Source: a virus
Reading direction: 5' to 3' (one strand)
Length of the DNA: 37,236 bases
IMG/VR virus record: IMGVR_UViG_3300033146_007131
Coordinates: 1 to 37,236 of that record
Shown here: in pieces, positions 1-37,236 of the stretch
How positions within the stretch are numbered: the first letter of the stretch is position 1
Layout of the letters: every line of letters starts with the position of its first letter
Notes under the pieces: generated by a model
What the model was told of the DNA's origin: nothing
What the model saw: the letters and a program-made list of their open reading frames with translations, nothing else
Databases searched by the model: none
Position numbers and translations under genes: made by a program

Positions 1-160
1 TTTTATAGTAAAAATAAGAAAATAAGAAATAGTAAAAATGTAATTAAGTGCTATGTTACAAAAAAGTCCTTTATTTTACTGCCTTACAGACTTTTGTAAC
101 ATTTTTACGATGGTCTTGCTAGAAAACATGATTTTTATAGTAAAAATAAGAGAATAAGAA
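1..160. repeat. 28-nt direct repeat, two copies
   Basis: Positions 1-28 and 133-160 carry the same 28-nt AT-rich sequence, beginning TTTTATAGTAAAAATAAG, with a single A/G difference. The copies lie 132 nt apart and flank the inverted repeat at 55-100. The first copy starts at the window edge, so the repeat may extend further left. Function unknown. Confidence 0.75.
55..100. repeat. Imperfect inverted repeat with GTTAC/GTAAC ends
   Basis: The left arm at 55-68 (GTTACAAAAAAGTC) pairs with the right arm at 89-100 (GACTTTTGTAAC), with two bulged A residues. It lies between the two direct-repeat copies. No T-tract follows, so a protein-binding or structural role is as likely as termination. Confidence 0.5.
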
Positions 161-188
161 TCAGTTAGAGATTAAATTAAAAGCAAAA

Positions 189-227
189 ATCAATATATAA
201 GCAAGTCAAAACCGCTTATATATTGAT
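189..227. repeat. Perfect 14-bp stem-loop
   Basis: ATCAATATATAAGC (189-202) and GCTTATATATTGAT (214-227) are exact reverse complements around an 11-nt spacer. No T-tract follows on either strand, so this looks more like a regulatory or binding structure than a terminator. Confidence 0.6.
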
Positions 228-350
228 ATGTAGAAAATAAAATCTAATTTATCATATTCAGATCTATGTATACATAGACTATTGATTCATGGAAGTCTAT
301 AAAGTTAAAATAGGGAATATTATCTTAATTTCAAGTTAAATCTAATATAT

Positions 351-377
351 TTAAGTTACGCTAAATTTGTAACTTAA
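351..377. repeat. 9-bp inverted repeat with GTTAC/GTAAC core
   Basis: TTAAGTTAC (351-359) and GTAACTTAA (369-377) are exact reverse complements around a 9-nt spacer. The GTTAC...GTAAC core recurs at 55-100 and 647-676, which suggests one DNA-binding protein could recognise all three. Confidence 0.5.
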
Positions 378-492
378 TAACTGATACGATGTATGCCTCT
401 AAAAATAAGGGGTTTTAACACATGTTTAGACTTTGTAAACAAAATGATTGAAGAAATAAGATAGGGTTAGAAATATGGGCAAAAAAAATAAG

Positions 493-522
493 AAATAAGG
501 AATTAGTACTAATTCCTTATTT
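493..522. terminator. 30-bp perfect palindrome, probable bidirectional terminator
   Basis: The 15-nt half AAATAAGGAATTAGT (493-507) is followed without spacer by its exact reverse complement (508-522). On the plus strand it runs into TTATTATAAAA. On the minus strand it runs into an eight-T stretch complementary to the A-run just upstream. Hairpin plus T-tract fits Rho-independent termination, stronger on the minus strand. A dyad binding site is the alternative. Confidence 0.55.
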
Positions 523-576
523 TATTATAAAAAAGAGCCAAATGTATGAAAACGATGTTTGAGTTCAGTTACGCTG

Positions 577-676
577 TTACTAAATATATAGATATAAGGT
601 TATATATAGATATATTAGTACTTTGAGGCTATATATATCTAGTAACTTACTAAATGTTACTAGTAACATTTAGTAA
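577..676. repeat. 30-bp perfect palindrome with adjacent AT-rich dyads
   Basis: Positions 647-661 (TTACTAAATGTTACT) are followed without spacer by their exact reverse complement (662-676). A half-site GTTACTAAAT lies at 577-586, and a 9-bp dyad TAGATATAT/ATATATCTA at 607-615/633-641 sits between them in nearly pure AT sequence. No T-tract follows the palindrome. Clustered dyads beside an AT-rich stretch ahead of a primase gene fit an origin or operator, but this is inference. Confidence 0.55.
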
Positions 677-825
677 CGAATACTTTAAAAATATAGATAT
701 AGATATAGAACTAGTATTCTCTTTTTACAACTTTGGTTTTAAATTTAGATAGAGTTTTAGCTTTTAATTTCTTAGGCTAATATAGATATGTATTTTTTTG
801 AAATTATTATTGGTGATTTTTTTTG

Positions 826-854
826 TTGACAATTTGGTGATTCTTTTATATGAT
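826..854 (+). promoter_or_regulatory. Consensus sigma-70 promoter for the primase-helicase
   Basis: TTGACA at 826-831 and TATGAT at 849-854 are separated by 17 bp, a near-perfect bacterial vegetative promoter. The predicted start near 861 gives a leader of roughly 115 nt containing two hairpins. The same boxes and spacing recur at 10287-10315. Confidence 0.8.
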
Positions 855-886
855 GATCTTATTGTATTTTTATAAGTCATAAAAAA

Positions 887-957
887 AACCTTAATCAAGC
901 TTTTAGCTTAATCAAGGTTCAGTTAGATTAGAAAAACTTATCACTGGATTTCTAATC
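887..957 (+). promoter_or_regulatory. Two consecutive leader hairpins before the primase start
   Basis: Hairpin 1 pairs 887-900 with 906-919 (12 of 14 positions, loop TTTTA). Hairpin 2 pairs GATTAGAAA (926-934) with TTTCTAATC (949-957) perfectly around a 14-nt loop. AAGGA and the ATG at 977 follow. On the minus strand hairpin 1 is followed by eight T residues, so it would also act as a terminator against leftward transcription. On the plus strand it lies within the expected 5' leader and could control translation or RNA stability. Confidence 0.6.
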
Positions 958-976
958 GCTTTAAGGATGTGATATA

Positions 977-3610
977 ATGTATCATAATTCTAAAGATAAT
1001 CAAGAAAAAATATTAAAAAATTTAGAAAAAAAAAGTATAAAAGTTCTTTCATTTAATGATGATTATGCTACAGTTCAATGTCCACAATGTAAACATGATA
1101 GATCTTATGTTTATTTTAAGTCTGGAATTTTTTCAAAAATAATTTGTAACAGACATAATTCATGTGGATATTCCCAATCTCTTTTTACATATCAAGAAAC
1201 TAATTCTAATAATCCTTCGAAAATCAATCATTATTTCAAATCTCATGGTCTGGATAAAGATGCTTTGATTGAATCTGGAATTTTAGGTAAAGATTTATCT
1301 ATATGTTTATCTTTAAAGAAAAAAGCTTATAAAGAATTTAAAACTAGAGGAACTGGTTGGATTGCACCAAAAAGAACAGTTTGGTCAAAGACCGATGGTG
1401 AATTTTATCCTGTATTGCATGAGTATAATTTAGATAATAAGTCATTAACAGATACAATATATATATTTGAAGGTGAATCAGATTGGCTTAAAGCATATCA
1501 AGATGGCCTTACTTGCACAGCACCTATTTATGGTGCAATGACTAAACCAAAAAGCAAAAATGCAATAGCAATGTTTAGTAGATTTGATAAAATAGTTTTT
1601 GTTTATGATAATGATAAAGCAGGTAGAGAAGGTGCAAGTAGGTCAGCAGTTGAATTGGGAAAACACTTCAATAATAAATTAATATCAATCCTGTCATTAC
1701 CAGAAGAGGGGATGGACTATTGTGATTATCGAAGTAAGTTTGATTTATCTGATTTCTATGAACTGCCAAGTAAAATTATAGACATTAAAAAAACAGAACA
1801 GGAAGAAAAAGCCGATAAGAACAGTAAAAAAATAGAAGCATTGGTTAAGAATCTAACTAAGAATAATGATATTCTTGATAATAGAGAGATTTTATTGACA
1901 ATTAAAGGTAAGGAAGAAGATTGGATAATAACTGATAAGAATATATGTAGAAAATATGTAATTAAGTATGGCGATATAGTTACTAATGACTTTGCTATAG
2001 AAGAAATAACACCTCAGAGTATATTAATTAGTAATATATATGAGAATGATACCACTGGTGATTATGTTGCTGAATTACAAGTAAATGGTAAAATTTTAAA
2101 AAAGCTATTTAGTCTTGATATTTTTGCCTCTTATTCGAAGATACTTAGTTTAGCTAAAAACAAGATTAAGATATCTGAGTGCAATAAAAAAGCAATGGTT
2201 AGGTTTTTCTTTGATTATTTAAATAGTAAAGATGATACTAACAAAATGACTTATAAGAATGATTGGGATGAGGATGGTTTTATACTTGGTAATATTAAAA
2301 TAACAGCAACAGGTGAAGAGAAGGTTAAATTTACTGGAAAGAATTATATTCCAGAGCAAAAGGGTAATAAAGACCTTTTAATAGAGAAGCTTAATTATTT
2401 CAAAGATGATCCTCAACTTGGTTTAATGTTGGCTGCAAGTGCAATATCACCAGCATTGGGATTTTTAGACGTAGAAAACATAGTTATATCTACTTATGGT
2501 AAAAGTTCATCAGGTAAGACCTTTAATGTGTTTTTAGCTTTGTTATTATGGGGTAAACCAGAATCATTGAAACGTAATTGGAAAAGTACATTAGCAGGTA
2601 AGGAAACTATTTTTGAAGAGAGTGGAAGTTTACCATGTGCATTTGATGAAAGTCACCAAGCAGAATCTCATGAAGTAGCAGATACGATATATGCTTTTCA
2701 AAATGGTGAAGGTAAACAAAGGGCTAGATTTGAAGATGGTGAAGTTGTTAGTGCAAAGAGTAAGACTTTTAAAGGTGTCTTTTTTTCTACAGGTGAAAGG
2801 TCATTTTCTTCGCTTGAGCATAAGAATGGTGGAATAGATGCTAGAGTAATAGAGTTCTTAAGAAAGCCCTTAAGAGAGGGTATAGATGAGTCTGCTATAA
2901 TAGATAGTATGAAGTCATTAATGAAAAGAAATTATGGATTTGCAGGTAAAGATATTATAAGGTATATGATGGATCACAAAGATGATCTTCTTCGGAAAAG
3001 AGATGAGTTTCATGAGAAGTATTTTTCCCAGATGGCAAAAAAGGTTTATGAGAGTCAAGGTAAGGATATAAATAGTGGACCAATGAGAAAAATAGATTCA
3101 TTTATTGGGATTTTAGTTGGTAGGTATATGTTGGATGAATTGGATATACCAGTATGTAGTGAGGAATCATTAGTTGAATTTATGATGACATTTTTTGAAG
3201 CAAAGCAAACACAGTCAATAGCGTCTAAAGCAATAGATCAAATTGAATCAATGGTGATGATAAATCAAAGTAAGTTTTATAAAAAGATAGATAAGGTAGA
3301 TTTTGAGCCTGAATCAGTTAATGAGATATGGGGTAGATTTGATACAGTTAAAGATGAGCATACGGTTTATTTGTACCCTTCGATATTAAAAAGGATATTA
3401 AAAGATAGTGGTTTTGGTTTAAGCGATATTGAATTATTAAAAGAGGCTGGTTACTTGATTACAACATCTAAAGTTAATACTAGAATTGTTAGAATAAATA
3501 AAATTCCATCAAGAGTGTATGCAATTAAATTAACAAATCACAATAGTGAACAAAATAGTGAACAAAATAGTGAACAAAATAATAGCGAAGTAGAATCATT
3601 TGGTTATTAA
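977..3610 (+). CDS. Phage primase-helicase (zinc finger, TOPRIM, DUF927-type ATPase)
   Basis: This 877-residue protein probably lays primers and unwinds DNA at the phage fork. A zinc-binding segment has C35-x2-C38 and C57/C63. A TOPRIM-like domain follows with glutamate E165 (IFEGESDW) and the D211/D213 pair (VYDNDKAG). The second half resembles DUF927 helicase-type ATPases: Walker A GKSSSGKT at about 508-515 and a Walker B-like CAFDES at about 554-559, then HNGGIDARVIEF-like residues and a C-terminal winged-helix-like part. The tail carries three NSEQ repeats. Start chosen at 977 because AAGGA lies about 9 nt upstream. It stands alone behind a consensus promoter and two hairpins and ends at a convergent terminator. 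Domain order matches primase-helicases of phages and mobile elements; whether it makes primers itself is inferred. Confidence 0.88.
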   Translation: MYHNSKDNQEKILKNLEKKSIKVLSFNDDYATVQCPQCKHDRSYVYFKSGIFSKIICNRHNSCGYSQSLFTYQETNSNNPSKINHYFKSHGLDKDALIESGILGKDLSICLSLKKKAYKEFKTRGTGWIAPKRTVWSKTDGEFYPVLHEYNLDNKSLTDTIYIFEGESDWLKAYQDGLTCTAPIYGAMTKPKSKNAIAMFSRFDKIVFVYDNDKAGREGASRSAVELGKHFNNKLISILSLPEEGMDYCDYRSKFDLSDFYELPSKIIDIKKTEQEEKADKNSKKIEALVKNLTKNNDILDNREILLTIKGKEEDWIITDKNICRKYVIKYGDIVTNDFAIEEITPQSILISNIYENDTTGDYVAELQVNGKILKKLFSLDIFASYSKILSLAKNKIKISECNKKAMVRFFFDYLNSKDDTNKMTYKNDWDEDGFILGNIKITATGEEKVKFTGKNYIPEQKGNKDLLIEKLNYFKDDPQLGLMLAASAISPALGFLDVENIVISTYGKSSSGKTFNVFLALLLWGKPESLKRNWKSTLAGKETIFEESGSLPCAFDESHQAESHEVADTIYAFQNGEGKQRARFEDGEVVSAKSKTFKGVFFSTGERSFSSLEHKNGGIDARVIEFLRKPLREGIDESAIIDSMKSLMKRNYGFAGKDIIRYMMDHKDDLLRKRDEFHEKYFSQMAKKVYESQGKDINSGPMRKIDSFIGILVGRYMLDELDIPVCSEESLVEFMMTFFEAKQTQSIASKAIDQIESMVMINQSKFYKKIDKVDFEPESVNEIWGRFDTVKDEHTVYLYPSILKRILKDSGFGLSDIELLKEAGYLITTSKVNTRIVRINKIPSRVYAIKLTNHNSEQNSEQNSEQNNSEVESFGY
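3542..3577 (+). repeat. 12-bp coding tandem repeat (three units)
   Basis: AATAGTGAACAA is repeated three times without change, encoding Asn-Ser-Glu-Gln units in the disordered tail of the primase-helicase; a fourth partial NSE follows. Such in-frame repeats change length by slippage without breaking the frame. Confidence 0.85.
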
Positions 3611-3652
3611 AGTTTAAAAGAAATATAAGTTTATGAGTTTTTTAAGAAAACA

Positions 3653-3669
3653 ACTACCTTTGTGGTAGT
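3653..3669. repeat. Small hairpin ACTACC-TTTGT-GGTAGT
   Basis: A 6-bp stem with a 5-nt loop lies just after the primase-helicase stop. Nearly the same hairpin, extended to 8 bp and with loop TTTAT, occurs at 30541-30561 after a tail tube gene. It may be a short dispersed element or an mRNA end structure. It precedes the stronger stem-loop at 3679. Confidence 0.55.
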
Positions 3670-3678
3670 AAAAACTAC

Positions 3679-3715
3679 TTATTTTTTGTTCGCAATAAAT
3701 GCGAACAAAAAATAA
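3679..3715. terminator. Bidirectional terminator between convergent units
   Basis: TTATTTTTTGTTCGC (3679-3693) and its exact reverse complement (3701-3715) form a 15-bp stem around a 7-nt loop. The outer arms are T-rich and A-rich, so on either strand the transcript ends as hairpin plus U-run. It separates the plus-strand primase-helicase from the minus-strand accessory operon, where a two-way terminator is expected. Confidence 0.8.
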
Positions 3716-3780
3716 CATAAACAATTATCTTCAGTCTGTGTAACTGAAGCAGGGTGCTTAGTCAACCATCCATATGTCAG

Positions 3781-3864
3781 CTATGAAGCATTGATAAGCT
3801 TACAGCACAAGGCTGTAAGTAGTTGACCTAATAAATTAGTTTTTTCTTCTTCAATTGACAACAT
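3781..3864 (-). CDS. Very small ORF with strong RBS, possible amber readthrough
   Basis: Reading leftward, AAAGGAG sits about 7 nt before an ATG at 3864. The frame encodes 27 residues (starting MLSIEEEK) and stops at TAG (3783-3781). The same frame stays open for 33 more codons, including a GWLTKHPASVTQ stretch, to a TAA at 3681-3679 inside the terminator stem. It is the last frame of the minus-strand operon, 21 nt after the preceding stop. The sequence also contains several RNA-like inverted repeats. It may be a tiny peptide gene, a degraded longer gene or a structured RNA. I do not recognise a family. Confidence 0.4.
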   Translation of the reverse strand: MLSIEEEKTNLLGQLLTALCCKLINAS

Positions 3865-3885
3865 TAATTACTCCTTTCTAAAACC

Positions 3886-4332
3886 TTAAAAGTTTGGGAA
3901 AATTGGAAGTATTTTATTATCATGTGGCAATACATGTTCTTTATGGATACCAAGATCAGTCTCAAATATGCCTTGTTTTGGGTCGTAAAAGTCCACTAAT
4001 GCTCCAGCCACAAGCCCCTTCAACCCATTTCCTGTGAACCATTGTCTATAATAAACATGAAGTGAGATATAATGCTTCAATAGGTCCATTCCTATATCTA
4101 ATGCTTTACTTAGCTCTTTTAACGCATCTATAGCAAAAGTTGCATTCTCTGTTTTACCTTCTAAATATTTTTTAGCAATATCATATTGTTTATCGAGATC
4201 TTGATATTGTTTTTTCTTCATTAATATTTCTGCTATTTCCCATAATTTGCTTGTGTCATAAAAGAAGTCTCCAGTGCTAAAAAGCTTGTTATTTTTAACA
4301 TGTTTTTGGTATTCTTTTAAATCTTTCAACAT
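3886..4332 (-). CDS. Hypothetical protein, 148 residues
   Basis: I do not recognise this protein. It begins MLKDLKEYQKH and is mostly helical-looking and charged, with an aromatic centre (HYISLHVYYRQWF), a short glycine stretch (GNGLKGLVAGAL) and an acidic/histidine-rich end. No membrane segment or cysteine motif is seen. I chose the ATG at 4332, preceded by AAAAGGA at the right distance. A longer frame from 4464 would overlap the separate small gene at 4352-4528, which has its own ribosome site and protein-like sequence. It is near the end of the minus-strand accessory operon. Confidence 0.65.
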   Translation of the reverse strand: MLKDLKEYQKHVKNNKLFSTGDFFYDTSKLWEIAEILMKKKQYQDLDKQYDIAKKYLEGKTENATFAIDALKELSKALDIGMDLLKHYISLHVYYRQWFTGNGLKGLVAGALVDFYDPKQGIFETDLGIHKEHVLPHDNKILPIFPNF

Positions 4333-4351
4333 AATATAATTCCTTTTAATT

Positions 4352-4528
4352 TCAAAATGAAGGTTTCCAACATTTGCTTGTATCAATAATATCGCCTTTA
4401 ACAGTAAGACCAAATTCTCCATTTTCGCTAGAATAATAGATTGTTCTTTCTCTATTTTCATCAATAGAAATTCCTGACTCTATATAGTTTAGTCCATATA
4501 GAGTTATAACTTTTTTATTTGCACTCAT
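4352..4528 (-). CDS. Small hypothetical protein, 58 residues
   Basis: A 58-residue frame begins MSANKKVITLYGLNY and ends near CWKPSF. GAAGGAAA lies about 8 nt before the ATG. The start overlaps the last 14 nt of the upstream gene (stop at 4515), typical of translational coupling, and the next gene starts about 20 nt after its stop. The alternating hydrophobic/polar pattern suggests a small beta-rich fold. No family recognised. It is real by spacing and ribosome site rather than homology. Confidence 0.6.
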   Translation of the reverse strand: MSANKKVITLYGLNYIESGISIDENRERTIYYSSENGEFGLTVKGDIIDTSKCWKPSF

Positions 4529-4799
4529 AATTTATTTCCTTCATTTTACTAATTAAATGAGATACAACTAATTCAATTGCAATATCTATATGTAATCGTT
4601 TCTCTTTAACATGCATCTCTATTAGTTCTTCTATTAATGTTTTCTGTATTTCTAAAGCTTTAATATCTCTACTTTCACTTATTATTTCAGGTGGAAATAT
4701 CCAGTCTGAAAGAAATTTAATTTTCTTTTTAGTTATGATTTCCAAAGTTTGATCTTGATTTCCTTTAGAGGTTACTAAGCATAGATAATATTTCCTCAT
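4515..4799 (-). CDS. Hypothetical protein, 94 residues
   Basis: Not recognised. The protein is basic and helical-looking: a short beta-like start (MRKYYLCLVTSKG), then amphipathic helices (IQKTLIEELIEMHVKEKRLHIDIAIELVVSHLISKMKE). No cysteine pair or membrane segment. It starts 3 nt after the stop of the zinc-ribbon gene at 4803-5147 and overlaps the start of the 58-residue gene, so the three are probably co-translated. A small phage regulator or inhibitor is possible but unsupported. Confidence 0.6.
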   Translation of the reverse strand: MRKYYLCLVTSKGNQDQTLEIITKKKIKFLSDWIFPPEIISESRDIKALEIQKTLIEELIEMHVKEKRLHIDIAIELVVSHLISKMKEINYECK

Positions 4800-4802
4800 T
4801 TT

Positions 4803-5147
4803 TCACTCTTTTTCTTGCGTTATAACTGGAAAATTATTTTCTTTAAGCATAATAGTTATCTTTTTTAAGAAGATTTCAATTGCACTTCGTTCAATACTTT
4901 GATCACAATTACTACAATAATAAGTAGTACTACCTTTTTGGCTTAATTCTTTACCACAATATAAACATAGCAAATAAGCTTTTTTCTTTTCGATAAATAA
5001 GTTAAATTGATTAATACATTTTTGTATATTTTGTAATTCAATTACCATATCACAATCATGGCAATATATATCATGGTTATGGTTAATCCCTATGGATAAA
5101 TTAAGACCATAACATGCTGTGCATTGAATATTATAATTTTTAAACAT
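4803..5147 (-). CDS. Double zinc-ribbon protein, 114 residues
   Basis: Four CxxC pairs are visible: CTAC near residue 10, CHDC near 30, CLYC near 62 and CSNC near 78. That makes two four-cysteine zinc ribbons separated by a helical linker (QNIQKCINQFNLFIEKKKA). The C-terminal third is helical. Two ribbons in tandem fit nucleic-acid or protein binding; no catalytic residues are apparent. A GGAG-like site lies upstream, and the downstream gene follows within 3 nt. It sits just after the interrupted methylase in the minus-strand accessory operon. Specific function unknown. Confidence 0.7.
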   Translation of the reverse strand: MFKNYNIQCTACYGLNLSIGINHNHDIYCHDCDMVIELQNIQKCINQFNLFIEKKKAYLLCLYCGKELSQKGSTTYYCSNCDQSIERSAIEIFLKKITIMLKENNFPVITQEKE

Positions 5148-5160
5148 TTTTTCTCCTTTT

Positions 5161-5562
5161 TTAATAAGTTAATAAAAGCTTATCTGTTATTTTATTTTTT
5201 ATTTTTTTGCCTTTATTTTGAAATCTTTTCAGCATTGACTTACCACAGCTGATATCTATTTTTTGTTTAAATATGCTTTGTTCTATATATTTATTATATT
5301 CATTATCTTTTTTACCATCTACGCTCAAAGCTATATATATGTTTTTTAGCTTACATTCCTGTATAACATTAATCAATTCTTCAATTTTAAAATTCGGAGA
5401 TCCATATAATATTGATTGTGAATTTTTATAGGGTGGATCACAATATATAAAATCATATGGTTTAGCGTTTAGCATTATATCTTTATAATCAGAGCATTTA
5501 AATATCGTATTTTGTATTTTTTTGTGCCACAAATCTACTCTTTGTGAAAAACTATTAGATGA
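5161..5562 (-). pseudogene. dam: Dam-type adenine methylase, C-terminal fragment
   Basis: This frame holds the second half of a class D12 (Dam/DpnM-like) N6-adenine methyltransferase. It starts in phase at SSNSFSQRVDLWHKKIQNT and contains the catalytic DPPY motif (D178-P-P-Y181 of the rebuilt protein), then an LSVDGKK segment and a basic tail. The first half is at 7380-7787. Joining the codon ending at 7380 to the codon starting at 5562 continues the frame without loss (136 + 133 residues), reading HKPI then SSNSF, as in family members. An ATG inside the IS end (12 nt upstream) could start a 137-residue fragment, but it would lack the AdoMet-binding motif I and be inactive alone. Confidence 0.88.
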
Positions 5563-5720
5563 CATCCTCTCCAAGCTAAAGCATAGGAGTTTCCTATACC
5601 ATTAGAGAAGTCTGACGAATTACTATAAAATAGCTATTCGTTTGGGTTGTGCCACGCAACCTCTATTCCTCAAACAAAGCAAAGCTTCGCTTTCTGGGTT
5701 TACTTTTCTTATTATATTTA
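5563..5720 (-). ncRNA. Probable omegaRNA (right-end guide RNA of TnpB), approximate limits
   Basis: In IS200/IS605 elements the RNA that guides TnpB is transcribed across the 3' end of tnpB and the right end, and its guide comes from the flanking DNA. Here that region covers the last codons of tnpB and the non-coding right end with its hairpin. The guide would read into dam from 5562 leftward (starting TCATCTAATAG). The 5' limit is an estimate; only the position and the hairpin support it. Confidence 0.45.
5583..5597. repeat. IS right-end subterminal hairpin
   Basis: ATAGGA (5583-5588), 3-nt loop, TCCTAT (5592-5597). It lies 20 nt inside the deduced right end, where Y1 transposases recognise a hairpin. 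Confidence 0.6.
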
Positions 5721-6846
5721 ATGCTCCATTTACATCTGCATTTAATATATAGCCTCTTGAATCTTTAAATAAACCTCGTCTTATCCTTCTACCTTTATAT
5801 TTAACTTGTTTATTTAAAGCCTCATTATTTAAAAAACTACATTTACTTGTATAACTTTCTTCTGTTACTTTTAGCTCTATTCCATATAATTCACTTAAAT
5901 ATTCTAATTTACTCTTTATCTTATGAAAAGGCAACTGTACAAAATTCTGATTATTTACTTTTCCTATTTTTATCTTATTTTTCCAAAACTCATTATAACC
6001 TAATACTATTTTTCCTATCTTGTTTTTTAAACAATGATTTATTACTATTCTTACTGCTTTGGAAATATAATCTTGTATTCTATTATTCCTTTTATGAGTT
6101 ATATATTGTATCTTTTTACTTTTTCCTTTTTTGATCTTTGATTTATATTTACTTACTTGTTTGTTATAATATTGGTTTATTGATTTTATTTTCCGTCCAT
6201 CTATAATAATAGATGACCCATTATTTTCTACACAAGTTAATAAATTATTTAAACCTAAATCTATTCCTAATATTTTTTCATTATCCAAACCTAACTCTAT
6301 TTTATCTTGAACTTCATATATATATTCTAATTCAAAATATAAACCATCCAATATTGGGTTCAATCTCACTTGCTTTATTTTTTTATCTAAAATTGTTTTT
6401 GGTATTTTTACTTCTAAACAAAATTTATTTTCTTTTTTATATTGTCTTGATAAAGGTAATTTAAATACTCCATTTTTAATACAACTACTATCTCTAAAAA
6501 TTAACTGGAATAAACCATTGATATCTTTATATTTTGGTAGCTTTACTTTTTTATCATATTGCCCTTTCTTCTTTTTTCTCTTTACTTCGAAAAAAGAAGA
6601 AAAATTATCATTTACTTTTTTTATTACTTGTTGAGCAATTCCAGCTTGCAAAAGTTTAAAATTTTCATTTGTTTTAGCTAAAGAACAATTATTAGCATAA
6701 GATAAAAATTGTTTATTATTAAAAAAATATTGTCTAACATTGTAAAGAGCAACATTATATAGGTTTTTAGAGAAGAAACAAAGTTCTTTAAGCTTTTTAT
6801 ATTGTTTTTTCTTTAATTTAAGTTGTTGTTTACAAGTAAGAATCAT
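5623..6846 (-). CDS. tnpB: TnpB, RNA-guided nuclease of the IS200/IS605 element
   Basis: TnpB of this family is an RNA-guided DNA endonuclease related to Cas12 that helps keep the element at its donor site. From the ATG at 6846 it has 407 residues. RuvC motifs: GIDLGLNN with D196 and NADVNGALN with D371. The second acidic residue is unclear: the usual place reads VLGYNEFWK (E286), while TEESYTSK offers E329/E330, as in a subgroup with a rearranged site. The zinc-finger region is reduced to SKCSFLNNE with one cysteine. I chose 6846 over 6891 because AAAGG precedes it and it follows the tnpA stop by 1 nt. The C-terminal RNRGCVAQPKR segment overlaps the guide RNA region. Confidence 0.92.
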   Translation of the reverse strand: MILTCKQQLKLKKKQYKKLKELCFFSKNLYNVALYNVRQYFFNNKQFLSYANNCSLAKTNENFKLLQAGIAQQVIKKVNDNFSSFFEVKRKKKKGQYDKKVKLPKYKDINGLFQLIFRDSSCIKNGVFKLPLSRQYKKENKFCLEVKIPKTILDKKIKQVRLNPILDGLYFELEYIYEVQDKIELGLDNEKILGIDLGLNNLLTCVENNGSSIIIDGRKIKSINQYYNKQVSKYKSKIKKGKSKKIQYITHKRNNRIQDYISKAVRIVINHCLKNKIGKIVLGYNEFWKNKIKIGKVNNQNFVQLPFHKIKSKLEYLSELYGIELKVTEESYTSKCSFLNNEALNKQVKYKGRRIRRGLFKDSRGYILNADVNGALNIIRKVNPESEALLCLRNRGCVAQPKRIAIL

Positions 6847-6847
6847 A

Positions 6848-7261
6848 TTATTTACCTTTTTGATTTTCAATATATTTTTTAACAGTTTCAAGAGAGACAG
6901 AACCGACTGATGAAATAAATCTAGCTCTAGTCCAAAGACAAGGTAGTTTTTTAGTAAGAGATGGGAATATTTCTCTCATTTTACGAGATGAGAAACCTTT
7001 AATCTTAGTAACAGTTTCATATATAGACACTTTAGGTGAATTAGAAATAAGAATATGAACATGATCTTCCATAACTTCAATTTCAATAAGTTTAAACTTA
7101 AATTTACCTTGTATAGATTTAATAATATGTTTAAGTTCATCTTGCATAATAGGATCTAAAACACTTCGTCTATATTTAGTAGTCCATATAACATGATATT
7201 GGCAAGAGAAAACGATATGTTTGTCTCGTTCATATATCTTGTGTGTATTAGTTATATTCAT
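6848..7261 (-). CDS. tnpA: TnpA, Y1 HUH transposase of the IS200/IS605 element
   Basis: This 137-residue single-strand transposase cuts and joins the hairpin-marked ends through a 5'-phosphotyrosine. It carries the HUH motif in MEDHVHILIS (H67, H69) and the catalytic tyrosine Y130 in VKKYIENQ. The FSCQYHVIWTTKYRR start and the full length are typical of the family. I chose the ATG at 7261 (MNITNTHK) because AAAGGATATAATA precedes it; the frame is open up to 7312. It overlaps nothing and is directly followed by tnpB. Confidence 0.95.
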   Translation of the reverse strand: MNITNTHKIYERDKHIVFSCQYHVIWTTKYRRSVLDPIMQDELKHIIKSIQGKFKFKLIEIEVMEDHVHILISNSPKVSIYETVTKIKGFSSRKMREIFPSLTKKLPCLWTRARFISSVGSVSLETVKKYIENQKGK

Positions 7262-7336
7262 TATTATATCCTTTCTTTGATATATATTATTATTTCTATA
7301 TAACGAAGTCAATTTAAAAAAAAATAAAAATTCATC

Positions 7337-7356
7337 CCATAGCCTTTAGGCTATGG
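7337..7356. repeat. IS left-end subterminal hairpin
   Basis: CCATAGCC (7337-7344), loop TTTA, GGCTATGG (7349-7356): a perfect 8-bp stem 23 nt inside the deduced left end. It is the expected recognition hairpin for TnpA. Confidence 0.75.
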
Positions 7357-7379
7357 CTTTCTTTTTATAATGCAAGTAA

Positions 7380-7787
7380 TATTGGTTTATGAACTCCACA
7401 TGGAGTTGACATATAATTATCTTTCTTTCTAAATCTAATTATACCTCCATAACATGAACGACATAAAAAAAGCAAATCTGCTGGATTTGGCTTTTGATTA
7501 TAAGAACTTTTAATTTGCTCATATGCTAATTGATTATTTGATAGAAATAAAAGATATCTATTGTTATACCATGTTTTTAGTTGTTCTGGGTTTATTTTAA
7601 GTTTATTCCATAACTGAATTAATGGCTCTAGTGTGTCAGATGCAATAGCTTTTTTAGGCTCTAATGAAGCTAATATTGCTCTACTACCAAGAAAAGGCTC
7701 ATAGTAGGTATTATATTTCTTAGGAAAATAAGAGATAATCTCTTTTGAAAATCGTTGTTTGTTACCTATCCATTTTAATAATTGCAC
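7380..7787 (-). pseudogene. dam: Dam-type adenine methylase, N-terminal fragment
   Basis: The first 136 codons of the split methylase: LLKWIGNKQRF at the start and the AdoMet-binding motif I YYEPFLGS (E30-S35), a YNQ...LLFLCRSCYGGIIRFR segment, then MSTPCGVHKPI. These are hallmarks of D12-class enzymes that methylate adenine, often in GATC. After I136 the frame runs four codons into the insertion sequence and stops at 7365. Without the DPPY half it cannot catalyse methyl transfer, although a two-piece enzyme is not strictly excluded. It starts 2 nt after the stop of the YpsA-like gene, so the original operon order was ypsA-like, dam, zinc ribbon. Confidence 0.9.
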
Positions 7788-7789
7788 TA

Positions 7790-8320
7790 TTATTCCTTAT
7801 AGTCATCATAAAATTCCTTCATTGGTTTATTTTTTCTCATTGGCAGTATATTAATAGTTTCAACAACTTCATTCATTATATCCATTACAGCGTTTTGTAT
7901 ACCTGGCGATTTTGATTCTCTTGATCCTGCAATATTTAAAGTAACATCTTTAATATTTATTTCTTTTAACCAACGAGATATTGTTCTAACTAACATTTCA
8001 AAACTTAACTTAATATCTATATGAAGATATGGTTTATATTGTTTTTGTGCAAATTTAATAGTTTCCATAGAACCGCCATATGGATTGCCATGTGTAAAAA
8101 CAATAGTAGCATCAGATAATTGCACATTCAATTTTGTTCGAGCAAGATATGATGTGGATATCGTTTCAATTAACTTATACATTTTTGGTATTTTGCCTTT
8201 CTCTGATTTTCTATTTTTAGGGCAATAACCTCCATGATTAATATTATTTTGTATAGCACTATCAAGGCCACCTCTATCTGCTCCAGTTTGACCACCTGAT
8301 ATTATTTTTATTATTTTCAT
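7790..8320 (-). CDS. YpsA/SLOG-like putative nucleotide-binding protein
   Basis: The 176-residue protein opens with KIISGGQTGADRGGLDSAI, the signature of the family annotated as 'putative molybdenum carrier' or cpYpsA-related, part of the SLOG superfamily of Rossmann-like proteins that bind nucleotide-derived ligands. A second conserved stretch reads SDATIVFTHGNPYGGSMETIKFA, and a third LNIAGSRESKSPGIQNAV. Length is normal and nothing is missing. It is the first gene of the minus-strand operon, behind the promoter at 8357-8384. SLOG proteins occur in systems sensing or cutting nucleotides in phage-host conflict, so a defence or counter-defence role is possible but inferred. Confidence 0.85.
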   Translation of the reverse strand: MKIIKIISGGQTGADRGGLDSAIQNNINHGGYCPKNRKSEKGKIPKMYKLIETISTSYLARTKLNVQLSDATIVFTHGNPYGGSMETIKFAQKQYKPYLHIDIKLSFEMLVRTISRWLKEINIKDVTLNIAGSRESKSPGIQNAVMDIMNEVVETINILPMRKNKPMKEFYDDYKE

Positions 8321-8356
8321 ATATTTCCTTTGTTGTTAATGTTTATCGTCTATTTA

Positions 8357-8384
8357 ATCATAACACAAAAATTTATTTTTTCAA
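8357..8384 (-). promoter_or_regulatory. Promoter of the minus-strand accessory operon
   Basis: On the minus strand, TTGAAA (8384-8379) and TATGAT (8362-8357) are 16 bp apart, followed by AAAGGA and the ATG at 8320. It is divergent from the plus promoter at 8432-8459, so one short region may control both directions. Confidence 0.65.
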
Positions 8385-8431
8385 GGGCTTTTTATATTGC
8401 AAACTATTTTAGAGGCAATTAAACAATAGGA

Positions 8432-8459
8432 TTGAAAAAAATACAATATGTGCTACAAT
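8432..8459 (+). promoter_or_regulatory. Promoter of the 8481-9290 cassette
   Basis: TTGAAA (8432-8437) and TACAAT (8454-8459) with a 16-bp spacer, followed by AAAGGAG and the ATG at 8481. The HTH protein of the cassette could bind here, as HigA-type antitoxins do; no clear operator dyad was found. Confidence 0.6.
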
Positions 8460-8480
8460 TAAATAAAGGAGATAATTATA

Positions 8481-8870
8481 ATGGATATAGATAAAACAAA
8501 TGGTGAGCCATTTAAATCATGTGAAACTTTTATTTTTGAAGTAAATAATTATATTAAAAAAACCTATAAACTCATTCCTTCGAGTATAGAGTCAATGTTA
8601 AACAAAGGTTTGAGGCTTTTGTATAAACGAAGAGATAATAGTATATTAGTTTTAAGTTATTATCGTGGTTTTGAGTTTAAAACATTCGAAGGTTATTTAT
8701 TAATAAATGGTAAAAAAGAATTTCTATTTAAAGATACTCCTGGCAATTGGAGTAATATGGATAAAACAATAAAATATCATCTTAAACATCTTAAGAATTA
8801 TAAACCTAAAAAGGAAATTAAAAAATCTATAAGTCAAGATAGTTTTTTTAGCAATACTGTTTGGAACTGA
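8481..8870 (+). CDS. Hypothetical protein, 129 residues
   Basis: Not recognised. AAAGGAG precedes the ATG at ideal spacing. The protein has a helical first part, a beta-rich middle (NSILVLSYYRGFEFKTFEGYLLINGKKEFLF) and a basic helical end (KTIKYHLKHLKNYKPKKEIKK). No HigB/RelE signature or nuclease motif is apparent. It is the first gene of a three-gene cassette and lies 22 nt before a HigA-like HTH gene, the toxin-first order of higBA modules, so a toxin-like role is possible. That rests on position alone. Confidence 0.65.
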   Translation: MDIDKTNGEPFKSCETFIFEVNNYIKKTYKLIPSSIESMLNKGLRLLYKRRDNSILVLSYYRGFEFKTFEGYLLINGKKEFLFKDTPGNWSNMDKTIKYHLKHLKNYKPKKEIKKSISQDSFFSNTVWN

Positions 8871-8892
8871 AAAGACAAAGGGGGAGTTAAAT

Positions 8893-9150
8893 ATGCAAAA
8901 CAAATATTCGCCTGATGATTTAATTTGTCCAGGAGCGACATTAAAGGAATATCTTATTTCTGCAAATTTAAATATAGAAAAATTAGCTAGATTAATTGAT
9001 CTTGATATTGATATTATTATGTTAATTTTAAGTGGTGAAAAAAGAATAACAGAAAAAATAGCTTTAAAGTTGGTAAAAGTTTTTTCAATGCCTGTTAGTT
9101 TTTGGTTGAATCTTGAAAATAATTATCAAAGATTAAAGCATGGAGGTTAA
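8893..9150 (+). CDS. HigA-like HTH (XRE-type) protein
   Basis: An 85-residue helix-turn-helix protein resembling HigA antitoxins: PGATLKEYLISANLNIEKLARLIDLD, then the recognition helix region and RITEKIALKLVKVFSMPVSFWLNLENNYQ, where the FWLNLENNY end is characteristic. It probably binds DNA and represses its own cassette. AAGGGGGAG precedes the ATG. The upstream partner is not a recognisable HigB, so this could be a stand-alone repressor, an orphan antitoxin or half of an unknown pair. The next gene starts 2 nt after its stop. Confidence 0.82.
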   Translation: MQNKYSPDDLICPGATLKEYLISANLNIEKLARLIDLDIDIIMLILSGEKRITEKIALKLVKVFSMPVSFWLNLENNYQRLKHGG

Positions 9151-9152
9151 AT

Positions 9153-9290
9153 ATGTCATACAAGGTAGAGTGTGTTTTTTGCCCTAATCGTGATTTTCAA
9201 GATAATATTCATGAGCAAATGGAAAGTGATGAAATTGTGCAATGTCCTGAGTGCGGGAAATCAATGAAATTTATAGATATTTTATGGTAA
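9153..9290 (+). CDS. Small zinc-ribbon protein, 45 residues
   Basis: This 45-residue frame starts MSYKVECVFCPN and carries CVFC and CPECGKSM, a two-CxxC zinc ribbon with an acidic linker. TGGAGG lies at ideal distance from the ATG, only 2 nt after the HigA-like stop, so it is translationally linked to it. The ribbon style is typical of small nucleic-acid- or protein-binding adaptors. Specific function unknown. Confidence 0.72.
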   Translation: MSYKVECVFCPNRDFQDNIHEQMESDEIVQCPECGKSMKFIDILW

Positions 9291-9297
9291 ATATTTT

Positions 9298-9678
9298 TTA
9301 AATTGGATTAGAAAATAAAATAATTTTACTATAGCAGTTAGAACATGAGAAATAAGTATCATGTAAACCTGTGGTTATATTTTCTTCTCCAATATAATGT
9401 TCTTGTTTGCATTGTTGGCATATTATGATACTATTTTCATCAAGATCTTGAGTTGATGTTTCTATTGAATTGCTAATTAATAGATCAAGTTTTTTTTGAT
9501 TTGTTATTGCTATTTGATGTTCTTGTTTGAGGAATACGATATTTTCACTAATACTTTTAATTTCTTTTTTTAAAGATAGATATTTCGTATGGTTATCTTT
9601 AAGCATTTTGTTTAATATTCGAAGTCTAACCTTGTTGGTATTACTTTCTAGTTTTGTTTTTTTGATATTTAGCTCCAT
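9298..9678 (-). CDS. Coiled-coil protein with C-terminal zinc ribbon
   Basis: The first ~75 residues form charged helices suited to a coiled coil (KMLKDNHTKYLSLKKEIKSI, then SENIVFLKQEH). The C-terminal part carries CQQC and CSNC pairs, a four-cysteine zinc ribbon. AAAGGAAAG precedes the ATG at 9678. It lies downstream of the HU gene on the minus strand, beyond a terminator-like stem, and converges with the 45-residue gene ending at 9290. An oligomeric nucleic-acid-binding adaptor is plausible; no family recognised. Confidence 0.65.
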   Translation of the reverse strand: MELNIKKTKLESNTNKVRLRILNKMLKDNHTKYLSLKKEIKSISENIVFLKQEHQIAITNQKKLDLLISNSIETSTQDLDENSIIICQQCKQEHYIGEENITTGLHDTYFSCSNCYSKIILFSNPI

Positions 9679-9692
9679 AGCTTTCCTTTTAG

Positions 9693-9755
9693 TAAAAAAA
9701 CTTCTTATAGATTATTTCAATAACACCACATTATTTCCCAATATCCATAAGAAGT
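9693..9755 (-). terminator. Possible terminator of the HU gene
   Basis: On the minus strand a 9-bp stem (9755-9747 with 9708-9700, ACTTCTTAT/ATAAGAAGT) is directly followed by seven T residues (9699-9693). The loop is long (38 nt), which weakens the call. It lies about 30 nt beyond the HU stop. Confidence 0.5.
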
Positions 9756-9786
9756 CAAGATTCTTTAAAATCCTTTCATTTAAAAA

Positions 9787-10098
9787 TTATTTTTTTTTAG
9801 TTTTTTTCTTAGTTTTAGATTTTTTTTCGTTAAGAAATTCTTTGAATGATTTGCCTGATTTAAAGCCAACAACGGTTTTTGCTTTAATTTTTATAGTTTT
9901 TCCAGTTTGTGGATTTCTACCTTCACGAGCTTTTCTTTCTCGTTTAACGAAGCTTCCAAATCCAACTAGTTGAACCATATCATCACCTTTAACTCCATCC
10001 ATAATGCTTTGTATGGTAGCATTAAGACATTTTTCAACATCTGTCTTGGTGATTGAAGTTTTTTTCGCAATAGATTCTACTAATTCTTTTTTGTTCAT
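9787..10098 (-). CDS. HU-family DNA-binding protein
   Basis: A 103-residue HU/IHF-type architectural protein: MNKKELVESIAKKTSITKTDVEKCL dimerisation helices, LVGFGSFVKRERKAREGRNPQTG with the DNA-bending arm (GRNPQTGK), and VGFKSGKSFKEFLN at the end. It is slightly longer than the usual ~90 residues because of a lysine-rich tail (about 12 residues, mostly KSKTKKKTKKK), which may add non-specific DNA contacts. It bends and compacts DNA and often assists replication or recombination. AAGGATAAG lies before the ATG. A good minus-strand promoter lies at 10168-10195. Confidence 0.95.
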   Translation of the reverse strand: MNKKELVESIAKKTSITKTDVEKCLNATIQSIMDGVKGDDMVQLVGFGSFVKRERKAREGRNPQTGKTIKIKAKTVVGFKSGKSFKEFLNEKKSKTKKKTKKK

Positions 10099-10167
10099 AT
10101 CTTATCCTTTTGTATTTAAAAAAAGTTACATGATTTTGTAATTGCATATTGAAACAAGTTTAAAAAT

Positions 10168-10195
10168 ATTTTAACATTTTTATTTTTTATGTCAA
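10168..10195 (-). promoter_or_regulatory. Promoter of the HU gene
   Basis: Minus-strand TTGACA (10195-10190) and TAAAAT (10173-10168) with a 16-bp spacer, about 70 nt before the HU start. Confidence 0.7.
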
Positions 10196-10286
10196 GCCTT
10201 TTATTTGTTGCCTTGTGTATAAAAACTTACAACCGCTTACTCTCTAATACATATAGGTATTAGCTCTTATTTTTTAAAGAAATATG

Positions 10287-10315
10287 TTGACATGTTTTTT
10301 GCTTTTTGTTATGAT
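10287..10315 (+). promoter_or_regulatory. Consensus promoter of the packaging/virion operon
   Basis: TTGACA (10287-10292), 17-bp spacer, TATGAT (10310-10315): the same boxes and spacing as the primase promoter at 826. It would start a leader of about 250 nt before the GTG at 10570. In that leader ATTATTCA (10407-10414) pairs with TGAATAAT (10428-10435) around a 13-nt loop. Otherwise I see no gene in the 471-nt gap 10099-10569. Confidence 0.75.
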
Positions 10316-10569
10316 ATTTTAATAAATTCATGATTAAATGTTATCTCAAACTAAAAAATATAAATCATAACAAAAATCATTTAATTTTATTTCTATACCT
10401 CCTATTATTATTCATAAACTATTGTTGTGAATAATCTTCAGCAAATACATCCTTAAACGCTATCTATTTAACTACTTATTGTTTTTTCCTTGCTTTTTTC
10501 TTTAAGATATCTATATAATATTAATGTGTTGGCTTATTAAGTTAATATTTTGATTAGGAATAGATTAAA

Positions 10570-10977
10570 GTGATAATAAGCAGAAAACCCAAACTTTTTT
10601 TTCCAAAGCAATCTAATCAAGTTTTTCATTATTGTGAATTATTAGATTCAGATGAATATATGTGGACAGGAATAATTCTTAGAGATGATATTGAATTTCC
10701 TCATTGCAAGATCTTAAGATGTAAAAAAAAAGTTATTATATATAGAAAAGGTAGTTTTACTTCTTTGCATTCATTACGTCCTTCGAAAGATCAAAAATAT
10801 TTAATGACGGATGTTGGTTTTAGTACTAAATATTGCAAAAAGAAACTTGTAGGTCAAATTATCAGATATGATGAATATGAGCCTTTTTGTTTTGTAATTC
10901 AGTATAATGATTTTTTCTTTACAAATATAGATTCTAAAATAGATGAGAATACTTTATTATCGAAAATAGATATTTAG
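10570..10977 (+). CDS. Hypothetical protein, first gene of the virion operon
   Basis: A 135-residue protein starting at GTG (MIISRKPKLFFPKQ), with AGGAA about 8 nt upstream and no better start nearby. It is basic, beta-rich, aromatic and has scattered cysteines without a clear metal-binding pattern. It lies 8 nt before the small terminase gene and is probably co-transcribed with it. A packaging accessory role would fit the position. I recognise no family. Confidence 0.6.
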   Translation: MIISRKPKLFFPKQSNQVFHYCELLDSDEYMWTGIILRDDIEFPHCKILRCKKKVIIYRKGSFTSLHSLRPSKDQKYLMTDVGFSTKYCKKKLVGQIIRYDEYEPFCFVIQYNDFFFTNIDSKIDENTLLSKIDI

Positions 10978-10985
10978 GAGAAGTT

Positions 10986-12014
10986 ATGAGTAAAGATTTA
11001 TCAGGATCTTATAGTTTAAATGATCTTTTTAGTTCTTCAAATATGCAAGTCGTTTCAAAAGATCCAATTCAAGATAATAAAAAAGCTGAATTTATTAATA
11101 AAAATAATAGTACAATTAAAATACAGCAAAAAAGACGACAAAGATCAATAAACCAAACATTAAAAAAAGACTTAAAAAAAGCTAAAAATCCGATGAATAG
11201 TCATATACCACCTAGCTTATTTAAGTCAAAGCCTTTAAATATTAAGTTAGAAAAACGAGTAGTAGAAGAATCTACTACGGAGGTATTGCATCGTTTAGGA
11301 CAATTAACTGAAACAGCTCAAAAGATTGTGGCTAAAAAAATGTTAGATAATAAAATAGATTATACAAAGCCTTTGTCACGTCAAGTTATGTCAACCAAAC
11401 GAGCAAATAAGGATTTTGTTAATAAAAGACGACGTACGGTTGCTGAACTATTAAATTATGGAATGGTTGCTGCACAAATATCAGAAGCTCTTGATGTATC
11501 AATTTCGGCAATAAATAAAGATATACATGTTATTAGGCATGGTAAAAATAAAGAAGGAAAAGAAGTAGGTGATAGTATTTTGGCTTCATATGACAAAATG
11601 TTAGCTGATTTAACGGTTGAATATATTACTGCTGATGAGGCTTCTAAACCTAAGATTATTAATTCGAAAATGAGAACATTAGAGTCTAAATGGAAATATA
11701 TGTTAATTACAGGTATGATTAGAAAGAAAAAGGCTGGTGCTTTGATAGCAGGTAAAGATTTAGCTAAAATGTCTGCAACTGAATTAACAAATACACTGAA
11801 GAATATAAAAAAAGATACTGAAAATATACAAGTTGACAAAAAAAGATCTTCTCAAAGTGATTTAGATGTTCAGAATGGTGAAGTTAAAAGACTTTTTAAT
11901 AAACCAAAAGTTGAAATACCCAATTTCCTTTTAGAAAAAGATACAGATATTATTGAAGATATCGAAAGTATAGAGGCTGAAATTAAGGATCTTAATGATG
12001 TTGGGGTAAGTTAA
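10986..12014 (+). CDS. Probable terminase small subunit
   Basis: A 342-residue protein whose stop overlaps the large terminase start by one base (TAATG), the standard place for the DNA-recognition subunit. The first ~100 residues are charged and probably disordered. The centre carries a helix-turn-helix (RRTVAELLNYGMVAAQISEALDVSISAINKDI, about residues 143-175), followed by a helical oligomerisation-like region and an acidic C-terminal tail (DTDIIEDIESIEAEIKDLND). It is longer than the usual ~150-200 residues, mostly in the flexible ends. AGGAGAAG precedes the ATG. Assigned by HTH and gene order; no specific family recognised. Confidence 0.72.
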   Translation: MSKDLSGSYSLNDLFSSSNMQVVSKDPIQDNKKAEFINKNNSTIKIQQKRRQRSINQTLKKDLKKAKNPMNSHIPPSLFKSKPLNIKLEKRVVEESTTEVLHRLGQLTETAQKIVAKKMLDNKIDYTKPLSRQVMSTKRANKDFVNKRRRTVAELLNYGMVAAQISEALDVSISAINKDIHVIRHGKNKEGKEVGDSILASYDKMLADLTVEYITADEASKPKIINSKMRTLESKWKYMLITGMIRKKKAGALIAGKDLAKMSATELTNTLKNIKKDTENIQVDKKRSSQSDLDVQNGEVKRLFNKPKVEIPNFLLEKDTDIIEDIESIEAEIKDLNDVGVS

Positions 12015-14311
12015 TGGATAGTGATGAAATTGAAAAAAATCAACTAATTAATTTAATTAAAGTTCAGGATGAGTTAATGAGGCGTGAGGGATATACTGAT
12101 CCTTCTACGTTTGGTTTACCAGATTTGTTGTTTCCAATGAATACTTATCCAGCTACACTTGAGCGTTTAGATAATGGTCTTTATAAAAAAAATAAACGTA
12201 AATTGTTAGAAAAAGATGAAACTCGTGGCGAGTATCGTTACAGGAGATATCAAGAGTTAAAAAAGTTCCTTGAAAAAAAATTACATATTCAAAAGGATGG
12301 TAGAATTGAAAAGCTTAGAATTGTTGATCCTGTATTAGAGTTTTTAGGTGATATCTTTTTTGGATATATACGTAGAGCTATTTTATGGAAAAATAGAGGT
12401 GGTGGTGGTTCTCTTGCTGCTGCTATCGTGATGTGGCTAAGAATGGTATGGCAAAATCAAAGCTGGATGGATATGGCTGGTTGTTTGTTACCAAGCACAG
12501 AAGTATATATTAAAGAATTAAAAAATTATATTCCTGTAAGGTGTGTACAGGAAGGATATCATGTTTGGACTTTAACAGAAGAGTGGCGAAAAATAAAAAG
12601 AGTCATAAAAAGAAGTGGTGAATATATGGCTTATCAAATCAAGCCATTTGGCTCTATTATTAATACTTTTACAGAAGATCATTTAATTGCGGTTGTTAGC
12701 TGTCTTGAACGTGATTTTCAGGGCAATATCGTTAATGTTGATATTGAACATTGGGATTCATTGGATATTATATGGAAAGATGCTTGTTTGGTTAATCCAG
12801 ATATAGATACAGTTATAATTGGTAAATTAGATAAATTCCCTGGTAAGAAAATAAAATCTAATGGATGTGCTGGTAAAAATGGTAGATGGGATGGCAAGGA
12901 TAGAACTTATGTTTCAATTGCAATGTTTGATCACTTTGAATATGTTGGTGATGTTTACGATTTAACTGTTGATAGCGAGCCGTTCTTTCTTTGTCGCGAT
13001 ATGACAGTACATAATAGTCAAGAGCAGGCAAAACAGGTTTATGAGTATACTACTCAGTTCTGGGATTGTTTTCCTTTTATGAAGAAAACTCTTTTACCTA
13101 ATGATACTCAAGTTTCTTTAACTAAATTAATAACAGGTGTAACGTTAAGATGTGTTACTAGTACTGAGAAATCAGCGAGATCAAAACATCCACCTGGCTT
13201 ATGTATGGATGAAGTTTGTCAGGATAAAGAGGGAATAGATACAGTTTTCAGATCAGCAATGGGAGCTTCATTAACAGAGCCTAATTCAACAATTATTGCA
13301 CTTTCTACTTTCCATATACCAGTAGGTTTATTTCAAGAGATGTGGGATCATGCTGGCAAATTAGGATTTAGAAGATACACTTGGTCAACGTGGGATATTA
13401 TGGAGCATTGTTCTGAAGGTATGGATTGTGCTACTGATAAAGATCCATATGCTTATAGCTTTTGTTTAAAGTATTGTCCTTTAACAGAGCAAATAGATGA
13501 AGCTGTGCATTCACCTGATGGAATGATTACTAAAAGAAAATATATTGGATGTAGAGGTCAAGCAAGACATACTAATGGTTTCAGGAAAAGAGCAGTTGTC
13601 ATTGCTGCTAAAGCTGCAAGTGGTAAAAACTTTTTAGTTGAATGGGAAAACAGTAGACCAACAATACCTGGTTCAGTTTATGATATTAATGATGTTACTT
13701 ATGCTGAAAAAGCAGAATTTGAATTACCTGATAAAGATCCAATATTAGTTCATGTCGGTATTGACTGGGGATTTAATGAAGGCTGTATGTGTGTCATAAT
13801 GCTTTATGAAGAGGGTATTTTTATTCCAGAGGCAGAGTTTATGAACTTTAAGACTGTTTCTGAGTGTATTGTTATTCTTGAAAAATGGAGAAGTTATTAT
13901 ACTAATTATAATAAAGATGATAGCTTAGGTAAAGATATTTGTGTATATGCTGATGCATCTCATCCTTTTAATAATAATGATTTACATGAAGCTGGCTTTG
14001 AAACTGTTCCTGTAGATTTTGGTGGAGTAAAAGATTATGGGCTTTTTAATGTTGCAAAATATCTTGAAAATGGTCGTTTAAATATTAATGGTGATTTATA
14101 TAAATTTTTAAGACAAATTAAAGAATATAGAAATAATAAAAAAACAGGAAAACCTATTAAAAAAAATGACCATGCTCCTGATTCAATGCTGGCAGGCATG
14201 GTAGAGCTTGACTATGATGAACTTTTTGGACCTAATTCAAACATTAAATATATTCGAGAAAATGGTGATAAAAAACCTGATTCAAGTAACGATAAAGTAT
14301 TAATTTTTTAA
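12014..14311 (+). CDS. Terminase large subunit (ATPase-nuclease) with mini-intein
   Basis: The motor that pumps and cuts phage DNA. The precursor has 765 residues; removal of the intein (157-334) would give 587. ATPase: a Walker A-like NRGGGGSLAAA at 127-137 with G132 where lysine is expected, the DMAG/SQEQAK motif now split by the intein, and Walker B LCMDEV with D399/E400. Nuclease (RuvC-like): D584 in VGIDWGFNEG, D647 in YADASH and D719/D723 in NDHAPDSM. It overlaps the small terminase gene by one base. After its stop comes an A/T-rich stretch and a promoter. Assignment by motifs and order is firm; motor activity despite the altered Walker A is inferred. Confidence 0.92.
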   Translation: MDSDEIEKNQLINLIKVQDELMRREGYTDPSTFGLPDLLFPMNTYPATLERLDNGLYKKNKRKLLEKDETRGEYRYRRYQELKKFLEKKLHIQKDGRIEKLRIVDPVLEFLGDIFFGYIRRAILWKNRGGGGSLAAAIVMWLRMVWQNQSWMDMAGCLLPSTEVYIKELKNYIPVRCVQEGYHVWTLTEEWRKIKRVIKRSGEYMAYQIKPFGSIINTFTEDHLIAVVSCLERDFQGNIVNVDIEHWDSLDIIWKDACLVNPDIDTVIIGKLDKFPGKKIKSNGCAGKNGRWDGKDRTYVSIAMFDHFEYVGDVYDLTVDSEPFFLCRDMTVHNSQEQAKQVYEYTTQFWDCFPFMKKTLLPNDTQVSLTKLITGVTLRCVTSTEKSARSKHPPGLCMDEVCQDKEGIDTVFRSAMGASLTEPNSTIIALSTFHIPVGLFQEMWDHAGKLGFRRYTWSTWDIMEHCSEGMDCATDKDPYAYSFCLKYCPLTEQIDEAVHSPDGMITKRKYIGCRGQARHTNGFRKRAVVIAAKAASGKNFLVEWENSRPTIPGSVYDINDVTYAEKAEFELPDKDPILVHVGIDWGFNEGCMCVIMLYEEGIFIPEAEFMNFKTVSECIVILEKWRSYYTNYNKDDSLGKDICVYADASHPFNNNDLHEAGFETVPVDFGGVKDYGLFNVAKYLENGRLNINGDLYKFLRQIKEYRNNKKTGKPIKKNDHAPDSMLAGMVELDYDELFGPNSNIKYIRENGDKKPDSSNDKVLIF
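12482..13015 (+). mobile_element. Mini-intein inside the large terminase
   Basis: A 178-residue protein intron. It begins at Cys157 (CLLPSTEVYI, block A), has a block B TxxH (TEDHLIAV), a block F-like VYDLTVDSEPFFL and ends TVHN with the next residue Ser335 (block G, penultimate His, Asn334, +1 Ser). All residues for the standard splicing pathway are present. It is too short for a homing endonuclease; the middle shows no LAGLIDADG or HNH motif. The exteins rejoin as DMAG-SQEQA, a conserved terminase segment. Confidence 0.93.
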
Positions 14312-14328
14312 AAAAAAAAGTTTTTTAC

Positions 14329-14358
14329 TTGACAAGTTGGATTCAAAATTAATATTAT
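14329..14358 (+). promoter_or_regulatory. Promoter between terminase and portal genes
   Basis: TTGACA (14329-14334), 18-bp spacer, TATTAT (14353-14358). A start near 14365 would give a ~75-nt leader to the small basic protein at 14442. It would let head genes be made more strongly than the terminase. Confidence 0.65.
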
Positions 14359-14441
14359 ATAGGTAATAGCATGTAACTATTGTAAATCTTATATGGTTAC
14401 AAAATTTCTTTTCTTATGAAATTAACATTCAGGAGTATCCA

Positions 14442-14726
14442 ATGGGCAAACTTGGAAAGCTTTCTTTAGAGGGGCAAGTGAATCCTAAATTGGCAAAAGT
14501 TTCAACAGCAAAAAAGCAAGATATATCACCATTGCATGTTGAAGGCTTAAAAGCTAAAACTACAAATGTTCTAAAAAATAACAGTATGCAATATCCAGGA
14601 CAAGCAAAACTTAAAAATACAGCAAAATTAAATGATCCTATTTTAAGGACAAAAGCACCGAGTCAAATCCCTGGTTCTAGTAGTGCATTCAAAAATACTT
14701 CAAAATTACCTAGTTTTTTAAAATAA
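14442..14726 (+). CDS. Small basic low-complexity protein, 94 residues
   Basis: The protein is rich in Lys, Ser, Pro and Asn, has no aromatic core and looks disordered. A short motif recurs: GKLGKLSLEG, KLKNTAKLNDP, FKNTSKLPSF. AGGAG precedes the ATG. It sits between large terminase and portal behind its own promoter. A DNA-binding or portal/scaffold accessory peptide would fit the charge and place, but no family is recognised. Confidence 0.6.
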   Translation: MGKLGKLSLEGQVNPKLAKVSTAKKQDISPLHVEGLKAKTTNVLKNNSMQYPGQAKLKNTAKLNDPILRTKAPSQIPGSSSAFKNTSKLPSFLK

Positions 14727-14744
14727 TTATTGATAAGGTTAAAT

Positions 14745-16349
14745 ATGGCAAAAGAATTGGAGCAACAACTTGTTGATGAAGTTCCTTTAATAATTGATGG
14801 ATATTCTGGAGAAGCTTCTAATGAGGATGTTGTTGCTGGCATAACAAGTGTTATGATTAAGCAATTAGATCCTGTACATCTTGAACAATCAAAAAGAGCA
14901 AATGGATTGTTTGGACATGAGAAGGTCGTTCCATTGCCATATGATAAACTTGCACTTGCATTTTTAGCAGAAAAGAATACAAGGTTATCAAAATGCATAG
15001 AGTATAGAGCTAGATTAACAGTTGGAATAGATTGGTCTCTTGAAACTAGTAATAAGTATCTTGAACTTATTTCTGAAGTTCAACGTAAGTCTGATAAAAG
15101 AAGAGTGGATGAAGATTTCTTGGCGTTAAAGTTATTATTTTCTCGTCCAAATAATGAAGAACCTTTCCCTGAGATTTGTTATAAGGCAAAATATGATCAA
15201 GAAACTCATGGTGATGGTTATATTGAAATTGTAAGAAATCAGCTTGGTGAAGCAAAAAAAATGCATCATGTGTCTGGTCATACCATTAGAAGACTTTATG
15301 AAGATGGTTTATATGTTCAAGTAAGAGGTAATAATAAAGTCTATTATAAAAGTTTTGGTGATCCACGTTTTTTCTCATCAACTGATGGTACAGAAAAAGC
15401 TTATGATTTTAATGACAATGCTAGTGAGTTATTACAATTCTCTATTTATTCACCTCGTTCATCTTGGTATGGTGTTCCTAGATGGATACCTGCTATAGCT
15501 GCAATATGTGGAGGTAGATTAGCTGCTGAACGTAATATTGCTTTTTTTGAAAATGATGCAGTGGGTAGAATGGCAATTGTTGTTAATGGTGGAAAATTAG
15601 ATGCACCTTCTGTTGAAAAAATTGAAGGTTTTATGAAAAGGGGTCATAAAGGGACTCAAAATGCACATCGAATACTTGTTCTGCAAGCTGATGCTAAAAA
15701 AACAGTAGGAACAAAAGGAACTGATACAAGTATAACTGTAGTGCCTTTGACTGTTGGTGTTACTGACGATGCAAGTTTTCAGGCATATAGAAAATTAAAT
15801 GATGAAGAAGTTAGAGAATCAATGGGTATTTCCGTTCCATTTTTCTCTGCTACAAATGTAAATAAAGCTTCTGCATATCATCTTCGAAAAATGACTAATG
15901 AACAAGAGTTTGAGCCTGATGCTAAGAGTTATGAGTATAAATGGGATTTATCTGTTTTATCTGAACGAACATTAGGTAAAAGATGGGATATTAATCCAAT
16001 TTCTCTTAAATTTAAAAAACCTACTCAAATAGATGAGTTAGATTTATCTACAATCTTGACTGATTATTCAAAACATGGTATTCTAACAATTAATGAATGC
16101 AGAATAAGAATGGGAGCAAAACCATTACCTGCTGATATTAAGTGGGGTGATTTACCTTTTGCATTTGCTGTAAAGTTTTTTGAAAATGAGTATAGCCTTC
16201 AACCAGAAGAAAAAAAAACTCAAGATGTTATAGATAAGATAAAATCAAAACCTGGTACAGAGGTGATTGTAATTGATAAAGATGATGACAGTAATGATGT
16301 TATGAAAAAAATAGAAAAACAGATTTATGGTTTAGCGAGTGCATCCTAA
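14745..16349 (+). CDS. Portal protein (HK97-like)
   Basis: The dodecameric ring at the capsid vertex through which DNA passes and to which the neck attaches. Features of HK97/PBSX-type portals: LSKCIEYRARLTVGIDWSLE near the start, ELLQFSIYSPRSSWYGVPRWIPAIAAI, the AERNIAFFENDAVGRMAIVV stem region, and the LNDEEVRESMGISVPFFSATNVNKASAYHLRKM helix segment near residues 355-395. I chose the ATG at 14745 (MAKELEQQ), preceded by AAGG; a TTG at 14730 would add five residues. 534 residues is normal. Its stop overlaps the next start (TAATG), suggesting coupling to the protease fusion. Confidence 0.9.
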   Translation: MAKELEQQLVDEVPLIIDGYSGEASNEDVVAGITSVMIKQLDPVHLEQSKRANGLFGHEKVVPLPYDKLALAFLAEKNTRLSKCIEYRARLTVGIDWSLETSNKYLELISEVQRKSDKRRVDEDFLALKLLFSRPNNEEPFPEICYKAKYDQETHGDGYIEIVRNQLGEAKKMHHVSGHTIRRLYEDGLYVQVRGNNKVYYKSFGDPRFFSSTDGTEKAYDFNDNASELLQFSIYSPRSSWYGVPRWIPAIAAICGGRLAAERNIAFFENDAVGRMAIVVNGGKLDAPSVEKIEGFMKRGHKGTQNAHRILVLQADAKKTVGTKGTDTSITVVPLTVGVTDDASFQAYRKLNDEEVRESMGISVPFFSATNVNKASAYHLRKMTNEQEFEPDAKSYEYKWDLSVLSERTLGKRWDINPISLKFKKPTQIDELDLSTILTDYSKHGILTINECRIRMGAKPLPADIKWGDLPFAFAVKFFENEYSLQPEEKKTQDVIDKIKSKPGTEVIVIDKDDDSNDVMKKIEKQIYGLASAS

Positions 16350-19300
16350 TGTTAAAAAAAGATACAGATATAACTTTTAAAATTGATTTTGATATAATTG
16401 AAAAAAGCTTAGAACAAAAATTAGAATTTCATGCTCCAGCATATATTGTAAGTAGTCTTGATGAAATTAGTAAGTCTCAGAATGTTGATATTGCTTTGTG
16501 TGACTTTAATTCTTATCAAACCAATGCATTACATCTAATAGCTAAAAGTATACAAGAATCATTAAATGTTAATATTAATTTTATTGACACAGATAATTGT
16601 CAATATGACACATTTTATCATTCGATAAGTAATTTTAATAAATCTAATATAATTATCAAAGAAATGAAAAATCCTGATAAACTATATTTAACTACTCCAG
16701 AGATGAAACAACCGTTAGAATATACAATACAAGTTCATTTTGATGGAGTTAATGCACACACTGATTTTCGTTATAAGATATCTAAAAAAACACTTGGTGG
16801 CTGGTCTTTTAATAATTTGAAGCCAGGTGCAATACAAGAACCAGTAAATAATTTAAAGATAGCTAAAAAATATTTGAAAGATTTTTCTCTTGAAGGAAAT
16901 CAATATTTTGAACCTTTATTGCAACCTAAAAATATAATATCTAAAGCATTAAAAGAACATGATAAAAATTGGTTTAATATTGATGAATTGGAAATAAAAA
17001 TAGATAATGGTGGGGAATCTGAAAAGGGTAATAAATATATTATTACTATCGAAAAAGGTCTTGTTGATATAGGAATGCAATTACCTTATTTTCATGAATA
17101 TTTTCTTATTGGTGATAAATTTTCAGGTCAATTACGTTTAAAGTCTATAGAAAGTGATGGACGAGAAATAGAGGGGCAAGTACCTATTAAAAAAGGTGAT
17201 ATTTTTTGGATAAGTAATTTTTCAAAAACCATAAAACCTTATTTATTAACTAAAAGGTCTATTACTAAAAAGGCTATGCCTTTACCTGATAGTTCTGGTA
17301 TACCATATTCAATACATAAAGATATTCCAAAAGAATATAAATATTGGAAAGAATCAGACAAAAAAAGATCTTTTGACATGAGAAAACAACTTATAGAATC
17401 TAAACTTATACAAGATGATTCCATTCGAAATGTTGATAAGAAATATAGGCTTGTACATAAAAAACTTTTTTTGGGAGCTGATTTATCTTTATTGGCAAAA
17501 GATTGTTTTACCAGTTTTGAGTTTAAACAACAGAACTGGCTTAATAATGATGGTGATATAAGAAGAAACGCTTGGTATCTGTCTTTTAAGAATATTGATC
17601 TTCCTTCTGTTTGTATCTCTAATTATACCAACATTGACTCTCTTGATAAAATCTCTATTATAGAAACTGAAAATGATTTATTTGGAATTGAAGGTGATAT
17701 AGATCCTAATAGTAAGTATAATACTTCAAAATCAATGTTATCTAATATTAACAATATTGATTCTGGAAATGTTGAAATTATATGTAAAAATAAAAACAGT
17801 TTTGATATAGATTTTAGCGGTACAAAGCTTATAGGTAAATATCATTTTTCCAGAGAAGAACCTAATTCTAAATATTGGTTAATGTCAAAAAATATTCCAG
17901 AAAAAGAGAAATCTGCTTATGAAGTAGTAAAGTCTGATAATAACATTGAATGTATTAACTGTATAGGGTATGAACTTGAAGAAAAGGATTTAAGGCCTTT
18001 TACTCTGTTTTCCCCTGCTGATATATCACAATCATCCAAAAGTCTTACTGAAATAGCTGAACAATATTCTAAAAATCCTTATAAATCTATTGGATATACT
18101 GTTCAAAGAATAGAAAAGGGTTTGCGTTGTGTTGTGCAAGGTAAGGATAATAAATTTTTAGCTTATCATGTTAATAGTGAGGATTTATATTTTCTTAAAA
18201 TTAATGAAAATATCAAAAAGGAATTACTTGTTTTAAACGATAAAATAGGTGATTTTGTTTTGGATTGTAATCTCGTTTTTAATGATGATAAAATTGAGCA
18301 TGAAGATATTTTGAAGGGATTAGATACCTTTTTAGATAACAATGATTATCATTTTTCTGTTTTACATATTATATATAGTTCGACGTTAAATATTAAAAAA
18401 TCTTTAGATAAATTTTCTGTAAATGATCTTTTGAACAATACAACATATTTTTCTATGCCTACAATTAATTCTTTTTCAGATATTAATATCTTTAAAAAGG
18501 TTATTAAAGGCTTAAAGGACAACAGATATAATAATGATTTTCTTTTAAAACCTAAAAACAATGCTTATAGTGAAAATAATATTGATTCATGGCAAGTGTT
18601 TAAAGAATATAGAACAATTAATTGCATTGTTTTAGATAAAAAAAAACCTGATGGACGACAAAAAACTAACACTTATTCTTTTGGTTTGGCTGTGAGTTCA
18701 GGAGTTAATTATCCAAAAGATAAATTGGTAACATTAGGTAAATCATTATATGTAAAAGCGTTTGTAGGCATTAAAAGTGAAGATACATTTGATATTAGTA
18801 ATAAAGTTTCTATTTCTTTTAAAAGTGCTAAATGCCTTATTCGAAAAGGTATTTTTATTGATTCGAGTATTAAACAAAATGGTCTTGAGTTATCTAGCGT
18901 TAAATCTATTTCTTTCTTTGATGATTTTGTTTCAAAACTTAATCCAAATGAAGTAGAAATAGAAAAATTAGATTTAGATTATATATCTATTTGTAAAGGA
19001 ATAGAAGAACGTTATATACTTGGTATTGTTTTAGAACCTGATATAGTAGATGGTCAAAATGAAGTTGTCTCTAAACAGGAAATTCGTCAAGCTTGTTTTA
19101 GTTTTATGGAGAATTATAAAAAGCTTGGAGTCTATCATACTGAAGAAAATAAAGGTAGATTAGCCATTTTAGAGAATTTTTTAGCTCCTGTAACTTTTAC
19201 ACTTGGCGAAAGAGAAGTTGTTGAAGGTACATGGTTGATGGGTATTAGGGTTATGGATGATTCTTTGTGGTCTAAAATCAAGAATGGCGATATTACTGGT

Positions 19301-19369
19301 CTTTCTATATTTGGTCGCTCACGAAGAGTTGCAAATAAAAAAACAACTATTAAGATAAGAAAAGTTTAA
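16349..19369 (+). CDS. XkdF-type prohead protease fused to a DNA-ligase-like N-terminal region
   Basis: The last ~120 residues match XkdF-like (S78_2) capsid maturation proteases: RYILGIVLEPDIVDGQNEVVS (889-908), H930 in LGVYHTEE, ILENFLAPVTFTLG, GTWLMGIRVMDD and S986 in DITGLSIFG, the probable catalytic Ser. The other ~840 residues resemble an ATP-dependent DNA ligase. Residues 124-303 look like a LigD phosphoesterase domain (YTIQVHFDG, then AHTDFRYKI, GLVDIGMQLPYFHEYF). A second, weaker copy spans about 365-513. A nucleotidyltransferase-like part (about 583-740: VQRIEKGLRCVV, FVLDCNLVFND) and an OB-like part (about 747-832) follow. The ligase lysine is missing from its motif, so ligation is unlikely. 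The start overlaps the portal stop. The fusion is unusually long for a protease gene. Confidence 0.78.
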   Translation: MLKKDTDITFKIDFDIIEKSLEQKLEFHAPAYIVSSLDEISKSQNVDIALCDFNSYQTNALHLIAKSIQESLNVNINFIDTDNCQYDTFYHSISNFNKSNIIIKEMKNPDKLYLTTPEMKQPLEYTIQVHFDGVNAHTDFRYKISKKTLGGWSFNNLKPGAIQEPVNNLKIAKKYLKDFSLEGNQYFEPLLQPKNIISKALKEHDKNWFNIDELEIKIDNGGESEKGNKYIITIEKGLVDIGMQLPYFHEYFLIGDKFSGQLRLKSIESDGREIEGQVPIKKGDIFWISNFSKTIKPYLLTKRSITKKAMPLPDSSGIPYSIHKDIPKEYKYWKESDKKRSFDMRKQLIESKLIQDDSIRNVDKKYRLVHKKLFLGADLSLLAKDCFTSFEFKQQNWLNNDGDIRRNAWYLSFKNIDLPSVCISNYTNIDSLDKISIIETENDLFGIEGDIDPNSKYNTSKSMLSNINNIDSGNVEIICKNKNSFDIDFSGTKLIGKYHFSREEPNSKYWLMSKNIPEKEKSAYEVVKSDNNIECINCIGYELEEKDLRPFTLFSPADISQSSKSLTEIAEQYSKNPYKSIGYTVQRIEKGLRCVVQGKDNKFLAYHVNSEDLYFLKINENIKKELLVLNDKIGDFVLDCNLVFNDDKIEHEDILKGLDTFLDNNDYHFSVLHIIYSSTLNIKKSLDKFSVNDLLNNTTYFSMPTINSFSDINIFKKVIKGLKDNRYNNDFLLKPKNNAYSENNIDSWQVFKEYRTINCIVLDKKKPDGRQKTNTYSFGLAVSSGVNYPKDKLVTLGKSLYVKAFVGIKSEDTFDISNKVSISFKSAKCLIRKGIFIDSSIKQNGLELSSVKSISFFDDFVSKLNPNEVEIEKLDLDYISICKGIEERYILGIVLEPDIVDGQNEVVSKQEIRQACFSFMENYKKLGVYHTEENKGRLAILENFLAPVTFTLGEREVVEGTWLMGIRVMDDSLWSKIKNGDITGLSIFGRSRRVANKKTTIKIRKV

Positions 19370-19371
19370 AT

Positions 19372-20955
19372 ATGACAAAACTTAAATTAACACCTGCACA
19401 AAGACGTTTATTAAATAAGCGTAGAAAATCAGGAGTTGTTCGATTACAAGATCTTGAGGTTGCAAAAGTTGATCTTGTTGGAACACCAGCTAATCTCCAA
19501 AATTTTTTAATTGTTAAAAACTTTCAGTCTGGGGGAAAGATTATGCCACATGATATTGTGGAACTTATAGAAAATTCAGATGGTTCTTTAGCCTCAATTG
19601 TAAAATCTCAAGAATCTAATAGTACTTTATCAGATGAAATCAGTAAAACAGTAGATGTAGATGATACCAATAGTATTGTTAATGATACTCTTATTGATTC
19701 TGATAGTAATGTTGATAATAATGATAATTTATCAGAAAATAATGTTGATGTTAAAGTTGATGAACCAAATGTTGATGTTAAAACAGATGAGTCAAATGTT
19801 GATGACAATGTTAATTCTGGTATAGAAGATAAAGATAGTACAAATGCTTCTGTTGTGGAAATAGATACAGAAAATAATATTAAGGAAGTTGATACTGAGA
19901 ATACCGAACCTCTTAATGAGATACAAAAAGAGATAAGTGTTAAGAATCCAGTATCAAAAGAGTTAAAAAATGTTGTTTTATCTTTTTTAGATACTTTATT
20001 AATGGAAGTAAGCGGTCTTTTATATTGGTTAAATCGCATGAATGATGGCGATGATGTTATAAAGTATGTAAAAGCAAAAGAAATAATGTCATCTAGTCTA
20101 GTAAAAATGTCAAGTGCATTGTTTAATGTTGCTGAGGATTTAAAAAAACCTAGAGCAATGAAATCTTTTGTTGAAGACATGTTCTCTTTAAGTCCAGTTA
20201 TAAAAATGGAAGATTCATTACGAGTTGAACTTACTCTTGTATTAAAAAAGTCACTACATATTTTTAGAAATATGTTTGTATCAATAGCAAGTCTTCCAGA
20301 AAGTTGTACAGGTAGAGAGTTCCTTTTATCTGAATTAGCAATTAATTCTTTGTTAGATATTGCTGTTGACTTTCAAACTGTTGCAAAAAAATGTTCTAAG
20401 TCTGATGATGAAGAGTCTATGAAATCTTTAGAATTAGATGAAAAGGAGAAAAAAGTGGAAAAAATGAAAAAAGAAGAAATCATTAAGTTTCTTGAAGGTA
20501 ATGAGTTTTCAGATGTTCAGCTTGATGAAATGCGTGGTATTTTTTCACCAATGCTGGAGAGTGCTAAAACAATGGCAACTGGAAATGATGCTGAAAAAGA
20601 AGCTGATGTTGCAAAAGAAAATATAACAACTGAAGACACTGATGTTTCAACTGAAACAAATACTGATGAAGATCCAATTTTAAAGGCTTTAGCTGAAATA
20701 AAAAATGGACAAATAGAAATCACTGATAAGTTTACATTACAAGAAAAAACTACTAGTGAGATATCTAAAAAATTTGAGACTTTAAGTTCTCAGTTTGTAA
20801 CTACACAAAAAGAGGTGGGGTCACTTAAAGATCTTGTTGGTCAAATAGGCGGTAAAACTCCTACTTCTAAAAGCCTTAAAGGTCAGGAACTTGACACTCC
20901 TGAAGCTAAAGATAAAAACACTTTTGATGGTGTTTTCTTTCATACTTTGAAATAG
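19372..20955 (+). CDS. Probable scaffolding-type protein, 527 residues
   Basis: It begins with a basic stretch, then VRLQDLEVAKVDLVGTPANLQNFLIVK, a segment like that found near XkdF-type proteases and head scaffolds (LxEVSLVDxPAN pattern). Residues ~60-190 are extremely acidic and low complexity (repeats of NVDVKxDE). The middle is helical (~200-345), and the C-terminal half has coiled-coil stretches (DEKEKKVEKMKKEEIIKFLE; EKTTSEISKKFETLSSQFVT). Between protease and capsid, with acidic and coiled-coil parts, it fits an internal scaffold removed by the protease. No family recognised with certainty. It begins 2 nt after the protease stop. Confidence 0.6.
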   Translation: MTKLKLTPAQRRLLNKRRKSGVVRLQDLEVAKVDLVGTPANLQNFLIVKNFQSGGKIMPHDIVELIENSDGSLASIVKSQESNSTLSDEISKTVDVDDTNSIVNDTLIDSDSNVDNNDNLSENNVDVKVDEPNVDVKTDESNVDDNVNSGIEDKDSTNASVVEIDTENNIKEVDTENTEPLNEIQKEISVKNPVSKELKNVVLSFLDTLLMEVSGLLYWLNRMNDGDDVIKYVKAKEIMSSSLVKMSSALFNVAEDLKKPRAMKSFVEDMFSLSPVIKMEDSLRVELTLVLKKSLHIFRNMFVSIASLPESCTGREFLLSELAINSLLDIAVDFQTVAKKCSKSDDEESMKSLELDEKEKKVEKMKKEEIIKFLEGNEFSDVQLDEMRGIFSPMLESAKTMATGNDAEKEADVAKENITTEDTDVSTETNTDEDPILKALAEIKNGQIEITDKFTLQEKTTSEISKKFETLSSQFVTTQKEVGSLKDLVGQIGGKTPTSKSLKGQELDTPEAKDKNTFDGVFFHTLK

Positions 20956-21034
20956 TTTTGTTTTTATTTTAGCAATAATTTTTATTGCACTTAATATTAC
21001 TTATTTGTCCAATATAAGATATAAGGAAAAAAAT

Positions 21035-22327
21035 ATGGAAAATAAAGAACTTGTATCCAAGAACTTCTCAACCCAGGCATTACTTAATGGAGGAGAACTT
21101 CTACCAGACCAAAATGATAAACTTACAGTACTTGTTGCTGATCAATCTATTCTTTTGAAAAAAGTTCATTTTGTAAAAATGAAACAATCAAAACAAAGAG
21201 TTGATAAGCTTCATATTTCTGAACCAGTAACAGAAGCAGCGTTTGAAGATACACCACTACCTTCTAATGTAGTTGGTAAATTCAATTTCATAGAGCTTTC
21301 TGCTGAAAAAGTAAGATCATCTTGGCATATTACTCATGAATTTCTTCGAGACAATATTGAGCAGGCTGGTGCTGAAGATACATTAATGTCTACAATCACA
21401 ACTCGAATGGCAACTGATTTTGAGATGCTTTTTATTCAAGGTGATACTACTGCTCCAAATACAACCCATGAAGGTAGATTGCTTAGAACTTTTGATGGAA
21501 TAGATAAACTAACACAAGATTCACACCTTGTTGACGTTAGAGGTCAATCAATAGTTTTAGACCATTTTGCTAGAGCTGCAAGAGCGATGCCATCTAAATA
21601 TAAAAATGATCCAGGTCTTAAATGGATTATATCTGATGTTATTGTTAATGATTGGGTTAATACTTTAGCTACAAGAGCAACAGCACTTGGTGATAGAGCT
21701 GTATCAGGTTTTTCATCTGCACCTCTTGGAAAAGAATTTGTAGTTGTAAACTTAATCCCATCTGATAAACCAATTAATCTTGAAACTGGTATACCTGCTG
21801 AAGTAGTTGGTAATCTTAATGGACCTTTTGAGATTGTTACAGGAATAAATGACACTCTTGTTGTTACAATTAATGCTCTACCTGCTAGAACTCTTGTAAT
21901 ACCTGCTGGTACACTTGAGACAGTTAGAATAGCTAACCTGCTTAATGGTTTATTTGCAGTTACAAATGACCCTGCATATGCTTATGATGATGGCCTTGGA
22001 AGACTAGCAATAAGAACAGACGATGCGGCTGTTACAGCTATTATTACAATAGGTGCAAGTAACTCATTAACTACATTAGGTTTGACTGCTGGTGTGTTTA
22101 CAGGTCAAGATACTGGTAATGCTGGAATACTTAGAGAAGGTTCTTTTATGCTTTACTGTAACCCAAAAAATTTAGTTTTTGGAATGGTACAGAATGCTAG
22201 AGTTTATTCTGAGTATAACAAAAATAATGATAGACTTGAGACTACTATTTATAGTGAGCTTGCAGCTAATGTAGAGAATGTTGATGCTATAGTTAAGGTT
22301 GTTAATCTTCGAAGAAAACCTCTATAA
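21035..22327 (+). CDS. Major capsid protein (HK97 fold) with inserted beta domain
   Basis: The shell subunit. The N-terminal arm, a VRSSWHITHEFLRDNIEQAG spine-type helix region, DFEMLFIQGD and the C-terminal REGSFMLYCNPKNLVFGM...VKVVNLRRKPL follow HK97-type capsids. Residues ~264-358 form an insertion (TLVVTINALPARTLVIPAG, ITIGASNSLTTLGLTAG) resembling small beta domains seen in flagellar and phage surface proteins, probably exposed on the capsid. I chose the ATG at 21035 because ATAAGGAAAA precedes it; a TTG at 21005 would add ten residues. 430 residues. A hairpin terminator follows at 22390. Confidence 0.88.
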   Translation: MENKELVSKNFSTQALLNGGELLPDQNDKLTVLVADQSILLKKVHFVKMKQSKQRVDKLHISEPVTEAAFEDTPLPSNVVGKFNFIELSAEKVRSSWHITHEFLRDNIEQAGAEDTLMSTITTRMATDFEMLFIQGDTTAPNTTHEGRLLRTFDGIDKLTQDSHLVDVRGQSIVLDHFARAARAMPSKYKNDPGLKWIISDVIVNDWVNTLATRATALGDRAVSGFSSAPLGKEFVVVNLIPSDKPINLETGIPAEVVGNLNGPFEIVTGINDTLVVTINALPARTLVIPAGTLETVRIANLLNGLFAVTNDPAYAYDDGLGRLAIRTDDAAVTAIITIGASNSLTTLGLTAGVFTGQDTGNAGILREGSFMLYCNPKNLVFGMVQNARVYSEYNKNNDRLETTIYSELAANVENVDAIVKVVNLRRKPL

Positions 22328-22389
22328 GTTTAATTTTAATAGGTCATCATTCGATGGTGAAAATAAAGAAAAAAACTTTATTTTAGTCA

Positions 22390-22428
22390 AAAAAGGGATT
22401 GGTCTAACCTTTCCCTTTTTATTTTTTT
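22390..22428 (+). terminator. Rho-independent terminator after the capsid gene
   Basis: AAAAAGGGA (22390-22398) pairs with TCCCTTTTT (22412-22420) around a 13-nt loop that can add a GG/CC pair, followed by ATTTTTTT. It ends the strongly expressed capsid unit; readthrough is needed for downstream genes unless another promoter exists, and none is clear. Confidence 0.85.
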
Positions 22429-22440
22429 GAAAGAACAAAT

Positions 22441-22938
22441 ATGGATATCAAAATTAAATATAAAGGTGCATATAAACTAGTTGTATCACCTGTATTAAGT
22501 ACAAGCTATAATTTTAGTAATGGAATACCTTTACTATTGCAAGCTATGTCTGATCTTCCTTTTTTTGAAGCACAGCCTAATTCGTATAAAATTTTAAATG
22601 CTTCAAAAATAGATATGAAGAAAGTAAGATCTGGTTTTTCTCGAAAAGCATTAAATATTCATGAGGTAAAACCTGTTAATACAAAACAGCCATTACAAGC
22701 ATCAGTAGTCTTACCATTAAAAACAGGTAATGTTAAAAAAGAAGAGAAAATAGCTACAAAACCAATAGTTCCAGTAAAAGTTGCAACTCCTATTATTACT
22801 CCTGAAACAAAAATAAAGCCTAGACCACCAATTACTCCAGTGGTTCAACCAAGTTTAGTGCAAGTACAGCAACCAGTTATCAAGCAAAGAGCAAAAGAAT
22901 TGACAAAAAATATAAAAAAGAAAGCTTCTACTAAATAG
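22441..22938 (+). CDS. Hypothetical protein with proline/lysine-rich tail, 165 residues
   Basis: Not recognised. A short globular start (MDIKIKYKGAYKLVVSP, then LSTSYNFSNGIPLLLQAMSDL) is followed from ~residue 75 by a long basic Pro/Val/Lys-rich tail (PVKVATPIITPETKIKPRPP, then KNIKKKAST). It lies between capsid and head-tail connector, so a head accessory or decoration role is possible. The start sits just after the terminator; the site upstream is weak (GAAAGAAC). Confidence 0.6.
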   Translation: MDIKIKYKGAYKLVVSPVLSTSYNFSNGIPLLLQAMSDLPFFEAQPNSYKILNASKIDMKKVRSGFSRKALNIHEVKPVNTKQPLQASVVLPLKTGNVKKEEKIATKPIVPVKVATPIITPETKIKPRPPITPVVQPSLVQVQQPVIKQRAKELTKNIKKKASTK

Positions 22939-22946
22939 GTGAATAA

Positions 22947-23912
22947 ATGAAATCTCTTTATGTTTCAATAGCGGAGCTTAGGCAAGAAGGTTTAAGCTTA
23001 TTAGAAATGAATGATGATAGAGCTTTTGTCTTGATTGATAGAATGTCAAAAAAGATAGATCTTTTTACGCAACAATTTTTTTCTCCTAGAGAAAAGATTG
23101 TCAAAGTAAATGGTAAAGGCATTTCTTATACTTCTTATCATAATGAGATTCCAATTATTAAAATTAATTCTTTAAAATTAATTCCAGACCATACACATGT
23201 TAAAAGATGGAATTGTGTTTTTCCTAGACAAATGATAGGTACTGAGCCTTTAAGTGTAACAGATTATACAATTGATTCTTCGAGAAGGAGAATTGAACTT
23301 ATAGATTATTCTTATAATGTTTATCATCATAGTGATTCGTTCTATTCAGTTGGCGAAAGATTTATGAAAGTTTTTCCTGAAGGTAGTTCAAATGTAGAAA
23401 TTGATGGTGTTTTTGGAAATATAGAAAATCAAAAAGAATTTGAAACAACGGTTACATCTCCAGTTTTAACAATTGAGACTTTGATACATGTAGATGATGC
23501 TAGTGGTTTTGAGCAGTATGATCATTTAATTATTGATATTACGCCTGGCATTGAACGCAGAATTACAGATGTTGATTATGATAATAATACAATCTCTATA
23601 GATCAACCAATGAGAAATATTCCAACTGGTACGATTTTAAAAACATATGGTGCTGTTCCAGGTCAAATTGCAGAATGTGTTATGCGTTTAATAAATAGAT
23701 ATAGGAGTGGGTTGCTTGATCCTGAAAATGAAGATAATCTTAATGGTGCAATCTTTAAAGAAAAAACAGATATGTATAGTTGGGAAGCTGAATCTAAGTT
23801 TATTAATGGTTTGTGGAATATGGATAACACTAATTGGGCTTCAACTGGAGATTTAATTGTTGATCGTATCTTACAAGAATATGTATCTCCTATTTATGTT
23901 GGGATCGTATAA
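22947..23912 (+). CDS. Putative head-tail connector (gp6-like)
   Basis: The first ~50 residues (SIAELRQEGLSLLEMNDDRAFVLIDRMSKKIDLFTQQFF) match the helical start of phage adaptor proteins that bind the portal, like HK97 gp6. The middle (about 170-235: IETLIHVDDASGFEQYDHLI, ISIDQPMRNIPTGTILKTYG) is a small beta module inserted in this family. A helical end returns (GQIAECVMRLINRYRSG). Gene order supports the adaptor role. The next gene starts right after its stop. AATAGGTG precedes the ATG. Confidence 0.7.
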   Translation: MKSLYVSIAELRQEGLSLLEMNDDRAFVLIDRMSKKIDLFTQQFFSPREKIVKVNGKGISYTSYHNEIPIIKINSLKLIPDHTHVKRWNCVFPRQMIGTEPLSVTDYTIDSSRRRIELIDYSYNVYHHSDSFYSVGERFMKVFPEGSSNVEIDGVFGNIENQKEFETTVTSPVLTIETLIHVDDASGFEQYDHLIIDITPGIERRITDVDYDNNTISIDQPMRNIPTGTILKTYGAVPGQIAECVMRLINRYRSGLLDPENEDNLNGAIFKEKTDMYSWEAESKFINGLWNMDNTNWASTGDLIVDRILQEYVSPIYVGIV

Positions 23913-24347
23913 ATGAGAAGACCTGTAAGGCTTAATTTAGTTCGAATAGTCATTATGCCAATAGATAGACCAAATACAGTTATTGATCCTGATTTTAAAG
24001 AACCAATAGGAAAAAAAGAATTTGCTTCATCTTATGAGGTAAATGGTCAATTAAACATATTTTCACCTAATAAATATATGTATGAAATGCATATGAAAAC
24101 TAGAACAGGTGATCAAGCTCCAGTAGCAGGTCGAATAATCTTTAGAGAACAAGATTTGGAAGACAAACTTATTACTATTGCTAAAGGCGATACAATTGTG
24201 TCGGCTGGCAAATTAGGTAGAGAAAAAAAAATAGATGCTAGAGTTTTAGAGGTTAGACCTTTATCGTGGAAGTTTGGAAAACCACTTTTAACCGTTGTTG
24301 AATTTGGTTATGATTATGATAAGAAAGCAGTACCAAAGGATATATAA
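23913..24347 (+). CDS. Neck / head-tail joining protein, putative
   Basis: A 144-residue beta-rich protein (SYEVNGQLNIFSPNKYMYE, LITIAKGDTIVSAGKLGR, DARVLEVRPLSW) directly after the connector gene, whose stop overlaps the next start. Small beta-barrel proteins here usually close the head or join it to the tail. No family recognised from motifs, so the function rests on order and predicted fold. Confidence 0.55.
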   Translation: MRRPVRLNLVRIVIMPIDRPNTVIDPDFKEPIGKKEFASSYEVNGQLNIFSPNKYMYEMHMKTRTGDQAPVAGRIIFREQDLEDKLITIAKGDTIVSAGKLGREKKIDARVLEVRPLSWKFGKPLLTVVEFGYDYDKKAVPKDI

Positions 24348-24922
24348 TGGCTCGTCCATCAAGAAATGTAGATCAATTATTCTCAATTAAAGGTGATTTA
24401 TTCTCTCGTGGATTAAGGCGTTTGACAAGTGCTGTTGCGACGACCAAAAAGGATAAAACAGAAAAACATATTCGTGATTTTATTGATAAAGTCGCCTTGG
24501 TTCATAAAACTACTTTAGTAAAGATTATTGATTCAGATAAACCACCTATTAAGACAAAATGGAAGCCTTTAAGCAAAGGTTATGCTAGATCAAAGGGACA
24601 TGGTCATAGATATATTAAAAATAAGATACTAAGAAATTCTTTTCGATTAAAGCGAGAGACAAAAGGTAAGGTTTATGTTGCAAGTATTGGTATTCCATCT
24701 GGGAAAACCTATCCTAATGGTATGGCGGTATGGGAAGTTTTAAAAATGTTAGATAAAGGCAGTAAGGCAGAAAAGGGGTCAAGAGCAAGACCAGTAATTC
24801 CAGCAAGACCAATTTTAAAAGGTGCATGGGAAATGTCTTTTTTACAAGCAAGAAAAGAATGGAGAGGACTTGTAAATCTTATCACATTTGAATTGAAAAC
24901 AGGTTATGAAAATTTTAAGTGA
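24347..24922 (+). CDS. Tail completion/neck protein (HK97 gp10-like), putative
   Basis: A basic 191-residue protein with WKPLSKGYARSKGHGHRYIKNKILRNSFRLK and a C-terminal VWEVLKMLDKGSK...RPVIPARPILKGAWE. The 'PARPIL' stretch after a glycine/lysine turn resembles the end of gp10-like and virion morphogenesis proteins of the neck. Its start overlaps the previous stop by one base. It probably seals the tail end or connector; confidence is moderate because only part of the motif set is seen. Confidence 0.6.
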   Translation: MARPSRNVDQLFSIKGDLFSRGLRRLTSAVATTKKDKTEKHIRDFIDKVALVHKTTLVKIIDSDKPPIKTKWKPLSKGYARSKGHGHRYIKNKILRNSFRLKRETKGKVYVASIGIPSGKTYPNGMAVWEVLKMLDKGSKAEKGSRARPVIPARPILKGAWEMSFLQARKEWRGLVNLITFELKTGYENFK

Positions 24923-24933
24923 GAGTATAAATT

Positions 24934-25236
24934 ATGCAAGTAGAATTTAAATCAGAAACAGATGCTAATATTAATATTAAACTAAAAAGAGCTACAGCAG
25001 CAAAATTATCTTTTGTTCTTTATGATCGTCAATTGATAGGTAATAGTTTAACATTAGAATTAATATTTAAAATTGGTAGTGTTGAGAATGTTATTAGAAG
25101 ATTAACTTCTTTTGTAGGCTCTTCATGGACGTTTGTCCCTAATATGGATTTACCACCAGAAGGCAATTTAATATTTAGAACAATTGGTGGTGGAGCTGGT
25201 GATAAACATTGTGTCTCTATTGGATATGCGGAGTAA
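24934..25236 (+). CDS. Hypothetical structural protein, 100 residues
   Basis: Small beta-rich protein (FKSETDANINIKLKRATAAKL, then a FVGSSWTFVPNMDLPPEGNL stretch). GAGAG precedes the ATG. In the neck/tail part of the operon, it could be a small neck or tail-terminator component. No family recognised. Confidence 0.55.
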   Translation: MQVEFKSETDANINIKLKRATAAKLSFVLYDRQLIGNSLTLELIFKIGSVENVIRRLTSFVGSSWTFVPNMDLPPEGNLIFRTIGGGAGDKHCVSIGYAE

Positions 25237-25241
25237 TTTTT

Positions 25242-25841
25242 ATGTCAGAATTTGAAACTATAGATGGGGTAATTACTGGATGGGGTATTGACTCAGAAGG
25301 TGGCGGTGGAAGTGGTGATGGAATTAATTTGAAAAATGACGGACTTCTCTTACCTAATTCACCATATTCTGTTTTAAATATTTCAGGTGAAGGATTAACT
25401 GTCTCAAATGTATCAACAAGTGAAGCTAATTTATCTTTAGATTTATCGGCTGTAGCAAGAGAAATTTTTTCTGCTGAAGATATTCCAGAGTATTCAACTA
25501 ATGCTGATGTTTATCAATCTAAGTTAGATTTAATATTTACTCCTACCAAAAGTTCTAGTTTTATCCTTCTTGCTTTTTCAGAAGTATCTATGGATAATGC
25601 ACAAAAACAAGGTATGGTAAAAATAGCGGTAAATACTTCTAATATAATATCTGAAGTATCAACATTGATCCCATTTCCATTATCGCCACATAACAATAAT
25701 GAGTGGTTAGAAAAAACAATTGTTGCAAAAGTTGATTTAGCAAAAAATATTCAACATACAATTAATGTTTCGTGGAAATCATTAAATGTTGTAGATACTG
25801 TTTATATTCGAAGAACAAGAATAATTGTGTTAGGCGTTTAG
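25242..25841 (+). CDS. Hypothetical structural protein, 199 residues
   Basis: It starts MSEFETIDGVITGWG with a glycine/serine stretch near residue 20 and then reads as a beta-sandwich (SSSFILLAFSEVSM, TIVAKVDLAKNIQHTINVSW). GGAG lies before the ATG at 25242; a longer frame from 25209 would overlap the previous gene without a ribosome site. Jelly-roll-like proteins at this place can be decoration or fibre proteins, but this is inference. Confidence 0.55.
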   Translation: MSEFETIDGVITGWGIDSEGGGGSGDGINLKNDGLLLPNSPYSVLNISGEGLTVSNVSTSEANLSLDLSAVAREIFSAEDIPEYSTNADVYQSKLDLIFTPTKSSSFILLAFSEVSMDNAQKQGMVKIAVNTSNIISEVSTLIPFPLSPHNNNEWLEKTIVAKVDLAKNIQHTINVSWKSLNVVDTVYIRRTRIIVLGV

Positions 25842-25850
25842 GAGATTATA

Positions 25851-26315
25851 ATGGCATCATATACATATGATAAAGATACTGTTTCAATAAAAAAATTAAT
25901 GTTAGAAATAAAGGTTGCAATACCAAGTGTAGTAGTTAAATATATAACTAAAAATCAACCAGGTAAAATAGAAATAGTTACTGAAAGTGATTTATCAGTT
26001 GAAAATGTTTCATTATTGGCATCTACTGTGTCAAATCACGTATTTTCAACTCTTAGAAAAGAACAAGATGGACGATTTATTGTTAGAGAAGAAGAAAATG
26101 GAAAACTACTTTCTATAAAAAAATATAAAGATAGAAATAATAATGTTTTTTCAAATGTTGTTTATGCAGAAGAGTATAATTATACTCTTGGTATTTTAGA
26201 TAATATAAAAAAATATCATTATTTTGAAGATAATACTCCTGTATTAATCTCTACGGTTTTGAAAGACACTATTGTTGTAGATGGAAAAACATTAATTATT
26301 GATGAATTGATTTAG
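25851..26315 (+). CDS. Hypothetical protein, 154 residues
   Basis: Not recognised. Alternating beta and helix (KLMLEIKVAIPSVVVKYIT, SLLASTVSNHVFSTLRKEQ, NNVFSNVVYAEEYNYTLG) without cysteines or membrane segment. TAGGAGATTATA precedes the ATG, 9 nt after the previous stop, so it is in the same transcript as neck and tail genes. A structural or assembly role follows only from position. Confidence 0.55.
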   Translation: MASYTYDKDTVSIKKLMLEIKVAIPSVVVKYITKNQPGKIEIVTESDLSVENVSLLASTVSNHVFSTLRKEQDGRFIVREEENGKLLSIKKYKDRNNNVFSNVVYAEEYNYTLGILDNIKKYHYFEDNTPVLISTVLKDTIVVDGKTLIIDELI

Positions 26316-26324
26316 GAATTTAAT

Positions 26325-27548
26325 ATGCCAATTAAAGTTTATAATTCATATAATTCAACATGGGATATGCCTATTTATGATGATAGCTTAGCCTGTATCT
26401 TAGATTATGGATTTAAATTAAGAAAACATTTACAAAATGGTGTTTTTAGCTTTACTGGCGATTATGAGGATACTACTTTTACATTTCCAGTATTTAATGC
26501 TTTGAAATTAGATAAAATTATTGGTATTGATTACGGTGGAACTGTACCAGATGGAACAGATGTTAAGTTTAGAATTTCGACTGATAACAATAATTCTTAC
26601 CAAATATATGATGTTTTAACTTTTGCTTGGCGTGCTGCGGTTGGAGATGAATTTATATCTTTAGATGATTTAAATAGTGGTATGTCAATATTATCATTAG
26701 CTCCTAATAATACTTTCTCAATACAAATGAAATTATTTGCTAATCATGAAAAAGTTTTAACACCTGTTGTAAGTTGTATTGTTTTTTATTTTGAACTTAG
26801 AGATTATATCCCATATCAAGATCTTGCAAGATCAGTAAAAAGATTTATTGAACAAAATTTAAATGCTAAATTAAGATATGCAGATAAAGCTACTACTATA
26901 TCTAACATAATGACATTAGATGTTAATTTAAATGTTAAAGAAATAAAATCTGTTTATAATTTGACAACGGATAGTATAAAAGTATATAATTTATATGATA
27001 GTTACGATGAATTAACTAAAACTATTACTTTGAATGCTATGTTTGCACCTGGTGATGTATTAGAAGTAAATTATTATGGATGTCCAGATGTTATGATTTG
27101 TCAAGATCCTGATTACGAAGAGTCAAGTCTTCCTAAAATACTTATAGAGATTACAGGTGTTGAAGAAAACCCTTATGGTACTTTTTACTTGCATTTGAAC
27201 GAAAATCCAAGTAGTGATGATTATGTTCGAATGAGAGAAAATCCAATACAAAAAGATTATAGGGTAATAACTGAAGCATTGTGTCCTAGTGGTCTTGATA
27301 GTTATGCATATGCACATGCACTAGATAAATTGTTGCGTGGTATTAGAAAGATTGATGCAATAGAATCTGGAGCAATTATATCATGTGTTGATTTTAATCA
27401 TTTTGACCGATTTGATGTTGTTTCGAATAATTTAAAAGTTAAACGAACAAATTTTGTTGCTGTACTTGATGATTATTTTGATGATGTTGAACAAAAGAAA
27501 AAAATTCAAGATATTATTATTACATTCAACTTAACAAGGAAATTTTAG
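26325..27548 (+). CDS. Hypothetical tail-associated protein, 407 residues
   Basis: Mostly beta-rich (FTFPVFNALKLDKIIGIDYG, KVYNLYDSYDELTKTITLNA) with a C-terminal helical part (YAYAHALDKLLRGIRKIDAI). TAGGAATT precedes the ATG. It lies two genes upstream of the sheath. A tail terminator or sheath-completion role is possible from position, but the length is greater than usual for these. No motif allows a firm name. Confidence 0.55.
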   Translation: MPIKVYNSYNSTWDMPIYDDSLACILDYGFKLRKHLQNGVFSFTGDYEDTTFTFPVFNALKLDKIIGIDYGGTVPDGTDVKFRISTDNNNSYQIYDVLTFAWRAAVGDEFISLDDLNSGMSILSLAPNNTFSIQMKLFANHEKVLTPVVSCIVFYFELRDYIPYQDLARSVKRFIEQNLNAKLRYADKATTISNIMTLDVNLNVKEIKSVYNLTTDSIKVYNLYDSYDELTKTITLNAMFAPGDVLEVNYYGCPDVMICQDPDYEESSLPKILIEITGVEENPYGTFYLHLNENPSSDDYVRMRENPIQKDYRVITEALCPSGLDSYAYAHALDKLLRGIRKIDAIESGAIISCVDFNHFDRFDVVSNNLKVKRTNFVAVLDDYFDDVEQKKKIQDIIITFNLTRKF

Positions 27549-27566
27549 ATTCCAGAGGAGAAACTT

Positions 27567-27854
27567 ATGGCTAAGACGTTTATTGTTCAAAACGTAAGCA
27601 AACGAGTATTGCCTATTAACCTCGATACTTTTAAAGGCAAAAGAAGAGATTCTATTCATCTTGCACATAAAGAGAAGAGTAGACCATTAACTGAAAAAGA
27701 ATTTAAAAGTAGAGAAATCTCAGAACTTTTAAGAATAAAGCCAAGAGCAAGTTTAAAAGTTTTTGAACAAGATAGTGCTGTTGTTGCAAAAGAAAGTAAA
27801 CCTATAATTGTTGAAAAACAAGATCTTAAAAGTAATATAAATAAGAAAAAATAG
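27567..27854 (+). CDS. Small basic protein before the sheath gene, 95 residues
   Basis: Basic throughout (KTFIVQNVSKRVLPINLDTFKG, RDSIHLAHKEKSRPLTEKEF) with a beta start and a Lys-rich tail. The FIVQNVSKRVLPI opening resembles small phage proteins preceding sheath genes. CCAGAGGAGAAA gives a strong ribosome site. Function not known; a sheath or neck accessory role is possible. Confidence 0.55.
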   Translation: MAKTFIVQNVSKRVLPINLDTFKGKRRDSIHLAHKEKSRPLTEKEFKSREISELLRIKPRASLKVFEQDSAVVAKESKPIIVEKQDLKSNINKKK

Positions 27855-27905
27855 TAATAGAAGTATTAATTTGCTTTTTGCTTTATTTTTAAAAAGGATA
27901 ATTTT

Positions 27906-29855
27906 ATGCCTGACTATAAATTCCCAAATGTCTATATGGTAGAGAAACCTGGACTTCCAATAGTTTCTCCTGCCAGTACAAATATTGCTTGTATGATTGG
28001 GCAAGCTGAACGTGGTCCACTCAAACCTATTTTTATTGATCATCCAAAAACTTTCCTTCAATATTTTGGAGGTTCTTTTCAAGGTAGTTATAGCCTTGAC
28101 GCTATAAATGGATTCTATGGTGAAGGTGGTCAACGAATGTACTTTATTAGAGTTGTTGGCTCTGGAAGTGCAGTTGCATCAAAAGACTTTGATAACCTTG
28201 ACGGTAATCCAGGAATTACAATTAAAGCTCAAAACCCTGGTTCATGGGGTAATAAGATTAGAGTTTCTTCAGCAAAATTTGAATCAGAACTTGATGTGGA
28301 TATACCAATCGGCAATGTTACACAAATAACACTTAAAAGTATTCGTAACTTAAATAGAGGTGATGTTATTTATGTCGATGATGGAACCACTGTTTTACGT
28401 TCAGTAGTACTTTCATATGATGCAGCCACAAGAGTAGTTGATATTCAACCTATGCCAGTTGCAGCTTTAATACCTGCTGGTACAGCAGCACTTAGTAATT
28501 CAATGCATAGAGCAACTACACAACTTGCTGTTGACATTACAGCTGGTAGTATTACAGAATTTGAAGTTAATGATGCCAGAAATTTAAGGCCAAATCAAAT
28601 ATTGTGGATTGGCGATGGAACAAATAAGGTAGAATGTGTTGTTGAATCTGTAAATAATGAAACTATTATGATTGCCGCGACTGTGTTTCCAGCTTTATCT
28701 GCTGCTACTTCTCTTGTTGCTTCTCAAGAATTTTATATGAATTTTTACTATAAAGGTGAACAACCAGAATCATCATTCGAATATCTTTCGATGAATGAAG
28801 ATAATACTAGTGATTATATTGAAAACAAATATGGTCCGGAAAGCAATCAGTCAATTTATATCGAACTAGAAGATCTTGCAGTCGGTGGTTCACTTGTTAA
28901 TCTGATTCCAAAACCATTTAAAGATATAGCACTTACAGGTGGTCTTAATGGTGCTACTCCAGTAGATGATGATTATATCGGTGATAATGCTACTGATCCT
29001 AAAACTGGTATATATGCAGTTGATGATCTTTATGATGTGAGTATATTGGCTGTACCTGGAATTACAACAATTACTGTTCAAAAATTTATGCAAGAGTATC
29101 TTGAGGGTAGTAATCGTAAAGATATGATTGGCATTATCTCTGCTCCAATGGCAAAAACAACTCCACAGGATGTAAGAGATTATAAAAATTTTGATCTTAA
29201 TATTGACAGTAGTTATTTAGCTTTTTATTATCCTTGGGTTATCGTTAGAGATCCAGATTCTAATGCTATTACTAAATTATCACCCCCTGATGCAAGAATA
29301 GCAGGTCTTTATGCTAGAATAGGTGACACTAGAGGGATTCAAAAGTCACCATCAAACGAACCTCTTTTTACAGCGGTTGATCTTGCTCGTAATGTTTCAG
29401 ATAACGAACAGAGTATACTTCATCCTGAAGGTATTAATGTTATACGTTCATTTAGAGGTCGTGGTATTAGAGTAAACGGTGGACGAACAATGCAATTCAA
29501 TAAAGATGGGAAGCATTACGTTTCTATTCGAAGAGTATTGAACTTTGTTAAAATATCATTAAGAACAGACCTTTCTTGGGTTGTTGAAGAACCAAATACA
29601 AGAGATACAAGAAGTGCTGTTGAAACACAGATAAAGCAATTTCTGGGTGGATTATGGGCACAAGGCATGTTAGCTCCAGAAGATGATGAATCTAAAGCTT
29701 ATTATGTTAAGTGTGATGGCGAAAACAATACACAAGCAGATGTTGATGGTGGAATATTAAGGATTGATGTTGGTATTAATCCTCCAAGACCAGCAGAGTT
29801 TGTTGTTTTATCTCTTGAACTTTGGAATGGTAGTGTTTCAATTAGTGAAGGTTAA
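27906..29855 (+). CDS. Tail sheath protein
   Basis: The contractile outer tube of a myovirus tail. The start (PDYKFPNVYMVEKPGLPIV), IACMIGQAERGPLKPIFIDH and the C-terminal half (DPDSNAITKLSPPDARIAGLYARIG, VNVIRSFRGRGIRVNGGRTM, YVSIRRVLNFVKISLRTDL, EPNTRDTRSAVETQIKQFL) are family hallmarks. At 649 residues it is long because of an insertion at about 138-283 that holds two similar beta modules (RNLNRGDVIYVDDGTTV and RNLRPNQILWIGDGTNK). AAAAGGAT precedes the ATG. It shows the virion is contractile and precedes the tube genes, as usual. Confidence 0.95.
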   Translation: MPDYKFPNVYMVEKPGLPIVSPASTNIACMIGQAERGPLKPIFIDHPKTFLQYFGGSFQGSYSLDAINGFYGEGGQRMYFIRVVGSGSAVASKDFDNLDGNPGITIKAQNPGSWGNKIRVSSAKFESELDVDIPIGNVTQITLKSIRNLNRGDVIYVDDGTTVLRSVVLSYDAATRVVDIQPMPVAALIPAGTAALSNSMHRATTQLAVDITAGSITEFEVNDARNLRPNQILWIGDGTNKVECVVESVNNETIMIAATVFPALSAATSLVASQEFYMNFYYKGEQPESSFEYLSMNEDNTSDYIENKYGPESNQSIYIELEDLAVGGSLVNLIPKPFKDIALTGGLNGATPVDDDYIGDNATDPKTGIYAVDDLYDVSILAVPGITTITVQKFMQEYLEGSNRKDMIGIISAPMAKTTPQDVRDYKNFDLNIDSSYLAFYYPWVIVRDPDSNAITKLSPPDARIAGLYARIGDTRGIQKSPSNEPLFTAVDLARNVSDNEQSILHPEGINVIRSFRGRGIRVNGGRTMQFNKDGKHYVSIRRVLNFVKISLRTDLSWVVEEPNTRDTRSAVETQIKQFLGGLWAQGMLAPEDDESKAYYVKCDGENNTQADVDGGILRIDVGINPPRPAEFVVLSLELWNGSVSISEG

Positions 29856-29870
29856 TATAACACATTAAAT

Positions 29871-29903
29871 GGAGGAAATGGAGGTGATAATATTCATCTC
29901 CAT
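29871..29903 (+). promoter_or_regulatory. Hairpin between Shine-Dalgarno and start of the tube gene
   Basis: The nearest strong GGAGG (29871-29875) is 39 nt before the ATG at 29915. Between them ATGGAGGTGA (29878-29887) pairs with TCATCTCCAT (29894-29903), one G-U, around a 6-nt loop. Folding this removes 26 nt and leaves about 13 nt between the site and the ATG. That may present the ribosome site at usable distance, similar to a known T4 case; otherwise the gene lacks a nearby site. Confidence 0.6.
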
Positions 29904-29914
29904 AAAATATAATT

Positions 29915-30505
29915 ATGGCAGGAACAGATTTAAAAGGCGGAAGACCCGATATTTTACGTGGATTTAGATATAATGTATCTATTACACCTGAAGGTGAAAA
30001 ATCTATTGGGACTTTAGGGTTTTCAAAAGTATCAGGGTTAAACTTGGGAACCTCGGATGTAATTGAATATAGAGAAGGTAACGAGCGTGTATCACCTCGA
30101 AAAATACCAGGTTTAAATAAATTTGATAATATAACTCTTGAACAGGGTAGGGCTTTAAGCGACACAGGAACAGCATTAGCTGATTGGCGAGCAGCAGTTG
30201 TGTGGGCTGAAGGTGGCAAAGGCGGTTTTTCGCCAGATGGTAAAAGATTCGGACTACAATATTTTGATTATAAAAATTATCGTGCTTCAATGAGAATACA
30301 GCTCATTAATAGAAATGGAAAACCATCTGTTGAATGGCAAATAGATAAAGCATGGCCAATATCTTTAAAGTTTTCAGATTTAGATGGAAATACTTCTGAT
30401 GTATTGATTCAAACTTTAGAGATTGCAACTGAAGGTATTCAAGAAGTTGTTGGTTATACGCGGACTTCTTCAGAAGCAACTTCAGGAAGTGCAATTACAA
30501 AATGA
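29915..30505 (+). CDS. Tail tube protein (T4 gp19-like), paralogue 1
   Basis: Inner tube subunit of the contractile tail. It carries the family core ILRGFRYNVSI, FSKVSGLNLGTSDVIEYREG, PRKIPGLNKFDNITLEQG and ends with WPISLKFSDLDGNTSDVLIQ and LEIATEGI. At 196 residues it is close to normal. The most standard of the four copies and next to the sheath, so it is the likely main tube protein. Its start depends on the hairpin at 29871-29903. It shares about 100 nt of near-identical sequence with the copy at 31969. Confidence 0.92.
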   Translation: MAGTDLKGGRPDILRGFRYNVSITPEGEKSIGTLGFSKVSGLNLGTSDVIEYREGNERVSPRKIPGLNKFDNITLEQGRALSDTGTALADWRAAVVWAEGGKGGFSPDGKRFGLQYFDYKNYRASMRIQLINRNGKPSVEWQIDKAWPISLKFSDLDGNTSDVLIQTLEIATEGIQEVVGYTRTSSEATSGSAITK

Positions 30506-30540
30506 TTTCTATTGTTAATAAAATCATATTATGATAAAAT

Positions 30541-30561
30541 CCACTACCTTTATGGTAGTGG
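30541..30561. repeat. Small hairpin CCACTACC-TTTAT-GGTAGTGG
   Basis: An 8-bp stem with a 5-nt loop between tube paralogues 1 and 2, followed by AAAATTT rather than a T-run. It matches the hairpin at 3653-3669 in stem core and loop. It may protect the tube mRNA 3' end or reduce readthrough into paralogue 2. Confidence 0.6.
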
Positions 30562-30628
30562 AAAATTTAATATTAGCGTAATAGAGGTTTGGTTATAAAA
30601 ATTTTTAAATTTAGGTTTTATATATTTT

Positions 30629-31372
30629 ATGATTTTACGTAAACATGATATATCCAGAGCATATAAATTTAGAGTTTTAATTCCTAGAAGTAGTTATGAT
30701 GATACTTTTTATGATAGTGAAGCAGCAGAAGGTAGACATAAAGCTATTAATAAAGGTATAGATTCATATGCTAACAATATGATGTCAAGTGATAGATGGT
30801 CAAGATTTTCAGAAAGAGAAAAAAGAAATTTTAGAATAATAGTTAAAAATATGCGTTCACGAGCTTGGAGAAATTCAGATGAAGGGGAAAGAATAGCTTC
30901 AAATACTTATGATATAGGTTTCTCAAAGGTTTCTGGATTAACAACTGGTCAATGTGATATTATGACATATAGGAATGGCTATGATAAACTTGATTATCAT
31001 AAAGAACCTGGTTTAGTAAAAGTAAAAAATATAATACTTGAAAGAGGTTTTGCAGTTCAAGATGCTTTTGAATTTATGTTTGCTTGGCATCGTCATACAA
31101 TGTTTAATATGGATGAAAAATTAGATATAGGTGAACAGGTAAAGAGGCCACAAGATGTTGGTTATAATCCTGATTTTGAAGATAATGACAGTACTTATTT
31201 TATGAGAAATATACGAATATCATTATATGACAGATTAGGTAGAACTAAAACTTCTTGGTCTTTATCTAATGTATGGCCAATAGAATTAGAATTTTCAGAT
31301 TTAGATTCTATGGATTCTAAAGTAATAATAGAACGAATGGTTTTATCGGTGCATGGTATAGATATTAATTGA
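30629..31372 (+). CDS. Tail tube-family protein, paralogue 2 with N-terminal insertion
   Basis: Belongs to the gp19-like family by ISRAYKFRVLI, YDIGFSKVSGLTTGQCDIMT, YHKEPGLVKVKNIILERG and WPIELEFSDLD. At 247 residues it is longer because a charged ~80-residue insert (about 16-95: SSYDDTFYDSEAAEGRHKAI, REKRNFRIIVKNMRSRAWR) lies in the first loop. It is the most diverged copy. Such variants may sit at a tube end or contact the baseplate. The ribosome site is weak (TTTAGG about 14 nt upstream), suggesting low output. Confidence 0.82.
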   Translation: MILRKHDISRAYKFRVLIPRSSYDDTFYDSEAAEGRHKAINKGIDSYANNMMSSDRWSRFSEREKRNFRIIVKNMRSRAWRNSDEGERIASNTYDIGFSKVSGLTTGQCDIMTYRNGYDKLDYHKEPGLVKVKNIILERGFAVQDAFEFMFAWHRHTMFNMDEKLDIGEQVKRPQDVGYNPDFEDNDSTYFMRNIRISLYDRLGRTKTSWSLSNVWPIELEFSDLDSMDSKVIIERMVLSVHGIDIN

Positions 31373-31380
31373 GGTAACTA

Positions 31381-31887
31381 ATGGCAAAAGGTATTGATAT
31401 TTTACGAGCATTTAAATATAGAGTAACGATAGTTGAAACAAAAGGTAGTAATAGTAGCATATTGGGTTTTTCAAAGATATCAGGTTTGACTCTTGGGGCT
31501 TCGGATGTGATTGAATATAGAGAAGGTAATGAAGGTCCTTTTTTTCGAAAACTTCCTGGTTTACATAAGTATAAGAATGTTATATTGGAAAAAGGAAAAG
31601 GAAGTGATGCAGATATCCTTGAAATGGAAAGATGGAGAGATCAAGTTTCTTATTATAGATCAAATATAAAAGTAACAGATAAGGATGGATATGGGACTGT
31701 TTATTATTATAAGACTATCAATATTGCATTATATTCTAGGTCTGGAGATATTAAATTTGAATGGGTATTACATAATGCTTGGCCTACAAGTATTGATTAT
31801 AGTGATCTTGATGCTCAAACATCATCATTTTTAATAGAAACAATAGATATTGCATATGAAGGTGTTGAGATAATCCGTCATAAGTAA
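31381..31887 (+). CDS. Tail tube-family protein, paralogue 3
   Basis: A 168-residue gp19-like protein: ILRAFKYRVTI, LGFSKISGLTLGASDVIEYR, RKLPGLHKYKNVILEKG, AWPTSIDYSDLD. It lacks insertions. It starts 8 nt after paralogue 2 with GAGG at good spacing, so these two are co-translated. Probably an initiator, cap or baseplate-adaptor ring rather than the bulk tube, by analogy to systems with several tube proteins. Confidence 0.85.
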   Translation: MAKGIDILRAFKYRVTIVETKGSNSSILGFSKISGLTLGASDVIEYREGNEGPFFRKLPGLHKYKNVILEKGKGSDADILEMERWRDQVSYYRSNIKVTDKDGYGTVYYYKTINIALYSRSGDIKFEWVLHNAWPTSIDYSDLDAQTSSFLIETIDIAYEGVEIIRHK

Positions 31888-31968
31888 AAATTTTTTCTAT
31901 TAAAATTGATATATTATTAATTTTTTGTTATTATATTTGAAATAAAACGATTTTAACAAGGGAAAATT

Positions 31969-32493
31969 ATGCCTACTTTAAGAAGTAATAGTTATGATCC
32001 ATTAAGAGATTTTAGATTTATTGTTAGTTTTCCTGGTGAAAAAGCTCAAAGTAGACAAGATATTAAACTTGGTTTTTCAAAAATATCAGGATTAAATTTA
32101 GGAACATCAGATGTAATTGAGTACAGAGAAGGTAATGAAATTATTTCACCTCGAAAAATACCAGGTTTAAACAAATATGATAATATAACTTTTGAAAGGG
32201 GACGTGCTAATGATCCTGGGAATACTTTTTTTTTAGAAGATTGGCGTGAAAAAGTTGCCCACCATAAAGGTGGTTATAAAGGTAATTCTCCAGATGGAAT
32301 AAACAAGTCATCTACATTTTTTAGGAAAAAAATTAGTGTTAGCGTTGTGAATCGTGATGGTCATGTTGCAACGAAATTTGTTTTATATGATGCATGGCCA
32401 GTAAGTTTAAAGTATTCTGATCTTGATAGTCAAAATTCTGGGTTATTAATTTCAACATTAGAAGTTGCAATTGAAGGTCTTGTGGTTTTTTAA
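31969..32493 (+). CDS. Tail tube-family protein, paralogue 4
   Basis: A 174-residue gp19-like protein, closest to paralogue 1 (FSKISGLNLGTSDVIEYREG, PRKIPGLNKYDNITFERG, AWPVSLKYSDLD). CAAGGGAAAA precedes the ATG. The high similarity to paralogue 1 at DNA level suggests recent duplication or gene conversion. The 81-nt gap before it has TTGATA-17-TATTAT at ~31907, a possible weak promoter. Role inferred as tube, tube end or adaptor. Confidence 0.87.
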   Translation: MPTLRSNSYDPLRDFRFIVSFPGEKAQSRQDIKLGFSKISGLNLGTSDVIEYREGNEIISPRKIPGLNKYDNITFERGRANDPGNTFFLEDWREKVAHHKGGYKGNSPDGINKSSTFFRKKISVSVVNRDGHVATKFVLYDAWPVSLKYSDLDSQNSGLLISTLEVAIEGLVVF

Positions 32494-32621
32494 TTAAGTT
32501 TTATTGATAGTATTAAAAATATTCATTGGTAAATTATTTATATTATCTAAACTTATTAATAGGCTTGATTATTAAAGCAATGTTAGATAATTATTTTTAG
32601 TCGTACTAAGAAAGGTAAAGA

Positions 32622-33458
32622 ATGGAAAATAAAAAGAAAAAAGAAGAACAGGTTGATGTTCAACCTAAGAATGAAGTTAAAAAAGAAATTGAATATAATG
32701 CACATCTTGACAAGGAAATTTTTGAAGATATAGAAAATGGAATAGTATATCTTCCGCTTGGTTGCATTATTGATGAGCGTTTAGAGCGAAAAATAAAAAT
32801 AAAAAAAATGAAAGCTAGAGACAGATTAGAAATGTCTCGTAAAAAAAGTCAAAAAAACCCAATGAAAACATTTGATCTTATTCTTAATAGATGTGTTTTA
32901 GAAATTGGAGACAAGCCAGCTACATCATCCCTTATCCAATCTTTTTCAACAGGAGATAGAGATACATTATTTCTTGCACTTCGAAGATATTCAATTGGTG
33001 ACACTATGGTATATAAAACTAAATGTGGAGCTGTTGATTGTGGTGAAGAGTTAGAGATAGAGCTTTCTTTATCAGATATTCCAATTAAGCAACGTAAGCC
33101 AGAAAATTATATCATAAAAGATGGACGAAATTTCATAAAAGTAAAAAATGAAAAATTGGGTATTTCTCTTGAGATGAGAGTCCCAGATAATAATGATTTC
33201 CAAGCATTAAAAAAATATGTTCTTGATCAAGATCCAGAATTAGATTATCAGTTATATAAAAGATGTTTAACTAAATGGAATGATAAAGAAGGTCCTTTTG
33301 GTATTGATTTTGTATTAGATTTTGATATTCCAGAGATAAAATGGATAGAGGATATTGTTCGAGAGTTGCCAGGTCCTAATTGGGATTTTAATATTACATG
33401 TGATTTTTGTGGATCAGTAGGAAAAGTTAATCTTGGTAATATTGATTTTTTATCTTAG
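32622..33458 (+). CDS. Tail assembly chaperone / T4 baseplate-hub (gp26-like) family protein
   Basis: A 278-residue protein with the pattern of the T4-type baseplate/assembly family: LPLGCIIDERLERKIKIKKM, LILNRCVLEIGDKP, FSTGDRDTLFLALRRYSIGD and a cysteine pair C-x4-C that with CDFCG near the end (residues ~262-265) could bind zinc. It lies between the tube genes and the tape measure, the usual chaperone place. It ends on a T TTT TTA slippery site and probably also makes a -1 frameshift product of about 353 residues. AGAAAGGT precedes the ATG. Confidence 0.78.
   Translation: MENKKKKEEQVDVQPKNEVKKEIEYNAHLDKEIFEDIENGIVYLPLGCIIDERLERKIKIKKMKARDRLEMSRKKSQKNPMKTFDLILNRCVLEIGDKPATSSLIQSFSTGDRDTLFLALRRYSIGDTMVYKTKCGAVDCGEELEIELSLSDIPIKQRKPENYIIKDGRNFIKVKNEKLGISLEMRVPDNNDFQALKKYVLDQDPELDYQLYKRCLTKWNDKEGPFGIDFVLDFDIPEIKWIEDIVRELPGPNWDFNITCDFCGSVGKVNLGNIDFLS
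33446..33452 (+). promoter_or_regulatory. -1 frameshift site T TTT TTA
   Basis: The zero-frame codons are GAT TTT TTA TCT TAG, so the heptamer T TTT TTA has the ideal phase for a -1 slip. The -1 frame has a TGA at 33443-33445, directly before the heptamer, and is then open to 33680. The overlap of both frames is therefore just 33446-33458, with the slippery site in it. Tail chaperone genes of many phages use this mechanism. No clear stimulatory structure is seen at 5-9 nt downstream. Confidence 0.82.
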
Positions 33459-33682
33459 ATCCGAGTATTGATCCATCTCTCAATCCAGATGCTTATAAGG
33501 AGTGTTTCACGAGTGGTGAAGTTTTAATGGAACAATGGTTCTATATAAATAAAACTATGGATGGCGGCTTTTCTCTTGATGAGTTTAAAGATCTTGATGA
33601 TTGGGAGCGTTATTGGCTTATAGAAAGATGTGTTCGTTATAATGAACAAGTAGAAAATGAAATGGATAAAGCCAAAAATTAA
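33452..33682 (+). CDS. -1 frame extension of the tail assembly chaperone
   Basis: After the slip the frame reads ILDPSIDPSLNPDAYKECF, then helical DEFKDLDDWERYWLIERCVRYNE, and ends at TAA (33680-33682): 76 residues added to 277 from the upstream gene. The Trp/Glu-rich helical style is that of the second part of chaperone pairs. An independent start is possible: AAGGAG at 33497-33502, a 5-bp hairpin (33506-33510 with 33516-33520) and an ATG at 33527 would give 51 residues, with the hairpin shortening the spacing to about 9 nt. I favour the frameshift. Confidence 0.75.
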   Translation: MLDPSIDPSLNPDAYKECFTSGEVLMEQWFYINKTMDGGFSLDEFKDLDDWERYWLIERCVRYNEQVENEMDKAKN

Positions 33683-33699
33683 TATTCGGAAATAATAAT

Positions 33700-33736
33700 C
33701 AGGGATTGTTAATAGCAATTCCTGGTATCTTTTTTT
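33700..33736 (+). terminator. Terminator between chaperone and tape measure
   Basis: CAGGGATTG (33700-33708) pairs with CAATTCCTG (33716-33724), one G-U, around a 7-nt loop, followed by GTATCTTTTTTT. It probably lowers expression of the tape measure relative to the tube and chaperone. Confidence 0.75.
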
Positions 33737-33750
33737 GATTGGAACGAGTA

Positions 33751-36700
33751 ATGAGTGTTACAGAAGAACATTTCAAATTAACGACATGGTTTGTTGCAAA
33801 AAATCAAATGAATCCTGCAATGAAAAGTGTAAGTGCTGGTTTTGCAACATTACAGAAAGATGCTGCGGCTACGCTTGGAGTTATTAATAGTTATAGTATG
33901 ATTTCTTCTGTTATGGCAAGAGCTGGTAGATCAATTACACGTTTTACGTCAACGGCTGTAAAAGAATTTGCTAAATTTGAGACAGAAATATTATTTACTG
34001 CAAAAGTTATGGATAAAACAATAGATTCATATGGTGCAATATCTAAAGCTGTACTTAGTGTTGCTAGAGATGTTCCAATTGCAACGCAAGAAGTTGCTAA
34101 AATGGGATCATTTTTAGCTCAAATGGGTATTCAAACCCCAAAGGCTTTAAAAGGTATGTTAGGTGTTGTAGCGAAGACAGCGTTAGCTACAAGAGTACCA
34201 GCTAAACAGCTTTCTTTGATGTTTGGTAAATTAACACAAATTTATGCTAAAGCTAATGACAAAGAAGAAGATATGATGATTACAGCAAGGAAATTAGCAT
34301 CAGCATTAGTTGTAGTTTCAAATAGGACTTCAGATGTAGCAGGTAAGATTTCTGATATGACTGTTCGTTTTGCTGCTTCTGCAAATGAAATGAATTTAAC
34401 GGCACAATCATCTATGGCAATTTCTTCTATTTTGGTAAATAGTGGAATGCAAGCAAGAAGAGGTGCGACTCAGATAACGAAAATATTAAGAACTATGATT
34501 ACTAAGCCAGCACAATTAGCTGCTGAAGCTGGTATCCAAATTAGTGATTTTCAAAAACATATGGGACGAGCATTAAAAGGTGAAGAAAGTGGAGCACAAA
34601 TTTTTCTTGGTGTTTTGTCTGCATTTAGAGAAAAATATAAAGGTGATAAAATTGGGTTGGCAGAATCTATTAAAAGAATATGGGGTACAAGTATTCCAGC
34701 AGCAAATGCAATGACTTTTCTTATTCGAAAAGTTGATTTATTGAATAAAAAAATGAGAGAGTCAGAAAAAGCTTTTAAAGAAGGTGCTGAATTGCAGAAT
34801 GCTTTAGCACTTGTATCTTTAAGTTATTCATCACAGCTTACATTACTTTCTAATGCTTGGACTAAATTAAAGATTGTTATAGGTAAAGCATTAAAACCTA
34901 TATTAGTTCCTTTAATTTGGATATTAAAGACTATGTTACATTTAGTAACAATGATACCAAAACCTATACTTAGAGTCATTAGTGTTTTTACTGTATGGGC
35001 AGGTATAGCTACTATTTTAGCTGCTAAGTTTACACTTATGAGACTTGTTTTTGGAGGTCTTTCAAGTGTTTTTGGTACTATGGAAATAGCTGCTAGGGGT
35101 TTTTTGGGTACAATGATAAAAATAATGTCACTTGGGACTTTAGGTGGTGGTGGATTTTTCGGCGGAAAAGCTATGGTATCAAATGCTATTAATACTAAAT
35201 TAATGGCAGACAAATTATTAGCATCTAAAAAAGCATTAGCTATTGCAACTACTAAAAGAACAGCGGTCTCTAATCTAAAAACGACTCCTCTAACTAGCGT
35301 AGCTGCTAATCTCAGAATGGCAAGACAAGGAAAAATAATAACAAGACATACTCAAAAAATGGCTTTACTTAATAATCAATTAGCAACAAATGGAAGTATT
35401 TTTGCAAGAGCAAGTGTTAAATCAAGATTATATTGGAGATCTTTTAAGAGTTCTCGCCTTGTAAAGTCATTAGGTGTGCTTGGACGATCTTTAATTAAAA
35501 ACCTAGGTGAAATGCCAACTCCAAGTAAGGCTTCATTTAAACGGCTTTTAAAGCCGCTTTCTAATATCTTCGGAGAAATGATTACCTTAATGAAAAAAGG
35601 TTTTATGTCTGTTGCTAAAACAGTAATGGATGGAGGCTTTTTAAAAAGTATAAGTAGTGGTTTTTCAGGTCTAATGAAAAGCATGAAAGGTAGTTTTTCA
35701 GGTATAATCAAGATGATGAGATCAGCAATGAGTCTTTTAGGGCCATTAATGATTGTTGCTGGTGTTATATATTTTATATATGAAAATTGGGATAGATTAA
35801 AAGAAGCATTTGGCGGTTCAAGTGCAATAAGTGATGCGTGGGGTGAAACATGGACAAGTATAAAAAATGCTTTTACTGAAGTTATTGCATCTATAATGCC
35901 TATATTACAAGATATGTCATCAATGCTTGTAGAAGCTTTTGGATTAGAAAAAACAAGTGATGGTGTTGGCAATTTTGCACAATTTATAATTACTTTAATG
36001 AAAACTATTGCTTTATTTGTTACGGCATCAATGAAATTAATTAGTGGTTTAATGAAAATTTTGAGACCAGTTTTTGCTATGTTTTCAACAATGTTTGTAG
36101 GTATTATAAATTTTGTAGTTGGTATTGTTAAAATGTTTAATGGTGATTTTTGGGGTGGACTGAAACAGGCATTTCAAGGTTTATGGCAATTTGTTGTAAG
36201 TTATTTTTTAAAATTACCATCGTTAGTTTTTAATGTTTTTATGGGTTTACTTAATTGGATTACAGGTGGGTTTTTTACCCCTTTTATATCAAGGATTAAT
36301 GCTGGTTTTAAATCTCTTGTAAGTGGTACACTTTCTGGTTTTGTTGATTTTTTTAGGCAAATAATAGTAGGTCTTGCAGAAGTTGGAGCCTTACTGATTA
36401 AAACTATAATAATAAACCCAATACTCGCTTTATGGAATGGTATAAAATCTATTTGGAATAAAGTTACAGGTTTATTTTCGAGTAAAAAGAAAAGCATTGA
36501 AATTACTGGTAAAACTGAAGATGGTACTGTAACAGTTGAAAGTGCTAGACCTAAATTAGCAGGTGGTGGGTTTTTTAATAAAGAAACTGATGTAACAGTA
36601 GGAGAAGCTGGTCCAGAAATAGTAACGCCATTAAAACCTAATATTATTGGTGACTTGATTGGTATTAATGGGTTAGAAAAGTTACTTATTGAAGCTAATT

Positions 36701-37236
36701 TTTATTTATCTAAAATGAGTTTGATGTTTAAGGAAAAAGGTGCTAAGGTTTCAGTTACAACATCTGCTGTTGATTTTATTGCTAACTTTCCAGAGGCAGT
36801 AGCGTCAAAAATGGAAGATGCTATTTCTGTTTCAGAAGATGCAGTTAGTGGGCTTGTTGATACTCAAAAAAAATCAAATCAGAATTTTACAAATTCGTTT
36901 TTAACTTTAATAGATTTATTTAAAAATTTCTCGATAAAGAATAATAATATAAAAAGTGTTAGTTCAAAACCTAATGATATCATTGTCGCAAGTAGCTTAG
37001 GTGCACTTTCTAAACCTATAATAGACTTAAAAAATATAATGTTGTCAAATGGTTTATCAATAAAGGGATCTTTAGATATAATTTCAGCAGGCATGTCTAA
37101 CATAAGTGCTAGTATAAAGAATGTTAGTTCATTAGCTGATATATATACTAGTTTAGATAATGTTGTATTTAGCATCACAACTTTATCTACAAATTTAAAA
37201 AACACAATATTATTAAGTACATTATCAATAAAAGAA
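33751..37236 (+). CDS. Tail tape measure protein (partial, runs off the right edge)
   Basis: An open frame of 1162 codons without a stop. It sets tail length and is ejected into the host. The first ~370 residues are a PhageMin_Tail-type domain (FVAKNQMNPAMKSVSAGFAT, then ALKGMLGVVAKTALATRVPA), followed by hydrophobic segments at about 388-427 and 664-681, a long helical part with repeated SGL/MK patterns, and at about 938-960 the GGFFNKETDVTVGEAGPEIV motif that is common in tape measures. The ATG at 33751 follows GGAACGAGT. Several reverse-strand open frames here are antisense shadows. The C-terminus and following baseplate genes lie outside the window. Confidence 0.9.
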   Translation, partial: MSVTEEHFKLTTWFVAKNQMNPAMKSVSAGFATLQKDAAATLGVINSYSMISSVMARAGRSITRFTSTAVKEFAKFETEILFTAKVMDKTIDSYGAISKAVLSVARDVPIATQEVAKMGSFLAQMGIQTPKALKGMLGVVAKTALATRVPAKQLSLMFGKLTQIYAKANDKEEDMMITARKLASALVVVSNRTSDVAGKISDMTVRFAASANEMNLTAQSSMAISSILVNSGMQARRGATQITKILRTMITKPAQLAAEAGIQISDFQKHMGRALKGEESGAQIFLGVLSAFREKYKGDKIGLAESIKRIWGTSIPAANAMTFLIRKVDLLNKKMRESEKAFKEGAELQNALALVSLSYSSQLTLLSNAWTKLKIVIGKALKPILVPLIWILKTMLHLVTMIPKPILRVISVFTVWAGIATILAAKFTLMRLVFGGLSSVFGTMEIAARGFLGTMIKIMSLGTLGGGGFFGGKAMVSNAINTKLMADKLLASKKALAIATTKRTAVSNLKTTPLTSVAANLRMARQGKIITRHTQKMALLNNQLATNGSIFARASVKSRLYWRSFKSSRLVKSLGVLGRSLIKNLGEMPTPSKASFKRLLKPLSNIFGEMITLMKKGFMSVAKTVMDGGFLKSISSGFSGLMKSMKGSFSGIIKMMRSAMSLLGPLMIVAGVIYFIYENWDRLKEAFGGSSAISDAWGETWTSIKNAFTEVIASIMPILQDMSSMLVEAFGLEKTSDGVGNFAQFIITLMKTIALFVTASMKLISGLMKILRPVFAMFSTMFVGIINFVVGIVKMFNGDFWGGLKQAFQGLWQFVVSYFLKLPSLVFNVFMGLLNWITGGFFTPFISRINAGFKSLVSGTLSGFVDFFRQIIVGLAEVGALLIKTIIINPILALWNGIKSIWNKVTGLFSSKKKSIEITGKTEDGTVTVESARPKLAGGGFFNKETDVTVGEAGPEIVTPLKPNIIGDLIGINGLEKLLIEANFYLSKMSLMFKEKGAKVSVTTSAVDFIANFPEAVASKMEDAISVSEDAVSGLVDTQKKSNQNFTNSFLTLIDLFKNFSIKNNNIKSVSSKPNDIIVASSLGALSKPIIDLKNIMLSNGLSIKGSLDIISAGMSNISASIKNVSSLADIYTSLDNVVFSITTLSTNLKNTILLSTLSIKE

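What the first reader, a model, noticed from the sequence alone, without database searches (positions are those of the whole stretch)
5161..7787. Dam methylase split by an IS200/IS605 element; excision restores the gene exactly
The methylase motif I half (7380-7787) and the DPPY half (5161-5562) flank a complete tnpA-tnpB element. Removing 5563-7379 joins codon 136 to codon 137 in frame, reading HKPI-SSNSF as the family expects, with no duplication. The inserted copy should be methylase-deficient, so a phage population may switch between modified and unmodified DNA as the IS moves. The exact scar gives the element's ends and target motif, (CC)AATA(T).
Basis: partly seen in the sequence, partly recalled or inferred. 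Interest (0 to 1): 0.75.

Follow-up and report, generated by a model that had tools for sequence, protein, structure and literature searches.

The report
Phage methylase gene split by transposon
A common "peel-and-paste" jumping gene (an IS608-like IS200/IS605 element) has landed inside a phage DNA-methylase gene and cut it in two without losing or adding a base; this is ordinary for the family, but the element's RNA-guided nuclease should be aimed at uninterrupted copies of that same gene.

Summary
A D12-class (Dam-family) adenine methylase is split by a complete tnpA-tnpB IS200/IS605 element in an uncultivated phage record, and taking the insert out leaves one open frame of 269 codons plus stop. 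The length across the join equals that of nine intact relatives. The element is 5559-7375 (1817 bp), inserted 3' of TTAC, not at (CC)AATA(T). The empty site reads TTAC|C and HKPI-LP-NSF, not HKPI-SS-NSF. Five features fix this: the IS608-type guide AAAG at exactly +16..+19; the right-end pair TCAT/GAAA, equivalent to TCAA/GAAT; a right-end geometry equal to a viral relative's; C at +1, which IS608 prefers; and, of 121 slid positions, only this one meets both pairing rules. TTAC occurs once on the gene's sense strand. The methylase is closest to BclI-type enzymes, so its site may be TGATCA rather than GATC. Free on/off switching is not shown and is made less likely by TnpB: its guide RNA should come from the dam flank and should cut or re-invade restored copies. 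No empty-site allele was found. This is a new member of a well-known kind.

The parts
7376..7787 (-). 5' part of the methylase gene (GTG start at 7787; FLGS motif I region and target-recognition region), ending in the target TTAC (7379-7376)
   Evidence: Pfam MethyltransfD12 profile 1-132, E 8e-20; alignment to intact relatives
5161..5558 (-). 3' part of the methylase gene (DPPY motif IV, C-terminus, stop); its first bases CTAATAG follow the element's right end and are the predicted start of the TnpB guide
   Evidence: Pfam MethyltransfD12 profile 145-241, E 2.5e-10; join checked
5559..7375 (-). IS608-like IS200/IS605 element, 1817 bp, no target duplication
   Evidence: Both ends obey the IS608 guide/cleavage pairing rule, and no other offset within +-60 nt does; rule from PMC5934647
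7376..7379 (-). Target / left cleavage site TTAC (also the predicted TnpB TAM)
   Evidence: Only TTAC between 7340 and 7440 and the only sense-strand TTAC in the rejoined gene; relatives L030-L032, L003 and L004 share TTAC|
7357..7360 (-). Left guide AAAG at +16..+19
   Evidence: Identical to IS608 GL in sequence and position
7337..7356 (-). Left-end hairpin CCATAGCC-TAAA-GGCTATGG, immediately 3' of the guide
   Evidence: DNA folding
6848..7261 (-). tnpA, Y1 single-strand transposase, 137 aa
   Evidence: Y1_Tnp E 2.5e-38; best solved homologue IS608 TnpA, 2vhg/2a6m, E 6e-31
5623..6846 (-). tnpB, RNA-guided nuclease family, 407 aa
   Evidence: NCBIfam guided_TnpB E 1e-57; profile match to ISDra2 TnpB structures 8h1j/8bf8
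5590..5593 (-). Right guide GAAA
   Evidence: Pairs with TCAT by the rule by which GAAT pairs with TCAA
5569..5589 (-). Right-end imperfect palindrome CTCCTATGCTTTAGCTTGGAG, 21 nt
   Evidence: Same length and 6-nt spacer to the cleavage site as in viral element L004
5559..5562 (-). Right cleavage site TCAT
5559..5720 (-). Probable TnpB guide RNA (reRNA/wRNA) scaffold, overlapping the 3' end of tnpB and the right end
   Evidence: Inferred from family anatomy; RNA fold z -2.29; only a sub-threshold Rfam hit, HgcC E 0.13

Best explanation
An IS608-like IS200/IS605 element (5559-7375) inserted as single-stranded DNA by TnpA immediately 3' of the only sense-strand TTAC in a phage solitary D12-class m6A methylase gene (empty site TTAC|C), splitting it between the target-recognition and DPPY parts. 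The inserted allele should make no working methylase. TnpA can peel the element out during replication and leave an intact gene. The TnpB guide RNA ends in the right-flank methylase sequence (CTAATAGTTTTTCACA...), so TnpB should cut TTAC-flanked uninterrupted alleles in the same cell, including those of co-infecting sister phages, and the element be copied back in. Shown here: the split, the ends, the target, the intact reading frames and the restored length. Inferred from family knowledge: excision, guide RNA, cutting and homing.
For: Both halves in one Pfam family at consecutive ranges, with Y1_Tnp and OrfB_IS605 between them. Rejoined frame 269 aa, above the NCBIfam dam cut-off. Same length across the join in nine intact relatives. 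TnpA closest to IS608 TnpA among solved structures. Three Caldicoprobacter copies with different flanks all run TTAC|...AAAG-hairpin...GAAT-hairpin...TCAA|. IS608 rule: TTAC/AAAG at +16..+19, TCAA/GAAT, about 70% TTAC|C (PMC5934647). Window obeys it at both ends at one offset only out of 121. Viral element L004 has the same right-end geometry. TnpB guide from the right flank and TAM = target: PMC8612924. Gene drive of IS200/605 in plasmids: PMC11870625.
Against: No uninterrupted allele of this phage and no second copy of the element was found, so neither the ends nor mobility are shown by direct comparison. No empty-site reads could be examined. TnpB lacks the canonical RuvC-II glutamate (N285) and may use the alternative position E330, so its nuclease activity is assumed. 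No Rfam family passes its threshold over the guide-RNA region.
Confidence: 0.9

Rival explanations
1. A reversible on/off switch: excision and re-insertion of the element serve as phase variation of phage DNA methylation.
For: Exact excision restores the frame; tnpA, tnpB and both ends look intact.
Against: Any IS200/IS605 insertion has this property, so it is no sign of selection for switching. The site is a TTAC|C chosen by guide pairing and codes for variable residues. TnpB would bias towards the inserted allele. None of 80 viral loci with related methylase genes carries an IS605 gene. No intact allele found.
Confidence: 0.07
2. The two halves are made separately and complement each other, so methylation persists (split methyltransferase).
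For: The 3' half has an in-frame ATG at 5565 within the element's right end, with GGAG upstream; the break lies between the target-recognition part and the DPPY part; both halves keep most family-invariant residues (36/40 and 33/41).
Against: The GGAG-ATG spacing is very short and this sequence is explained by the right-end palindrome. The 3' half has lost 8 of 41 residues invariant in the others, although intact L109 is similar (33/40).
Confidence: 0.06
3. The insert is an IStron: a group I intron splices it out of the mRNA, so the gene still works.
For: IStrons of IS605 type exist (PMC4227781).
Against: Only about 115 nt separate the left end from tnpA, too short for a group I intron; no Rfam intron match, even at relaxed threshold.
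Confidence: 0.01
4. An old, dead insertion in a gene already lost.
For: Eight of 41 invariant residues changed in the 3' half and four of 40 in the 5' half.
Against: No stop or frameshift in either half, in tnpA or in tnpB; catalytic motifs kept; an intact relative differs as much.
Confidence: 0.1

Closest known systems
IS608 (ISHp608) of Helicobacter pylori, IS200/IS605 family
   Same: Y1 TnpA (best solved match), TTAC target, AAAG left guide at +16..+19, hairpins at both ends, TTAC|C preference, no target duplication, tnpA followed by tnpB
   Different: Right cleavage/guide pair TCAT/GAAA instead of TCAA/GAAT; sits in a phage methylase gene; TnpB seems to belong to a subfamily with a moved catalytic glutamate
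ISDra2 TnpB-reRNA (PMC8612924) and TnpB gene drive in plasmids (PMC11870625)
   Same: TnpB family; guide expected from the right flank; TAM expected to equal the insertion target
   Different: Activity not tested here; replicon is a phage; catalytic glutamate probably at the alternative position
BclI-type methylases (pBcl1 of B. caldolyticus NEB414; plasmid homologues; viral contigs L115-L121)
   Same: D12-class m6A methylase, 44-52% identity, same length across the join
   Different: Several relatives sit beside a conserved restriction-enzyme-like gene; none is present in the window, so this one is solitary
IStrons (PMC4227781)
   Same: IS605-type element inside a gene
   Different: No group I intron here

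Membership tests
IS200/IS605 family, IS608-like | Y1 (HUH) single-strand transposase | tested here: met
IS200/IS605 family, IS608-like | Insertion 3' of a short target with no duplication; target retained on the left | tested here: met
   Frame and length restored, TTAC retained; no empty-site allele available
IS200/IS605 family, IS608-like | Guide tetranucleotides 5' of both end hairpins that pair with the cleavage sites | tested here: met
   AAAG/TTAC and GAAA/TCAT; sole offset of 121 meeting both
IS200/IS605 family, IS608-like | Excision and transposition activity | not testable with these tools
   needs an assay or reads
RNA-guided TnpB nuclease | TnpB fold with RuvC D-E-D triad | tested here: inconclusive
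   Family model passed and ISDra2 TnpB matched; D196 and D371 conserved, canonical E replaced by N285, E330 invariant at the alternative position; AlphaFold confidence low there
RNA-guided TnpB nuclease | reRNA/wRNA over the right end | tested here: inconclusive
   Structured (z -2.29) but no Rfam family at threshold
D12-class (Dam-family) adenine methylase | Motif I region and DPPY motif, family profile | tested here: met
   solved homologues DpnM 2dpm and E. coli Dam
Dam with GATC specificity | Methylates GATC | not testable with these tools
   Nearest characterised neighbour is from the BclI (TGATCA) strain; GATC 96 seen/115 expected and TGATCA 8/12.8 in the window, not decisive
IStron | Group I intron at the left end | tested here: not met

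The most novel reading that the evidence does not exclude
A phage-borne RNA-guided gene drive: the element's TnpB, programmed by its own insertion in the methylase gene, cuts the intact methylase allele of co-infecting sister phages, so that loss of a modification gene spreads through a phage population against its own cost, unlike intron or intein homing, which spares the gene.
Probability: 0.3. Interest if true: 0.55.

Novelty: new member of a known kind. Interest (0 to 1): 0.3.

Why it matters
It is a clean natural case in which the element's ends, its target and the predicted TnpB target (the intact methylase allele) can be read from one sequence. It would let one test whether TnpB homing, shown or proposed in bacteria and plasmids, also drives an insertion through a phage population at the cost of a phage gene. 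As an insertion it is ordinary.

Tried and rejected
Scans for relatives of the capsid and terminase in viral contigs gave none, so the host and close phage relatives are unknown; megablast of 20 kb against phages gave none. Single-sequence scans for the methylase and TnpA found few relatives; the alignment-based scan found intact methylases at 44-52%. The empty-site pattern allowing both junction versions found nothing. Residues at the join do not separate LP from SS: relatives read HP, SP, PP, PV, ST, SS. The minimum-energy DNA fold of the right end is a different hairpin; the guide-adjacent palindrome was preferred because it matches L004 and the pairing rule. Group I intron rejected. TnpB structure model (pLDDT 77.8, pTM 0.51) was too poor around residues 288-301 and 333-354 to place the alternative glutamate.

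Full report
What is there. The window is an IMG/VR virus record of 37,236 bp, a linear fragment with no host genome attached. On the minus strand two pieces of one D12-class adenine methylase flank a TnpA and a TnpB: the upstream piece matches MethyltransfD12 positions 1-132, the downstream piece 145-241. Removing 1817 bp gives one open frame of 269 codons plus stop that passes the NCBIfam dam cut-off and matches solved DpnM and E. coli Dam.

Where the ends are. The ends were therefore sought from the family's mechanism. TnpA's best solved match is IS608 TnpA. In IS608 the left cleavage site TTAC pairs with guide AAAG at +16..+19, the right site TCAA pairs with guide GAAT, and about 70% of insertions fall at TTAC|C (PMC5934647). 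Three copies of a relative in Caldicoprobacter oshimai with unrelated flanks all run TTAC|...AAAG-hairpin...GAAT-hairpin...TCAA|, and viral elements L003 and L004 begin TTAC| followed by an AAAG-hairpin.

In the window the only TTAC near the left end (7379-7376) has AAAG at exactly +16..+19 and a hairpin from +20. The length-conserving right end is then TCAT| at 5562-5559; its guide by the pairing rule must be GA-any-A, and GAAA lies directly 5' of a 21-nt imperfect palindrome with a 6-nt spacer, the same geometry as L004's GAAT-21-6-TCAA. The empty site is TTAC|C, and the gene's sense strand has no other TTAC. So the element is 5559-7375, the target is TTAC, and the restored residues are HKPI-LP-NSF.

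The gene. Nine intact relatives have the same number of residues across the join: plasmid enzymes of B. caldolyticus NEB414, C. glutamicum and B. methanolicus, and six viral contigs, L115 and L117-L121. NEB414 is the BclI source and methylates TGATCA (PMC5805893); assigning that activity to the pBcl1 gene is inference. The plasmid relatives and viral L118 and L121 carry a homologous restriction-enzyme-like gene next to the methylase; the window has none, so this is a solitary methylase. GATC specificity is therefore uncertain. GATC is only mildly below expectation in the window (96 against 115) and TGATCA too (8 against 12.8).

How it probably works. Each half lacks an essential motif, so the inserted allele should be inactive (inference). 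TnpA should peel the element out of one strand during replication and restore the gene. TnpB's guide RNA is made from the right end plus about 16 nt of flank, its required motif equals the insertion target, and it is proposed to cut the emptied site so that the element is copied back (PMC8612924). Here that target is the intact methylase gene itself. TnpB-driven spread of IS200/605 elements through plasmid populations has been reported (PMC11870625). The same logic in a phage population would favour the interrupted allele rather than free switching. None of this activity is shown here.

Caveat on TnpB. The position of the usual RuvC-II glutamate is asparagine (N285, in GYNEFWK, against IIGTEHLK in ISDra2). 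Seven related proteins share an invariant E330 in the motif E-x-YTS, which corresponds to the alternative glutamate described for some TnpBs and Fanzors (PMC10711439); the zinc-finger cysteines are mostly gone. The structure model is not good enough there to test this. A structured RNA is predicted over the right end (z -2.29), with only a sub-threshold Rfam hit (HgcC, E 0.13).

What was not found. No intact allele of this phage, no second copy of the element in the record, no IS605 gene in 80 viral loci carrying related methylases, no group I intron, no close phage relatives.

Verdict. A real and well-defined insertion of a known kind; 'exact restoration' is what the family always does. The correction of the ends and the reversal of the expected direction (TnpB defends the insertion) are the useful results.

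Noticed in passing
12014-14311 (+): The large terminase subunit appears to hold an intein between about residues 157 and 334 (GCLLPSTEVY...VHNS); Pfam Intein_splicing is below its cut-off (21 against 35.8 bits), and terminase profiles match only after it.
   Followed up: partly
5623-6846 (-): TnpB with the canonical RuvC-II glutamate replaced (N285), an invariant alternative E330 and a degenerate zinc finger, shared by six viral-contig relatives.
   Followed up: partly
L118:3816-4730, L121:1-951: Viral contigs carry a complete BclI-type methylase next to a gene homologous (42% and 35%) to the putative restriction enzyme of plasmid pBcl1: possible phage-borne restriction-modification pairs.
   Followed up: partly
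29915-32493 (+): Several paralogous tail-tube-like genes in a row; the two tested match the same PHROG (phrog_4542).
   Followed up: no
7790-8320 (-): Circularly permuted YpsA-type SLOG protein directly upstream of the methylase, PF12694 E 2e-47.
   Followed up: no
8893-9150 (+): HTH protein resembling plasmid antitoxins (phrog_1381), with no partner toxin identified.
   Followed up: no
5563-5574 (-): The element's right end supplies an in-frame ATG (5565) and TTG (5574) with GGAG to the 3' half of the methylase.
   Followed up: partly

Follow-up and report, generated by a model that had tools for sequence, protein, structure and literature searches.

Bacteria mend and rejoin broken DNA with LigD-type enzymes. 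In LigD of bacteria and archaea, a 3'-phosphoesterase (PE) domain is joined to an ATP-dependent ligase in the order POL-PE-LIG, and stand-alone LigD PE proteins are also known (TIGR02777, PF13298; structures 3p43, 3p4h and 3n9b). In the Pseudomonas LigD PE, the Mn ligands His42, His48 and Asp50 are essential (PMC8656161). XkdF (Peptidase_S78_2, PF14550) is a prohead protease, and the gene of the maturation protease is usually found between the portal and major capsid genes (PMC7302621). A third point of reference is given by the phage polyvalent proteins, in which many enzymatic domains are combined in one chain (Iyer et al. 2017, PMC5512222). For those with a C-terminal assemblin-like peptidase, packaging into the virion and injection have been predicted in that paper. 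Two single proteins must also be considered, namely the ligase of ANMV-1 (AJP62006.1, KP703175.1), a virus of an uncultured archaeon, and the XkdF protein of Rhizobium phage RHph_TM16, annotated as 'DNA methyltransferase/prohead protease'.

The window, i.e. the whole stretch of 37,236 nucleotides from the IMG/VR virus record IMGVR_UViG_3300033146_007131, encodes a single protein of 1006 residues that brings these systems together. It shares with LigD the PE fold, the Mn site of pattern QxH...HxDxR and the joining of PE to an ATP-dependent ligase, with relatives that carry a nucleotidyltransferase (NTase) in front. It differs from LigD in belonging to a viral family in which neither an AEP-type polymerase (Pfam matches) nor Ku (30 records, fragments or of uncertain completeness) was found, in the tandem arrangement of two or three PEs, in the family-specific PYFHEYF motif, in the loss of the His84 and Tyr88 equivalents, in the C-terminal capsid protease and in the dead ligase of the window itself. 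With XkdF proteins it shares the domain, the conserved His and Ser and the portal-capsid position, but the protease is only the last eighth of a long chain with end-repair domains. Virion-gene neighbours and a C-terminal peptidase are features in common with the polyvalent proteins, and, like them, the fusion carries several unrelated enzymatic domains per chain among virion genes; a text search of PMC5512222 found neither DNA ligase nor LigD PE among the domains described there. The ANMV-1 ligase is homologous to residues 113-518 (PE1-PE2) and is encoded directly after the portal gene, but has the order NTase-ligase-PE-PE, an intact ligase motif and no XkdF in the chain. The RHph_TM16 protein is alike in portal-capsid position and in its DNA-modifying annotation, whereas XkdF proteins of its type have no ligase or PE. 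The features of the fusion and its neighbours are as follows.

14730..16349, + strand: portal gene, directly 5' of the fusion gene (Pfam Phage_portal, E 1.6e-22; PHROG portal, E 2.7e-38)
16349..19369, + strand: fusion gene, 1006 aa, a single ORF with no internal stop
16349..16684 (aa 1-112), + strand: N-terminal region with no detectable family, of low AF2 confidence
16697..17278 (aa 117-310), + strand: PE1, a LigD-type 3'-phosphoesterase domain (profile and fold matches)
17513..17890 (aa 389-514), + strand: PE2, the second PE copy (profile matches), its metal site lost in the window
17990..18643 (aa 548-765), + strand: degenerate ATP-dependent DNA ligase core (profile, hhalign, alignment, AF2, Foldseek)
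18644..18988 (aa 766-880), + strand: OB-like or linker stretch, aligning with the OB part of relatives
19004..19330 (aa 886-994), + strand: XkdF (Peptidase_S78_2) prohead protease (Pfam PF14550)
19372..20955, + strand: acidic 527-aa protein, a putative scaffold from its position and make-up (ORF sequence)
21005..22327, + strand: probable major capsid protein (PHROG 1623 'virion structural protein', E 2.6e-59)

The ATG of the fusion gene shares 1 nt with the last base of the portal ORF and, lying between portal and capsid genes, the fusion occupies the normal slot of a maturation protease (PMC7302621). The product of 19372..20955 matched no family in Pfam or PHROG searches; homologs of the capsid candidate were found 3' of the fusion in eight relatives. 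Downstream of the capsid gene, tail sheath and tail-tube-like genes can be read from the sequences, together with a tape measure protein with PHROG support, so that the window (29% G+C) is a fragment of a contractile-tailed virus.

Other features of the window deserve mention in their own right. The terminase large subunit gene (12014-14311, +) apparently contains a small intein (Pfam Intein_splicing, E 3e-4, aa 195-334; junction ...TVHN|SQEQ), with the terminase profile resuming at 334. As read from the sequence, an IS200/IS605 pair (TnpA-like, 6848-7312; TnpB-like, 5623-6891; both on the - strand) splits a D12/Dam-type adenine methyltransferase at 5161-7787 (-) into an N half (7365-7787) and a C half with DPPY (5161-5574), and D12 methyltransferases are also fused to, or adjoin, the ligase cassette in L002 and L012, two of the related loci described below. 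Four tandem homologous tail-tube-type genes, which match one another in homology search, follow the sheath gene at 29915-32493 (+), and the sequence alone suggests an HU-like DNA-binding protein gene at 9787-10098 (-).

In Pfam searches the protease is the only part of the fusion to be matched: PF14550 covers aa 886-994 (E 1.7e-23, 83.4 bits against a cut-off of 24), in agreement with the C-terminal XkdF-type protease proposed in an earlier note made from the letters alone, and is matched once in the window record. H930 and S986 are invariant in an alignment of the nine fused proteins, and a structural model based on 49 sequences led Foldseek to XkdF proteins from other phages, among them that of Colwellia phage 9A (E 6.5e-7). 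At the opposite end, aa 1-112 occupy the position where relatives carry a pol-beta-like nucleotidyltransferase. Such a domain looked plausible by eye in the window too, but its profile scored 0.0 bits, below many shuffles, and it is therefore not claimed.

Outside the protease, the sole match of the fusion in a tblastn search of 50,697 phage records was that of aa 113-518 to the ANMV-1 protein (E 2e-14), which has a good ligase domain. The alignment of the window with ANMV-1, used as a PE profile, led to 45 IMG/VR loci; single-sequence searches of IMG/VR yielded no relatives, and the PE alignment alone recovered them. A second profile scan of IMG/VR returned almost the same contigs, indicating that the PYFHEYF pattern is exhausted there. 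The loci include near-copies (L004/L005, L006-L009, L013/L015/L017/L024, L012/L016 and L032/L034), so that independent lineages are fewer than 45. Among 37 scanned proteins, Pfam found LigD_N in 17, DNA_ligase_A_M in 14 and XkdF (PF14550, same chain) in 11, and the NCBIfam LigD_PE model matches 20.

In the window taken by itself, single-family HMMs miss the PE, NCBIfam LigD_PE giving E 0.13 at 445-515, within PE2. The profile of 25 relatives, instead, matches the solved LigD PE structures through two separate stretches (3p43, 4.8e-7; 3p4h, 4.8e-6; 3n9b, weaker, 0.021), and Foldseek with an earlier AF2 model found 3p43 (E 5e-5, TM 0.74 to target). With the ANMV-1 match, these results bear out the LigD-type PE that had been noticed at YTIQVHFDG and PYFHEYF. 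PE1 of the window reads QVHFDGVNAHTDFR and retains Q128, H130, H137, D139 and R141, the equivalents of Gln40, His42, His48, Asp50 and Arg52, a metal motif kept in the window and in all complete relatives. The family motif PYFHEYF lies at aa 246-252, with W208 and HEYF (249-252) invariant in 37 sequences. The equivalents of the phosphate-binding His84 and Tyr88 are kept nowhere in the PE family, the stretch aligned with 3p43 being NWFNI, so that PE activity is not certain. The invariant Trp208 stands near the position of Tyr88 of LigD PE, and HEYF may border an alternative pocket.

The weaker second PE copy suggested earlier corresponds to PE2; it is degenerate in the window and has the full motif in L012, L014 and L022. 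Our own HMMs gave two tandem PE copies, and three in L019-L046. A single PE split in two was considered and rejected, given the complete QxH...HxDxR in the second copy of those three loci and the third copy in L019-L045. Given that the PE1 metal residues are retained and that most relatives keep the ligase lysine, an enzymatic role is no less likely than a structural one.

The ligase core was assessed with a profile of six intact relatives, the window being left out when it was built. This profile recognises archaeal and human DNA ligases (4eq5, E 3.5e-18) and scores 32.4 bits on the window stretch versus 3.7 for the best of 300 shuffles; hhalign of the ligase profile against the window gave 95.8% (E 7e-9). 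Chance motif matches are ruled out by these statistics and by conservation among the relatives, and the ligase-like core that had been read around FVLDCNLV is accordingly established, with AF2 and Foldseek in accord. Its catalytic residues are gone: in the column-by-column alignment, motif I reads VQRIEKGLR in the window versus V(E/Q)xK(Y/F)(N/D)G(F/M)R in relatives, the lysine (present in 26/26 relatives aligned there) being replaced by I588, as the reading IEKGLR had already implied; motif III has Asn for Glu (FVLDCNLV versus FILDxE), and motif IV NND instead of SEG. L010 has lost the ligase core up to motif IV. Motif I is KxNG in L002, L003, L005, L006, L007, L009 and L011 and KxDG in all other members; the former may weaken the ligase of the PE-ligase-XkdF clade.

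The nine PE-ligase-XkdF fusions cluster together in the PE1-PE2 tree (95/88). The PE region of the window evolves fast, with an end branch of 2.28 versus a median of 0.45, and a branch of this length is placed with less certainty. Since most of the nine-member fusion clade keep the catalytic lysine, and since the fusions group together with the window on a very long end branch, the ligase decay in the window is best read as secondary. At most, the ligase remnant in the window would be a DNA-binding or structural module.

From 9 sequences AF2 gave a poor model (pLDDT 53); from 49 sequences it reached a mean pLDDT of 71, with PE1 at ~93, PE2 at ~88, XkdF at ~85 and the ligase core (560-765) mostly at 70-93; the first 110 residues and 770-880 were poorly predicted. 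Foldseek with this model found DNA ligases at 5e-9. Of the folds expected for residues 100-840 by the earlier note, PE and ligase were thus recovered but not the OB end, the stretch 770-880 having pLDDT mostly <50. The viral fold matches include proteins of the A0A516 series, which may be further ligase/XkdF proteins.

The relatives also allow the cassette as a whole to be described, using our own HMMs run on all ORFs of the loci; these were iterated on a small set, so that weak matches are suggestive only. Nearly all 45 loci have a ligase, two or three PEs and, if the contig is long enough, an XkdF-type protease, in one protein or among nearby same-strand head genes. The order PE-PE-ligase-XkdF is found in the window, L002, L003, L005-L009 and L011, and in L010 without most of the ligase; ligase-PE-PE-XkdF in L023 and L037; ANMV-1, L014, L018, L022 and L038 have a ligase-PE fusion in which no protease is clearly recognisable; and in L012-L017 and L024 the parts are consecutive separate genes, the ligase itself being split over two. 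In L019-L045 the arrangement is looser, with a weaker protease match (1e-3 to 1e-14) that in some loci is missing or several genes away. Of 19 records in which a ligase was matched, 18 have just one strong match, and it falls within the cassette. The recurrence of the PE-PE-ligase-XkdF order on contigs from different metagenomes shows that the fusion is real, and excludes an assembly artefact joining two genes, which the earlier note had named as a possible flaw. The near-identical L004 and L005 differ in that XkdF is in a separate overlapping ORF (988 + 161 aa) in the former and part of one 1141-aa ORF in the latter, a frameshift at the ligase/protease boundary that may be a sequencing error or programmed. 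Beyond what had been noticed in the window, there is thus a conserved cassette, whose members mostly keep the ligase lysine, and an intact set of PE1 metal residues in the window.

The portal and capsid genes that flank the cassette on either side are of several unrelated types, with major head protein genes 3' of it in L012, L021, L036 and L045 and portal genes 5' of it in L018, L022 and L037. Archaeal links are provided by ANMV-1 and by scaffolds binned as Archaeoglobales and Thermoprotei, the Archaeoglobales scaffold apparently being the same contig as L034. Most fused relatives have, before PE or ligase, a LVGGLxNxGxTxxDIDxL domain with invariant G...DxD, whose best PDB matches are weak and to pol-beta-superfamily nucleotidyltransferases (E 0.07-0.5), with weak agreement from Pfam; by analogy, NTase-PE-ligase would be a functional analogue of LigD POL-PE-LIG. 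Single relatives carry D12 methyltransferase, metallo-beta-lactamase, PNK3P or 2'-5' RNA ligase domains. Inteins, which usually sit at conserved active sites, are present at cassette motifs: at ligase motif I in L035 (5' ORF; VHN|CQKKYDG), between the two PE1 metal motifs in L027 (VHN|SVHIDFR) and at PE1 QKPYFHEYF in L041.

The reading that we prefer, with a probability of about 0.45, is that of a polyprotein of LigD-type end-healing enzymes and a prohead protease that is packaged, cleaves itself and is delivered with the genome, sealing having been lost in the window. The two PEs and the ATP-dependent ligase, joined in many relatives by a pol-beta-like nucleotidyltransferase, would form a virion polyprotein through their covalent link to the protease. 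The enzymes would enter the capsid because the protease is, as proposed, recruited into the prohead core; there it would cut the chain, itself included, and free them beside the packaged DNA. They would then travel into the next host to clean and seal ends or nicks of the incoming genome, the expected chemistry, by analogy with LigD, being the removal of 3' phosphates or ribonucleotides followed by sealing. In the window virus the sealing step would be lost, there being no catalytic lysine; PE1 could still act, with the host ligase sealing, and 3' cleaning as the sole remaining step is plausible for the window protein. The simplest mechanism would be the one used by other cargo fused to head proteins, and the polyvalent proteins with a C-terminal peptidase offer a precedent (PMC5512222). 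That the cassette keeps company with the head protease whatever the type of portal and capsid points to the particle. Many relatives have the ligase in a chain that lacks the protease, so that fusion could account for packaging in part of the family only. The presence of the combination in roughly 45 further viral contigs suggests that the virions of this group contain enzymes for DNA-end repair.

A more specific version, which we put forward tentatively and consider on the whole unlikely, is that NTase, PE and ligase constitute a virion-borne, Ku-independent end-joining polyprotein which, cleaved in the head by the capsid protease, joins the genome ends at entry. No Ku was found in 30 records, all of them fragments or of uncertain completeness, and no AEP polymerase domain was among the Pfam matches of the window and scanned relatives. 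Such a system would occur in head-tailed viruses that infect archaea and, probably, bacteria; the window would represent a lineage that discards the ligase step.

Alternatively, the enzymes could be tethered to the prohead to mend nicks, gaps and blocked 3' ends around packaging, and be destroyed or expelled at maturation. Packaging motors stall at damaged DNA, and a ligase and 3' end cleaner at the portal would aid a stalled motor; the gene order beside portal and head genes agrees with this. However, fusion to the protease would be unneeded, and every locus encodes its portal as a protein of its own; the proposal is improbable. Somewhat harder to sustain is the earlier note's idea of a ligase scaffold turned prohead component, read here as a ligase/PE fold that serves as internal scaffold or protease delta-domain and is cleaved off, its catalysis being irrelevant: the dead ligase and PE2 of the window, the fast evolution of its PE region and the absence of most of the ligase core from L010 would all fit, but the window keeps its PE1 metal residues, the relatives retain the ligase Lys, SEG and PE motifs, and a separate scaffold-like gene comes next (19372-20955), so that this is quite unlikely for the whole protein and possible for the dead ligase alone. 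Last, an injected effector that mends RNA or DNA cut by host defences (restriction or tRNA-cleaving systems, for instance) would be in line with the action of LigD PE on 3'-ribonucleotide ends (PMC8656161), with the D12 methyltransferase, PNK3P and 2'-5' RNA ligase family members that join the cassette and with the polyvalent-protein precedent (PMC5512222). It is very improbable; by profile the ligase comes closest to enzymes that join DNA (4eq5, E 3.5e-18), and no defence context was seen.

The individual folds, and multi-domain virion proteins with a C-terminal peptidase (PMC5512222), are known. Full-text literature searches (open-licence PMC) found no description of a head protease that carries a ligase or a LigD PE in its chain, and there is a fair chance that the fusion is more than a variant on the polyvalent-protein theme. 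It joins two fields that are unlinked in the searched literature, namely DNA end-joining enzymes and capsid maturation, and adds a divergent PE family that is new and whose invariant HEYF motif is unexplained. The members with an intact ligase, a KxNG ligase, a dead ligase and a deleted ligase provide a natural series for testing each step. If the enzymes are packaged, the particles of some viruses contain a kit for healing DNA ends, which, if true, would account for the sealing of injected linear genomes in hosts that lack suitable enzymes.

Follow-up and report, generated by a model that had tools for sequence, protein, structure and literature searches.

Genomic context of the gp26-like gene

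The gene lying between the tail tube genes and the tape measure gene of this virus ends at a run of six T residues, within an overlap with the -1 reading frame, which raises the question of whether it encodes a single tail assembly chaperone or a short and a long form of it produced by programmed frameshifting. The stretch analysed, hereafter the window, is an IMG/VR virus record of 37,236 bases with a GC content of 29%, and the features of its tail module are the following:

27906–29855, + strand: contractile tail sheath (PF04984, 2.3e-16; phrog_23, 5e-57)
29915–32493, + strand: four T4 gp19-like tail tube proteins in tandem (29915–30505, 30629–31372, 31381–31887 and 31969–32493), with PF06841 in all four
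32622–33458, + strand: zero-frame gene, tail assembly or hub chaperone of the T4 gp26 family, short form, 278 residues
33024–33041, + strand: first cysteine pair (Cys135 and Cys140), invariant in alignment A3; coordinates derived from the residue numbering
33399–33410, + strand: second cysteine pair (Cys260 and Cys263), invariant, 16 codons ahead of the slip site
33443–33445, + strand: TGA that opens the -1 frame
33446–33452, + strand: slippery heptamer T TTT TTA, in phase (GAT TTT TTA TCT TAG)
33446–33682, + strand: -1 frame extension, 78 codons and a TAA stop (33680–33682)
33698–33726, + strand: terminator-like hairpin followed by ATCTTTTTTT (-15 kcal/mol, z -3.57)
33739–37236, + strand: tape measure protein (PF10145 PhageMin_Tail, 1.1e-15), start at TTG 33739 or ATG 33751

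The order sheath, tubes, gp26-like gene, extension and tape measure is also found in LuckySocke, BRock, LE3 and other loci, and the position of the gp26-like gene between tail tube and tape measure is that of the chaperones of the G/GT kind. The tape measure gene extends past the end of the window. Between its start and the stop of the extension lies the hairpin with its tail of seven T residues, which could reduce expression of the tape measure protein relative to that of the chaperone. A single tube gene is listed ahead of the gp26-like gene in the annotated LuckySocke, BRock, pSt2308 and GiJojo genomes, against four in the window. Elsewhere in the window, an ORF directly upstream of the portal region (12014–14311, + strand) shows a weak match to the intein splicing family PF14890 (3e-4, below the cut-off), and a TnpB/OrfB-like transposase gene (PF01385, PF07282) occupies 5623–6891 on the - strand.

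The zero-frame protein and the slip site

The 278-residue protein matches PF12322 with an E value of 3.9e-18 and 66.4 bits (curated Pfam cut-off 24.5) and phrog_150, 'baseplate hub', at 3.9e-17. PF12322 was the only Pfam family found for it at E values up to 1, with no match to the P2 GpE family. Its predicted structure (pLDDT 84, pTM 0.79) looks like two copies of one arrangement of secondary structure elements, each followed by a Cys pair. Among PDB entries the model comes closest to 2ob9, the tail assembly chaperone of HK97 (Foldseek probability 0.96, E 0.18; VIA Z 6.2, rmsd 3.6 over 85 aligned residues, the next Z being 4.2), and these values, which lie where unrelated matches also occur, suggest but do not prove that the body of the protein is akin to the HK97 chaperone.

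The arrangement at the end of the gene is the one described in the sequence-only reading. The heptamer lies in phase, its TTT being the fourth codon from the end of the zero frame with the stop counted; the -1 frame opens directly after the TGA and runs to its stop, and the overlap of 13 nt holds the slippery site. The locus presents an overlapping frame with a conserved extension (see below) that has no start of its own, as do chaperones of the G/GT kind. Programmed -1 frameshifting, which the earlier reading had placed at the end of this gene and which is well supported by the conservation of both site and extension in relatives, very probably yields a short and a long tail assembly chaperone here, in the manner of lambda G/GT and P2 E/E+E'. 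Most ribosomes would halt at the TAG (33456–33458) and release the 278-residue form, while a minority would shift back by one base at U UUU UUA and continue to the end of the -1 frame, giving a predicted fused product of 353 residues (277 from the zero frame and 76 more) with a putative all-helical C-terminal domain. The ratio of short to long form would be governed by the efficiency of slipping. By analogy with lambda gpG and gpGT, we infer that the body would coat the tape measure protein and the extension would bring the tail tube protein to it.

Conservation of the slip site in relatives

Taken alone, the heptamer does not exceed chance expectation in such an AT-rich window. Given the amino acids D-F-L and the codon usage of the locus its probability is 0.49, and it occurs in phase at 27 of the 80 other FF/FL dipeptides of the window ORFs. 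Relatives were therefore needed, and it is conservation that decides. The window protein found no match in a direct search of viral contigs, nor did two alignments searched against genome contigs. Relatives were reached by other routes: by tblastn the Streptomyces phages LuckySocke and Alone3; with the sheath as query Leptospira LE3 and LE4 and Streptomyces BRock; with the tube paralogs eight IMG/VR loci; and through gp26-like relatives pSt2308, GiJojo, GXN1, LR756508, L012, L022, L023, LR756511, Phosso and Kuja. Built from seven gp26-like proteins, a profile detects the gene in all eight loci reached via the tube, and gave no gp26-like match in L003, reached via the sheath. Three loci (L021, L024 and L025) duplicate L013, L014 and L019 and were excluded from the counts.

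An in-phase T TTT TTA/C/G is present at the same place in 19 of the 24 -1-type loci, the window included, so that the conservation of the heptamer proposed earlier as a check is borne out; since the T4-like and cyanophage records were hand-picked from ranked lists (seven gp51 relatives of 1339 records and four more of 1542, with PM10, S-SM2 and D493 taken from a list of 392), these counts describe the examined loci and not frequencies. Before the T4-like and cyanophage additions T TTT TTN was found in 14 of 17 -1-type loci (the window, L012, L013, L014, L016, L017, L018, L019, L022, L023, LE3, LE4, LR756511 and Phosso). The additions comprise five loci with the heptamer (S-SM2, Syn10, S-RIM2, MA10 and Vibrio D486) and two without it, PM10 and D493, which join L015, L020 and Kuja as the five lacking it. 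The slip site follows the last Cys pair by 16–17 codons in 12 of the 14 heptamer loci and by 20 codons in the remaining two.

Compared with other FF/FL dipeptides of the same loci, the homologous site stands out clearly. Among the 16 other -1-type loci the heptamer occupies it in 13, a count inflated by the near-identical pairs L022/L023 and LE3/LE4, against 5 of 228 dipeptides elsewhere. In L013, L014, L019 and L022 the codons GAT TTT TTG TTC are identical, which is the longest run of identical codons (four) in the gene; in the GC-rich relatives identical codons are seen at 28 of 98 conserved residues, and the probability of the heptamer given the amino acids is 0.005–0.018. A second group of relatives appears to shift in the opposite direction, with TTT C at the site in all seven +1-type loci (LuckySocke, Alone3, BRock, pSt2308, GiJojo, GXN1 and LR756508), 17–18 codons after the last Cys pair in the six measured.

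The C-terminal extension

With an extension HMM from which it had been left out, the window extension reaches 43.9 bits and the next window ORF 3.1 bits. When one clade at a time was left out of the HMM, 19 of 20 extensions outscored every one of 500 shuffled versions of themselves, two of them narrowly (LE3, 12.6 bits against 8.8 for the best shuffle; LR756508, 9.5 against 9.2). The Kuja extension failed this test (0.7 bits, with 47 of 500 shuffles equally good), its 55 bits having come from an HMM that includes Kuja. The relatives of Kuja likewise give a mixed picture: for the PM10 extension the extension HMM yields 1.1 bits and an HMM of the gp51 C-terminus 7.1 against 6.3, while that of D493 obtains 12.6 against 7.0 with the former but -1.4 with the latter. 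The extension is homologous across most loci, and the dN/dS values of three pairs (0.031/0.282, 0.092/0.614 and 0.015/0.588) indicate that it is under purifying selection. It is predicted as four helices, and its model finds no fold match in the PDB. A tblastn search of phages with the extension gave chance matches only (E 5), and DUF6760 is matched by 2 of 12 extensions, below its cut-off.

According to the earlier reading, relatives carrying the extension as a separate gene would speak against frameshifting. Such an arrangement does exist, on a Haloferax larsenii plasmid. There a distant injection-system locus, which also has sheath and tube genes, carries a gp26-like gene and, behind it, DUF6760 as a gene of its own, which the extension HMM matches with 31.4 bits (shuffle maximum 5.1). 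This arrangement does not overturn the reading for the window, since the closer relatives of the window are of the frameshifted type. In this plasmid locus (L039, 4977–5773) the gp26-like protein is devoid of the second Cys pair, and the DUF6760 gene overlaps the gene for it by 4 nt.

Alternative origins of the products

An alternative source of a short product was proposed in the sequence-only reading, according to which the extension would be a separate small protein started internally at ATG 33527, behind an AAGGAG and a hairpin. All the elements are present (AAGGAG at about 33498, a 5-bp stem and the ATG), the domain is found as a separate gene in Haloferax, and starts within the extension were chosen by the annotators of cyanophages. 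Nevertheless the AAGGAG is 24 nt away from the ATG, and folding of the 51-nt segment is no stronger than that of its shuffled versions (z -0.04). The first start codon of the window extension is codon 28, with none earlier, and initiation there would lose 27 residues; in the 22 loci compared, the first start lies anywhere between 3 and 49 codons past the slip, and the conservation of the T run would be left without explanation. The proposal is thus weakly supported, and we regard internal initiation as very unlikely.

A run of six T could also lead RNA polymerase, instead of the ribosome, to slip and generate the fused frame, and identical proteins would result. For transcriptional slippage in bacteria a run of six T is short, and both the strict codon phase with a variable last base (A, C or G) and the switch of other relatives to TTT C with a +1 shift fit re-pairing of tRNAs better, making polymerase slippage a still less probable origin. 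Least credible of all is that no programmed event takes place, the heptamer being an AT-rich coincidence, as its chance level in the window would allow, or the extension having decayed out of frame, given the homology of the extension in 19 of 20 tested sequences, the purifying selection on it and the retention of the site in GC-rich and distant relatives.

Ribosomal -1 slipping remains the preferred reading, and a downstream RNA structure is not a feature common to the loci. In the window no significant structure was detected downstream of the heptamer by pseudoknot-free folding (z -0.61, with 47 of 200 shuffles folding equally well), and z falls below -2 in only 3 of 11 folded loci.

Relationship with T4 gp26 and gp51

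Both gp26 and gp51 of T4 are listed as hub assembly chaperones in the accessible text of PMC3004832, where gp51 is described as essential and of unknown function. T4 gp26 corresponds to PF12322 through to its end and finishes at the slip position, while gp51 consists of PF12322 (residues 1–201) and about 48 further residues. Among the ORFs of the T4 region and 500 shuffles, the gp51 C-terminus ranked first with the extension HMM (10.3 bits, best shuffle 4.2), and hhalign of the extension against eight gp51 C-termini gave a Prob of 63.5, falling to 8.7 against full-length gp51. The gp51 C-terminal HMM applied directly to the window extension gave only 0.2 bits.

A link between the two is provided by the T4-like cyanophage S-SM2, whose gp26 ends GGT TTT TTC GCA TAG. 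Its -1 extension, with 22.9 bits against the frameshift-extension HMM (shuffle maximum 10.5) and 42.0 bits against the gp51 C-terminal HMM (shuffle maximum 9.8), bridges the frameshift extensions and the gp51 C-terminus; that a T4-like cyanophage gp26 ends in T TTT TTC, with a -1 extension matching the C-terminus of gp51, is a new observation. Through S-SM2 and Haloferax the window extension can be considered, indirectly, homologous to the gp51 C-terminal domain and DUF6760. T TTT TTC is also present in Syn10, S-RIM2, MA10 and Vibrio D486, and their scores with the gp51 C-terminal HMM are 27.8, 26.3, 7.0 and 25.2 against shuffle maxima of 6.4, 9.6, 6.3 and 9.0, respectively, MA10 being marginal. 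With the extension HMM, Syn10 (10.2 against 10.5) and MA10 (9.2 against 8.5) are at or near shuffle level. The annotations of S-SM2, S-RIM2, MA10 and D486 list the extension as a small 'baseplate hub assembly catalyst'.

In the T4-like phages PF-CE2 and KLB15 the gp51-form and gp26-form genes are adjacent, in tandem. We infer as the simplest history a frameshifting ancestor followed by duplication in the T4 lineage. On this history T4 is probably no true exception to the G/GT scheme: the ancestor would have had its frameshift where gene 26 ends, a frameshift that T4-like cyanophages apparently retain on T TTT TTC, and after duplication gp26 would have kept the short and gp51 the extended form. 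The cyanophage 'catalyst' ORFs would then be frameshift extensions of gp26 and not genes in their own right. The cyanophage heptamer, together with an extension that matches the gp51 C-terminus, thus suggests that T4 swapped the frameshift for the paralogous genes 26 and 51. The T4 annotation also gives gene 26 an internal product, 26' (L026, 7803–8090, - strand).

Comparison with known systems

Chaperone frameshifting ahead of the tape measure gene is a known kind of event, conserved in long-tailed phages with the exception of T4 according to the accessible text of a 2016 review (PMC5009743), and what is new is the proposed place of the gp26/gp51 family in it; no statement of such membership was found in the accessible text of the literature searched, which left most subscription papers outside. 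In lambda G/GT and HK97, as predicted for the window, a slip ahead of the tape measure gene gives two products with a common N-terminus (PMC5009743, accessible text), and the predicted fold of the body may resemble that of HK97 2ob9; the window protein differs in its greater length, its two Cys pairs and its contractile tail. Its sequence was compared with the lambda and HK97 proteins through Pfam and PHROGs.

The earlier reading had considered a U-run slip unusual for phage tail chaperones, a view contradicted by P2 and its relatives, which use TTTTTTG in E/E+E' (PMC3091744); the accessible text of that paper reports no downstream structure in P2. As in P2, the -1 slip in the window would occur on six T and one further base, immediately ahead of the tape measure gene, but the base is A and the protein belongs to PF12322. 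The same reading had called the site HIV-like. HIV-1 gag-pol does have the same U UUU UUA and the same direction (site named in the accessible text of PMC5009743), but the gene is unrelated and the likeness is a coincidence of the heptamer, the usual helper structure having gone undetected in the window. T4 has PF12322 in both gp26 and gp51, with the additional residues of gp51 resembling cyanophage frameshift extensions, but its two genes are separate and it has no frameshift.

For +1 slips, the accessible text of papers on haloviruses (PMC7230728) and influenza PA-X (PMC3498833) discusses the motif TTT CGC/CGT. BRock, pSt2308 and GiJojo share with the HF1-group haloviruses TTT CGC and a +1 extension ahead of the tape measure gene (PMC7230728). 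The HF2 chaperone was discarded as a relative, the gp26 profile giving no match (-0.2 bits). One family would deliver the same domain by slipping in either direction (-1 or +1), from paralogous genes or from a separate gene. Its placement within the G/GT kind would explain the probably mis-called small cyanophage ORFs and gives gp51 a testable role, as the extended chaperone for the tape measure protein gp29.
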